Shown here piece by piece: positions 1 through 64,000 of a DNA stretch of 64,000 bases. The notes beneath the pieces were generated by a model. That model was given only the letters and a program-made list of their open reading frames with translations, was not told the origin of the DNA and did not search any database. Position numbers and translations under genes: made by a program. Each line of letters begins with the position of its first letter. Position 1 is the stretch's first letter. Source of the stretch: Apricaphanius iberus (lineage: Eukaryota; Chordata; Actinopteri; Cyprinodontiformes; Aphaniidae); the NCBI GenBank assembly GCA_028564705.1, contig JAPXFQ010002705.1, forward strand, positions 1,674,001 to 1,738,000, read 5' to 3'.

Positions 1-3000
1 AACAACTTGAACCCTTCTAAGTGTCTAGCCTTGCTACCTTTTTACCTGGTCTCATGAACACATATAATAGCCAATTTCCTTCTCTGCATCATGTCCACCA
101 GCTCTCTAGCTTTGCCTGCAACAGTCCCATCATTCAAAGTCCCTACTTTTAAATCCACGCTCTTGAATTTCAGTTTCTCTCTCTGCCTACCAACATGCCT
201 TCCTCCTCTCCCCCTTCAACCAACAGTAGTCCAATTTCCACCTGCACTCTATGGGTCGGTGGCGGACGTTGTTAACCCGGGTCTCGACCGATCCCGTATG
301 GAGTTCATATTTATGATTTGAATATTTGATTTGGCTTAGGTTTTCCATCGGATGCCCTTCCTGACACAACCCTCTGCATTTTCCTGGACTTGGGACCGGC
401 ACAAGAAATCACTGGCTTGTGACCTCCTACAGTTGCATTACTCAAGTACTAAATACTTGAGTAGTCTTTTTACCAAATCCTTTTTTCACTCTTACTTGAG
501 TAATTTTTTTGGATGGCTACTTTTGTACTTTTACTTGAGCAAAAATATGTTGAAGTAGTGCTACTTTTACTGCAGTACAATTTTTGACCACTTTCCCCAC
601 ATTTGTTGTGAGGTTAATTGGTCTCTCTAAATTGCCTTTAGGTATCAGTGTCTGCATGCATGGTTGTTTATCCTGTAGGTCTCTGTGTTGTGATGGAGTT
701 GTGACCTGTCCTGTGACCTTGGATAGACATTTAGGTCAAATGTTCTCGTTACTCTGATTTGCCAAAGAGTATGTACAACCTAAAGATTAGTTTTTTCATC
801 ATGTAAAAAGAGAAAATGTAAGTAATTTAGTTAGCAAATGTGGAAGTTGTTTAGTTTAAAATAGTTATTGAGTTGTTTTTTTCTCTTTTGTTTTCTTATA
901 GTGTACATCTTTACCAAGGGTACCAATAAGTCTCAAGGACGTTGCATAACTATGACCCTCAGTTACCACCTTTTCTTACACTTATCCTGAACTACATTGT
1001 GAGAGATGAATGGCAGCGTGGAAAACTGTTCCCTCCAGCTAAAATGGTGCAGTTGCATGGTTTAAGAAAAATAATGACTTGTCTAAATCCAATCTAGCAT
1101 TAAACGTGCTGAGCCGAGAATGGAGTACCCCTCCCATTTGTAACAGAGTGACATTTAGAAACACATTCTTCACCCATTTCATGGAGACGCACTTCTTTTT
1201 AACAACATTCGATACTTGTTCAATTTTTTATGACTGGACAGAGCTCCAGGATCTTACTGCATATTTCTGACTGCTGCACATCAAGTGTGTGTTTATAAAT
1301 GTATGTCATACATAACTTGCATTACTGACTGCAAACAAAGACATTTTTCTTAAATTAATCTGAAATTACAAAAGAAGATGCCCAAAGTATTTTGTAAGAT
1401 TTATCAGAATACTGTGTTTCTGGGTTACAGTGTGTTTTGAAGGCTTATCAGAGATATGGAGGCCACTCTGCAGTAAATAATCCACCTTTCTTTCTGCTTG
1501 GAGTAGCTCGTCTGTGTTTGCAAAGCACATGCTGATGCAAATACGTTGTCAGTTGAAGTAAACTCAGATTTATCTAGCCAGCAGAGTTTGCTTGCCAAGC
1601 ATCATGTAAGCAGGGAAGCAAGGAAGAAAACAAATGTGAGTTCAGGTTTTTTGTCTGTGTGACTCATTTCCCATTTTCTGCAATAGTCACTATGTTGGCA
1701 TTAATTAAAAAAAATTTCAGTGAACGAGAGCTAAGATTACATGAGCTAGAGTAAAGTTATTGAGACTGAGAGGTATATGACATCTGCCACACTGTGGAAT
1801 CTCTAGAATAAATGAAAACTGTGTCCTTTATGGCAAGTTTGTGAATATGGAAAAGCAAAGTATGGTGGGTTTTTTTGTTGTGTTTTTTTTTTTACCTGTG
1901 AAATGTTTTTTGTCATTATGAACACCAAAAATTACAGAAGCAAAAGCTGCTAACAGTTTCAAAACAGGAGAAATTCAAATGTTTCTTGTATGTCATATTT
2001 TAATCATAGCATATTTTAATCATAGCATTTGTGTATTGCCTTTTTTTTTGTATGTATGGAAATAATACATCTAGAAAAGTATATCTTTATCTATCACAGT
2101 ACTCATAATGGCTGTTGTGATGGCAAAATGTGTTAAGTTGGGAAGTATTTGTTTTTGCAATTTTTGAACTTGAATCTTATAACAAAATAGTTCTGGTTAT
2201 ATCATTAAAAAAGAACACATTTACATTTCTTAATATTTGCAAGTAACTTCAAACGTTTTCTTCCAAATACTGAATTTTAATAGGGCTAAAAAGCTGGGAC
2301 ACTGTCTTTTGTTGCACCACATAAACAATCACTAGTCTACAAGAGACACATAAGTCTGTTCACTCAAGTGATGCATACTTTCTGCTTTATGTTGGTGAGC
2401 TGTCTAATTACTGTTATAATTACAGACTGTAGGTGAGCTTGTTGTTAGTATTTTTTCCAATCGTGGCGCTTCTTTCTCTCCCCGTTCCAAATGAAACGGC
2501 CAGCCTGCACACCAATCTCAGCTGGTTGGACATGTTTTTATCAGCAGTAATAGATTTCACTTCACCTGGATGAGCCTCAGACTGCAGACTGCAGTAAAAA
2601 CTCCAATCAGCTGCACCCCTCCTTTCTAAATCACTTTTACTACTGCTGTCCTGTCTGATACAAGTGTGTTTTGGGTGTTTCAGTGTGCAAGAAAAAGCGA
2701 GACTCAGACAAACTGTATGGATTTTTGTAAGATTCATTCTGCAAATGTTTTTATTTTAATAATCTTTTCTTGTTGGTATAGGAATCAAAGGCTTTAGCCA
2801 CTTTAAGGGATCTTTTTCCTGTTATCTTAGTGCCACCTTGTGGAGAAAAATAGTTAGTGCAGGTTCAGTTCAATTTCTAATTTCTCACGCTGATTAACTC
2901 TTTTCATTTCTTCCCGGGTTTTAGATATGTTCATAAAGAATTGTCTTTAACTGGAGACAAACTAAATCACCTCCAAGCGCTCCGCTAATGTAAGTGTGTA

Positions 3001-3670
3001 TGACCTACCCTCACTGCAACAAATTTAATGTGTCGCTTGCTTTATATGATACACTGTTTGTCTGCTTTCAGGTGTTAAGGTACTTTGCTGAACGTGAGTA
3101 TGACTAAGTAAAAATTAGGTCTATCAGAAAACACAAAAATTCTCTTTTTTTAAAATGTTTGATGTTTAAAATGAACTAATTGCTTGTAGCGGTAATGGAT
3201 TACGTAAATTACAATTGCTGTTATTTGTTGTTAAGTGCATTTACTGGAATCTACTGTACATTTTGAATTAAGTTAATCAGGTTTTTGAAATAAGGTAAAT
3301 TTATATACCCATATAACCAACGACTTATTTAACTTTTGAGTTTAAAGCTGAAATTTAGAGCTCACGTTTCAAACTTATAAAAAAACAGCCTGTTTTTAGA
3401 ATTCAACAGGAAAAATTAATAATTTTTGGTTTTAAATATCTTAATGAAAATGCCGCAAAACAAAAACCAAAGTCAATTTTAATTTATTTAAATCAATTCA
3501 GTTTATTTACATACTACCAATATACAACATAGCACTTTACAAGAAGTCATTTAAATTAAATCATAAATACATTGCAGTTAATCCTTCAGTTCATTATCAC
3601 AATAAGTTTAGAAGTTTTCTATCCCGTCTAATTAGTCAAACATATAACTTTAAAAAGATTTTTCTTTGAT
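1..3670. other. Non-coding flank, no gene recognised
   Basis: No open frame here has convincing coding features; short frames such as the one at 2420-2737 (-) resemble no family I know. The first 720 bases contain fragments of dispersed teleost repeats (listed separately). A stretch near 3480-3570 looks like the 3' tail of a LINE in reverse orientation. This may be 5' flank or a 5' UTR intron of fam163a, but no upstream exon could be fixed. Confidence 0.5.
225..720. repeat. Cluster of teleost interspersed-repeat fragments
   Basis: Three pieces lie side by side. 225-410 holds GGATGCCCTTCCTGACACAA followed by CTTGGGACCGGCAC, a common fish repeat. 420-600 is built of TACTTTTACTTGAGTAA-like words. 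600-715 contains the CTCTAAATTGCC...GTTGTGATGGAGTTGTGACCTGTCC type of fish retroposon tail. Family names are from memory of teleost repeats. Confidence 0.45.
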
Positions 3671-5063
3671 ATCAACATAACATGGTCATAACGTGGTGGT
3701 CCCCCTCTTTAAAAAGGGGGACCACAGAGTGTGTTCCAACTATAGGGGGATCACATTTCTGAGCCTCCCTGGTAAGGTCTATTCGGGGGTTCTGGAGAGG
3801 AGGGTCCGACGGATAGTCGAACCTCGGATTCAGGAGGAACAATGCGGTTTTCGTCCTGGCCGTGGAACACTGGACCAGCTCTACACCCTCGGCAGGGTCC
3901 TGGAGGGTGCGTGGGAGTTCGCCCAACCGGTCTACATGTGCTTTGTGGACTTGGAGAAGGCGTTCGACCGTGTCCCTCAGGGTGTCCTGTGGGGGGTACT
4001 CCGGGAGTATGGGGTACCAGGCCCTTTGATACGGCTGTTAGGTCCCTGTATGAACGGTGTCAGAGTCTGGTTCGCATTGCCGGCAGTAAGTCGGACTCGT
4101 TTCCAGTGAGAGCTGGACTCCGCCAAGGTTGCCCTTTGTCACCGGTCCTGTTCATAACGTTTATGGACAGGATTTCTAGGCGCAGCCAAGGTGTTGAGGC
4201 GATCCGTTTTGGTGACCTCAGGATCAGGTCTCTGCTTTTCGCAGATGATGTGGTCTTGTTGGCTTCATCCGAACGTGATCTACAGCTCTCGTTGGAGCGG
4301 TTCGCAGCCGAGTGTGAAGCGGCTGGGATGAGGATCAGCACCTCCAAATCTGAGACCATGGTCTTGAGCCGGAAAAGGGTAGAGTGCCTTCTCCGGGTCG
4401 GGGATGAGGTCCTTCCTCAAGTGGAGGAGTTAAGGTATCTGGGGTCTTGTTCACGAATGAGGGAAAAATGGAGCGGAAGATCGATGGACGGATTGGTAAG
4501 GCGTCTGCAGTTATGCGGGCGCTGTACCGGTCTGTCGTGGTGAAGAGAGAGCTGAGCCGAAAGGCAAAGCTCTCAATTTACCGTTCGATCTACGTTCCTA
4601 CCATCATCTATGGTCACGAACGCTGGGTGGTGACCGAAAGAACGAGATCGCGGATACAGGTGGCTGAAATGAGTTTCCTCCGCAGGGTGGCTGGGTTCTC
4701 CCTTAGAGATAGGGTGAGAAGCTCGGTCATCCGGAGGGGGCTCAGAGTAGAGCCGCTGCTCCTCCAAATCGAGAGGAGCCAGTTGAGCTGGCTCGCGCAT
4801 CTGGTCAGGATGCCTCCTGGACGCCTCCCTGGTGAGGTGTTCTAGGCACGTCCCACCGGGAGGAGACCCAGGGGAAGGCCCAGGACTCGCTGGAGAGATT
4901 ATGTCTCTCAGCTGACCTGGGAACACTTGGGATTCCTCCCGAGGAGCTGGCCCTAGTGGCCGGGGAGAGGGAGGTTTGGGTCTCTTTGCTTAGGCTACTG
5001 CCCCCGCGACCCGACCCCGGAGAAGCGGAAGATGATGGATGGATGGATGGATCAACATAACAT
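3671..5063 (+). mobile_element. 5'-truncated RTE/Rex3-like LINE with 13-bp target duplication
   Basis: Reverse transcriptase fragment running through three frames. About 3693-4085 carries the fingers/palm part with GFRPGRGTLDQLYTL and FVDLEKAFDRVP. About 4085-4440 carries RQGCPLSP and the catalytic FADDVVLL. About 4447-4845 carries the thumb and connection with [13 protein letters not shown] residues, then a stop at 4843-4845 and further homology to about 5000. The 3' end is a short GGAT/GATG tandem tail (5032-5050). The 13-base word ATCAACATAACAT is repeated at 3671-3683 and 5051-5063, a perfect target-site duplication. Two frame shifts and at least one in-frame stop make it inactive. Assignment to RTE/Rex3 rests on the GATG tail and the motif spacing. 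Confidence 0.88.
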
Positions 5064-5544
5064 CTTTGTATCTCATATAACTCAATACGGAGGTTTACAT
5101 GCACTCATTATCAGCATGATTGTCACTTGCGTGTATTGTTGTCACGTTACTAAAATTTCAAACTTGATTCGATACTGAAAAAAAAACTTGAAACTGTATT
5201 CCCTGACGCGGGAGCGCGCATGGTGTCTGCTTTTATCTATTGTATTACTCAAACGTCAAGCAAACAGCTTACTGCTTTCGCGTTTAGCTGAATGTGACAT
5301 TGTATCACCAATACATGCTTCAATTTCTAATTAAAATCTGCTCCATATTGTTTTAATAATGTTTAAATGCTTTTGTGTCTCGAATTATGGTGCGTTTTAT
5401 TTGTACTCGGAATGCGGAAATTTCGAATTCCTAATGGGAAAAATCTAATCAAATAAAAAATGAAGACCCCGTTTTGTGCTTAAACTTTATAAATGAGAGC
5501 TCAGAAATGCTCCTGAAAAACTACTTTGTTTATTTGTTACTTCA

Positions 5545-5765
5545 AGGCTGGACTTCTGCAATTCTTTACTATCAGGAAGTTCAGAAAATGCAATTAAAAG
5601 CCTTCAGTTGATCCAAAATGGTACACCAAGAGTTCTGATGAATATTAACAAGAGAGATCACATTTATCCTGTTTTAGCTTCTCTTCTCTGGCTCCCTGTT
5701 CAATTCAGAATAGAATTAAAAATCCTTCTCCTTACATATAAACCCTGACTGTTCCTAAAAGAAAA
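5545..5765 (+). mobile_element. Fragment of L2-like LINE reverse transcriptase
   Basis: Conceptual translation with interruptions gives LQLIQNGTPRVL...WLPVQFRIELKILLLTYK, the C-terminal part of ORF2 seen in many fish LINEs. No long open frame survives. Confidence 0.65.
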
Positions 5766-6379
5766 GGGATGAATTTCAGGGCACAGTTTCCGTTCATTGT
5801 CTCACTTCGGCATCATGTTAAACTGGCTTCTATATTAACTTGTTTCTCAGCATCTTCCAGGTCATGCTGGGGTCATGACTTGATGATTCCTGGAACTTTC
5901 TGAAATATCATTTGGGTAGTCCTAAAGGAAAATTATCTAAAATAATCACCAAAACTGGTTTTGGAATGGATAAACAAAGGAGTGATTTTGCAAAATCTGT
6001 TTAAGACATTTGAAAATCTTTGCTGAAAAGTCAGTTACCATCAAATTTACCTCAAATCAGTCAAAATGAGTTTTCATCTAAATCCAGCCTGTGGTATGCC
6101 TGAAGCTTTTTTATGATGAAAATAACCATGTTGTTTTAATGGGGACTTTACTAGGCATTACTAGGGATATATTTAGAGATGTACAATTGCGAATTAGAAA
6201 TTCAAAATTAATTCAAATTTATGCACCCAACTATTATATTTTAATTAATAAAGCAGTGTACTACAGCAAGTAATTAAAAGTCTAAAAATGTATTATTTAT
6301 TATTTATTTAAATTCCTAAACTGCATAAAAAGAGTTATCTTTAGTATCCTTATATGTGTTAACTTGCTGTTTGCCCTTT

Positions 6380-7405
6380 GTAAATTACAATGTCACCGGG
6401 TGGCTATGTACCAATCCAAGCACTAAATTAATGCATTGAGCAAATTTAATAGCTGGATGTCCCATAACTTTCTCCAGATGAACAGAAACAAAACTAAAGT
6501 AGTTATTTTTGGATCTAAAGAGGAATGATCCAGAGTCAGCAAACAGCTTCAGTTAATACAACTAGAAACTACTGATCAGGCGTGTATTCTAGGTGTAATA
6601 CCGGACTCAGACCTGAACATCCAGGGTCACATAAAGGCAATAACAAGGTCATCATTCTATCACCTGAAGAACATCTCTAGGATTAAAGGACTGATGTCAC
6701 AAAAAGACCTTGAAAAATTCATCCCATCTTTAGTCGGATTGATTAATGTAACAGTATCTTCACAAGTCTACCCAAAAAGTCAATCAGACAGCTGCAGCTG
6801 ATCCAGAAAAACTGCTGCTTGTGTTCTCACTAGAACCAGGAAAGTAGAACACATCATCCTGGTTCTTAAGTCCTTACACTGGCTTCCTGTAGCTCAGAGA
6901 ATAGACTTTAAAATACTCTCACTAGTTTATAAATCACTAAATGGTTTAGCACCAAAGTATGTTGAAGATCTGTTATCACCATAACAACCCAGGAGACCCC
7001 TCAAGCCCTCCAACTCTAGTTTACCAAACATCCCTACAATTAGAATCAAACATGCAGCTTTCAGTTTCTTTGCTCCACAAATCTGGAACAAACTTCCAAA
7101 CGACTGCAAAGCTGCTGAATCGTTATGCTCTTTTGAATCAAAGATTAAAACTCTACTATTCAGAGCTGCTTTTGAAAAATGTTCTAATATAGATTTTTGA
7201 CATAAATTTTCTTTTTATGCATTTTCTAAATTGTTGTTTTTAACAAAATGCTAAATGTTTTCTTGTAACGATTCTCGTGTTTTATCTGTTTTTGCTTTTA
7301 TCATAAGTTTGGTTTCTTTACCACCGAATCATGTAAAGCACCTTGAATTGACTGCTGTTGAAAGCGTGCTTTACAAATAAAATTGCATTGCCTTGCCTTG
7401 ATGAT
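6380..7405 (+). mobile_element. Degenerate L2-like LINE 3' end
   Basis: Interrupted translation shows LINE ORF2 C-terminal words (SFYHLKNISRIKG; HWLPVAQRIDFKILSLVYKSLNG). The unit ends with GCACCTTGAATTG...TTTACAAATAAAATTGCATTGCC, the kind of 3' end carried by vertebrate L2 and Rex LINEs. It ends about 20 bases before the fam163a coding exon. Confidence 0.75.
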
Positions 7406-7430
7406 GCCTTTTTTTGTGTCCAGAGTTTGA

Positions 7431-9327
<1,897 letters not shown>

Positions 9328-9925
9328 CCACCAGGATGTTTTCCGTCTCTACACACCAGCGCCACTGAAAAGACATAACCACTATTGTAGATTTTGGCTT
9401 TCACTGCAGATGCCAGGGAGTTTGTGGAGGCAACACATTTATAGACAGGGTTAAAACGGATTTAGCTGAGGGTTGTTTTACCCAGAGGTGGGGATGAAAA
9501 TAAGGACAAATGAGTTCCTCATTATTTTCATAGAAGACCTGATCTTCATAAATGTTCCTATATGTATGTACCTACATGAAGGGTAGGCCTGCTGACTGTT
9601 CATGGGTCTTTATCCACGGGGGGCTACCTAGATCCATGTATGACTTTCCTGTGCTAAGTAACTTCTTCCAAACTTTACTGTGATGATGTGTATGCGTAAG
9701 TTAAAAACATACTAAAATGTTTACCTTTTTTTTAAGCACCTGACAAACAGCAAAGTTTGTGGATGTATGCAAGCATGAGGTGCACAAAGTGTGCAGAAGA
9801 GGGCATCTGTATTTGAATCCACTATGCAAGGTCTTCATTCAGTCAACATCACAGCTTTTCATTTCTACTCGTCTTTTTTCAGCCTTTTTTGTGATAGAAA
9901 TAAAATCTGGGGAATATTGTCAACA
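9328..9925 (+). other. Probable fam163a 3' UTR
   Basis: Follows the stop codon directly and has no repeats. The first good poly(A) signal is AATAAA at 9899-9904. The true end could lie further downstream. Confidence 0.5.
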
Positions 9926-9989
9926 ACTTATAAGATTCAAACATTCTAGACATGTAGATAGACATAAAATACTTTTACAGCACTATATT

Positions 9990-10570
9990 ATGCAACCTGA
10001 ACCTAAAGGGCTACTTTACTGGTACTTACAGGTTAGTTTCCTGGAAAACAAAGGTTTCTTTGGAACTTACTGGTTACTTGCCCAGATCCTACATTAAGCA
10101 GTCGTTAGAGATTACTTTCCTGTAACATTCAGGTAACTGTCACAACTTTTTTCAGGCACTTTCTCTGAACTTTCCTGGAACTTACCAGATACAAATTCTT
10201 CTTGTGAAAGTATTCTCTGAATTCTGTGAAAGTAACCAGGATGTTCCATGAAGGATTTGGAACAGTACCTGGTAAGTAACAGGAAAGTAACCAATATGGT
10301 TCAGGAAACCTCCAGCAAAACACCTTGTACATTCTGAAACCTACTACTAAGTTACAGGACAGTACCTGGTAAGCTAGTTAAATGAAGCTGTTCTGGAAAG
10401 TCCCATGTATGTACCTGGCAAGCTAAGGGAAACTTTCTATTAAAGTACCTTGTAAATTCCCAAAATGTTTCTGGGGAAGTATCTGATAAAACTCTAAAAC
10501 GGTTCCGGTGAGTACTAGTTTATTTTGTTGCAAAGTTCCTAAGAATAATTCATATGTTCCAGTACAGAAA
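9990..10570 (+). repeat. Degenerate minisatellite of GGAAAGTACCTGGTAAGT-like units
   Basis: Words such as ACCTGGTAAGTA, CTGGAAAGT, TACCTTGTA and their complements (TTCCTGGAACTTACC) recur every 30-70 bases on both strands. No two units are identical. It lies just after the fam163a gene and is not coding. Confidence 0.65.
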
Positions 10571-12359
10571 AAGCAGTAATATTTAGTGTTTACAAACTTT
10601 ATAAAAAAAACCCCAAAACAAAACAAGATATTTCAATATTTTTGCAATATTTAGCTAAACGTGACAGCCTGAGCCCTTGACCTGCTTAGAATTGTTCCAT
10701 TGATTTTCACTTCTCTGAAAAAGATGCAAAAAAAGTTATGTAAATATTTACCACAAAGCAATCTTTGGAGGGTATTTACTGGTTTATGGGATTTCTTCTA
10801 AACTACAAATTATGCTCATCTTTCTCTCCTACTCTCATATCAAATATCTGAATTTTTTACAAAAAACAATTATCACATGCCTTTTATCATTTAGTATTGC
10901 CCATTCAAACGGATATTTCCTGTGATATTAGAGCAATAAACAGTAATAACATGAAAGGTGTGCCATTATAAGCATGTTCTAAGACCTATAAAGAAAAAAT
11001 ACATAGTCTTGCATTGAAAATTTAAAGAAGACATGACTTCTCCTGTTATCTTGAAACTGTTTCACCTCTTATCTGAAAGGCTTCTTCAGTTCTGACGCTT
11101 GACTGAGAGTATCAGGATAATAAAGTCTAATCTTGAACAATCATACTAATAGGGTCTTGAGAGATAAATGAAGGCAAATGGACTTTTCCTGTTTTGAAAA
11201 CATTTCACCTCTCATCCAAGAAGCTTCTTCAGTTCTGAATAAAATAGATTGGGAGTATCGGATTTATAAGTCTAAAGTTTTGTCAAGGCTTTTTATCGAG
11301 GTTATGAAAGCTCAAAGCACTAAGCAATCTTGGTAAGGAAAATGTTAATAGTGAAACGACCCTAATTATTTAACTATGTGCTGTTTTGGTAACATGCCTC
11401 AAAGTGTGACTAACTGTGAAACTTTCTAAACAACTCAAGGCTGCTTTATATGTGTTAATGACACAAACTTTGGATTTATAAATCCAACCTTGAACAGAGG
11501 AGGTGGCTTAAGGTTCCAACTTTCTAATATCTAGGGTGCAGGCCTGACTCAGCTGCCCAGGCAGTTTCAGATAGACTCATACCTTGGAACCTGTGACCAA
11601 AACAGCTCAGAATTTCTGGGACGATAATCAGGATTGTTATGACCCTCTCCTAGAATTAAATTAAAGGTAGTTCCATGGCTTCATGTAACAGCCTCGAATG
11701 TCTTCAAGATAAGTCCGGTTGTCTTTATTTATTTTTTTATCTCTCAAGACTACTGTGTCCTGGATGATTGAGAGTTTATATCAACATTTAATAGAAATAC
11801 ATGTCTTTAGCAAATAAAAACTCCCCTAATATTTTTCCAGCAGTGAAGTAGGTTAAAAATAGCTATCAGTATTACTTCAAAATGAAATGCTCCTTTGGAA
11901 TAAGCATGACCATTTTTCATTACAGGTGCTTTTTATACATAAATTAAAAAAAATCACACAAAATGAATTAAAATATTCCATAAGATTCTGTAAAATACCT
12001 TAACCCATGTGGCTATCATATTGAACAGCTCCAATGTCCTTCAGTTATCGAAGTAGTGTAGCAACTATTTTATTGTTTACTTAACCAGTTATATTTAAAA
12101 TAATAAGGAACATGTTTTTAAATGTAGTTTCAAAGAAAACTGTACATCATAACTCAAAAAAGGAATATTTGATGGTGTTAACTTTTGACAATTAAATATT
12201 TCTAAGTCTGTAAGTTGAAGTTTGTGTAATTATTCATGAGGCCGTTAATATTTCTAGAACCATGTTGTTCTGGGTGGCTGCATGTTGGAGTGGCTCTGAT
12301 GGCTACGTATTGAGCTTTGTTTTTTTGCTTTTCTGTTTTCTTGAGGAAAGACTGCATTT
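10571..12359. other. AT-rich intergenic stretch between fam163a and crb1
   Basis: No gene seen. Contains the pair of direct repeats described at 11040-11275; the rest shows no structure I can name. Confidence 0.5.
11040..11275 (+). repeat. Two direct copies of a ~90-base repeat
   Basis: 11040-11129 and 11186-11275 both read TCCTGTT...TTGAAAAC/TGTTTCACCTCT...CTTCTTCAGTTCTGA...GAGTATC...ATAAGTCTAA-like sequence. The CTTCTTCAGTTCTGA core resembles a Penelope-type repeat frequent in fish (from memory). Copies differ at many positions, so the duplication is old. Confidence 0.55.
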
Positions 12360-12925
12360 TTGGGGGTGGGATTCTTTCGGTATTTTGCTGATGTGAAGTT
12401 TGAAGGATTTTTGCTGAGAGATTACATCTGGGAGCAGCTCATTAACATAGCAAAAGCTGAAATAATACCGCAACTGAAGGAACAAATACCTGGTCAGTTG
12501 AAATGGAGGAGGCGTGGATCCAGATCAGGAGCAAAAAGGAGACAGAGAAACAAGAAGTTCAAATCATCTCTTCCATTGATTATGATGGGCAAGTATATTA
12601 TGGCTAACGATATGAATTCCAAGCTTTTACAGCGGTGGCTAACAGACATGACATGCTGCTGCTAAAACATGCTGCTGACGCGTCCGGTGGAAAGGAGGGG
12701 TCAGGCAGAGTATCAAGAATGCAGTGCAATGTGTTCCACTGAGACGTGGCTGCAGGATCGAATCTCCGATTCTAGCGTCTCTCTACCAGGCTTCCTGGAT
12801 GTACGAGCAGACAGACATCTTAAGAGGAGCGGGAAAAGAAAATGGGGTGGAGTAGCAGTGCTTGTTAACAACAGATGGTATCATCCAGAAAATGTTACTA
12901 CGAAGTATCTCTGTGGTCCAGATAC
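12360..12925 (+). mobile_element. LINE fragment, start of endonuclease domain
   Basis: Frame 12360-12665 ends with a basic stretch (RRRGSRSGAKRRQRNKKFK) followed by LPLIM. After a frame change the translation gives TETWLQDRISDSSVSLPGF, then VRADRH and GGVAVLVNN, the N-terminal motifs of a LINE apurinic-type endonuclease. The open frame is broken and the downstream half is missing. It sits upstream of crb1 exon 1. Confidence 0.72.
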
Positions 12926-12934
12926 TGCTTTAAA

Positions 12935-13497
12935 TGCTACTAATCTTACTACACTGACACGAAATTTCATCACTGCTATGCGGCATCCCGGTTGTCGTCT
13001 GAGAAGGGCTTTCATTCTGTGCTTGACGGAGGTCTGTTAAACAGAACTTGCTACTGCAAGCTGCAAAATTTTTGCCGTTTGCGTCTTTCTGAATTGCACT
13101 AAAAAACTGACCAAGTGGACTAAGTTCAGCTTCTACAGGCTCCCTTCTTGTAACCTCCACAGACTAAAGCTGTTATGGAGGACGGCTGCAGTGTAAATTG
13201 GAATCGGCTGCATTAAAAGCCTGTAAAAAACCCCGCAAACAACAACACAGCACCTTAGAGATGCTCCAAACTCACAGGGGAATAGTGCTAGTGAATAATA
13301 ACACACAATGGCGAAATGAAGGAGTTTTGCAGCCGTTGCCCCATTTAATCCCATTATGTGGATATATGCTGATCGCAAATGGATATAACTTCTCCCGAAG
13401 GACTCTAAGTGGCTCCAAGCTTGTCTGGGGGATTACATTAATGAAACACATACTAAAAATAAGGTCAAAGTTGTAAAAAACTGCACTTTCCCTTTAA
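12935..13497 (+). mobile_element. TTAA-flanked non-autonomous DNA element (old copy)
   Basis: Similar over several hundred bases to the complete element at 27202-28083: shared GGGCTTTCA(A/T)TCTGTGCT, ACAGAACTTGCTACTGCAA, GAGATGCTC(C/T)(A/G)AACTC, CCCATTAT(G/A)TGGATATA. Its right end CTTTCCC T and TTAA (13494-13497) match that element's right end. The left end could not be located. No coding capacity. Confidence 0.65.
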
Positions 13498-13788
13498 AAA
13501 AGGCTTAACAACCTGATAAGAAAGGTTGTTCTGTTCTGGGGACAACTGGAGATAATGATGCAAAGAACGATTCTTCATAAAATCCAGAACCTTGTGGACA
13601 ACCCTGGGCTTCATCTTCATGAGACTATCCTGCAACAAAAAAAGTGTCTTTAGTCAGAGGCTTCTTAAATTTGCAACACAGACTGCTACAAGAAATCTTC
13701 TTTTAGTATGGGCTAAAACAACACTTACATTTCCTTTGGGATAAGAAAGGAAAAATGATCTTTAATTGTAACTGAATTGAAATCATCC

Positions 13789-13816
<28 letters not shown>
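13789..13816. repeat. (AT)n microsatellite
   Basis: Uninterrupted AT dinucleotides, about 14 units, upstream of crb1 exon 1. Confidence 0.95.
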
Positions 13817-13821
<5 letters not shown>

Positions 13822-14201
13822 CACGTGCATGTATATAATGTGCTTTATCCCACTTGATCAGATTAGATATCCCCAGTTGCTCAATATCATCAGTTTCATT
13901 TAATCTGTTGATTGATAAAAATTCATCCCATGTGGCCTGTCGCCACGGTGACTGTGTGTTTGTGCATGCATGTGCACGCTCGCGCGTGCCTCCCGGGGCT
14001 CCACACTTCAGTCTTAAATGTCTTCTCTGTGATGGAGGCTGCTGCAGATGGTGCTCCAACTCGAAGAGAGCAGAAGTGCGCATCAAGTGGGTCTGGAGAT
14101 GACAACCGCTGAGGTTCTGTAGGCAGAGACAGAGAAATCTAATAGAAGATAGATCCACTCATTACTGGACTTCAACACAGGGAACAGGATGGTTCATCGC
14201 A

Positions 14202-14283
14202 ATGAAAATGCATTTAATTCGCTCTGGTAGTTTTGACATTCTTGCTTGGATAGTTTTGACTTCTTCACTGCTTCTAATAGATG
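14202..14283 (+). CDS. crb1: crb1 exon 1: signal peptide
   Basis: ATG at 14202 opens [20 protein letters not shown], with a hydrophobic core ([14 protein letters not shown]) suited to a secretory signal. Donor GTAAGA follows at 14284, leaving one base of the next codon. An upstream ATG at 14190 is in another frame and stops after 13 codons. Confidence 0.88.
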
Positions 14284-17200
14284 GTAAGAGACTTTTATTT
14301 CTGTTCTGTCAATCTAGTTGAACTGTTATTAGTTGCATTTATTCTTGTTTTTGTCAGGCTTTACCTTCATATTTTTGTCCTTGTTAGTATAGCTGTGGTT
14401 TGTTCAAATTATTGTCACATTTATTAGCTACACACACTGTTGATCCCACCTATATGATTTAAAAGATAAGAGATGAAATCAAGTCGCAAATTATAAAACC
14501 AAACTGGAAACCAGGTGAATGTGTAAAAAACAAAGTATATACAAACCAATATTCAAAAATATACAGAAAAGAAATATATTATGACAGAGATTTTAAAATG
14601 TGAATAAATTGCAATATGAAAGCATAAATCACAATGTACAGTTTTTTTCTTCCCTATTTATTGGGAATATGTTAGTTGCATATATATATATATATATATA
14701 TATAAATGCAATATTGCTGGGAAAAGGAAACCAGTCAAACCTTTTTTTGCCCCAATAACAGTTTAATATTTCTTAAAACAATCTAAATAATTATAAACTG
14801 TTTCGTGTAAATTTACTCCTATTTCAAGCATTTCAACCAATTCATGGCTGGAATTTCAATTAGATGTTTGTGGGATGACATAATTCGCTGGATTAATCTC
14901 TGAACAGTTTCTGCACAATGAAAAGCCAAAGATGATGCAACAGTCAGGGGCCAGTAGAGATCCCTCAAAAAGGATTTAGGAGACTGGGAAGAAAGGGATT
15001 TCACAAAAGAGTTTTTTTTTTTTTCATGGTTCCACTTTTTTCTAAAACGTCTAATAATAACCTGTCTTCTTATCTCCACTGAAACAGAGGCTTTCAGCAG
15101 CAAAGTGTATCTGCACAGAGGTGATCAGGTCCCCCACATGGGCTATTTGAGGACCTCTAGATAGAACCAAACAAAGAGCCTGAGGAGTCATTTACATATG
15201 AAGGAGCCCTTGCATGCTGTGGGAGGGGGGAGCTTTGTGCTCAGAATTTTACTGAGCTCTCAAAGGAATACTGATGATCACTAGTGTAAGCTGAAAAATA
15301 AATCAGACATGATCTCTAACAATTGCATTAAAATTATTAAGGTTTTACCGCATCTATTTGCAAAATGTGTGTAATCTGGTGTGAATGCATCAGATAATCC
15401 TTCTTGTAATGAGAATACAGACATGACCAGTGCATTCTATTACGCTCTAAGCTGCATCATATTTGGAATCAAACTCTATCGACAGGAATGGCAGCTCCTG
15501 AAGAAACAAGCTGGTTGTTTGTAAAACTGATTGACCTCCATTAAAGACAGATTGGTGTCTGAGATGGAGAAGATGTCCTATAATTGTGCTATTCCACATC
15601 TTTAAGGTCTCTCCCACTGATTGCGCTCTTGCAGGAGAATTACTTTGTATGATAGTTGAAACATCTCAACAAATCATGTCTTCTAATACGTCAGTAATTT
15701 TTCTGGCACTTGTCATGCAAAGCACACTCTTTTCTCCTTTAAATATCCATGTGTTACTTTGAGGGCATTTTGGAAAGTGCTCCAGTCTGATTGTCACACA
15801 GAGAACAACACTTCAATAGATCCGAAGGTGTCCGCTATGTGTCTGCATCCCCTTGAACTCCATAAATTACAGTGTTCATTAGAGAAAAATCAGCCAACAC
15901 AATAGGGGTGGTTTCTTTAACCATACCATATCAAGAAAGCAGTTTTTCTACGCTAAGGGAGCGAGACCGACTTGTGTTCATTTAAAGTGGGCTTTGTTAT
16001 TATATTCTTGTTATGTTATGATATGTTATTATACAAGCCATCACCCTTTCTCACCAATTTTCTGTCCAGCTCTTGATGCAAGTCTGTTTTGGTGTGTCTC
16101 TAACAGCTTTGCAAATTCAGAAACTGAAATGTTTGCTCCTTCTTTCCAAAATAGCTCAGACTAAGTCAGACTAAATGGAGAGTGTTGGAAGGAGTCTTTC
16201 CACAGATTAAAATTTCGATTTAGGGCTGGACTTTAACTGGGTCATTCATATAGAGGGATGTGCTTTGATCTAAAACCTCTGTCTCAGTTTTTTTATTGGA
16301 CTGCTCTATATCGGTCATAATCTAGCAACAGCAGTTGTAAAGGAGGAATGATTTACCTCCCAATTAAACTTTTGTCTCGAAAGTATTTAAGGAAAGTGAT
16401 TCAGCATGTTTCTCAAACTAGAATTTATTTAGCATTAATCAAACTAAACTAATTACATTCAATTAATAGTAATGGTAAAGCCTATAGGAACTCATGTGGG
16501 AGAATCTGTTCATGACAAGCAATAAGACCCGTGCATACGCCACAAGAACAGAAAAGTTTAGTTTCTTTTATTTGAGATGGCTAGGATAAGAGAAATGTGA
16601 TTCCTCTTTTCTTATAGAGTAAGTTTTTTTTACTTTAGACAAATCCAGTCTCTATGGAAGAGTTGTAAAAAGAAAGGTATTGTTTACAGACAGCCAAAAG
16701 AAATTCTTCATAGGGGACACGGCAAACATGTGGAAACAGGTGCTCCAGTTTAATCAGATGAAACCAGAATTGGACACTTATATTAATTCTACACAATACT
16801 TCCACAGTAACGATTAAACGTTTAACAATAACCGTTGAAAATACTATCAAAGCTCTTAAAAATGTATATGATGTTTATTGGTTTCACAGGACTTAAAAAA
16901 AATAGGCTTGTGCTCTTTTTTTTCTAAATACCTAATATTAACTTGAGGAAAAGGGGAGGAAATAAGCATGTGGAAGACATAAAAATTATCCCAGACCCAC
17001 TATATAACCTTTAGCTCCCGACTTGCCAGAATCACTACTTTAGAACAGGAATGGTGCCTATTGCGTGGTCTTGAATAAGGCAGATGGCTCATACATAAAA
17101 TGGATTTTAAACTCAGTTTATCCAGCTCCCACTTTAGAGCCGAAAAGTCTTCAGGTTCCGAGTTAAGTCATTTGGATACTGGTGGTTCATTTGGATATTG

Positions 17201-20200
17201 GTGGTTTCTCTCTCTGGATTCAGAAATTTGTGATAATGAAAAAAGTCCCTTAGTAAGTCATAGATACAGAGTTAATACAACATCTTAATCTCTCTGGAAT
17301 ATTACACCAAATTAGATCTAGTATCAATGTGTCTGGAAGCTTCGCTGGTTTTGTTTCTCTTTTTATCTGTGTGTCAGAACACATCAAGGTTCTTACAGAG
17401 CTGGAGGGGAAGGAGTCGCCACAAGGTTTTGATAAACCAATCAGAAGCAGACTTTTGGAAGCACACTTATCCATGTTATACTATAAAAAAAGAAAAACGG
17501 ATTGCTTATTCTTTTTTCTACTACATTCTTCCGTTTCAGGAAACAACCATAAATGTAAGCAAATATCTCATTGGATAAAATGAACTTGAGGCTAAAGCTG
17601 TTTACGCATCAATAAAAAGAACGGTTTAAATATAAAATTTTATGCATTGAAAAACAGAAAATTAACCAGTTAGGTACTATTTTAAAAGTTTTTCTGGATT
17701 TCTAAAAAACAGAACAAAATAAGATCATTCATGAAGAAGTAGACATGTGTGGTGGAAATAATTTAGTGTTATGATTTATTTATACTTTGCAATCAACTGT
17801 GACACATTTTTACTTAATGTTGTAGTATTAGTTTTAATGTTTAGTCTTATTGAGTGACGCCTTTACCCAAGTCATGGTCAGAGAGTTTTGATAAGGATAG
17901 TCCATATCCTGTGTTACCATGGAGATGGTTCTTCGACCGGGCATCCTTAAAGATCTACACATGCATCAACAGAAACTTAGGCAAGACTCTTTGGGACACC
18001 AGGCTAATTTGTGAATTCATATTTTGAAGATTCAGAACCCATGTGTGTGGGATACGAGGTTGTTGTGAATAAATCTAAAAAGTCTAGTAAGGATATTTTT
18101 GATGAAAGACGTTCTTGTGGGTGAAAAGTCGGATCTTATGTTAAAAATCTTTACAAAGGTCCATGTTTTTGCTAAAGAAAGAAATCATGAAGGTGCTTCA
18201 GTAAAGAAATTATCTTCTAAGTCTGATATTAAATAACACATTATGCTCCTAGGTGCATCTCCCGACATGCTTCCTCCAACTCCAGACCCCTGCTTGCCAA
18301 ATCCATGCCAAAATCAGGCAATATGCAGGATCCGTGGGGACAGTTACTCCTGCTTCTGTGTGCCAGGTTTCCAGGGTTCTCACTGCCAGATAGATGTGAA
18401 CGAGTGTGTTTCACAGCCCTGCAGGAACGGAGCCACCTGTGTGGACAGAGTGGGTAGATTCTCCTGTTTGTGCCCTCCTGGATTTACAGGTGTGTCTTTG
18501 TGTGTGTCTGACTTTATAACCCATGTCTCAGTAAAAGGAATTTCTAACAGGGATTTAAAAGTAAAAAACAGAAGTGTAATGTCAAAGCTTTACAAAAAAA
18601 AAAGACTGTAAATAAGTTACATAAATAATGTATGCATGACATGCTTTCTAAGAGCAAAATTCACATTTAAAAATCTTTTGTTTTAAAATGCCTTTCAGTA
18701 ACCCATGAAACGACACACCTTTTGTCACATTACAACCACAAATTTGGGCATTTTTTATTTGGAGTTCATTTTATAGACCAACACAGAGTGGGGCAGGAAA
18801 GCAACCTTAAACCTACAGCCAGAGCAAAAATAAAATGGTGTAGGTTAAGGCATATTCGTGGGTTAGAATGGGCCAGTCAAAGTTCAGATTCAAATTTAAC
18901 TGAGAATCTGTGGCAAGCAGTGGCATAGCCAGAAATTGCTAGATTATAATTCAGCTTTATTGGGCTTCACTCACTGTATAGACAATGGGCTGGCTTTCCT
19001 GTCACATCAGATCAGCAGTGATGCTGATGGTTAAACTCTACAATATAAACATAAACACTGTCAGATATATAATGCTTTAAAAAAAAAAAGATCCCGTTAA
19101 GGGTTAATATCAGGGCATCTCATGCTTTAGATTACGCTAGATTTCGAAGCTGTTAATTATGTTGCGGCACTGCGTCATTTTCACTATCAGGAAGTAGCAT
19201 CGTCAGTAAAATGGGACAGGATCATCTGGGCTCTGCGAGATCAAAAGTTGCTCAGCTTTTGTCAAGGCACTATAAGAAATGTAGCAGCAAATTGTTTCAT
19301 AGAAAGCCCCCTAAACCAATAGTTTTTTTGTATTTTAAATAGGTTTACTTAATTTTTGTGACAATCAATTCATGGAACTCTAATGGAATAGTCTGGAATA
19401 TTGAGATAATGAACATAATATTAAAAAAATGTACGTTTAAAATCTGCACTTGGTTAAATGAAGCAATCTCACAGCTAGCATTAGCTTGCCTGGAGAGTTC
19501 ATAAGGCGTGTTATTCAAAACAGACAATGACAGAGAGTTTTGCAAAAATGGATATATCCCCCCCAGTGTTATTTTGGTTTATTTCATTACTTTAAGCGAC
19601 ACACCTCAAAGATAAGACGTAATTATAAGTATAATTTCCTTTAATTTATTTTAAGAAAGTCGTTTAGTTTGGGTCGTAATAGCAATGCAAGCTCCATTGC
19701 TTTAGAGTGGGACAATTATGAGGTTGAATATTTCTCTCCTCCTCCTTCACCAGCGGAAAGAGAGGAAGGTCTGAACCCTATCGTTTTAAGCCGATGGCCC
19801 ATGAGTTGCCAACTCAAACTCTCTACTGTGGTGTGGCAGAGACTGAGCTTGTTTCATACTCCACAGCTGTAGGATGGTGTCAAAAACCAGGCTGATGTCA
19901 GAATTCACAAAAAATCCAAGCTGGGCTTCTAACAATGTCCAATTCCAATTCAAATGTAAAGTTGTAAGCTGAAGACGGCACTCCACTAACGGTTTCAGGT
20001 ACAAAATGAGTATTTTTACTGAAATACACCAAAATGTCAAAAATAATGACCGGACCATGTAAACAGAACTATTAAACACTAATTTCTACAGTTTCTCAGC
20101 AAAAAAAGTAAATTTGGGGGTGAGCTGCACTTTAATGCGCATAGATTGTCTCAAACTACTGACTGAGCTTGAGGCATTATGTAAAGAGAAATGCAGCAAA

Positions 20201-23200
20201 AATATAAACTTTTAGCTGTACAAAGCGATTACCTGACTTTGCTGAGCATTGCAGATAAAGCTCGCACCACAATAAGAAAATAATTGAATAGCAAACTGTT
20301 CAGATTCATGTTTGCAAAAATAGCAGTTTTATTTCAACTTCACAACTAAATCATAGCTTTGTTTTCTCTATTACACAAATACTGATCAAAATATACTAAA
20401 GTATCTGTTAAAAGTTGCTTTTTAGCAACTCTTGCATGCATGATATGATGTTCTCATCAAAAAGATCATTCAGATCATCACCCTTTTTTTACAGGAGCGT
20501 AGATAGATCTAGGATACTGTATACAGGAGGAGCACTGTTTGTTTAGACCAGCTGCAGACAAAGAAGCTTTGCTATGACATAAAAAAGAAACCCATGATCA
20601 CAGTCAGCCAAGCCTGAAAGCTTTGCTTAGTTTTCACCCCCTGCTCTCAGCCTTTGCAGCTGGGCTCACCTGGGCCCTGACATCTGTGTGGCTTTGATGA
20701 TGTTCACAGGGACCACTTGTGAGATCCAGATAGATCAGTGTCAGTCACAGCCTTGTCTTCACCGTGGCACTTGTGTTAACCACGCCGGAGGCTTTTGGTG
20801 CATCTGCCATGCCGGTTTCCAAGGAGAGCGATGTGAAATCAACAGAGACGAATGCCAGGAGCAGCCATGCCAAAACGGGGCACTGTGTATTGACGCCGTG
20901 AATGAGTGAGTTTTTACAGATAAAATGTATGTAAACGTTGGAGGAAGTGTTGAGAAATTTGTTTACTGATATATTAACAAAATGTGTTGCTGTGTAGGTA
21001 CAGCTGTGACTGCTCACACACAACATTCACCGGCCAACACTGTGAGACGCCACTGACACAGTGCCACTCTGATCCCTGCTTCAACAGCGCCATCTGCTTG
21101 GAGAACCAGGGTAACTACACCTGTGAATGCTGGCCAGGTGAGTGAAACATCTTTTTTGTGCTGATGAGGTTTTGGTCTCGATCACAGTCGGACTCCTCAT
21201 TTCAGGGTTCGAGGGACGCAACTGTGAGATTGACACAAACGAGTGCAGCAGCAGTCCGTGCATGCATAGTGGCAGCTGCATCGAGAGGTCATGGCAGGCT
21301 CTGTATGGCAGCGAGGCTCTGCTGCCTGAACACTATGACCACCGATACGCTGCAGGTTACATCTGCATCTGCCCTACAGGAACAGCAGGTACATTGATCT
21401 TACATCTTACAACCTTTAGAATTTGATTTCGATATTTACAGTATTCTTACAAAGATAGAAAAAGCCAGAAATGTGAACAAATCTGAGCAGAGCAGTATCT
21501 GAATGGTTGGATTTAAACAGTTAAACAGAAACTCTAAAAATCTGGCCTTTATGGCAGAGTGGCAAGAAGAAAGCGCTTGTTGAAATAAAGCCATAAGAAG
21601 TTCCATGTTTCGGTTGCTAGCTGCCATATAAGGGGCAGGGCAGATGTTTGCCTTTATGTGTTCTTGTCAGATGTGACCAAAACTAAACTTTGTTTCCCTA
21701 CATGCAAAAGGTGGCACAAAGCTGACACTGTACATCATCAAAAAAGCACCATAATCACAGTGTAACATGGCGTTGGTAACGTCATGCTGTGGGGAGACGT
21801 TTCTTCTGCAGGGACAGAGAAACTGGTCTGAATGATTAGAAATTATATATATATAGCAATTCTTTAGCTGCAAAGGACTAGACTCTCAGGGAAGGGGGGA
21901 GTGTCACCTTATAGCAGAATAAGGACCCTAAAACATAAGACCACAGCTACAATGGAATAGGTTAGATGAATCATATTAATCTCTTAATCCAACTGAGAAT
22001 CTGTAATAAAACCTAAAAATGAATGCTCAAATTTCCATTTGATCTGACTGAGTCGGGGCTATTTTATACAGGACAATGGAAAAAAAATCCTCTAAAGATG
22101 TGCAAATCTAATACAGACCCCAAAATAAGATGAGTAGTTAAAAAGGGTTCAACAAAAAGGTTCTACAGGAGTTGATTCACTAATTGGGTGACTTCTGAAG
22201 ACAGCCGTTTGCATAGCAGCTTTTTTCTTAGGAATATTAGAGTAAAGGGAGGTCAGGTTAACACAAGTGCACATAATGGATTACACATTTTATTGGTTAA
22301 AGAGATTCGTAAAAGGGCTCTCCCTTAGAAACAGCATGAGAAGCTCGGTCATTCAGCTCAGCAGAGTCACTATTCCTCCACATTAAGAGGAGAAACGGCC
22401 ATCTGGTTAGGACGTCTTCCGGTTGAGGTTTTCTAGGTATGTTCCACCGGGAGGTGAGCCACAGGAAGACACAGGACATACTGGAGGGACTATGTTTCTT
22501 TTGTTTGGCCTTGGAATGTCATGGATTCTCTTGGAGGAGCTGGCCCAACTGGCTGGAGAGAGGGAAGTCTGGGCTTCTGTGCTTAAGCTGCTGCCCCCGC
22601 AACCCAACCCAGACTAAACGGATTATGATGGATGGATCGGTCAGAGGTCATGCTAGAGTTTTTGTTGCCCATCATTTTGTCAGATGGGGTAAGACAAATA
22701 CGGTCAAAATCTATTTTTACCCATCAAATTTTAAAATGATAACATATTCAATAGTATTTTGTTTTTTATTCATTTAAATGCATATTCAGTCCAAACAAAC
22801 TGAACAGAAAACTAAATTAAAACAATGAAATGATTACACTCAAAAATACAAACAGCTCACCTGCTGTGGCCTGAACTCACAGTCTCACAACTTCCTCATG
22901 CTTCGCATGAAACTGAAATGCGCACCCATTTGTGCATTCTAACATTTTTCAAGTGGGTTGCTGCAGAGTTTAATGTCATAAGCTTTCTAATTTTTGCCAA
23001 GGATGGATGACTTCTCATGTGGGTTTAGATGGAACGGAGGCAGAACCGATATCCTGCTGCCACAATGGAGACTGTTATTACAAGCGACACTTCAGCCAAA
23101 GTTTTGAAATTAGGGAACATGACTACAGTTGAAGTGATCAGAAGTTGGAAAGACTCTTTGAACCAGCAATTTTGTGACCCGCAAGCAATCGCTTCAGTGG

Positions 23201-26200
23201 GAAGAAATCCCACAGCATGTACCGCATCTGCTCCAGTGGTTCGCACAACATGGTTAGAGAGATCTATTAAGTACGTGGTCCAGGTATGCGATGATGCTCA
23301 AATGCCCCCTTGGAAAGCATTTTCTTTTGATTGGTTTAGTTACCTGTACTCAATGCATAAAGATACGCCTCAAGTGTGAATTTTTATTGGTCAAAATGAC
23401 GGACGGCCTTCAGATTTTCCATCACTGTTGTAAAAACGTTAACGTGACCCCTGGGATGGATATTTGTTAAAGATTTTGAAAACTATTAATTATTTGGCCT
23501 CACTTCGTACTTCATACTTTTACTCAAAGTTTGCAGCTGTAAAGCAACAAATTTAAAAAAATCCAGTGGAGTGAATACTTTTGCAATCTACTAAATAACC
23601 ATATCCAGTTACAATGAGCTAAATATGGTAGAGATTGTGGTGTTTTAGAAATGATTCTGAAGATATATTTAATTTTAACATTAAATGATATCAGAATATT
23701 AAATGTTTTAATTGTAACATTAAGTCATGCGTATCAATAAAGGAGTTTCAGGCTGTAAATTGCTAACATTATTCCTGTTTGTGTACAAGTATTTACCTGC
23801 TGATAATTGTGTTCTAAACTCTAACTCTCTGCCAGTGTCGGCGGCTCTGACTGAGTAAGGTGGCCAAATAGCATTAGCCTAATCCCCCCGAGGATCTGGC
23901 TTTGCTGGTCTCCTGACTGAACATATTCAGCTCGACATGCTTCAGAGTGCATGGGTACACAAGCAGTAGGGCTCCACCAGTACACGAATGCAAACTAGCA
24001 TGAAGTCAAGCAAGTTTGGGTCAGTTCTGGGGGCAAACGTGTTGGCATGATGTGGGCGCCCGCACCATGGATTTTGTGGATTGTGTTGCTTGGGACAGGT
24101 AAATTGGAGCTTTTGTTTATGTGAACAGATTTGGTAATGCTGTTACATAAAAGCCAGTCACCTGGTGTTTTCTTTCATCATTAATCTGTGATTACCTAAA
24201 AAAGTTTTAATGCTTAACAGTTCTTTTAGATTTAAAACTCTTTTAAGATTTATCTTTATTTATTTAACATTTTAAAAATGAATTCACATGAGAGTTCAAT
24301 TTGTGATTTTCATTAGATCTACCTAAAGTTAAGGGATTCAGGCAGAGATTCTGAAGGTCATACAGAAGTATAAATAATCTTAAAGATAATAATTTGACCA
24401 GATGGAAAAAAAATTCTACTTCATTACAGCCGCATAACACCAACCAAAAGATATTTCTGTCCTGACAGAACAGTTTTTCAACTGCAGGAATATTTGAAAA
24501 TTCTACATCTCAATTCAAAGTTGTATTAGGGAGCAACACCTGGTTGTTCATTCGTTGTTTTAAGACTTTTCTGAGGCTTTTCTGTCTCTATATGGTGTTC
24601 TTCTGTTATCAGGTTCCCACTGCCAGGTGGTGGTAAACCACTGCGAGTCCAGTCCCTGCCAGAATGGGGGCAGATGTGAGAGCCTTGCTGGGGGCTACAT
24701 CTGCCATTGCCTCGAATGGAGTCCTGACGGCGTTCTCTACGGAGGTGCGAACTGCGATGTGAAGTTAGTCGGCTGCGAGGGTCATAAATGCCAGAACCGG
24801 GGTTCCTGCTTTCCGTTCCTGCTGGACAACACTCACGGCTACACTTGTTCCTGCACACCCGGACTCACCGGACCGCTCTGCGACACCCCAACCACGTTTT
24901 CCTTCGAGCGGAGAGGTTACCTGTTGCTACACAACCCCCTGCTGACTGCTGATCTGACCAGCAACATCACGCTGAGCTTCAAGACTGTTTTGCCTTCTGC
25001 GTTGTTGTTCCAGAGGAACATCAGGGGCCTGCTGCTGCGGCTTGAGCTGGAGGGGGGTCAGCTGAGTCTGACCCTGAGCAGGGAGGAATCTGATGGGACC
25101 GAAGCAGAAAGCCAGGCTCTGGAGCTTCCAAACAACGTCACAGTTGGAGAGTGGCACACTGTGGAGGCTGTACTCACTAACGAGATCCTGAGCCTTAGAT
25201 TACTAGAGGGTGCTGGAAACTGTGGGATCCAGTCATGCCACAAGGTGACCCCTGTCCAAATCCCTCTGATCGGGCTTGAGACTTCCCCTCAGAACACGTT
25301 TATAGGAGGGACAGTCGAAAGTCCAAGGGGGTACAGCAGACACCCCGACTCGGTTGCATTCATCGGCTGCATGCGTGACGTGTTTGTGGACTGGCAGCTT
25401 GTTGTTCCAGGAGAATGGCTGAGCGACTCTGCCGTTAATGTTTCCCCGGGCTGCGGCCACAGGGACCGCTGTCTGGACGAGCCGTGCCAAAACGGAGGCC
25501 AGTGTGTCAACTTGTGGCAGAGCTACCAGTGCCATTGTGCAAGGCCTTACGAGGGGCACGACTGCGAGGAAGGTATTATTCGCAACTGGAAGGAACAAAT
25601 TATAATTTTTTCTCTTCATATAATTCTACCTTTTATTCCTTATTTGTAATTTTTGGGATTAGACATTAAATATTTGGACTGTTATCAGCTTCTAGTCTAC
25701 TGAGTAAATATAACTGAAAGAGAAAAGTTATGTCACAGGCCCCAAATTTCATAACTTGGTAATTAAATAACATACTTAGCTGCTTTTGTGTAACATAATT
25801 TGCCAGTGACAAGTCCAATCAAAAGCCAGAACAAGAGGCCGAGGCAGAGATCCTCTTATCCGACGTACCGGATTAAGGATACAAAGGATTCTATTTAGGA
25901 AACAGTCAGATCCTGCAAGTAAATGCCTCACATTTGTTCTTAACACAGTTTTCCAAACTGAACACACCAGAAAGAGAATTACAGAAATGCTAGATTCAAA
26001 GATCAGATTTTTCTTTAATTTCAATGTAAATGGAAAAGCACTTCATTTTATTCCCCTTAATGAGTCTCAATCCTTTCTTTGTCAACACAAAGTTAAACTT
26101 GTCTAGAAATTTCAAAACATCCACGCAGAAACACTTTGAAGCTTTTATAAAGTATTACATGACCCACTCGCACTGCCAAAGCCTGTTTTTTTTCCCTTAG

Positions 26201-29200
26201 TGGTTTAACTATCTAATACGATGACCCACCCACAGGGGAAAGTGCTGACAGCTGACACAGAACACGCTTCAATGAGGACTTGTGCCGCCTTAACTTTTCC
26301 TCTTTTTGAAACTTAAGCTCAGCATTTTCTCCATAAATGTCCATCTCTGCGGAAACTCTGATGAAGTATAGATCTCTTTAAAAGACAACAGACATAGTGA
26401 AGCATTAATTCTGACTAAACTTTTTCTCGTTTTTTCATGTCCCACAACACCACAAACTAATATATAATCTGCTGGCGTTGGGAATGACACAAATGTAGTG
26501 CATGATTGCGAGCTGGAAGGAAAAGGAGACATGTTGTGGCACACGTTTGTGTGCATCTCCCTTTTTCCCCCTGATACAGCTAAATAAAATTCAAGACAAC
26601 AAATTGCTTTCAGAAGACCCCCAATTAGCAATCAGAGACCCAGGGTGAGTAATTTAACATCTAAATGCAGCGCAAATGTGGCGCAACCAAAAACCTGCCA
26701 AAAAATAAACTGACTGACCAGGCAAGGAGTGCACTGATCAAAAAAGCACACAAGAAGCTCGTAGTAACTCTGGAGGAGATGCAGAGTTTCAGAAAATCAC
26801 ACATCATGTAGAATAATCTGTTTACATGGCAACTAAACATTCAGCCATAGCTGCAGTGGAATGGTTTAGATCAAAGTGGATTCATGTGTTAGTACTACAC
26901 AGCCTAGACAAAGACTAGCTGAGAAACTATTTCAGCCTCACCATCAAATCTAATTGAGCTTGAACTATTTTGCAAAGAAGAAAATGCAAAAATCTCCATG
27001 TGTAGATTTGCAAAGATAGTAGAGAAAAACTCCAGCAGCCATGCAGCAAAAAAAGATTTGACAAACACGAAGATAAATGCACTCCATACTTTAAAGATTT
27101 TTATTTACTCTTACTTCCACTTCGCTAATGTGCTCTGCTCTGTCTTAGTAGTAGTAGTTATTCAAGTAAATGTAAGTTTGTTGCTTTTTTCTATTTGTAT
27201 GTTAAAGGGGGAATTCTTTTTTTTTTTACATGGACCTTATTTATAGCGTGCATTATGTTTGCCTATACACCCAGACAATTCTGGAGCCGCTTGGAGTCCT
27301 TTAGGAGAAGTTTGTATCCAATTACAATTAGTGTATATCCATATAATGGGAGGGCTGAGGCCACGCGAAGTGCTGCCTCTAAATAAGGCATAATCTACCA
27401 CAAAACTTAATTTAACCAATCTTTTGTTATGAATCGGTAGAACTATTCCCCTCAGAGTTCGGGGCGTTTCGGAAGTGCTTCTTCATTGTCTTCTAGGGTG
27501 ATTTGCAGGCTTTTAATCAAACACGCAATCTCAGTTACGTCCCTGCCATCCACCATGACAGTTGTAGTTTGATCAGGGCTTTCAATCTGTGCTCTACGGC
27601 AGCAGATGTTAGACAGAACTTGCTACTGCAAACTTTAACATGGTCTGCGTTTGTGTGTTTCCAAATTGCACAAACAAAATGACCAAATGGTCTGAGACCG
27701 TCATATAGCATTGAGTAAAAGTCCTACTCAGACTACAATTGCCATGGGGCACTGCAGTAACATTACTGAAATGGTAGCTTGTTGTACGTTGGAATAAAAG
27801 CCTGAAAAAACATGCAGAAGATAACAAAGAAGCACTTCTGAGATGCTCTGAACTCCGAGGGGAATATCATAACCTTGGTTAAATAAAGAAGTGGCAAATA
27901 AAGCCTTATTTAGATGCGGCACTTGACTTGCCCTCACGACTCCCATTATATGGATATACACTGATCGCCACTGGACAATAAAATCTCCTGAAGAAGTGGC
28001 TCAAAACTGGTCTGGGTGAGTAAATGAACAATGCATGCTATAAATACGGTCCAAGTTTAAATAAAAATTAACTTCCCCTTTAAGGGTTATACTGTTAAAA
28101 GTTACATTTCCACTCAATTCAAGTCTATAAGAATAAGAATAACTTCCCAACACACCATAGGTTCTTTGGTTAGGACTTATTGAAGAATATATTCATTTAT
28201 TCATAATCTAAATCACTCTAGACTTTTTTGGCACATAAATGATTATGTAATTGGTAATAGTTGAGTTTTAGGTCTTTGTCTTCTTATAAAAGCCTATAAT
28301 CTTGAAATAAAATAAAAGTGATAATGTCCTCAAGACTAAAATTTGACTTGATCTTTTTTGCAGAGCACATTACTGCTCGGTTTGGGAACGAGGACTCTCA
28401 CAGCTTTGTAGCCTTCACTATCACAGATGATCTGGGTCAGAACTTCTCCATCTCCCTGTTTGTGCGCACTCGGAGGCAAAACGGGCTCCTCCTGGTGCTC
28501 GCCAACAGCAGCAGCCCGTACCTGCACATGTGGCTTGAGGGTGGCAGGATTGCAGTTCGTCTCCCTAACTCTGTGAGCCTGAAGGCGCGAAGGACGGTCC
28601 ATGACGGAGAAGTCCACTCTGTAAATGTGGAGGTGCATGATGGCCATATGTCCCTGTATGTGGCGGGCCAGAATCAAGGGGAGGTAGAAGGAAGGACGGT
28701 TGATGTCCAAGCAGGCGATGGGGTTTTTGTAGGAGGTCTTCTAGAGAAGAAAACCAACTCAGAGTTTGGTGGATTTTTTAAAGGCTGCATCCAGGATTTG
28801 AGGATCAGCGACAGGAGGCTGCAGTTCTTTGGGCTGGACACTTTTGTGAGGTCGTTTCCTCTTGAGCTAATGGAAAATGTGACTCCTGGCTGCTCTGGAG
28901 ACAACACCTGCAGTGTAAGCAAACACAGCCATATACTATATCTAGTATATGGTTCAGACACAACACATAGGAACCATAATACAAACTTCAATATGCTATT
29001 TGAAAGTTAAACTATGTGAAAGACGGGAGATTTTTCTGCATTTTGACGGATCTGTCACTTTATTAATACAGTTGAAGCAATTGAAAAAAATGTATTTGCA
29101 AAAACGGTGGATCTTGCTACATTTTCCCAACAGTAGCATTTATGATGTCATCAGCTTTGCCAGGAAACATGATTGTTTATTTAAAAAAGTTCATAAAAGC

Positions 29201-32200
29201 TAAACTGGGATTTTAAAAGATATAAAAAAGCGGAAACATCTGATGGCTGCCTCCTTGCTTGTGAACCACTTACAGTTTAAACAACCAATTTAGCTGAACA
29301 TGAGAGGGAAGAAGACAAGTTGGTTGAATGATTTGAAAGCTTGTCTCATTTATTTCTGTGGGATTTCTTAATTTAAAAGCATTCGTAATAGTTTATAGAA
29401 TGACTATATACATTTAAAAAATGCTTATACAACAAAAGTCATGGCCATTATGGTCTAGTAATACTGAAGTTTTGTGATATTTGTGGGGATAAAAGAGGTT
29501 TGCCTGAATTAAAATAAGATAGCATTAAGAAATGTATTCACATAATCTTGAAATATTTTTATACGTTTTTTTGGACTAGTGCATTTCGCAAAACAGTTGC
29601 CAACATAATGAATAGCCAATATGAGAAAATTTTAAAGACATCAGCCAAAAAGTTAAAGCCTTGGGCACAAAAGTGTATTTTCTAATCTTTAATGACCCTT
29701 AGAATACAGCCAGATTAGTTAGAAAGGGGCTTCGGGACAACAAACTTAATGGTTTAGAGCTCCCATCATAAAGTTCTGATCTCAATTCCATAGAAACTTT
29801 TTGAGCAGCGCTGAAAACGTGAGGAAGGCCTCCTTCATGCATAACTCAGTTCTAACGGTCAGGAGGATTGGGTCAACATTCCAGCAAACTGTTGTGAGCA
29901 GCTTGTGGAAGATTACGCAAAACACTTGACACAAGTCATACAGTTTACAAACAGGCGGTTTAATTGTTTCTAATCCACAGAAAAATCCATGTCTAAATGG
30001 GGGCATTTGCTTTTCTGAGTGGGACGATTTCACCTGCATGTGCCCCATCAGCACAGCAGGGCGGCGCTGTGAGGAGGTGAGGTGGTGTGAGCTGTCACCG
30101 TGCCCCACAGGTGCAGAGTGCAAGATGCTGCAGCAGGGATACGAATGTAAGTGACTCCAACATACCTGTACAGCTGAGATGGCTTACGATTAAATTTGGA
30201 AGAGAAAAAAAAGACAAGTGTGTTTTTTTTTGGTGAAGTGTTGACTAAGACCAGAGATGAAAAACAATATTTTATCAGTCGTTACCTCCGATCGAAAGTA
30301 TGCTATCTAAGCATTGACCTTGTTCTTGGATTTAAATTCTTTACTTGCCTATATGTGACTGAATTTCACAACAGTTTTATTTAGACACTGGCCTCAATCT
30401 TTCTTCATGGTATTCCGTATCTGATCCGTAAAGCAGGATTGATCCAAAGCTACTTTATCCTTTTCTCAAACGGATTAGTGATGATTCTCTGCCACTCTGT
30501 CGGTAAAGTCACCCTTAAAGCCCATTGCTTTATTTTTATTATTTTCATCATAAAATTGATTTAAGGAGGTTTAAATGATTTGAAACCGGTAAAGCAGACC
30601 AATTAAAACATTCTAGAAAACTCAGACTTGGTTGAAAGCCCTCCGGCTTACATTAAAGTACTAAAAATATATATTCAAACCTCTTCTTCAATGACTTTTA
30701 AGGTTTATCGTATCTGTGTATGTAGGCACAAATGAAGCCTTTTTTTCTATCTTCAAATCAAGCCTTGCAATATTGTTAGATAAAATGTTAGTGGATTCAT
30801 CATTTGTGTCCAGATAGAAGAGAATGTTTATTGGCAAAAACCCCAACACAACTGTACATTACCAATGGAAAACCTACTTGCAGTGAAAAATGGTGGGTGT
30901 GGCATGATGCTTTTCTTCAGATGGAACTTTTTTGGATCCAAATGCCTGTCAGTTTTGGCTCCGAATATTGAGGTGTCTAATAAAAAGTTCAGCATCTAGA
31001 GCAATCTTTTCTCTTGAGGCATTTTGTCAGGGATGTTAGAACCACTGTACTTACTGCAACATTTCCATTTTTATTCTTCCAGGTTTCTCCAATGCAACTT
31101 TTCTGAATAACAGCACCGTGATGATGTTTCAGGGAAATGGCCACATATTCCGAAACATCACCAACATGTCTCTAACCCTCCGCACACGGAAGCGTAATGC
31201 AGCCATCTTGCATGCAGAGAAGGGTTCCTCCTTCATTACAGTTTCTGTTCAGGATGGTGTCCTCTTCATGGAGCTCCAGAGCTCCCCTGGAGACCTCAGT
31301 GGGTCGGAGGAGGAAGGAGTGTTGACGGCGAGCCTTAGCAGCAAAAAGAGCATCACTGATGGCGAGTGGCACACCGTCCAGCTTTTCATGACGGCACCCT
31401 GGGCTCAGTCCTCTCGTTGGACCTTGGTGCTTGATGATGAAATAGAGGAGGCCAGCATCTCCAGGAGCCATGGTAGCAACCTGAACTTCCTTAGAGAAGG
31501 GGTGGACATCTACCTGGGTGGCCTGGCTCCTTACGCTGGCTGGTCACTTACTGGTTGCATGGGGACGGTCGAGCTGGGCAACATTGCTCTGCCATACTTC
31601 AGATCCTCTGAGGTGAACCTTCCACGCCTGCAGGAGGAGCAGTTTACTCAAACATCACCAGACCCGGCTCTCCCTGGATGCAGAGGGGCCTCGGTGTGCG
31701 AATCCAGCCCCTGTCTCAACAACGGGCAGTGTCAGGACCTTTTCAACACCTACAACTGCACCTGTGCCGATGGCTGGGCCGGCAGACGGTGCGACATCCT
31801 GATAGACACCTGCGCTTCGAACCCCTGTGTCCACGGTAACTGTACCATCATCGGGCTCACCTATGAGTGCACCTGTGAGTTTGGGTACAGAGGTGTGGAC
31901 TGTGAGAAAGAGGTGGATGTGTGTGAAGACCATCTGTGTGCCAATGGAGCCACCTGTCTCCATGGACCGGATAGATATGCCTGCCTCTGTGCTGAGAACT
32001 ACACTGGACCCCTCTGCAAGTAAGTTCAGGTGTTTTTCTGCAGATTGTGTTGTGTGGTATACAAAGGAAAACTCATATTAACCCTTTAGTGCATAAAGAA
32101 GCAAGAATCGTCTCAAATTGTACCCGACTAAATATGGCCCATTCCTAATGACAGAAATGGTGTAAAGGAGTCCAGTTTGTTTGTCGTCTTCTTGTATACC

Positions 32201-33945
32201 TTTTAGCTCTGCCCAAACATTTCCTATGGAACAGAGCTGTGTGATGGCTAATCTAAAACATTAACTTAGTTGTCAAACCCATTTGTAACTAAACGTGTTG
32301 TCACACATGAGGTGTTTAGTATGTTTAAAATAAATTCTGGTTCGTTTCTGTCCCTGGTTCTGTTCAGTTGTTCAGGTTTGATTGACACAGCAAAGTTACC
32401 GTATCAAGACCGTTTGGTCTCTGTATTGTTCCAAATGAAATCTAGATCAGTTTGTTTAAAGGTATGAACCTGGTCCTACCTAGATCTAACACAGCGACCA
32501 GGTATAAGACACAACCTTGAGCCAGACCTCTTCCCATATTCATTGCATACTTATTGCAGTCACCCTAGAATGTACTAGAGAAAACTGTTCAAGGGAAGTA
32601 CCGTTTTTTACAATCTGGACTTTATTTATGGCATGCAATACATTAATTTATTAACTCAGATAATGTGGTGCGACTTGAAGTCAGAGAGCAGAGATGTTTG
32701 CCGTCATGTCTAAGTAAAAAGCGTTTAATTGTGTAGTTGGCTACGTCTTGATTCCAATATGGTGATGCACAGGTAGCCATTTTGATAGTACCTCTAACAA
32801 ACATCATTTTAATGGTGCATTCAGACCACAGGCTTTGTCAGCATCAGCAACGTCAAGATTACATGCTAAGTCTATGGTGGAGGCCGTTCGGGGAGCGTCA
32901 CAGTTTCTGCAGCGCTTTGTCAGCATTGGCTCCATCCACTTTTCAAGCTTTTCAAAGCAAGCTTCAACATAGAAGCGTCAAACTAGATGCTTTGTGAGCT
33001 TTGCTTGACGCTGAGAAAGCCTGTGGTCTGAACGCAGCATTAGATGTACTTTCCATGTGCGAACACCAATTTTTTTTGTCTAGGTTTAGAGTTGCAGCCT
33101 CTACATGTAAGGTGGATTTTAGACACATTGTTCCTACCGTGTCTTGTAAAATAGACATATTCCCACCACTGCTGCCATTGTTTATATGAGGAAATGTGAG
33201 GATTGCAAGTCAAAACTGGAGCAAAAAAACACAAAAACAAATCCTGACTTTTCGAGTGGGAAGTCCATCTTTGGAGGGCGCTCCGGTTGATTTTTCCCAC
33301 TCAAAAGTCTGTATTTTCTAGTTTCAAGTACGAATAGAATGCACCATAATTTCAGGGCATTGTCTTGTTCACAGCACCCCAAACAACAGCGTCAAGATTA
33401 CATATCAATATTTTTTATATTTCAGAAATAAATAAAACTCCTTTGACCACATCACTCCCATCCTCCATCAGTTGCAATGGCTCCCGGTAACATTCAGGAT
33501 CACTTTCAAACTTCTTCTCTGCACTTTCAAAGCCCTCCATAACCTGGCACCTTCTTACCTTTCAGATCTTCTCCATATTCACGTCCCTTCTCGCTCTCTC
33601 CGCTCCTCCTCCTCCCTTCAACTCTCTGTCCCTCCGGCCCTCCGTCTGGTCACTATGGGGAGCCGGGCCTTAAGCCGCTCGGCTCCCCAGCTCTGGAACT
33701 CTCTCCCTGCTGACCTCCGGAACATTCATTCTCTTTTACTTTTCAAATCAAAACTCAAAACTCATCTGTTTAAATCAGATTTTTCTAACTTCAACACCCC
33801 ACAATCCATCCGTTGATTTTACTGATTTTACTGTTATTTTATTGTTTTATTCTACTTTTACTGTATTTTCTTGGCACTTGTGTTTTTATTGTTTTTTATC
33901 TGTACAGTGTCCTTGAGTTCCCTGAAAGGCGCTTTAAAAAGAAAT

Positions 33946-33982
<37 letters not shown>

Positions 33983-36900
33983 ATGTAAAATCTAGGGTTG
34001 AGGCTGTAAAAGGGGTGTCAGAGTTTCTGCGGCACTGTGTGTGCGTTGGCTGCGTCAATTTTTCAAGTGTTTCCTGCATTTCAAGCTTCAAAGTGCCAAA
34101 AGCCAGCAATGCAGAAGTTCACCTATCTCAGCTTTTGACAGTCTTAACGGTCTTGACGCAGCACTTCAGCCAATCAGAGCATCTCTCTTTAGTGACGTCA
34201 CCCAACATCAAAGTTGTCTAGACAACCACGATCCGCTAGTGTTTAAAACATCTGGCAGAGAAAGGCCTGCCCACGCGCTTTGCAAGCTTCAACATAAAAA
34301 TGTATCGGCGTCAAACTAGTCTCTTTGTAAAAGCATGCGGTGTGAACGCACCATTAAATACTACTCAGAAAGTTTTGACTGTAACATTACCTAGAAATAT
34401 ATTAATGAAAACATTGCATTCTGCGTCATGTATTTATATTTGGCCTCAGCGGTTCAGAAAATGGATGGATGGATAGATGGATGGATGCCTCAGACGAGGT
34501 ACAGAATGTCCTGTTATGGTTAGTAGTGACTGGCTTGCTTGGAGTTTTCTGTGAAGTCCCTCCTGCATCCAAACAACCAGAAACCAAAAATTCCGGAAGC
34601 AGTTTATAACTTTGGGGAAGTGGATTTTGATGGGGAGATTATTCAATTATGCAGCATTAGTATCAACATCCGCAGTAGGGAGCTCTCATGTTCGCTCCGT
34701 GCTCTGTTTATGTAGTTCGGTTAGGTTGGTTTTTTAAATAATAGGCTGTTGAAAGAATTAACGATCGGTTAAAAAGGTTAAAACAAGGCTTTTGTAGTCG
34801 TTGGAGTTATTGTGGTATGTTTAAGTCCCTCTGTCTGACTGCAGAGGCAGAGATATCAAACATCTGTCAACATCTGCTATGCATAATCATGTGCACCTAA
34901 AGCATCCTCTCAGTCCCTCCTTAAAACACTAACTCATCACCAGAGCCATGTTTTGCCCCTGTTGGATTAAGTAATGGCTGTTGTGCTCATTGTTCTTCTC
35001 AGTTGCATTCCTTGTTATATGTTCATTGCTGGATTTATCAACCAATATTGCATGTCCATAAATATTACAATGGATAATCAAATATAACGTAAATTGGAAG
35101 TGTAAAGCTGAAAAAAAATATTTTTACACCTATTTGGAACTCGAATACAAATACTTTCCCCCCTAAACAAACACAAATACATTTACAAATACCAGCTGCT
35201 TTACACACTTTATATACCTTTATTCCCTTTTGCAACTATCTTCACATTTCATAAACATTAGCTAGAACTAGCTGTTAAACTAAATGACTTGGGCCAAGTA
35301 TTTTGGGTAATCTTCCACAAGCTGCACCTAGCAGTTTGTTGCCATTATGGCCTATTCCTCCTGACAAATCTGGTGGAACTGAGTAATCTGTGCAGGAGGT
35401 TTTCCTCACAAACATGTTGTTATCTCTGCTCACAAAAAGACCGGAGATAAGACCAAAAAACATGTCTCCAAAAATGTTTGTTTCTTCTTTGAGTTAATTT
35501 GCAAACTGTAATCTGCAATGGCCTTTCAGCCCATGTTAATTCAGGACTTGTTTCACTGTGGATAATGACACCCTCTTACCATATTCCTGTGGTGTGTATA
35601 CAGCCATATTATTCTTTTAACAATAGAATCTCAAGAATGAACTCAAGTTTTTTTTGACTTGTCTGAAATTCTCTTGCAATTGTTATTTTCTTTGATATCA
35701 CATGTGGAAATGCTGCCCAAAAAATATTTTTTTGATTATTTGAAATTTAAAAGTGATGGCTGTTATACTAATCATAGCTGATCTAAAAATAAGAGAAACG
35801 AGAAAAGGTTATGGTTCTTTTAATACAGAGTATGTAAATATCTGGCTACAACTCTATATTCCCAGGATCCATAAAGCTTGTGGAAAACATGGATTATCAG
35901 ACAATAAACACTCCCCCTTTTAAAATATTCTCAATGCTCCATAAAGGTCTTCAAAAAACATAACTAAAATCTTACTTGGTAAAAACAAAGTAGACAAATA
36001 AATGCTCCAAAATTGCACAGCCAAGGGACTGCACCACAACACAAAAACATTCACTGTAAACGTCTCCATGTCTCTGCCTCTGTTCAGCACTTCAACCACA
36101 GTTGCAGTAAGCGTCTCAGAAGCTGTGTTTCTATTCTAGTGTCAGCCAGAAAAGGCCTCAGTCTCTCTGCCTCGGCGCCAGTTTCTCTCCCCTGTCATCT
36201 ACGGTTTGCCTCTGAGAACCAGCGGGGGAACGCCTCCAAACATTTATCCTGTAAACACACAGCCTCCTGCCTTTTTACCTCTTTTGTGGGGATAAAATCT
36301 TTGCAAGTCGCGCTAAGAAAGCAGCCAGTGAAGCGATCTCCCTTTACTGGGAACATCTTCGCTGTATAGTTTTCATCAAAAATGACTTTCCTTTGTTTTT
36401 CTCACTTGTTTGTGTTGCTTTCTTCCTACTTTCAATTTTTTCCCTTTTCTGTTGCTCTGCAGTGAACGCGTTGAAGAACTTCCTTGGTACATCGTTGTCA
36501 GAAAAATGTGAGTTTTTATTTTTATTTATTTATTTCTCCAGTGTTCCCAGGTGTTTGTCTCCTGTTAGATATTTTATCTCTCACAAGTCATGCACAGCGC
36601 ATCCTGTTCTTTTGTTGAGTTATGTGCAACAAAATGCCAAGAAAAGCAAATATTAACACTCCCTCTGACAATGTTTGTTGTCAAAATGAGCCGACTACTC
36701 TTTCAAATGAGTGACAGCTGTTGTTCAAAACGTTCCCAACCAATAAAACAGAAGACTCCCCAAACAAAAATGTACCTTTTCAGAGATAAGCGCCTATTTT
36801 TATATCCACAGAGGAGTGACTTTCAGGTTACTAACAGAGGGTTGTAGAGAGATAGTTTGCTTGTTGATTCCTGCACTTTTTATGTGACATTATGCTGGTT

Positions 36901-37832
36901 AATAATCTTATCTTTAGGGATGAAACAATACCATTTTTTTCAAACCGATACGCTATCGATACTTGGATCTGAGTACTTGCTGATACTGATTACCAGCGTC
37001 TATACTTCTACCACACAAAAGAAATGCAATGAGGAAGACAGTTTTTTTTCTCTCCTGTGCTTGTTACATCAATTGATGGTGAATTAGATAAAAAAATTAA
37101 ATATTAGAAAAATGACCACAAAGCTAAAATTTCAAGTAAAAAATAAACATTTTAGAGTTTCCACATTTTAAGCATCGGTTCATAACAAGCACATTACAAT
37201 GATATTAGCCACTATAGGAGGAGGCAGAAAGACTCATCCAGAATAATGCAACTTCAGATATAAACACAGGAATCCTGCAAGTACTGAAAAAGCCTGGAAT
37301 TTGCATGCATCTATCACATTTTCCAGATAGGTGGAGAAAAATAAATACATTTCCGCACATTATTGCTTAATCTTTCGCTGCCATCTTAGTTTCTGATATC
37401 CGATTTTTTTTTTTTACTGATTTATATTTAAATACTTTGTTTTTGAGTTTTCTGACTCTTTAACTGGATCTGGGATTCTTAAAATCAGTTTAATCTAGGA
37501 AGTTTGGATACTTAAGAATATTACCATGTTAAACAGTATTCGCTTCACTTTATTCTGATGTGACAAGTCCTCGTATTATAGATTTTGAAACCGAGCCAAT
37601 TTTCACGTTTCCACTTGGCAAAAAAAGTAGCATAAGAGCCTTTTACCAAACTCCCCATTCATACAACCTTTAGCTTTGTATTCTTTCATGATTTCTGATA
37701 CTTATAAATACTCAAATATTAAGATTTTTTAAAAATTGTTAGAAAATTCAAGTAATTAAATATATAAGAGCTTACAATTTAGAATGAACTGGAGCCCTTC
37801 AAATAAAATGCCATGTGTTTGACTTCTGTTTT

Positions 37833-37866
<34 letters not shown>

Positions 37867-40800
37867 TGTGTGTGTGTGTCTATTAGCACGCCCAAGCTGC
37901 CTGTTTCTGTGTGTGGTGATGAGACCAGAAATTACACCTGCTTTAATGGAGGGAACTGCACTGACCGGGAGCTCTCCTGCGACTGTCCTGCTGGATTTAT
38001 TGGACACAGGTAGGACAGAATTGGTCCCTTCATTCATCCATCCTCTTATCTGAAGTCGCTGAGGTAACAGATCCAGCAGACTGAGCTAGGCATTCCTCAA
38101 GCATGAGGTTAAATATTGCTCCTCTGGTTAGTTCTGGGTTTGCCCTGGAGTCTTCTCTTAGTGGGGTGTGCCCAAAACATTCCCCTGGATGACACCATAG
38201 GAGAGAATTACTCATTAAAAAAACAATTACCAAAACAGATCCACATTTGAGATGTGGTGCATTTTTTTCATCTAGCCTTTTCCTTAAATTTGGTAATACA
38301 TTGAAAATGAATGCAGAAACCTGGCAAATAAAGAGAAATTACGAAAATGTGGTTGTTTCATTAACAGAAACACTAATAATGCGTGGACCTTATTTGCAAC
38401 AGCTGAGTAATCCTTCAGTGACGGTAGCCCCTTAACTCCACCAGGGCTTGCCATGAATTTGCCAGCTTTTTTACAGAAATTATTCTGACAATCTTTAATT
38501 CAGTACCAACCCCATTACAACTGTCATTCCCGTTTTCGGACGACTGCAAAGCAACAGACACAAAATATATAAACATGATTTCAAAGATGTAGAAAGAAGA
38601 ACATCGGCTTTATGAATAACATTGTTTATTGATCTTTGTGCTTAATGAAAAACAGCATCATGGGAAAAAAAACAATAATAAGATGTGATTACAGCGGAGT
38701 CCCTGAGTGTAGAGACAAATAAAATAATAATCCCTTATCGGAATCAAGTGCGAGGTACGAGTCAGCAAAATTAACCAAAATGTCTCACACAAGCCGCCTG
38801 TTTATTATATTGTGTCTTCACAATTTACTGCCTAAATTAAATTTAATTCATATATTTTATATTTCTATGTTTGTCTGAAATAAAACATAAATAAATAAAT
38901 AGTTTTGTGCTTTTGCAGGTGTGAGCAGGATGTGGACGAGTGCCACTCCAACCCGTGTCTGAACGGAGGCTACTGTAGAAACCTGATCAACAGGTTCGTC
39001 TGCGTGTGCGACATGAGCTACGCTGGAGACTTGTGCCAGACGGACGTAAGCGACATTTACTTTTATGTGGCGATACTGCTGTGGCAGAACCTCTTCCAGC
39101 TGCTGTCCTACCTCATTCTCAGGCTGGACGACGGGCCAGAGGTGGACTGGGGGGCTAACGACTGAGTGTATGTGGGTGTGGATTCTGCTGTGAATGTCTT
39201 TGTTTAGGGAAATGTCTGCTCAAATGCGGAGCTGTCAAATGAGTAACTGTCAGGTTGCTAGTGATGAGAATGGACAATAGTTTTGGACGGAAGCAGCACT
39301 GAGAAGGTGGTTATGAGACGGAAAATTAGGGACTACTGTGGTTTGATTTCTAAGACTACAGAGCAATTCTGTGCCTTTCAGATCCGCAGCACTTTATATA
39401 TAGTGGGTATTTATAACTTTTATTTGATTTGCACATTAAGGAGGAAGCTCATACGTCCTGATTCACAAACAGTGCTCTGGTTCTACCTGCTCCATTTCAG
39501 TGTCTGAGTCACAAAGCAAATAGTGCAAAAAAAATGCTCATCAGCTTTTTGCTCTCATGCAGTTTCTCTCGCCTTGCAGACGAAGTGGGAATGTCTTACT
39601 GAGCCCAATCCTTTTTTAATGATGAAGCAGGTCTCACTAACAGATTTGATTAGACTACGTTTTCCTTATTACCCACTGGATATAAAGTGGTATTATTTGG
39701 GATATTCCTTAAACATGAAATTTATTTATCAAACCTGACACTTTACACAACAGGAAATTATGGATTTAATCTACAATGTTTTATAAAATACAAAATTAGG
39801 ACAGTTTCAGGCTCTCCTTACTAGAAGTCCTGATGAATGATGCCTTCTGTACTGACCTTATCTTTTTTCTGTAAAGTCAGCTGTGTAGCAGATTACTTTT
39901 CTTGATAAATTTCTTCTTCTAAGTCTCAAATAGAAAAAGCTTTCAGGTAACTGCAAATTACATATTGCAAACAGCACCGGTATTATATTAGTGCTAGCCT
40001 TTTCCCTGAGTATTGCTGACGTAACCCTTTGGGGAGAAACGGAGCTTTAAAATTCAACAAGAGAGGCAATACAGGTGGCCTAATTGGCAGTACGTTGGAT
40101 CACAGATTGTAAACAGTTGTTAACTTGATTTGCCATTTTTTTCGGGTTGTGCTAAAACACTTTTTAATAGCACTGCAAACGTGTTTAGTACATCAACATA
40201 TTCATTTTTGAGAAGGTATCAGAGTCAACAGATTTTGAAAATGAATCTTTGTTCATTTTTCCACCTATTTTAATAAAAAAAAAAAAAAAATTTCCGGCGA
40301 GGTGATTTCTATGCTTTCAACTTTTTGTGGAGAAGCGCAGTTTGAGGTGCAAATCTTTCTTTGTGAATCAGATGCATGGGTGTGCAAAAGGAGTGCTGTG
40401 CTTTAGAGAGTTAGTGTCAGTAATAACAATGTGCAATTCTTTGTAGTAAAAAATATGAAAGAAGTGTTAAAGAAATGCATGAAACCTTTTCACAACCGGT
40501 AAAGATTCATTTTTATTTTTTAGTCCAACGCCAAGCTGATTTTCAAAGATCTTTTCCTTCTTTGGTCTAACAATTTTTAAAGAGAGTGGGGAATTTTATT
40601 TTCATTAACAAATGCACAGTAAGGATGAAAGTGCTGCTTGGTAATCAAGTTCGACTTCCTACAACAGGAAATCGTAGAAAATCCTAACTTTAAAAGATAC
40701 ACAGAAGGAAAAATCCATTTGAATTTATATTTGTGTGTATTTACGTGAATTACATCACAAGAAGCTCAACGTGGACTTTAATATTAAATGGATAATTAAA

Positions 40801-43800
40801 ACATAAACAATTAGGCAGAACTAAACTTCCTCATGTGATGTCACCAGAGGTGTGAGTGGAAAATTGTTTTTTAGGGGCTAGATTTTGTCCTCACATTTTA
40901 CAACAAAACAGAAAAACTGACCGTGACATGTTGTTCTTTACGGGTCAAAATGTGTAATGACCTTTGGTTATGTGGGAGTTTAGAGAAACAGGAGCTAAAA
41001 GCTTAATGTTTCAGATCGATTGGGACAAAAGAAAGGAGAGCAACAGAATACTGTTGGGGGAAAAAGTGTTGCATTATTTAAGCACTTTAAAGTAGAAATA
41101 GTGATTTAATATGTTAATGATTAATTTAAACATTCTGACAGTTTTCTGTCTGTCCAGTGTTATAAAGCTTTAGGTTATGATGTTGTAAAGGGAAGCATGT
41201 TCTGCTTCACAAAATACATTTTCTGTGAGCTGAGGAGTAACATAAAATCCCAGTTATTTATATGATTCCCTCTATCTGATAACCTGTCAGTCTTGTCAGA
41301 ACTTTGGGGTTTGGAAGCTGTGTACGGATGAAATTGTGAACTCTGAAAAACTGTGTTGTAGCTACAAAAGCTCCTGGAGGGCCCCGGATGTCTCACTTGT
41401 TCTTGATGTGCGTTCAGAACAGCTCGTGACTGACTGTTGAGTGTTGTTTTACACCAAAGATGGAAGTTTTATGCATCTAAACCTTTTTTTGTCTAAGCCA
41501 AAGATATTTTAAGCCCTCAAATTCTCAGCAGCTCTGCTTCAGCCATATGTTTAAAAGTGTTGCTACACTGCTGTGGTCAGCGATGGAACACTCACCAGTG
41601 TTTTTCACAGTAGACTTGGTTGTTTGAATTTTAGAACATAATCAGGGTATGAATGTAACGTCGTTTTTGTCAATTATATTCTTCAATCTGTGTGTCTTGT
41701 CTTTATCCATCTTCTGTGTTGTTTAATAAAACAAAATCAAGAAAAAAATTGTTTTCCGTCCTCTTTTAATGTCTCTCCACACATTTTCTCTTCTGTAATC
41801 ACCTGTTGTATCATGTGTTCTACATTTTCATAAACTATCTGAAAAAACCCCCCACAGAAATCTGTTCCATGATTGTCTTTCTGTGAGCCATTGCGTATGT
41901 GTGCGTGTGTGTATATTTGTTTGTTCTCAAGCGGACACCATGACATCAAACATAGTCAGTTAATCCGTTTTAACAAGATGTCGATCCCAGAATAGCCTGG
42001 GTTCAGATGCACACTCCCCCACAACGGAAGCTGAGGAGTAACAACATCGAACTTACGGACACATAAGTGATAAAAATATAAAACCTGAAAAAAAACCACA
42101 ATTAAAAATCATGTACTGGACGTTAAGGGCAAAATTACAACACAAAAATACCGTACAGTTTTTAAAAATAGCCTACTTTGATTGAAGAAATGTGTAAAAT
42201 GAGCATTTTGTAATTTTCCATAAAACAACAGAAGTAAATAACACTTCATTTACTTCCATCCATCCATCCATCTTCTTCCGCTTATCCGGGGTCGGGTCGC
42301 GGGGGCAGTAGCCTAAGCAGAGAGGCCCAGACTTCCCTCTCCCCGGCTACTTGGGCCAGCTCCTCGGGAGGAATCCCGAGGCGTTCCCAGGCCAGCTGGG
42401 AGACATAATCCCTCCAGCGGGTCCTGGGTCTTCTCCTGGGTCTCCTCCCAGTGGGACGTGCCCAGATCACCTCACCAGGTAGGCGTCCAGGAGGCATCCT
42501 GACCAGATGCCCGAGCCACCTCAACTGGCTCCTTCATTTACTTACAAGACATTAATTGTGTTTGATGGGATTATTGATGGTTCTAGAGTCTTAAAACTGC
42601 TGGGAGGACGGACCTACAGTAATGCTCCTTTGTCCACCTATGCAGAAATCTGTCACTGAAGGAGCTCAGGAGTTCAGAAACAGCTTCATGCATTGGGTGT
42701 GAGACGCTGTCTAGTAGTGATGTCGTTTGAACCAGAATCCTTCTGTCCCCATCACCTGCACTGGGTTGGGGTGTCATGCTGCAACAGACCTGGCCTTTCT
42801 GATGAGCTTATCTAACTGCTTCTTTCAGCTGTAGATAAGCCGCTGCTCCAACAGACTAAACCACAGAAGATGGCTAATGCTAACACAGAGTCAAAAAAGC
42901 TCTTCAGGAGCGGTGTTCAATCCTTCTTCTAAAAATGGGGTATATGGCACAACTTCAAACCTGCCAAGACATGGCCGTCCGCCGAAACTGACAGGCTGGG
43001 CAAGGGGAGCATTGCTCAGAGCAGCAGCCAAATGGCCCATGGTATAAAGGCCCTATGAATGTGTCCTTTACAGAAGAGTGACTAGAATAAACATTTTTTT
43101 AATAAGCTTTATCTGTACTTTGTATGACCTATTTAGTGGGTTAAAGTAAAAATTTTAAACCAACTGAGAATAAGCCATATCGATATTGTGAGTGAAATGC
43201 TCATGCCCATGCTCACGAATGCGGCTTGGACTCTCAGTCACGGCTTTTGGACCCCAAACAAACCCCGGGCTCGACTATAAACAGTGTATGCATGCATGTG
43301 TTTTTGTTAATACGGAGCCTATTAAAGCCTCTTAAAGACTGTTTTTGGCTGACTTTTCAAGTATACCCGGCATTCATTGTATTGTGGTTGGCTGTAGAAA
43401 CGGCAGTTACCATTACTGAATGGTGGAGATGCAAAACGCACCCGTGTATGAATGATACAGACCCTTGTAATGAACCACCATTTATTTTATATACATTACG
43501 TACAGAAAAGAAGGATCCAAATGGATGTGCGTGGTGGATAAACAAGGTAAGAAATGTGTGATTAAACATGTTAATTGTTCGAAACTTCGGTTGATCTTCT
43601 AGATCTTGGAAATGTATAGATACACTTTATTGAGACTGATGCGTTTCGACTGATGAAGATCAGGGTCATTCAGGAAGTGGGTGAAGTTGCATTGGCATTG
43701 CTGTTTTCTGATCGTCTAGATCTAACAGTTTTAGTTTTGGTAGCATAGTCATTAGCACTCAGAGCTCGCATAGCCTACTACTGGAAGTCGATGTGAAGGA

Positions 43801-46800
43801 TTAATGTTTAGAAAATCACAGCTTTATCCAGGCTCTTACTGATTCTAACGATCAAAAATCCTATTCAAAAATACAAATTGTTAGAGTTGAAAAGCAAGAC
43901 GAGGCTAATAAGCTACGTGCTAACTGATAGCCATAGCCCATATATTTAACAAGCAAGAAATACCTGCGATAGGATGATTCAGCACATCTTGAATCCATGA
44001 GCTCTGGGATGAAAATTAGCTGGGACCACTTCTGCATGACAATAGCTCCTTCCCAGCCATCTAACAGCATGTGTGGGTCTGGGATTGTCACTCTGGAGTA
44101 CGGCACTTTCCTCTTCTTTCGTCGAAAAAAATCAGTAGTCTCTGCACTGTAGCTGCACACGATGGTGCACATAGTTCTTTCTTATGATTCGCTGACACAG
44201 ACAGCCCTCTATGGCAAATATATGTTTTAAGTTCAGGGACTTTCCATCGTTCAAAAGAATTCATTTTGCAGCGTTCATTATCTATATGTATGTTTGCTTC
44301 TGCCAGTACTGGGTCCAAAACCCCAGAATGCATTTCGCGCATCGCAATACCGAAATGGCTTATTGGTGAAAGGTGATGAAAACTGATGTTCAGACACACT
44401 TCCTTAAATCTGACAGTTTGAGCCATTTCACATAGAAGAATTTAGAACATTCAGCCTCTAGATGTGCAAAGATGGAGGAGGGGACACATTATGCAAGTCT
44501 CTTTCTTTTCTCCTTTTGTGTTGCAATTTGGGTCTCTAATCGAATCAAATCAAACTTTATTTATAAAGCGCTTTTCAAACAAAGTTACTCAAAGTGCTTT
44601 ACAGATTTAAAATAACCCCACAACCCCCTCTTCAAAAATAAAATCATCAACGCAAATACAATCCCCTTCCAACCCAACCCATCAGCTCTAGTGCCTCTAT
44701 AAACAATACAAACTTAAATAAAAATCAACCATCTGTCTTTTGCTAATTTTTTCTGTCAGTCATCTTGTGTTTGTAAAATTGCCATCACAATAAGTGGAAT
44801 TTGCATACAACCACCCATCACTAATTAAATCCCACCCATCACTAGGGATGGGTATCGTTTAGGTTTTAGCCGATACCGGTGCCAAACCGGTACTTTTGAA
44901 ACGGTGCCGGTGCTTAAACGGTGAAATGGTACTTGAAGAATGTTAAACATATAAACATGGTCCAAATACCCTCTTATTTTTATTTTTAGTAGGTCTGTCA
45001 AACAATAAAAATCTTTAATTAATCACAGTAGCTGTGAATCAATCACCATTGCTAAATATGACCCCAAAAAACACTAACTAGAACTTTCTGTGTAAATAAA
45101 GGGACAAATCTAGATGCAGTTGCTCTTAAAAAAATAGGAGAAATCAGTTAACCTTTTTTTTTACTCAACAGTCACATTCATAATTTATTTGTGGTCCCAT
45201 ATGAATAATAACAAATAGAGGCAGAACTAAGCCAAATATATGAATAAACATAACATTTGGATATCAGCAATCTGTGATGAATATCACATAAATAAAATGT
45301 AATATAGACTTAGTAACCAAATGTCAGATTTGATCATTTTCCAAAAGTAAACCGCAGATTCTCCAGTTCAACACAACAAGAAATAAACGCTCCTATTGTG
45401 AAGATGGACACAGCTGCTTCCGCTAATATTTTAGCGCTAATTTAAGTCCGAAAACATCACCTTGACTGAATAATTTCGTATTATTTACGCAGCGGTATCT
45501 CACTAAATGTACTGAAACTATACATTGAGCCAACATGCATAAATATAATTAAATACGAAGCAATTAAACCTTAAGCACCGCACACCCCAAAACTCTGATT
45601 GCACACACAGCAAACACTGAAACGCACACACCGAAGCGGACATCCGAAGCGGACGGATAATTCCCACAGACAACTTATAAACTTATATCACCACAAAGCC
45701 AATACGCCAATAATAATATACTCCCATGTCATTTAGGACCACAAACACATGCTCCTGCACAACAACCCACAACAATCCGTATTTTGGCTGGTTAGGAGGG
45801 AGAGCTGATGTGGTGCGGGCTGAATTATAAACAGAGCCTGTTCTTTGTATGCGTTCAATGCGTAAAACAAACACACACACACAAAAAAATGTTAATTCTA
45901 GGAATTAATCCACCCGCCTTGGTACGTTAATTTCCACAGCCCTTATTTTTAGCAGTTTTTTTGCACAGAGATAGCCATGTTTACCTTATTGCTCTTGACT
46001 GATGGCACGCCCAGAAATAAAGCACTGAAATGTGTGTTGCTTTTCGGTCTGGTTACTACCATTCATTTCGTAACCGGTGCCATAATGGCACTGGATATCG
46101 GTACCCATCCCTACCCATCACTTGTCAAACTCCGCCCACTAAATCCAATTCCATGCTGTTCTCATGTGTGCAAAACCCTAAGCCCGAGGTGGCTAGAGTA
46201 CTCAAAAACTGTAATCCAGTAAGAGTAGCTTGTTTAATATATTTTTACTTAAGTAAAGTAAAAAGTAGAAGGCCAAAAACTTTGCTTGATCCAGAGTAAA
46301 GAAGTATCCAGCGTAGCACTATTAGGTTAGAACTTCAGCAAACTGCACCACATGAAAAAATAAGCAGTAACTTGTGGTGCGATTATTAATGTTGCTGTCA
46401 AAAAGTGAGATTTCTGTTTAAAAGCTTCTGAGGGGAACAAATATCCATCATTGTTTAATAATAATAATCTTCTACATCCTGAAAGTCACTGGTGAGCGAT
46501 AAAACTGGATCAAAATCACAAGATAAATGCTGAGAATTAATTAGCCAGCAAATTGCCGTTTTTAAGAAAAACAAGGTGTTGATTTTAAAAGAAACTCTAA
46601 ATGGAATAATAATAAAAAAACAGATGCACTGATCGGGCCATTTCTGGCCAACATCGATTTCTAGTTTTCTGTGAGTTCTGAACAGCAGATTCCGATCTCT
46701 TCTTATAAAACATAAAGATAGTGCTGCAGGTCGTAGTGTTGAAAACTACAGAAGATGAAGAACTTTCAACATTATCTGGGTTTATGCATTTCATCACATG

Positions 46801-49800
46801 CCCCTGAATATTAAAAACTTCTCCAAAGGTCATTCGGTCAGTTCTTTTATTAGAGTTGTTTTGATAAAGTTAATAAATAGGGAAAGATACCAATCACTGA
46901 TTAGGTGTGGGTAGTGGTGTAATGTCTGGCCAAAGAGCCTAATCAGGAGATCCCTAAATTTGAGGATTTGTTGAAAAGGCAGTAACTAAAACAGGCTTTC
47001 TGTATAAAACAAATGTGTTATTTTGATCATCTCTTCAGCTCAGATCAATTAGGATTAACAGAAAATTCTTCTTTTGCACAGTTTACACATTTTGCTATTT
47101 CTTTACAGACTTTCTTGAGCACAAGGTATACAAATTGTGGCACCTAACTCCTTTCAGCCTGCAAAACATGGATCTCATCTTCTACAGCATTTCTCTTAGT
47201 CTAGGGATGTGTGTGTTTGAGTTTCTGTGTCCTTTGCAGGCACAGGTAGCCCTGACGATGGGGAAACAGAGCGGGGAGGAAATGGGGGAAGTGGTTCTTC
47301 ACTGTTGGCACTGATGTGGCCATCCTTTGAGAGCAAAAGAAACGGAAAGGAAGAAATGTGCTTTGCCAGCGAAAAAAAAAGGGGTAGAAAAAAAAGGGAA
47401 AAAACAGCATCTGGCGCTGAAGTGCAGTTTCAGCAGAGAGCTGGTGGCATTCACAGAAGTTCGGTCTGCTTCACAGGAACGTATGAGGGCAGCTTATCTG
47501 GCAGGCACACACATACACACACACACAGAGCAGGTTGATAGTGCTGACAGCAGGGAAGCATCGCTGGCGTCTCTGCTGTGTGCGGCGCAGCTCTGCCGAG
47601 GCTTCAGGGTGGCCTCGCTCTGCACCTCAGAGACTGGTTAGTTAGACATCTCTGTGTCTGCGTCTGTGGCACCCGGTGACTGATGGCAGGTCCTGGCTGC
47701 AGGCTGCTCCGGCTCGCTTGTGTCACACTCGCTCTGACAGCCAACTGTGCTGCAGTGACAGGTAAGCACTTTCCAAGAGTCAACAAAGAACTTTGTAGCA
47801 GGGGGGAAGGAAATTCTCATGTCTACAGCGTCAAGCATGAGCGCCAGGGTTATTTTTCGCCTCAGGATACGGATAGTTGTATTTTAAATTAGAATTACTG
47901 TATGTTTCCATGTTGATTGCTTAGTGTAAAGTTTGCTGACTTCTGAGATTATTTTTGTGTAACCTGCCAAGTTCAGCATGAAGGTTTTAGTTCTGAAGAT
48001 GCTGTCAGCAAGGAATTGAAGTGCTGTGGAGACTTACAGCTTTTGACACTGTTGTAACCTTGTAGCAGCAGCTCAGAGAGTTACAGCAGCGACACCAACC
48101 ACAACCACCGGTGTAAGTGCTGGCCTGTTTTCTACTGGTGGTTAATGAACCTTTAGAGGCTTTAATTTCCTTAATTCATATGGATTTGCCTAAACTTTTT
48201 TAAGGGGTTTCTCTGCAGAACCTGATCATTTCAAGGTGGTGGTTTGTTGTGTGCATAAATCAAAATGTTGTAGAGCTTTAAAGGGCATATATCATCATTT
48301 ATACTTTTTAGTTCTGTTTCGGCTTGTAACTTCCAATGGTTGTTTTCATTTTCAACTCTCACATAAAGAGATATGTTAATAACCTTAAAGGAAAGTTACA
48401 ATTGGAAGGGTTAGCTGGAATTTGAGATTTATAATGTAATTCGTCCAATAAAGACAAGAAAATTTGAAGAAAGGTTGCCATAGCAGTAGGTTGGAGACTT
48501 AGCAGACCGGCACCTTATTCCTTCAGTGTGTGTGTATGCACGGCTCAATGGAACTATGGCGATGTTTGAGCTAAAACCTTAACCAGAATGAGATAATTTT
48601 TTCTGAGTATACATGTTTAGTAAGACAATAAAATAATTGAATGCTGTACGTTCAACTCTGCGACAGTAGGTAGCGCCATGCGCCCTTTCGCGTTGGCATC
48701 CTTTCGGTTGGCCTATAGCATCACACAAATAGTAAACAAATGCTGGCGACAGTGAAGCAAATGGAGTAAAAGCAGGATAAGCACAATGAGCCATATGCAC
48801 TCTTGGTCAGTCCAAAAATTGACATATCTAACACTTACATTTGTCTTTGTCGCCATCTTTTTCTCTTCTTCAACTGTGTTTTTTGTCATACCCGTGTTTT
48901 TCTTCCTGCTTCCTCCATCCACGCCCTTAATGTGCATTTAAACCCCCTGACTGATTTACCTGCTGTCTGCATTATTTGAGGGAGAATTATTTTTTTTATC
49001 CAATGTACTGAGGTCCCTCCCAACCCACAACCCCTTTTAAGATTCAAAGATGTCATCGTTGAAATACATCTCTGATGTAAATCCTACTCCTGTCTCTAAG
49101 TCGTGTTTCGGTGAATTTAGTTGCTGCACTTTTATTTGTTTTTCTTTATGAAGTTGATGTAGAGTGCTCCGTGCGTCCACAGCGGTTTCCATGATACGCA
49201 TTCACATTAATTGACATGAACAAGGCGGAAACTCTGATTCTATTGGTTAAAAATTAGCCAGTCGTTGTTAATTGCATGGGGATCTACCGGAGGAACGAGG
49301 GACTTAAGAAGAATAAGAAATCCTTCGGCGCACCACCCATATATCATGGTATAGAACTGAACAAACATTTGAAAGATTTAGAAAACTTTGATTTATAAAT
49401 AAATTCTCCAGTGTTAATAACGCTCTGTGATGAGCCCAGTTGGGTTGTATAACGGTGATGATCATTTATGACGAAAAGTTTAACGTGAAAAGCAAATATA
49501 TGTGCAGCTTTGAGTTTTCTTCTTTTTTTCTTCTTCTTTGAAGTAAACAATCCATTCTGGGATTATTAGGCCATCATCATATAATGGTAACATTTTGCTA
49601 TTTTGCTTTAGTGGCCGTGACTCAAAAGTCTTAATTATTTAGAGAAGTGTTTTTAAAAACCATAACATATCTACTTTAAGAAACAATTGTGAATGATCTT
49701 TTTTCATATATTCACATTTTGCGGTTCTAAGGCTCTATGACATGATGATATGTGCCCTTTAAGAGTAATTCAGAGCAGATTTCAGACAAATCAGACCCTG

Positions 49801-52800
49801 CTTTAAAGGGCATATATCATCATTTATACTTTTTAGTTCTGTTTCGGCTTGTAACTTCCAATGGTTGTTTTCATTTTCAACTCTCACATAAAGAGATATG
49901 TTAATAACCTTAAAGGAAAGTTACAATTGGAAGGGTTAGCTGGAATTTGAGATTTATAATGTAATTCGTCCAATAAAGACAAGAAAATTTGAAGAAAGGT
50001 TGCCATAGCAGTAGGTTGGAGACTTAGCAGACCGGCACCTTATTCCTTCAGTGTGTGTGTATGCACGGCTCAATGGAACTATGGCGATGTTTGAGCTAAA
50101 ACCTTAACCAGAATGAGATAATTTTTTCTGAGTATACATGTTTAGTAAGACAATAAAATAATTGAATGCTGTACGTTCAACTCTGCGACAGTAGGTAGCG
50201 CCATGCGCCCTTTCGCGTTGGCATCCTTTCGGTTGGCCTATAGCATCACACAAATAGTAAACAAATGCTGGCGACAGTGAAGCAAATGGAGTAAAAGCAG
50301 GATAAGCACAATGAGCCATATGCACTCTTGGTCAGTCCAAAAATTGACATATCTAACACTTACATTTGTCTTTGTCGCCATCTTTTTCTCTTCTTCAACT
50401 GGGTTTTTTGTCATACCCGTGTTTTTCTTCCTGCTTCCTCCATCCAGAACAAGGGAGTGAGCTGGGGAGGAGGAGTCTGTGAATCCCCCACAAATTCCCC
50501 CATGAAAGTGTGTCATTCTAGTAAACGGGGAGGAGTGAGGAGGCGCTGTTTATTCTTTTTTACAGTCTATGGTCTGGACATTTCAAAGGTCCAAATTTAT
50601 TAGGACTGAGGGAATAATTCAGGTTTCTCTTAGGACGTTTTCACATGTGTAGCCGTGCTAGAAAACGGCCCAAAAAAAATAAAAAGCTAATTTTTTTTTC
50701 TGTTCACATGGCACGGATCTCGGCCTGTGCTGGAATCCAGTGTTTTACTTGACGGACTACACCAAAACAGCAGGTGGCAGTATACAGATAATTCTATAGC
50801 TATCCAACAAACAAAGGAATTAGAAGTACCGACGTCATAAAACGGGTGACAGCCTAGACTGTAAACAAATTGGTCTACTGCTACCTGAAGCCATCCACAG
50901 GTTGAGTGTTGTAGTAAACTTGCCGTTTTATAGCCTCCTGTGTTGCTGTGGGATGCTTGAACATCGTTGTTTTGGTCTGTTTATGGTCGCGTGGCTATTC
51001 TGTACCGTTGGTCGGCGGTGTCGTCACTTCCGTGTGGAGCGTGTCTATTGTCTCAGGTACGGCCAAAGTACAGCTTGTGTTCACATGATCCGTAAACACT
51101 CGTACCTGGACTCCTCGAAAGAATGTCTCTCGGACCATATCCTGGCATGGTCACATGGTATTCACATGGTACAAAATAAGTGGATTTTTACCAAATACGG
51201 TAACCGAGTACGGATTTGAGTCCCATGTGAAAACGCCCTTAATGTGCATTTAAACCCCCTGACTGATTTACCTGCTGTCTGCATTATTTGAGGGAGAATT
51301 ATTTTTTTTATCCAATGTACTGAGGTCCCTCCCAACCCACAACCCCTTTTAAGATTCAAAGATGTCATCGTTGAAATACATCTCTGATGTAAATCCTACT
51401 CCTGTCTCTAAGTCGTGTTTTGGTGAATTTAGTTGCTGCACTTTTATTTGTTTTTCTTTATGAAGTTGATGTAGAGTGCTCCGTGCGTCCACAGCGGTTT
51501 CCATGATACGCATTCACATTAATTGACATGAACAAGGCGGAAACTCTGATTCTATTGGTTAAAAATTAGCCAGTCGTTGTTAATTGCATGGGGATCTACC
51601 GGAGGAACGAGGGACTTAAGAAGAATAAGAAATCCTTCGGCGCACCACCCATATATCATGGTATAGAACTGAACAAACATTTGAAAGATTTAGAAAACTT
51701 TGATTTATAAATAAATTCTCCAGTGTTAATAACGCTCTGTGATGAGCCCAGTTGGGTTGTATAACGGTGATGATCATTTATGACGAAAAGTTTAACGTGA
51801 AAAGCAAATATATGTGCAGCTTTGAGTTTTCTTCTTTTTTTCTTCTTCTTTGAAGTAAACAATCCATTCTGGGATTATTAGGCCATCATCATATAATGGT
51901 AACATTTTGCTATTTTGCTTTAGTGGCCGTGACTCAAAAGTCTTAATTATTTAGAGAAGTGTTTTTAAAAACCATAACATATCTACTTTAAGAAACAATT
52001 GTGAATGATCTTTTTTCATATATTCACATTTTGCGGTTCTAAGGCTCTATGACATGATGATATGTGCCCTTTAAGAGTAATTCAGAGCAGATTTCAGACA
52101 AATCAGACCCTGCTTTTATCGCTGCTCTAAAGGGCTTTGGTGTACATTTGTGGGAGCTATTTTGGGGACAATTGGTTGTGGTGCCAATTCTGGAAGGATG
52201 GGATCATCAGGCAGCATCTTGGCTGTATGTGCGTGTGTCTGTTTGTTTGTGATCCCTCACAGACGGAGCGTGCTCCACACAGCTCGCGGGTGGCTGCAGT
52301 GCTGGCACCGTGTCTGGTCTGCCTGGCGATAGTGGCGATGCTGGGGCTGGCGCTCCTTGCAGCCAAGCTGCGTGAGAGGCGACAGACGGAGGGAGGTTTC
52401 AGCCTGCGGCGACTCCAGGCTCCTGGTGGTCGCAACCCACCTGCTGAGCTGGGAAACACATCCATCAGCACGCTGGCAGAGCGAGTGGAGCGCCTGGTGT
52501 AGTGTGAAGGAGTCACGGGAGGGGAAAAAAGTGCTGGAGGGGGATAAATGTGTAAGACCATCTAGAAAATTATTACTTAGTTAAAATAAATCAACTCTGA
52601 TTCTGTCCCTCTAGCTGACCACTAAGGGTCTGACCTCCGACCTCTTGCTGTCTATCAGTCTGGCTTCTGTCATCCTGCTGCTGGTGCTGATCCTGACCTC
52701 CATCGGCTTAGTGGCCGCACTAAATCGGCGCGCCACCCATGGCACGTACAGTCCCAGCCGGCAGGAGAAGGATGGATCCCGAGTGGAGATGTGGAGCATC

Positions 52801-52833
52801 ACGCAGCCGCCGCCGATGGAGAGACTAATATGA
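14202..52833 (+). CDS. crb1: Crumbs cell polarity protein 1 (long, canonical form)
   Basis: Twelve coding exons: 14202-14283, 18253-18489, 20710-20905, 20998-21137, 21206-21388, 24613-25572, 28364-28914, 29981-30146, 31083-32019, 37887-38009, 38919-39045, 52615-52833. They sum to 3921 bases, 1306 residues, with every junction in phase. Order: signal peptide; about eight EGF repeats; laminin-G 1; EGF; laminin-G 2; EGF; laminin-G 3; about five EGF; one membrane helix; a 36-residue tail with the FERM-binding GTYSP and the PDZ-binding C-terminus ERLI. Crumbs is the apical determinant that recruits PALS1/PATJ and Par6 at the subapical region, and CRB1 acts in photoreceptors and Muller glia. The tail ([19 protein letters not shown], then EMW and PPPMERLI) fits CRB1 rather than CRB2, whose tail has SEGTYSPSQQE and PPEERLI. 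Exons 3, 4, 5, 8 and 11 have the human CRB1 exon sizes as I remember them. The convergent dennd1b agrees. Confidence 0.95.
14680..14704. repeat. (TA)n microsatellite
   Basis: About 12 TA units in crb1 intron 1. Confidence 0.95.
16060..16380 (-). mobile_element. Tc1-like transposon relic
   Basis: Reads TTCCAAAATAGCTCAGACTAAGTCAG...CACAGATT...TTTAGGGCTGGACTTTAACTGGGTCATTC...GTGCTTTGATCTAAAACC, the antisense of a widespread fish Tc1-family transposase region. Heavily mutated. Confidence 0.6.
18253..18489 (+). CDS. crb1: crb1 exon 2: EGF repeats 1-2
   Basis: CTCCTAG acceptor, then about 12 linker residues, one EGF from [14 protein letters not shown], and a calcium-binding type EGF from [16 protein letters not shown] that ends in exon 3. 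Human CRB1 exon 2 is more than twice as long as I recall it, so about three EGF repeats are absent here. Confidence 0.92.
18490..20709 (+). other. crb1 intron 2
   Basis: Contains a Tc1-like relic (18700-18935) and, around 19590-20140, possible degenerate non-autonomous transposon sequence ending ...GGTGAGCTGCACTTTAA. No coding exon seen. Confidence 0.8.
18700..18935 (-). mobile_element. Tc1-like transposon relic
   Basis: TTTTGTCACATTACAACCACAAA...TTTTATAGACCAACACA followed by AGAATCTGTGGCAAGCA are words found in fish Tc1-family inverted-repeat ends and transposase tails. Confidence 0.6.
20710..20905 (+). CDS. crb1: crb1 exon 3: EGF repeats 2-4
   Basis: Completes EGF 2 (GTTCEI), encodes EGF 3 ([14 protein letters not shown]...GERCEI) and most of EGF 4 ([20 protein letters not shown]). 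Length 196 bases. Donor GTGAGT overlaps the GAG codon; phase 2. Confidence 0.93.
20998..21137 (+). CDS. crb1: crb1 exon 4: EGF repeats 4-5
   Basis: 140 bases after a 92-base intron. Finishes EGF 4 ([15 protein letters not shown]) and encodes EGF 5 ([13 protein letters not shown]...CECWPG). Ends phase 1 at GTGAGT. Confidence 0.93.
21206..21388 (+). CDS. crb1: crb1 exon 5: EGF with long loop
   Basis: 183 bases after a 68-base intron. Encodes [19 protein letters not shown], then an inserted loop ([16 protein letters not shown]) and [12 protein letters not shown]. The long loop inside this EGF is a shared Crumbs feature. Confidence 0.93.
21690..22040 (+). mobile_element. Tc1-like transposon relic
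   Basis: CACTGTACATCATC...GTAACATGGCGTTGGTAACGTCATGCTGTGGGG and TTAATCCAACTGAGAATCTGT correspond to conserved C-terminal transposase regions of fish Tc1 elements. Confidence 0.6.
22317..22637 (+). mobile_element. RTE/Rex3-like LINE 3' fragment
   Basis: Diverged relative of the 3' part of the element at 3684-5050: CTCTCCCTTAGA...AGAAGCTCGGTCAT, AGGTATGTTCCACCGGGAGG, GAGGAGCTGGCCCAACTGGC...GAGAGGGAAGTCTGGGCTTC, CTGCCCCCGCAACCC and a GATGGATGGAT tail. Several stops and deletions. Confidence 0.85.
23440..23600 (+). mobile_element. Tc1-like terminal relic
   Basis: TTTGCAGCTGTAAAGCAACAAA...CCAGTGGAGTGAATACTTTTGCAA is typical of the terminal part of fish Tc1-family elements. Confidence 0.5.
23880..23885 (+). 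promoter_or_regulatory. Possible OTX/CRX site upstream of alternative first exon
   Basis: TAATCC, the core bound by photoreceptor homeodomain factors CRX/OTX, lies 162 bases before the ATG at 24047. A six-base word is weak evidence by itself; its position before a putative photoreceptor-type isoform start is the reason to list it. Confidence 0.25.
24047..24098 (+). CDS. crb1: crb1 alternative first exon in intron 5 (signal peptide)
   Basis: ATG ATG opens [17 protein letters not shown], 17 residues with a strong hydrophobic core, followed at once by the donor GTAAAT in phase 1. Exon 6 (24613) accepts phase 1, so the join gives ...LLGT-GSHCQV and goes on into EGF 7. The position matches the alternative promoter in intron 5 described for mammalian CRB1-B. 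With exons 6-10 and the read-through form of exon 11 it gives 1011 residues. No transcript evidence is visible from sequence. Confidence 0.68.
24099..24612 (+). other. crb1 intron 5, downstream part
   Basis: 514 bases, AT-rich, between the alternative first exon and exon 6. Nothing recognised in it. Confidence 0.8.
24613..25572 (+). CDS. crb1: crb1 exon 6: EGF 7-8, laminin-G 1, EGF 9
   Basis: 960 bases, the largest exon. Encodes [12 protein letters not shown]..., [12 protein letters not shown]..., then a laminin-G domain beginning [13 protein letters not shown] with [13 protein letters not shown] and closing with [12 protein letters not shown], and an [24 protein letters not shown]...HDCEEG. 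This corresponds to CRB1 exon 6 in size and content. Ends phase 1 at GTATTA. Confidence 0.95.
26690..26990 (+). mobile_element. Tc1-like transposon relic
   Basis: CTGACCAGGCAAGGAGTGCACTGATCA...GTAACTCTGGAGGAGATGCAGAG...TTTAGATCAAAGTGGATTCATGTGTTAG are conserved fish Tc1-family segments. Frame destroyed. Confidence 0.65.
27202..28083 (+). mobile_element. TTAA-flanked non-autonomous DNA transposon (complete)
   Basis: The left end is TTAA then AGGGGGAATT; the right end is AACTTCCCCT then TTAA. This gives imperfect terminal inverted repeats of about ten bases and TTAA at both borders (27202-27205, 28080-28083), the target choice of piggyBac-type transposases. Internal 874 bases have no transposase. 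A related copy lies at 12935-13497. Confidence 0.75.
28364..28914 (+). CDS. crb1: crb1 exon 7: laminin-G 2
   Basis: 551 bases. One laminin-G domain: [65 protein letters not shown], ending [13 protein letters not shown]. Donor GTAAGC after a complete codon (phase 0). Confidence 0.95.
28915..29980 (+). other. crb1 intron 7
   Basis: The 5' part is AT-rich; 29580-29960 contains a Tc1-like relic. No coding exon. Confidence 0.8.
29580..29960 (+). mobile_element. Tc1-like transposon relic
   Basis: TTCTGATCTCAATTCCATAGAAACTTTTTGAGCAG...GTCAGGAGGATTGGGTCAACATTCCAGCAAACTG...AGCTTGTGGAAG correspond to the last third of a fish Tc1 transposase. It reaches to about 20 bases from the exon 8 acceptor. Confidence 0.6.
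29981..30146 (+). CDS. crb1: crb1 exon 8: EGF repeats
   Basis: 166 bases. Encodes [19 protein letters not shown]...GRRCEE and a second, short EGF-like stretch [20 protein letters not shown] that continues into exon 9. Ends phase 1 at GTAAGT. Confidence 0.94.
30147..31082 (+). other. crb1 intron 8
   Basis: 936 bases. 30780-31030 contains degenerate Tc1-like words (ACACAACTGTACATTACC...AAAATGGTGGGTGTGGCATGATGC). The rest is featureless. Confidence 0.75.
31083..32019 (+). CDS. crb1: crb1 exon 9: laminin-G 3 and three EGF repeats
   Basis: 937 bases. Laminin-G 3 runs from about [16 protein letters not shown] through [11 protein letters not shown] to [14 protein letters not shown]. Then EGF repeats [12 protein letters not shown]..., [11 protein letters not shown]... 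and [12 protein letters not shown]... ending YTGPLC. Donor GTAAGT in phase 2. Confidence 0.95.
32810..33043. mobile_element. hAT-type miniature element with ~30-bp inverted ends
   Basis: Left end TAATGGTGCATTCAGACCAC and right end GTGGTCTGAACGCAGCATTA are inverted copies over about 30 bases (both continue into AGGCTTT/AAAGCCT). About 230 bases, non-coding. No clear target duplication was found. Confidence 0.78.
33430..33985 (+). mobile_element. L2-like LINE 3' end with (ATT)n tail
   Basis: The open frame 33472-33816 encodes the ORF2 C-terminus: [20 protein letters not shown], then [22 protein letters not shown] and [10 protein letters not shown]. It is followed by a short 3' UTR and an ATT run (33947-33980). 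The frame is intact across this piece although the rest of the element is missing. Confidence 0.82.
34000..34358. mobile_element. hAT-type element, longer relative of 32810-33043
   Basis: Shares GTGTCAGAGTTTCTGCGGCA..TTTTTCAAG and GCAAGCTTCAACAT...GGCGTCAAACTAG with the element at 32810, and ends GCGGTGTGAACGCACCATTAA. The stretch 34130-34290 recurs inverted at 55165-55310. Left end eroded. Confidence 0.65.
34461..34487 (+). repeat. (GGAT)n run
   Basis: ATGGATGGATGGATAGATGGATGGATG after CTCAGCGGTTCAGAAA, a frequent 3' tail of fish retroposons. Confidence 0.85.
35290..35640 (-). mobile_element. Tc1-like transposon relic
   Basis: GCCTATTCCTCCTGACAAATCTGGTGGAACTGAGTAATCTG...GAGGTTTTCCTC is the antisense of a common fish Tc1 transposase segment. 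Degenerate. Confidence 0.55.
37835..37879 (+). repeat. (TG)n tract just before crb1 exon 10 acceptor
   Basis: About 22 TG units with one TA break, ending seven bases before the TATTAG acceptor of exon 10 (exon starts 37887). It occupies the place of the polypyrimidine tract. Confidence 0.95.
37887..38009 (+). CDS. crb1: crb1 exon 10: EGF repeat
   Basis: 123 bases. Encodes [18 protein letters not shown], then [23 protein letters not shown]. Phase 2 at both ends. The acceptor TATTAG is weak because the usual pyrimidine tract is a TG repeat. Confidence 0.92.
38010..38918 (+). other. crb1 intron 10
   Basis: 909 bases, AT-rich; nothing recognised. Confidence 0.8.
38919..39165 (+). CDS. crb1: crb1 exon 11: last EGF, with alternative read-through membrane end
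   Basis: 38919-39045 (127 bases, phase 2 in, phase 0 out) encodes the last [20 protein letters not shown]...GDLCQTD, and ends at a consensus donor GTAAGC (39046). Spliced to 52615 it gives the canonical CRB1 membrane/tail. If the donor is not used, the frame stays open to a stop at 39163-39165 and adds 39 residues: a hydrophobic segment with [19 protein letters not shown], then [15 protein letters not shown]. That is a plausible second membrane anchor with a short acidic tail and no FERM or PDZ motif. A different 3' end is a feature of the mammalian CRB1-B isoform; I could not compare the residues. Confidence 0.85.
39166..41750 (+). other. Probable 3' UTR of the exon-11 read-through crb1 isoform
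   Basis: 2.6 kb with no recognisable transposon, in contrast to the repeat-rich DNA that follows, and ending near AATAAA at 41725-41730. This fits an expressed long 3' UTR, but no transcript data are available. Confidence 0.5.
41725..41730 (+). terminator. Candidate poly(A) signal for short-tail crb1 isoform
   Basis: AATAAA inside TTTAATAAAACAAAATCAAG after a T/GT-rich stretch. An alternative AATAAA lies in the A-run near 40270. Confidence 0.4.
42244..42543 (-). mobile_element. Short RTE/Rex3-like LINE insertion, 12-bp target duplication
   Basis: In reverse orientation, 42531-42256 holds only the last 276 bases of an RTE/Rex3-like element: [32 protein letters not shown] and [17 protein letters not shown] in one open frame, then a GATG tail. 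The word CTTCATTTACTT stands at 42244-42255 and 42532-42543, a perfect target duplication. With no decay in the frame, this is a recent insertion in crb1 intron 11. Confidence 0.9.
42600..42870. mobile_element. LINE fragment
   Basis: GTTTGAACCAGAATCCTTCTGTCCCC...GACCTGGCCTTTCTGATGAGCTTATCTAACTG...GCCGCTGCTCCAACAGACTA resembles the long 3' parts of L1/Tx1- or Rex1-type fish LINEs. Assignment by memory only. Confidence 0.4.
42935..43075 (+). mobile_element. Tc1-like transposon relic
   Basis: CCTGCCAAGACATGGCCGTC, then CGCCGAAACTGACAGGCTGG and AAGGGGAGCATTGCTCAGAG, a well-conserved part of fish Tc1 transposases. Confidence 0.75.
43371..44426. pseudogene. Relic of a mobile element with THAP-like (+) and SAP-like (-) pieces
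   Basis: On the + strand about 43371-43552, split over two frames, reads [13 protein letters not shown] and then [11 protein letters not shown]...[14 protein letters not shown]. This resembles the C..C / C..PPF / W pattern of THAP zinc-finger domains and ends at a GTAAGA donor-like site. On the - strand, 44426-44088 contains [20 protein letters not shown], like a SAP helix pair (K-x-x-L-x-x-x-L-x-x-RGL). The continuation 44172-43861 contains [13 protein letters not shown]...KWSQL. Such modules occur together in multi-copy transposon-like genes of fish. Both parts have stops and frame shifts. Function not claimed. Confidence 0.4.
44535..44620 (-). repeat. LINE/SINE 3' tail in reverse orientation
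   Basis: CAAACTTTATTTATAAAGCG, then CTTTTCAAACAAAGTTACTC and AAAGTGCTTTACAG, the antisense of the L2-type tail that also ends the element at 7405. Confidence 0.65.
44834..46122. mobile_element. DNA transposon with inverted ends and 10-bp target duplication
   Basis: Element 44844-46112 starts AGGGATGGGTATCG and ends CGGTACCCATCCCT (inverted ends); CCGATACCGGTGCC near the left is mirrored by GGTGCC...GGATATCGG near the right. The word ACCCATCACT flanks both sides (44834-44843 and 46113-46122). An 8-10 base duplication suggests a hAT-type transposase. Inside, 1.27 kb without an intact transposase frame. Confidence 0.8.
46123..47682 (+). other. crb1 intron 11 stretch upstream of nested gene
   Basis: 46180-46290 has TACTTAAGTAAAGTAAAAAGTA-like sequence related (inverted) to the repeat at 420-600. 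From about 47230 the DNA becomes purine- and GC-richer and carries a (CA)n run at 47503-47527; this may be the promoter and 5' UTR of the nested gene. Confidence 0.45.
47503..47527. repeat. (CA)n microsatellite
   Basis: CACACACATACACACACACACA, about 12 units, 155 bases before the ATG of the nested gene. Confidence 0.9.
47683..52502 (+). CDS. CRB3-like small membrane protein nested in crb1 intron 11
   Basis: Three in-phase exons: 47683-47761, 48066-48112, 52263-52502, giving 121 residues; mammalian CRB3 has 120 as I recall. Exon a encodes a signal peptide ([20 protein letters not shown], donor GTAAGC, phase 1). Exon b (47 bases) encodes [15 protein letters not shown], a Thr-rich ectodomain suited to O-glycosylation, with donor GTAAGT in phase 0. 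Exon c encodes TERAPHSSR, a membrane helix ([20 protein letters not shown]) and [16 protein letters not shown]3 has LREKRQTEGTYRPS at this place. Here the FERM-binding TYRPS is replaced by FSLRR and the protein ends AERVERLV instead of ERLI. AATAAA stands at 52585-52590. The open, GC-rich exon c and perfect splice sites support a real gene; whether it is an independent gene or an alternative promoter unit of crb1 is open. I know no named gene at this place. Confidence 0.58.
48276..49800 (+). repeat. Tandem duplication, copy 1 (1525 bases)
   Basis: Unit 48276-49800 is repeated directly at 49801-52112. Alignment offset is 1525 up to 48921 and 2312 after it. I see only isolated mismatches (e.g. 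CAACTGTG versus CAACTGGG; GTTTCGG versus GTTTTGG). Copy 1 lacks 787 bases present in copy 2 (50447-51233). Confidence 0.9.
48278..49762 (+). mobile_element. TTAA-flanked DNA element, internally deleted copy
   Basis: Left TTAA (48278-48281) then AGGGCATATATCATCAT; right ATGATGATATGTGCCCT then TTAA (49759-49762). The 17-base ends are inverted with one mismatch. TTAA target and size suggest a piggyBac-type non-autonomous element. No transposase; the 73-codon minus-strand frame inside is not recognised. Confidence 0.8.
49803..52074 (+). mobile_element. TTAA-flanked DNA element, long copy with nested insertion
   Basis: Same ends as 48278-49762 (TTAA at 49803-49806 and 52071-52074), 2264 bases between. 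Contains a second element at about 50631-51238. Confidence 0.8.
50631..51238. mobile_element. Nested DNA element with inverted GTTTTCACATG ends
   Basis: Left end TTAGGACGTTTTCACATG and right end CATGTGAAAACGCCCTTAA are inverted repeats of about 17 bases with a few mismatches. About 600 bases, no transposase. In copy 1 only its last bases (CGCCCTTAA) remain. Confidence 0.65.
52263..52502 (+). CDS. Membrane/tail exon of the CRB3-like unit
   Basis: CTCACAG acceptor at 52262; phase 0 entry. 79 residues: TERAPHSSR linker, 20-residue hydrophobic helix, [10 protein letters not shown], then a non-canonical tail ending [15 protein letters not shown] and TAG. Because entry is phase 0, it can follow either the 48066-48112 exon or crb1 exon 11 (donor 39046, also phase 0). 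It could thus be a third alternative C-terminus for crb1. It is only 112 bases upstream of crb1 exon 12. Confidence 0.6.
   Translation, partial: TERAPHSSRVAAVLAPCLVCLAIVAMLGLALLAAKLRERRQTEGGFSLRRLQAPGGRNPPAELGNTSISTLAERVERLV
52615..52833 (+). CDS. crb1: crb1 exon 12: membrane helix and canonical tail
   Basis: CCCTCTAG acceptor, phase 0. 72 residues: LTTKGLTSD, helix [20 protein letters not shown] and on to AAL, then [15 protein letters not shown] (FERM-binding GTYSP), GSRVEMW and the PALS1/Par6 PDZ ligand ERLI, stop TGA at 52831. This is the most CRB1-diagnostic part of the gene. Confidence 0.97.
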
Positions 52834-54600
52834 GATCCAGGTGTTTCAGGAGGAGGGTGTAAATCTGCTCGCTGTTGGATATCAGAGACATAAGAGACGG
52901 ATCTGACGGCAGCAGGTGAATCCGAATGGCTTCAGAACCTGCAGGCTGCGTGGAAACGTTTTGCATCGCTGCTGCTCATTCTTTGTGTGAAATACTCCAT
53001 GCAAACCGCTTTATCCAAACTCCTGTGAGGTGCTGCAGGACAAATCATGAATACACACAGTATATGTGTACATAAATTCATAAATTGTCCTTAGTTTGTC
53101 TGTTGTTAGAAATTTCAAGTAATCATGATTTCCCCCCCCTACATTATGTGAGGTTAAAACCACAAACTTCAATGTATTTTATTTTGGTAGCCTATTTATT
53201 GCAATAAACTGGTTGCCGTTGTTTTTAAGGGGTAACAGAGTAAAAGGGGTTGAATACATATGGACCAAACACTATATTTAGAAGCTTCATATCCACAAAA
53301 ACAACAGTTTTTGAGCTGGTTAGTGATGTTAGGCTCCTTTGATTTTGAACACAGCTGCATGTCATAAATGCATGCAAATACATGGATTAAATAAAACAAA
53401 ATTTAATCTCAATGCATTTTGTTGCCGTTTTATGCGATAAATCGGTTGCGCTTAATCCTATTTTGGAGCACCAGAGAAAACTGGGCAGGATTTATCTGCA
53501 CATCACACTTTTTAGTAATTTCGTTGTAATGTTGATCTTTGCATTCTTTGATTTCTTTATTCAACACCTGTGTGCTACTTTGTGTAGGTCTGTACCACTA
53601 AAATAGACTGAGGTATGTGGTAATGTCAATAGGAGATGTGCAAGTACTGATTCAAATGATTGTGTAGTACTTATCAACTGAATAGTGTTGGTGCAGCTTT
53701 TATATTTTATTTTTGGTTCTTTCAGGGGATAATTTCCTTTAATAAACTCATTCAAGTGTAATTACACCTGGAAAAGAAAACCTTATGTGCTTTACACAGA
53801 CAATAACTGTCTACATTTGATTTCTATCTTTTGTGTATTTACCTATAATGATTTTCTTTTAAAAACTGTGAATTCCTTTCTTTTTTATTTACTTTTTATT
53901 TCTTTAAATGCAATGTGCTGATTAAAAAAATTCAAATTAATACTGACTAAATGGGTTTCAAGTTTCAAATTAATGAAAATCTTTTAAATCCATTGGTAGG
54001 ATATTAAGGAGTGACTACTTGAATGACCCTTGAATAGTATCTTAAATCAATACATAATGTAAATAATTATATATAACCATTTAAAAAATGTATTAAACAA
54101 ATAAATCAATATGCATTTTACATGTCCTAATAATTTATTATATTTATGAAAATGATAATTTTGATAATCACATAATTCTGTCTACAGTAACAGGTAAAAG
54201 CTAAGAGACAAACATTTTTTAAAAACTTCAAGGCTTCAGTTTAATCTGATGAGAGAGGTTGGATATATCAATAGCAAGTTAATGAAAATCAATTGGTTTG
54301 CTAAAATATGAACTGTTAGCATCCTTCAAACGATCTTGTATTTGATTCAGAGGGGCTTCACAGGGAACGACATTACTGCTACTGCCAGTAAAACTGAAAA
54401 TGAAAAGAGATTTCATTGCGAAATGTGTGAAGAGATTCACATTGGGAAATTGCTGCAGTACTTTGTGCAAACAGACGATAAGACAAATACTTGTAAGCGT
54501 GTAATAAATAGAAATAAATGGGATAAACAGATTGATATATAGGCTACATGAGTGCAGTTGGTGATGATGAATTTAAAAATCAATACACAAAGTGACTAGT
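52834..54600 (+). other. crb1 3' UTR and downstream AT-rich DNA
   Basis: Candidate poly(A) signals are AATAAA at 53203-53208 (inside a Tc1-like end) and near 53389. 53130-53265 carries the Tc1-like words TTATGTGAGGTTAAAACCACAAACTTCAATG and GTAAAAGGGGTTGAATAC. The rest to 54600 is AT-rich with no gene seen. Confidence 0.5.
53130..53265 (-). mobile_element. Tc1-like inverted-repeat end
   Basis: ACCACAAACTTCAATGTATTTTATT and GTAACAGAGTAAAAGGGGTTGAATAC, typical terminal sequence of a fish Tc1 family. Confidence 0.6.
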
Positions 54601-54615
54601 TTGATGCCTATTGGC

Positions 54616-55167
54616 TAAGGCCCTGTCCACACGTAGCCAAGTATCTCACAAAACTGAGATATTTTTCTTCAGTTTGGCCTGTCATCCACACGTAACAGGA
54701 TATTTTTGACACCAAAATCAAATATTTTCAAAAACTCCGGCCAAAGTGGAGATTTGCATTTTCTCAGTTTTCAGTATCTGCACGTGGATGGTTGAAAACG
54801 GAGTTTTAAGAGCCGTAACGTCACTATCAGCAACAAAACCACCACTTGTGCGACCTGTGTTTACTCTCAACAAAAACAGCATTTATGCCCTCAGAGTTGT
54901 GTTGGTATTTTTCATTGTCAAAGCGCATTTTGTTTGTTTGCTTGCTTTTACAAGCTGTATCACTGCTGCGTACTGAAGATAGAGGAAAGAAAGTTACTCT
55001 GAGCGGATAGGATTTGGGAGAACTACTGCCCCCTACTGCTTTGGCACGTCTATGAATGTGCTGAAAAAAGCATTTATCCGGTTACGTGTGGATGGAGATT
55101 TTTTTTCAAGGAGCAGAGGAAAATCTTCTTTCAAAAAAAAAACTTGGCTCAATTGGACATGGCCTAA
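54616..55167. mobile_element. hAT-type miniature element
   Basis: Left end TAAGGCCCTGTCCACACGTA and right end ...TTGGACATGGCCTAAAG are inverted (TAGGCC.TGTCC); an internal pair CACACGTAAC / GTTACGTGTGGATGG repeats the symmetry. 550 bases, no transposase; the frame at 54746-54976 is unremarkable. Confidence 0.68.
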
Positions 55168-55310
55168 AGCTTTCAAAGCGCGTGGGCGGGCCTTTCTCTG
55201 CCAGATGTTTTAAGATTGTGGTTGGCTAGGTGATGTGACTACAGTGAGACCCTCTGATTGGTTGACGCTCTTGATGCAGCGAGTTATGGAAACAGTCTTA
55301 TGGTTATTGT
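55168..55310 (-). mobile_element. Fragment related to the element at 34000-34358
   Basis: In reverse orientation it reads TTAAAACATCTGGCAGAGAAAGGCC...CCCACGCGCTTTG and AACCAATCAGAG, matching 34140-34290. It directly abuts the hAT-type element on its left. Confidence 0.65.
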
Positions 55311-55329
55311 TTATGACTGCAACAGCAGA

Positions 55330-55580
55330 GGGTAAGAATCTGTTCTTATGGTGACAGATTCTGGTCCAAAGGGACCGGAGTCTCCCTCCTGACGGGAGCA
55401 GGTCAAACAGTCTGTGTACAGGTGAAGGATCAGCTGTGATCAGACCTAGCAGTCTGGCAAAGATGGAGGCCAATCACCTCTTTAGCAGAGCGCAAAATAT
55501 ACCGCAGTGTGCGTTTGTCCCTGACGGTGGCTCCAGGATACCTCACAGTGATGGAGGAGTTGAGGATGCACTTAGTGATT
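55330..55580 (-). mobile_element. LINE fragment
   Basis: ATTCTGGTCCAAAGGGACCGGAGTC...CCTGACGGGAGCAGGTCAAACAGTCTGTGTACAGG...GTCCCTGACGGTGGCTCCAGG looks like the ORF end/3' region of an L1/Tx1-type fish LINE; family from memory. Confidence 0.4.
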
Positions 55581-56049
55581 TAGTGTAGAGCTGCATTGAA
55601 GAAAGCTTCTGGGCGCTAAAAAAAAAAGTCCCACAAGTTACAGGCTAATCTCCTAAAGACGATTTAACCTCATCCTGTTGCCACCGGTGCAGAGCTTGCT
55701 CAGTTACGGTACCAGGAAGTTGTGCATGTTTCTACATACATATCAAGGGGCTTTTGGATGCTGGACTCGAGGAAATAAAAGAAGCCTTTTGTGTCTGAGG
55801 AGAGACTGGTATTCTGCAGGAAGTATCAGAAGACATGTTCACACATTGTCATCTAGTCTCGGTTCTGTTTCTATTTAAAAAAACAACAAAAAAAGCTTAA
55901 TTATAATGCACACACAAAAAAAAATTATTTTTGCAAAACCTCTAATATTAAATATTCTAAAGTCTAAAACTGTTTTGCACTTTGTTTCTTTCAAATCTGA
56001 ATAGACACAGACCAAAGACAACGCTTTTGTTTAAAAAAAAAAAATGAGC
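55581..56049. other. Intergenic AT-rich stretch
   Basis: A-runs and no recognisable gene or repeat; separates the crb1 side from the presumed end of dennd1b. Confidence 0.5.
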
Positions 56050-59000
56050 ATGAGCATGAAACAGTATCATTTATTTTCAGTTCACAGTGTGTACATTGTG
56101 TGCTGTTGTACCAGTTTATCATCAGTAGCACATTATATTGACCTCAGCTGTACAAGACAGCTGCGATGAGCACATGCAAGGGTGCACACCACTAAAAATA
56201 AAAAAAAAATCAGAAATAATAAAAAAACCAACAAAATTTACATCAAAGAGTTAATCATGATGAAGAGGCCAAACAGAAGAAATCAGCTGACTGTAACATT
56301 CAGCGTGCAGGTCACTACAATGAAGCTGGCTTCAAATAAAGACGAGATTTGGAGGAAAATGGCATTAATGTTGCTCAGATTTTATTCCATTATTCAGTGA
56401 AAGCTGCTACATCATACTGTATATAACCTCCCACTCATTCCAAGTCCTTAATAAAACAAAAACGATATAATCACTGTGCATGGTACAGTGTCATCTTAAC
56501 CCTGAAATGCTAAATCTGTCTTGGTTCCTTACTCTTTTAGGACCTATGTTACTAAAGCTTTTTAACTGTGCCTGTCCTCCCACAGAACAACCTAAGCCGG
56601 ACATATACACAGCTGAACAAAAAAAACCCCAGCAGAGGTTTGTTTCTCAACAATAACAATCTGCAGCAGGCGACATCTAATTCAATGTGAAGCATGGAGA
56701 GAATCACAACGAATTTTTGTGAATGTTTCAAATACTGAAATAATACGAGTACCAACAGGACAGATACACAACAAAGTGTAGAGTACCAACATGCAGGTTA
56801 ACAACAGCGAGCACTGTCTCACATACGAGCAACCATCAGCCTCTGCTTCTTCTGATTAGAAGTAATCACATCCTTCTGCACGGTTTCGGCTACATGGGAT
56901 ATTTCTTAATGTTCTCTTCTTTTTCCAAAAATAAAATCTCCGACATTCAATGCTCAGGTGTCATGTCTTTACAATATTCAATACTAATCATAAACATATA
57001 TTTGATATATATATATATATATATTTAATCCATGTAAAATATATTCAAGCCAGAAAAAATACACATATTCAGTCGAAAATAAAATTTTTATCCATATGAA
57101 ATTAACAAGACAAACTCCTCTGAAAATTATCATTTTTTTCAATTAAATCCACTTAGAGGAGGATGTTTAAGTGTTTGAAAAAAAACAACCCCCACACACA
57201 AACGATACAAGCAGGGGTACAATAAGAGAAAATATTCAATTTACAAAAGAAAAATAACAAAAATTTACAGTTTTTTTCTTGAATACAAGCAGGAAGATTC
57301 CCAAAACTCAACTCAGAAAAGGAAAACACACCAACTGACCACAGCCGGGAAAGCCCCGCACCAGTTAATTTCAGGGGATTTTCTGTTTGTCTGTTCACAA
57401 AAAAAACCCAACACACTTGGCGCTCCTAACCCCAACAGAGTTGGCCAATAGAGAAGTCTAGAATTTAGTAACATGTTGTACGTACTTCATAAGGCACAAC
57501 ACACTACATCCATAAAGGTCAACTCACACACATTAAAAGTTAAGTGAAAGATGCGGTGCTGATCTAAGCGTCTTCAAGAATCTCTATCCAACTCAACACC
57601 TGATACTCAAGTGCCACTCCTAGTGAAAAATGCTGGTGCTTTTTCAAATTCAATGCCTATATTCATGTGCAGTTTGGAAAGCAGTTTTAATTTCAACAAT
57701 CGAAGTACCTTTTACCATTTATGATGACGTTCAGAGTGAAAGAGAGACTGTGTTGGCTGCTGATTGCTTCTGTCAATTGAAAACGTTAGGGAGAGCAGCT
57801 GAAACACTAGACATTAAAAATGTTCGTGTTTTAGAGGAAAGTCTAAGTGTGCTAGAAAGGAAAGACATCTTTCTGTAAAATATTGTCCACACGATTAATC
57901 AGAAGAAAAATGAAAAATGTAACATGCCTCATAATTCCAGAATATGCCTGGTGAAAACATGTGCATTAAAAAATAAACTCGTTAACATTAGCCTAGCATT
58001 TCAACAAATTGTTCTGTGATTAAAAAATCTACAGAAATAAGACACAAGCTTATTAAAGCTTGTAGCATTTTGAGTCAGAAATCCCTTCAAAATTAACTTT
58101 AAATCACTGGGTAAACAGAGTTTAAACATGCTAGGGCAGTGGCATAAACACGATGTATCATGGAAATAAAAAATTACATCAGCAAGGGAAATGTGTGATT
58201 TTGTTGAAGATTGCAGCTGTATCTGGAAGAAGATACAAATTAGAAACTGAGCAGGAGGAAAATATCAGCCAGATTATCAACAAAATCATATCAGACAGAG
58301 TAGACATGCTAGCATTAGCCGAGCACTGCAGGAAACTGCCTTTAGATGACAATCTAATGAGCAGGAGCAAGATATGGCTTTTTTGGGTTCTGCAACCGTT
58401 AATTGGAGTCAAATGTCACTTTAGGAAGTCCAGTTGGGACAAGATAAATCACAAATGTTCAACAAATCATACCAAACTAGAGTTAATACACTACTCTAAG
58501 CCTAGCATCTCAGTAAACTGTACCAAATGTTCAACAAACAAAACCAGAGTAAAAATGCTAATGTTAGCCTAGCATTTTAGCAAACTGTACCAAATGAAAA
58601 CTATCATTAGCAGGAGTAAGAAATTAGTTTATTACAGACTGTAGCTGTTGAGTTGGATACACGTTTAAAAACTCTAGTTGGTAATAAAGTAGCTGTTGTT
58701 GTCTGGCATCACAGGCTTGAACATCTTTGGTGAATGATCTAAGTTGGACACAATCACAAAGGAAATGTAGGCTGAATCTGAGTTTTTAAGCCTATGTGTG
58801 TTATTTAAAGAAATATTGAACCGGACTCTGTTGCCTAAACTAATGATCAATATCAGGGACAAAAAAAAACAAAATAAAATATAACCCTGAACTGGACATC
58901 CCTTCTTTTGTACAATTTAGGCAGCAGTGGAACAAATACTGAGAAAGAAAAGTGGCCTCTTAGATTTTTTAAATAATTGCATAGTACACAAGTTTGTTAA

Positions 59001-61081
59001 AGTGTTTACAGTGAGTGTGGCCAGTGCAAAAATTGTTCTGAACTTTATATTTGTTTTATTTATTTTTTTCCTTTACCATTCTTGGAATTACCAGAACCAA
59101 TTCTTTTGAGCTTTTTAGAAGCACGCCAAAGACTTTATGGGCAAATCGTTAACGCAGAGCAGCACTCGAGAAGTGGAGAAACAGCCGCTATTAAACTGCC
59201 ACACCGACTGGCGTCTGGCATAAATCATGAGAACAACAGACCATAAATGTAGCAATCCCAACCCAAGCGCGTGAAAGAGTGTTCGCTTCTTCTGGATTTG
59301 TGGTGACGCAGAGAACGATGGGAAGCGGGGATTACTGGACGCTGGCGCTTCTCTCCACAGGAGAGACGCTTATAAAAAAATATTTTAGACCCTGAACACA
59401 TTACATCCATGCAGCAACTCTACGACCTGCAGTATATTGCTTCATTACAGTACAATTTATCCTCCACTGCAATACAGTACGGAGGGTTTCCTAGTCAGAC
59501 AGAGGTTGTATCTCCTCTTAAAACAAGGGGAAAAAAGACAAATGGAGACAAAATGTAAGAGATAACTGATATCTGTCAACAAAACCTACAAAAACAAAGA
59601 TTCCACACAGTTTATATATATCTTTAAAAACTTCAACACGACATAATTTATTCCTGTTATTCATGACCCATTTTACAGTTAATTTCTTCAGTGAACGTAA
59701 ACAGCCTTAAGGCAAAGTGCCACAGAGAGGTTAGGGAATTCTGAAAGCATGGAGCGATACAATAACAGGAACAGAGCTGGTTTATCAACACCCTTCAGAA
59801 ATCCGCCAACAACCGATCTCAGTTTATATGGTCGACAAACCATGACTGTTGATGGAAACACAAAGAAAGAAAAAAATAGACTCTGGCTTTTCCTGGTCAT
59901 TCAATAAAACGCTCGACTGTTACATTCATCAGTTATTCAGTCTTAAATGATGGGAATAACATGAACATAGCAGTAGCGAAAAAATCAAAAAAAAAGTTAA
60001 CTTCTCGTTGAATGTTCACTGCTGTATTTAAGATTCTGATTAGAAAGTACCTGCAGTCGTATCTAAAGTTTAAGACATCAGTATCAAAACGAATCACAAG
60101 TCTGTTTAAGGCATAGTGATTAAAATCATTAAGCCAACAGAGTTTAACTGGTTTCAAAGGCCTGCATGGACATTGTGCATCTTGCTGGTTTTGCAGTTAA
60201 GTTCAGTACCAGGTTTAGTATCAGTTCAGTACCAGGTAGTAATTAATGGGTGAGTATCAGAAATTAATCTACGAGTGCAAATTTATTATATTAAATTATC
60301 AGGACACGGTGATGTCAAAGATACATGATTGTGAGTCTAGAGGAAAACTTGCCCTTTTTAATCCTTACAAAGTACTGATGTTAATTTACTTAAGCTAAAG
60401 TGGCCAGTAGAGAAGCACCAATCAAATTAGCTGGAGGTTGAATATAGCCAGTTTTCCTTGGATTGGCACTAACAATTGATTAGCAGTTATTAAACAGATT
60501 TCCTGTTCATTAAATGCACTAAAAACTTCCATCTAATTTTGTCTAAATGCATAAAGTAGCATAACATCTTGGATTTAATACTACCGCCTTTATCAAAAAA
60601 ACAGCCAAAAACTGGAATCAACAGGTCAAACCTTACAGAAAATTGAAAGTTGGTATTGGCCAGGAAAACTTGATTGGTGCATCTCTAGTGTTCAGATCAT
60701 TGCAGACGTACAAATGAGGCAAACTGAACTGAAAGCTAAGCAAAATCTCCACTTATTCTCATTTATATATTGTTTATAATTTGACTCACTCTCCACTATG
60801 TTGTTGAGGCTTTCTGAGGTATTCTTTATGTAATCTGATTTATTAGTCTAACTTTGTATTCCAGTACATAGAGCATAGATGGAGAACTCTGCAGTGCTTC
60901 CTTTCAGCCCATCCCTCTCTTTGCTCTCTGGCTTTTTTTTTGTTTTTTTGTCCTCATACGGTTTGTTCATAATGTTCCCTTATCATCGAGGGTTCAGCTA
61001 ATCAGAACAAAGCTGATTATCTGCTGTAATAGAGGAGCAAAACCTGAGTCAGTCCACACAACATGACATTTTCTGAGTTCT
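56050..61081 (-). other. Probable long 3' UTR / downstream flank of dennd1b
   Basis: Follows the dennd1b stop on the minus strand and has almost no recognisable transposons over 5 kb, unlike the crb1 introns. Read on the minus strand, AATAAA at 56075-56070 is a candidate final poly(A) signal, with other AATAAA sites nearer the stop. A short TA run lies at about 57005-57024. No open frame here is convincing. Confidence 0.4.
56070..56075 (-). terminator. Candidate distal dennd1b poly(A) signal
   Basis: AATAAA on the minus strand at the point where the repeat-poor stretch stops. Position is suggestive only. Confidence 0.3.
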
Positions 61082-63222
61082 TTAGGACTTCTCTGTGGCT
61101 TTTCCTTGGACCTTATGGTGGCTGTTGCTGCAGTGGACTTGAGAGAGATGCAGGCTACTGTGAAGAGGTGCACTAAGGCAACACATGGACTCGATCTCCT
61201 CCAGCAGGCCCAGATCCTGCCCCCCAGGAGTCTCCGAGCCTTTGCTCTGACCCAGACACAGACCAAACCCCAGGAGCCCATCTTTGGAAACCTCTTTCTC
61301 CCACGGGACCTGGACGCCGGCATGGCTGTTCTTCGTCGGGCACGCCTGGCTTTCGTGGTTTCCTTTTCTCTCCTCTCTCCTGAAGGACCTCTCGTGGTAG
61401 TTTTTCACCATCTCTTTGGACATGACCTTTCTTCGCAGGATGCCGGTAGACCCAGTTTGGTTCTGGGTTTGGGAAGGCTCGGAGCTTCCCTGAGGGTCAG
61501 AGATGGTGCGAATCCGGCCAGTCGGTGCTGGAGAGGAGTTTGGCTGAGATGCAGGTGCAGCAGAGCGGTGGGTGTGTGACAAATTGGGGGAAGAGGGTGT
61601 AACTTTATGGGACAGTAACGGGGAATAGGATAAGCGGTGATCTCTTGTCTGTCTTCCCGATGGCAGAAGTTGAGTGTCAAGATGGGACTTAGAGGAGTAG
61701 AGAGGAGAATCTGACTTGGTGCCGTTGGCATCAGGGAAAAAGGATGCAGCTGAGCAGGCTTCCTCTGTAGAGCAGGCTGAGAGGTTTTTGGACCCCTTGA
61801 GGCTGCTCCTGTTGGGTTTTCTACGTGGGGATGGAGGAAGGTGTTTTCCATGGACGGCGCTGTCATCCTGGCCCATGTTCCATCTTCCGTGATCAGCTCC
61901 ATCATCAAAGCTGCTCTTGTCTTCAGCTGTGTACTCACTGCAAGGCGTGGGCTTCGACTGGAGGAGGTGAAATGAGGAAACAATTAAAAAAATACAAAAA
62001 ATAAAACCCATCAGGACTATTAAAAATGTGTAAATCATGTTTAATACCAGTGGTCCCAAACATGGACTGCTTTAATATTGACAATATAAAAAATATAACA
62101 AAATAAAAAGAATGAATGTGCACCAAACTCGGGGTCATTTTTAAAATATATTAAATGTATATCCAAAGTATGCTTGTAAATTTATCAGCAGCTTTTCTGT
62201 ATCTTGCCAACAACATAACATGAATACCATCCTCTCTGTCCGCTAACGCGCTCAAGTCCCTATGGTAACGTTTAAAAAAGCCTTTAAAACATGATTTACC
62301 ACAAAAACAAATACAAAATGCATGAAGAATACAACCCAACACAAAGCTGAATTAGTGGCTAATTCAACTGTAATAAAACAGTCCCATCTGGGGCACTTTA
62401 GAGGTTCACTGCGTCATTAGATAGCCGGTACATGCCACATATTAAGCAGAGAGATAAATCCATATTTTCAGTATGACTCCTGGTATCTTCTGTTAAATGT
62501 GGCTTGCTTTCTTTCTTTCTTCTTCTGTCTCTTCATTGGACCTTTTGATTTTTAGAAAAAAACTTTTCAGAAACTTCTGTTTTTAATAAATCTGCTAGAT
62601 TTTGGGTTTATTTTTAGCAGTGACGTATCACATTAATGAGGCACATTGATGTTTAGACCTGGATGATAAATGAAGCAGAAATACAGTAAGTTATTCATTT
62701 TTTACTGTGTGGCTCACGACCCAGTACCAAATGACCCGCAGCCCGGTACTGGTCCGGAGCTTGGGGACCCTCCATTTACAACACTCAGTTTGAATGATGT
62801 TCAGTTTACTGTTCAAGTTAACTAGAGAAAAAGCTTAAGTTTTCCCAAGAAAAATATTTTAAATACAAAGCAATGAGTCTCAATTCTGAGGTTTTAAATA
62901 CATCTATTTCCACCAAACATTTTATCCCCTTCCTGTATTAAGTGCTAATCTTTCTTTTGCATCTTTATTTTCTTACACATTGATTTAATCCATCTTGCAT
63001 ACCTGGACCTTGTAGTCTAAGTCATCCAATGACCTAAAGAAGTCCAAGCTCTTGGCAGCACTGAGCTTTCCTTGATCCATTGTTGTGGTGTTCAGAGAAT
63101 CCAGGATTTCCTCCAGCAGGTTCATCTGGCTGGAAGGCGAGGGTTCAATATCTGGGCAGGAGTCAGAATCGTCACTGTCCTCTGTGTACGACTGGACCTC
63201 ACCGCTGTCTTCAGACGAGATC
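61082..63222 (-). CDS. dennd1b: DENN domain-containing protein 1B, C-terminal exons
   Basis: Two minus-strand exons. 63222-63003 (220 bases; acceptor TTTAATCCAG, donor GTATGC) encodes ISSEDSGEVQSYTEDSDDSD, then PDIEPSPSSQMNLLEEILDSL, and AAKSLDFFRSLDDLDYKVQ. It joins in phase 0 to the last exon 61957-61082 (291 residues, stop TAA), which begins SKPTPCSEYTAEDKSSF and is rich in Ser and Pro. DENND1 proteins (connecdenns) activate Rab35 through an N-terminal DENN domain and bind AP-2/clathrin through a long disordered tail. Only the tail is in this window; the DENN domain lies beyond 64000. The AAKSLDFFRS.DD.DYK stretch is what I recall from DENND1A/B; the choice of B rests mainly on linkage to crb1 in convergent orientation. 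Confidence 0.82.
61958..63002 (-). other. dennd1b intron between the last two coding exons
   Basis: 1045 bases. Contains a CTTT run (62506-62524) and, at 62690-62775, CCGCAGCCCGGTACTGGTCCGGAGCTTGGGGACC, a piece of a widespread vertebrate hAT repeat. Otherwise featureless. Confidence 0.8.
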
Positions 63223-64000
63223 CTGGATTAAACAAAAAAAGAAAAAAAAAGAAACAGAAGAGTTATCTGAAGGTGATTTCTCATTTTCATGACATGGGTT
63301 TGAGATGATTTAAACTGACATGTTTGTTAAACACTGAACATGTGACTGCTGCAGAATATAATAACCAGGATTTTTTCTGTAGATCTTAGTCTATAATTGT
63401 AATAAAGAAGAATTCCACAGACTGAAGGAAGACTCCTTAACCTGTTCTGCCAAAACTGTCATCCTTAGAGATGTTTCGGCATTTATGTACTTTTATATTT
63501 CAGCATTTAAGTATGTGAGGCCTTTCTGTCTGTAACTCAGAAAAGATGAAAAGATCAAGGCTATAATTATGGTGAGCAAAAGCAGGATTAACTTAAAACC
63601 TGCATGAAGAAACTTTTAATTTAAATAAAATAGAACAGGGGAATAAAGTCTGGAGCTATCCAATACTTGATGCTCTAATAAACTGATTCACCACATAAAC
63701 GTTAATGTAATACTATCTATTTAAGAATTTATTCATTTTAATTGTATTCATTTTGGAATGAAAACCAAAAATTTAATTTCTAAGAAAATTTGAACATTTC
63801 ATTAGACCATCTCTATATCGACAAGCCACAAAAGGCCATCGCTAAAGAACCTGAATGTTGAAAGAATGCTGAAGCCAAAGATATAGACGGAAAATTAAGT
63901 AGAAGGAAATAAAGTCAGTAAAGAAGAGACCATAATATTATTTAGCATTTACTGATTTAAATATTTAATTATTATTTTTGTTTGCAACAAATTGTATTTG
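63223..64000 (-). other. dennd1b upstream intron (partial)
   Basis: AT-rich DNA preceding the TTTAATCCAG acceptor; no exon seen to the window edge. Confidence 0.7.

Follow-up and report, generated by a model that had tools for sequence, protein, structure and literature searches.

How CRB3 came to be without the EGF and laminin-like domains that other Crumbs proteins have is a question raised by the crb1 locus of Apricaphanius iberus, where a short crumbs-type unit appears to lie inside the long gene. CRB3 is normally a free gene convergent with DENND1C, whereas the unit studied here is not such a gene and sits within crb1. Our literature search found no account of how CRB3 came to lack those domains, and no title or abstract opening seen there describes a CRB3-like unit inside crb1. 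The stretch of DNA analyzed (the window) comprises 64,000 nt of assembly GCA_028564705.1 (contig JAPXFQ010002705.1, positions 1,674,001–1,738,000, forward strand), and the whole A. iberus genome (1.2 Gb) was searched for further crumbs genes. Judged from the genome sequence of this one species, the CRB3-type unit nested in the last crb1 intron is most likely real and old.

The nested unit consists of three exons that join in frame to encode 121 residues, and it lies between the last EGF exon and the membrane exon of crb1, on the same strand (Table 1). The product has a signal-peptide-like start (best 12-residue hydropathy 1.95), a short Thr-rich stub without EGF or LamG domains, a single transmembrane helix followed by a basic RQTEG juxtamembrane segment, and a C-terminal ERLV. 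An in-frame TGA is found 6 nt 5' of the ATG. The 200-base bins covering 47200–47799 have a GC content of 0.48–0.56, compared with 0.37 and 0.34 in the two preceding bins. The region 5' of exon 1 is not a CpG island, since the observed/expected CpG ratio is only 0.38–0.53. Intron 2 is occupied by two element copies that are 99.8–99.9% identical, presumably of piggyBac type, and is reduced to about 365 bp once both are subtracted.

Table 1. Features of the nested unit and the flanking crb1 exons (window positions)
Feature	Position	Strand	Description
Last crb1 EGF exon	38919..39045	+	Donor phase 0; Pfam EGF E 8.5e-8
Candidate promoter and 5' UTR (putative)	47235..47682	+	GC-richer; adjoins nested exon 1
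Nested exon 1	47683..47761	+	ATG; signal-peptide-like sequence; donor phase 1
Nested exon 2	48066..48112	+	47 nt; Thr-rich ectodomain; phase 1 in, phase 0 out
Two tandem TTAA-flanked elements	48278..52062		Inverted ends; occupy nested intron 2
Nested exon 3	52263..52502	+	Stub, transmembrane helix, juxtamembrane segment, C-terminal ERLV and stop
AATAAA, possible poly(A) signal	52585..52590	+	Between nested stop and crb1 membrane exon
crb1 membrane and tail exon	52615..52833	+	GTYSPS, ERLI; acceptor phase 0

The coordinates, phases and product length given in the original prediction were reproduced. Splice sites were ranked over the + strand of the window with approximate matrices. The exon 1 donor (CAG/GTAAGC) ranks 2nd and the exon 2 donor 152nd among 3604 GT sites; the exon 3 acceptor ranks 99th among 3996 AG sites, and the exon 2 acceptor, a weak NAGNAG site, 477th. 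A chance reading frame joined by chance splice sites is a very improbable explanation of the whole unit. It draws on exons 1 and 2, because chains resembling them with an equal or better score occur in about one in ten introns of such length when the transposons are included (30/300 real introns and 35/300 Markov sequences); within 879 bp the counts are 0/300 and 7/300, respectively. Against it stands exon 3, which is not expected by chance. The top-scoring chain in this test used an alternative exon 2 at 48219–48235. The exon 2 of Table 1 is favored because its 47-nt length is common to the ectodomain exon of a free-standing crb3 gene described below, and only 0.03 pseudo-exons of 47 nt are expected in the stretch examined. 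Codon usage gives exons 1 and 2 no support, and the whole nested coding sequence scores 0.438 in frame against 0.583 in a reverse frame.

Exon 3 resembles crumbs tails far more closely than chance would produce. A crumbs-tail pattern, defined as a helix, RxxxGx[YF] and an ERL[IV]-type stop, matches only exon 3 and the crb1 membrane exon within the window, and has no matches in 150 shuffled or 150 GC-matched windows. Applied to four further crumbs loci, with 40 kb scanned per locus, it yields one match apiece, the known tail. In searches of 2090 window ORFs with an approximate human CRB3 sequence, exon 3 was found with E 2.6e-7 (blastp) and 4.7e-7 (phmmer), nearly equal to the values for the crb1 membrane exon (2.8e-7 and 6.9e-7). 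Comparisons within A. iberus, which do not depend on that sequence, give 31.2 bits between exon 3 and the tail of the C50 crb2 gene (pairwise E 5.8e-7) and 30.4 bits between the whole nested product and the crb3 on contig C138 (pairwise E 1.1e-6). The exon 3 coding score is the highest of its six frames and exceeds that of all 148 ORFs outside known exons. In the broad sense of the family, the nested helix, juxtamembrane segment and PDZ-type end are thus homologous to Crumbs.

The similarity is weaker in wider searches. The genome-wide search with human CRB3 recovered exon 3 only at E 0.007, tblastn of exon 3 against 17 retrieved stretches gave no match at E 0.01, and the nested unit was absent from the matches of the C138 crb3 protein to the genome up to E 10. 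A search of the PDB with exon 3 returned no Crumbs relative; the crb1 tail matches the Drosophila Crumbs tail (PDB 4wsi chain X, E 3.1e-8). As expected, scans for stray fish DNA gave no matches to exon 3 in prokaryote genomes and viral contigs, nor to the crb1 membrane exon in prokaryote genomes. Pfam reported no family above cut-off for the nested protein. Separately, exons 1 and 2 joined to the crb1 membrane exon gave a Kinocilin match below cut-off (E 0.0009). A four-residue juxtamembrane insertion considered exclusive to CRB3 and the nested exon was absent on alignment with A. iberus crb2 and crb3.

The genome contains crb1, two crb2 genes and two free-standing crb3 tails, so that the nested unit is the sixth; because the search shows both crb3 genes besides it, its identity with either was rejected. 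A further match, C872 (E 1.61), was discarded as chance. The complete C138 crb3 has a signal exon ending in phase 1, a 47-nt ectodomain exon, and membrane and tail in one phase-0 exon. The nested unit, likewise of three coding exons, repeats this plan down to the phases (1, then 0) and the 47-nt second exon, and it has the signal exon, short EGF-free ectodomain, single helix and RQTEG juxtamembrane segment that characterize CRB3. The same plan was not recovered at the C169 crb3. The nested unit differs from CRB3 in its position within crb1, in a stub that by eye has no N-glycosylation site, in a diverged ten-residue segment in place of RQTEGTYRPS, and in ERLV in place of ERLI.

The shared plan allows that a free crb3 was later copied into the crb1 intron by dispersed or segmental duplication; such an event would say nothing about the origin of CRB3. 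Since the introns are present, copying at the DNA level is possible. We regard this as a somewhat doubtful account. The nested tail is far from both crb3 tails (26.2 and 20.0 bits) and the tree separates it from the crb3 group (81.9/68), so any such copy would have to be old, and its place 112 bp 5' of the crb1 membrane exon, with matching orientation, would be a coincidence. In the tree, the nested tail has a long branch that lies, weakly supported, between crb3 and crb1/crb2 (inner supports range from 40.5/55 to 91.9/76, except 100/100 for crb1 with human CRB1), and it is not grouped with crb1. That exon 3 is a recent tandem duplicate of the crb1 membrane exon was rejected on this placement and on the alignment score: both are phase-0 exons with a helix, a tail and an ERL-type end, but they align at only 18.1 bits.

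Phase 0 also bears on a reading in which there is no separate gene but a set of alternative crb1 ends. Exons 1 and 2 would then be an internal promoter unit feeding the crb1 membrane exon, and exon 3 an alternative last exon of long crb1, so that the locus would mix long and short ectodomains with CRB3-like and CRB1 tails. Because all these junctions are phase 0, both the EGF exon joined to exon 3 and exon 2 joined to the crb1 membrane exon stay open. The acceptor of exon 3 scores 8.0 and that of the crb1 membrane exon 6.6, and precedents exist in zebrafish Crb2b-sf (PMC7044448) and CRB1-B (PMC7335077). This fit is not specific, however, since phase 0 before the membrane exon recurs at the C138 crb3 and, by eye, at the crb2 genes, and the CRB3-like plan with its 47-nt second exon is complete without any crb1 exon. 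We regard alternative ends, too, as somewhat doubtful.

Of these precedents, Crb2b-sf starts in intron 7 of the long crumbs gene crb2b (PMC7044448), and in the CRB1 locus CRB1-B uses a promoter, a first exon and a last exon of its own (PMC7335077). Crb2b-sf is, like the nested unit, a shorter crumbs product with an internal start, but its ectodomain exons 8 and 9 also belong to the long form, and the nested unit carries a separate membrane and tail exon. Unlike the nested unit, CRB1-B has much of its ectodomain in common with CRB1-A and is without the two conserved tail motifs (PMC7335077). In the window, the last crb1 EGF exon reads through to 39165, giving a CRB1-B-like C terminus.

The tail of the nested product departs from CRB3 in two motifs. 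The FERM-binding motif, RxxxGxYxPS (PMC5968619), is degraded: two of its five fixed positions (R and G) are retained, Phe replaces Tyr, and the Pro and Ser are gone. A Y10F transgene reportedly rescues in Drosophila (PMC3564977). The C-terminal PDZ motif is ERLI, with basal-animal variants E/D-R/K-L/I-I/L (PMC5968619); ERLV is a conservative change that is not among them. The mammalian CRB3 tail has a unique RxPPxP sequence (PMC6237394), and the nested tail has a partial form, RNPPAE. RxPP is missing from the three other tails checked, including both A. iberus crb3 tails, and so may be no mark of CRB3 here.

The degraded FERM motif, the weak exon 2 acceptor and the transposons in intron 2 would suit an old crumbs-type unit that is decaying as a pseudogene. 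We consider this unlikely, because the frame is open, the phases agree, the exon 1 donor is strong and the PDZ-type end lies at the exact C terminus. By itself, the open frame says little for selection, since 272 of 2000 runs of neutral drift simulated to 39% identity without indels stayed free of stops. The likely explanation is instead a short, long-diverged gene of CRB3 type within the last intron of crb1, with an internal promoter and encoding a PDZ-biased mini-crumbs. A promoter 5' of 47683 would give a short transcript, and the three exons would yield a single-pass protein whose Thr-rich stub faces outward and whose 45-residue tail lies within the cell, a layout read from sequence for which secretion and topology are predicted. 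Its ERLV end would most likely bind the PDZ domain of PALS1 or PAR6, and the damage to the FERM motif would make for poor binding of FERM proteins; retention of the one with damage to the other would produce the PDZ bias. Such a unit would have split long ago from crb1 and both crb3 genes while retaining its open frame and usable splice sites.

The original prediction placed a CRB3-type unit in the last crb1 intron, in the same orientation, which is borne out by the sequence and exon plan. Its CRB1-DENND1-type setting was likewise found: a DENND1-type DENN exon, convergent with the locus, occupies the − strand about 69 kb beyond the window, and the C169 crb3 also faces a DENND1-type gene. Its further proposal, that CRB3 arose as an internal unit, is possible but not established, given the weak tree and the absence of a nested tail matching the crumbs-tail pattern at either crb2 gene (40 kb scanned per gene). 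A tblastn search with the crb1 EGF/LamG ORFs (E 0.01) found no relics in the 40 kb at each crb3 (C138 2959001–2999000; C169 1817001–1857000). We offer only tentatively that CRB3 goes back to a short promoter-exon unit within the last intron of an ancestral long crumbs gene, and that this beginning predates the vertebrate genome duplications. The copy beside DENND1C would have lost its long part and become CRB3, and A. iberus crb1 would keep both. With its in-frame junctions, the locus may still combine long and short ectodomains with CRB3-like and CRB1 tails.

A CRB3-type unit within a long crumbs gene provides a concrete and testable intermediate for the origin of CRB3. If it is indeed a sixth fish crumbs product, its combination of a PDZ-type end with a damaged FERM motif would help to separate the two tail functions. 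The unit may also matter for the interpretation of fish crb1 mutants, because lesions near the last exons could affect two products.

The original prediction placed three exons of a CRB3-like gene, on the plus strand and with agreeing phases, between the last EGF exon and the membrane exon of crb1. The reconstructed exons reproduce this nesting and give a 121-residue protein, with an in-frame TGA 6 nt upstream of the ATG. A long crb1 surrounds them. When ten ORFs were searched against Pfam, all six crb1 ectodomain ORFs contained EGF or laminin G domains, and no match was found for the crb1 membrane exon, the exon 3 ORF or two minus-strand ORFs. We take the host intron to be number 11 in human numbering. 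Splice sites were scored with splice matrices, by which the acceptor of nested exon 2 is weak. Intron 2 is filled by two tandem TTAA-flanked element copies that are 99.8-99.9% alike. Without both it measures ~365 bp, and the nested unit, as the sum of exons and introns, was ~1.0 kb before this recent insertion.

Features of the crb1 locus and of related contigs
Feature	Position	Strand	Length	Remark
Non-LTR retrotransposon-like ORF pieces	3681-4845, 42238-42533			resemble reverse transcriptase, by eye
Last crb1 EGF exon	38919-39045			
Read-through of this EGF exon	38919-39165			
Nested exon 1	47683-47761	+	79 nt	
Nested exon 2	48066-48112	+	47 nt	
TTAA elements	48278-52062			common flank ~40 bp; first copy without inner block ~0.8 kb
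Nested exon 3	52263-52502	+	240 nt	
crb1 membrane exon	52615-52833			
Long ORFs	61085-62071, 62988-63227	-		fit C-terminal part of a DENND1 gene (DENND1B), by eye
DENN exon	C1759 (contig on the crb1 side) 1806838-1806939	-		~69 kb past the window
Free crb3 on C169, around its membrane exon	C169:1836955-1837158			in-frame TAG close upstream of the membrane exon, poor acceptor

Exon 3 is more than a chance reading frame. By blastp, no other of the window's 2090 six-frame ORFs matches human CRB3 better than exon 3 (E 2.6e-7), but the crb1 membrane exon is nearly level (E 2.8e-7); the last 20 residues of the query match an antibody peptide printed in PMC6237394. Human CRB1 separates the two, with E 6e-24 for the membrane exon and a phmmer E of 0.4 for exon 3. 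A pattern that needs no query sequence (hydrophobic helix, then RxxxGx[YF], then C-terminal [ED][RK][LI][ILV]) is found in exactly two ORFs of the window, these same two exons, and in none from 150 shuffled windows and 150 GC-matched 64-kb sequences, a result that flatters exon 3 because F and V were admitted after it was known. As a control, the pattern hit the known tail only, once each, in 40 kb at each of four other crumbs loci. Exon 3 has a coding score of 0.571 bits/codon in its own frame; none of its five other frames exceeds 0.518, and all 148 ORFs outside known exons score lower. In a neutral-drift simulation counting stops alone, 272, 561 and 840 of 2000 runs were stop-free at 39%, 60% and 70% identity, respectively. 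Codon scoring lent no support to predicted exons 1 and 2, which rest on splice sites, a hydrophobic start and comparison with a crb3 gene on contig C138.

The other crumbs genes were sought in the same genome (1,195,412,853 bases, 1979 contigs). With the nested protein as query, its own exons 1 and 3 were the sole matches at E up to 0.001, and tblastn of exon 3 against 17 stretches gave no match at E 0.01. With human CRB3 as query and a limit of E 10, at least seven matches were obtained, a lower bound because ten candidates were scored. Among the matches listed are crumbs tails on contigs C50, C42, C138 and C169 (E 1.5e-8 to 4.9e-5), the nested exon (E 0.007) and the crb1 exon (E 0.026); a match on contig C872 was dismissed as chance. 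The tails on C50 and C42 carry ARKKRQSEG, end in VPPEERLI and lie downstream of EGF/LamG matches, and these are therefore crb2 genes. In 40 kb at each of them the pattern scan showed no further tail. Those on C138 and C169 contain KKKRQTEGTYRPSAEEQ and RKKRRMEGKYRPSAEEN and end in LPKEERLI. A 40-kb stretch around each lacks any EGF/LamG match, and they are therefore free-standing crb3 genes. A passage of PMC11129452 gives the zebrafish set as five: Crb1, Crb2a, Crb2b, Crb3a and Crb3b. The same set is present here, as would fit a teleost, with crb3a on either C138 or C169, plus one, the nested unit.

The stretches searched on C138 hold one signal exon candidate (88 nt) and one ectodomain exon (47 nt, phase 1 in, 0 out), which with a membrane exon of 210 nt give a 114-residue protein. 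The phases are identical to those of the nested unit, and the second exon is 47 nt in both. Pseudo-exons of this length and phase are expected 0.03 times in the nested stretch, which measures 879 bp once its transposons are taken out (3 of 97 pseudo-exons in 87,000 bases). This agreement was the strongest new support for the putative exon 2 with its weak acceptor. For the C169 crb3, a search of 20 kb recovered neither the signal exon nor the ectodomain exon; of 24 candidates, one of 47 nt (NATTSSKKTTSWLQK) lies ~13 kb upstream. This gene may be altered or have a different start.

The nested tail scores 40.0 bits with human CRB3, 31.2 and 28.5 with the two crb2, 26.2 and 20.0 with the two crb3, 19.2 with human CRB1 and 18.1 with crb1 of the same locus. 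It has a partial RxPP, which both crb3 tails of this genome lack. In the tail tree its branch is long (2.09), with the crb3 group (81.9/68) on one side and crb1/crb2 (40.5/55) on the other; crb1 and human CRB1 join at 100/100. The tree is rough, since it has no root and crb1 falls within crb2. When only tails of this genome are used, the two crb3 form a pair (89.2/87) that leaves out the nested tail. A recent copy of the last crb1 exon or of either crb3 is thus ruled out by bits and tree together.

A DENN exon of a type that we take to be DENND1 lies beyond the window, and a near-identical one is found on the minus strand of C169, ~11 kb past the crb3 tail. Both being on minus strands, such a gene faces crb1 and the nested unit in one place and a free crb3 in the other. 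The minus-strand ORFs of the window at 61-63 kb were assigned to DENND1B by eye; they gave no Pfam match and no tblastn match at C169. The 37 DENN matches listed (best candidates only) include none on C138, C50 or C42. In Russian sturgeon, CRB3 and DENND1C are named within one 40-kb interval in a passage of PMC11395957.

Phase 0 is shared by two donors (EGF exon, nested exon 2) and two acceptors (exon 3, crb1 membrane exon). Splicing of the EGF exon to exon 3, or of exon 2 to the crb1 membrane exon, would therefore keep the frame open. If used, the second of these junctions would yield a short protein in which GTYSPS and ERLI are canonical. Such mixed ends are regarded as compatible with, and not exclusive of, a short CRB3-type gene lodged in the last crb1 intron. 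Read-through of the EGF exon gives what we presume to be the fish CRB1-B C terminus. For CRB1-B, PMC7335077 reports conservation among vertebrate species.

For the short CRB3-type gene, the translated exons display the CRB3 layout, the predicted helix, a PDZ-type end and an altered FERM motif. GC rises to 0.48-0.56 before exon 1, with no CpG island, and a promoter of its own would lie there. The protein would take the secretion route to an apical location, its ERLV end could bind PALS1 or PAR6, and the altered motif would bind FERM proteins poorly. In flies, polarity is the task of the PDZ end, and the FERM motif acts in later steps (PMC3564977); in mammary cells CRB3-driven growth requires the FERM part, not ERLI (PMC6237394). 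A mini-crumbs biased towards PDZ binding would thus support polarity while bypassing the FERM branch.
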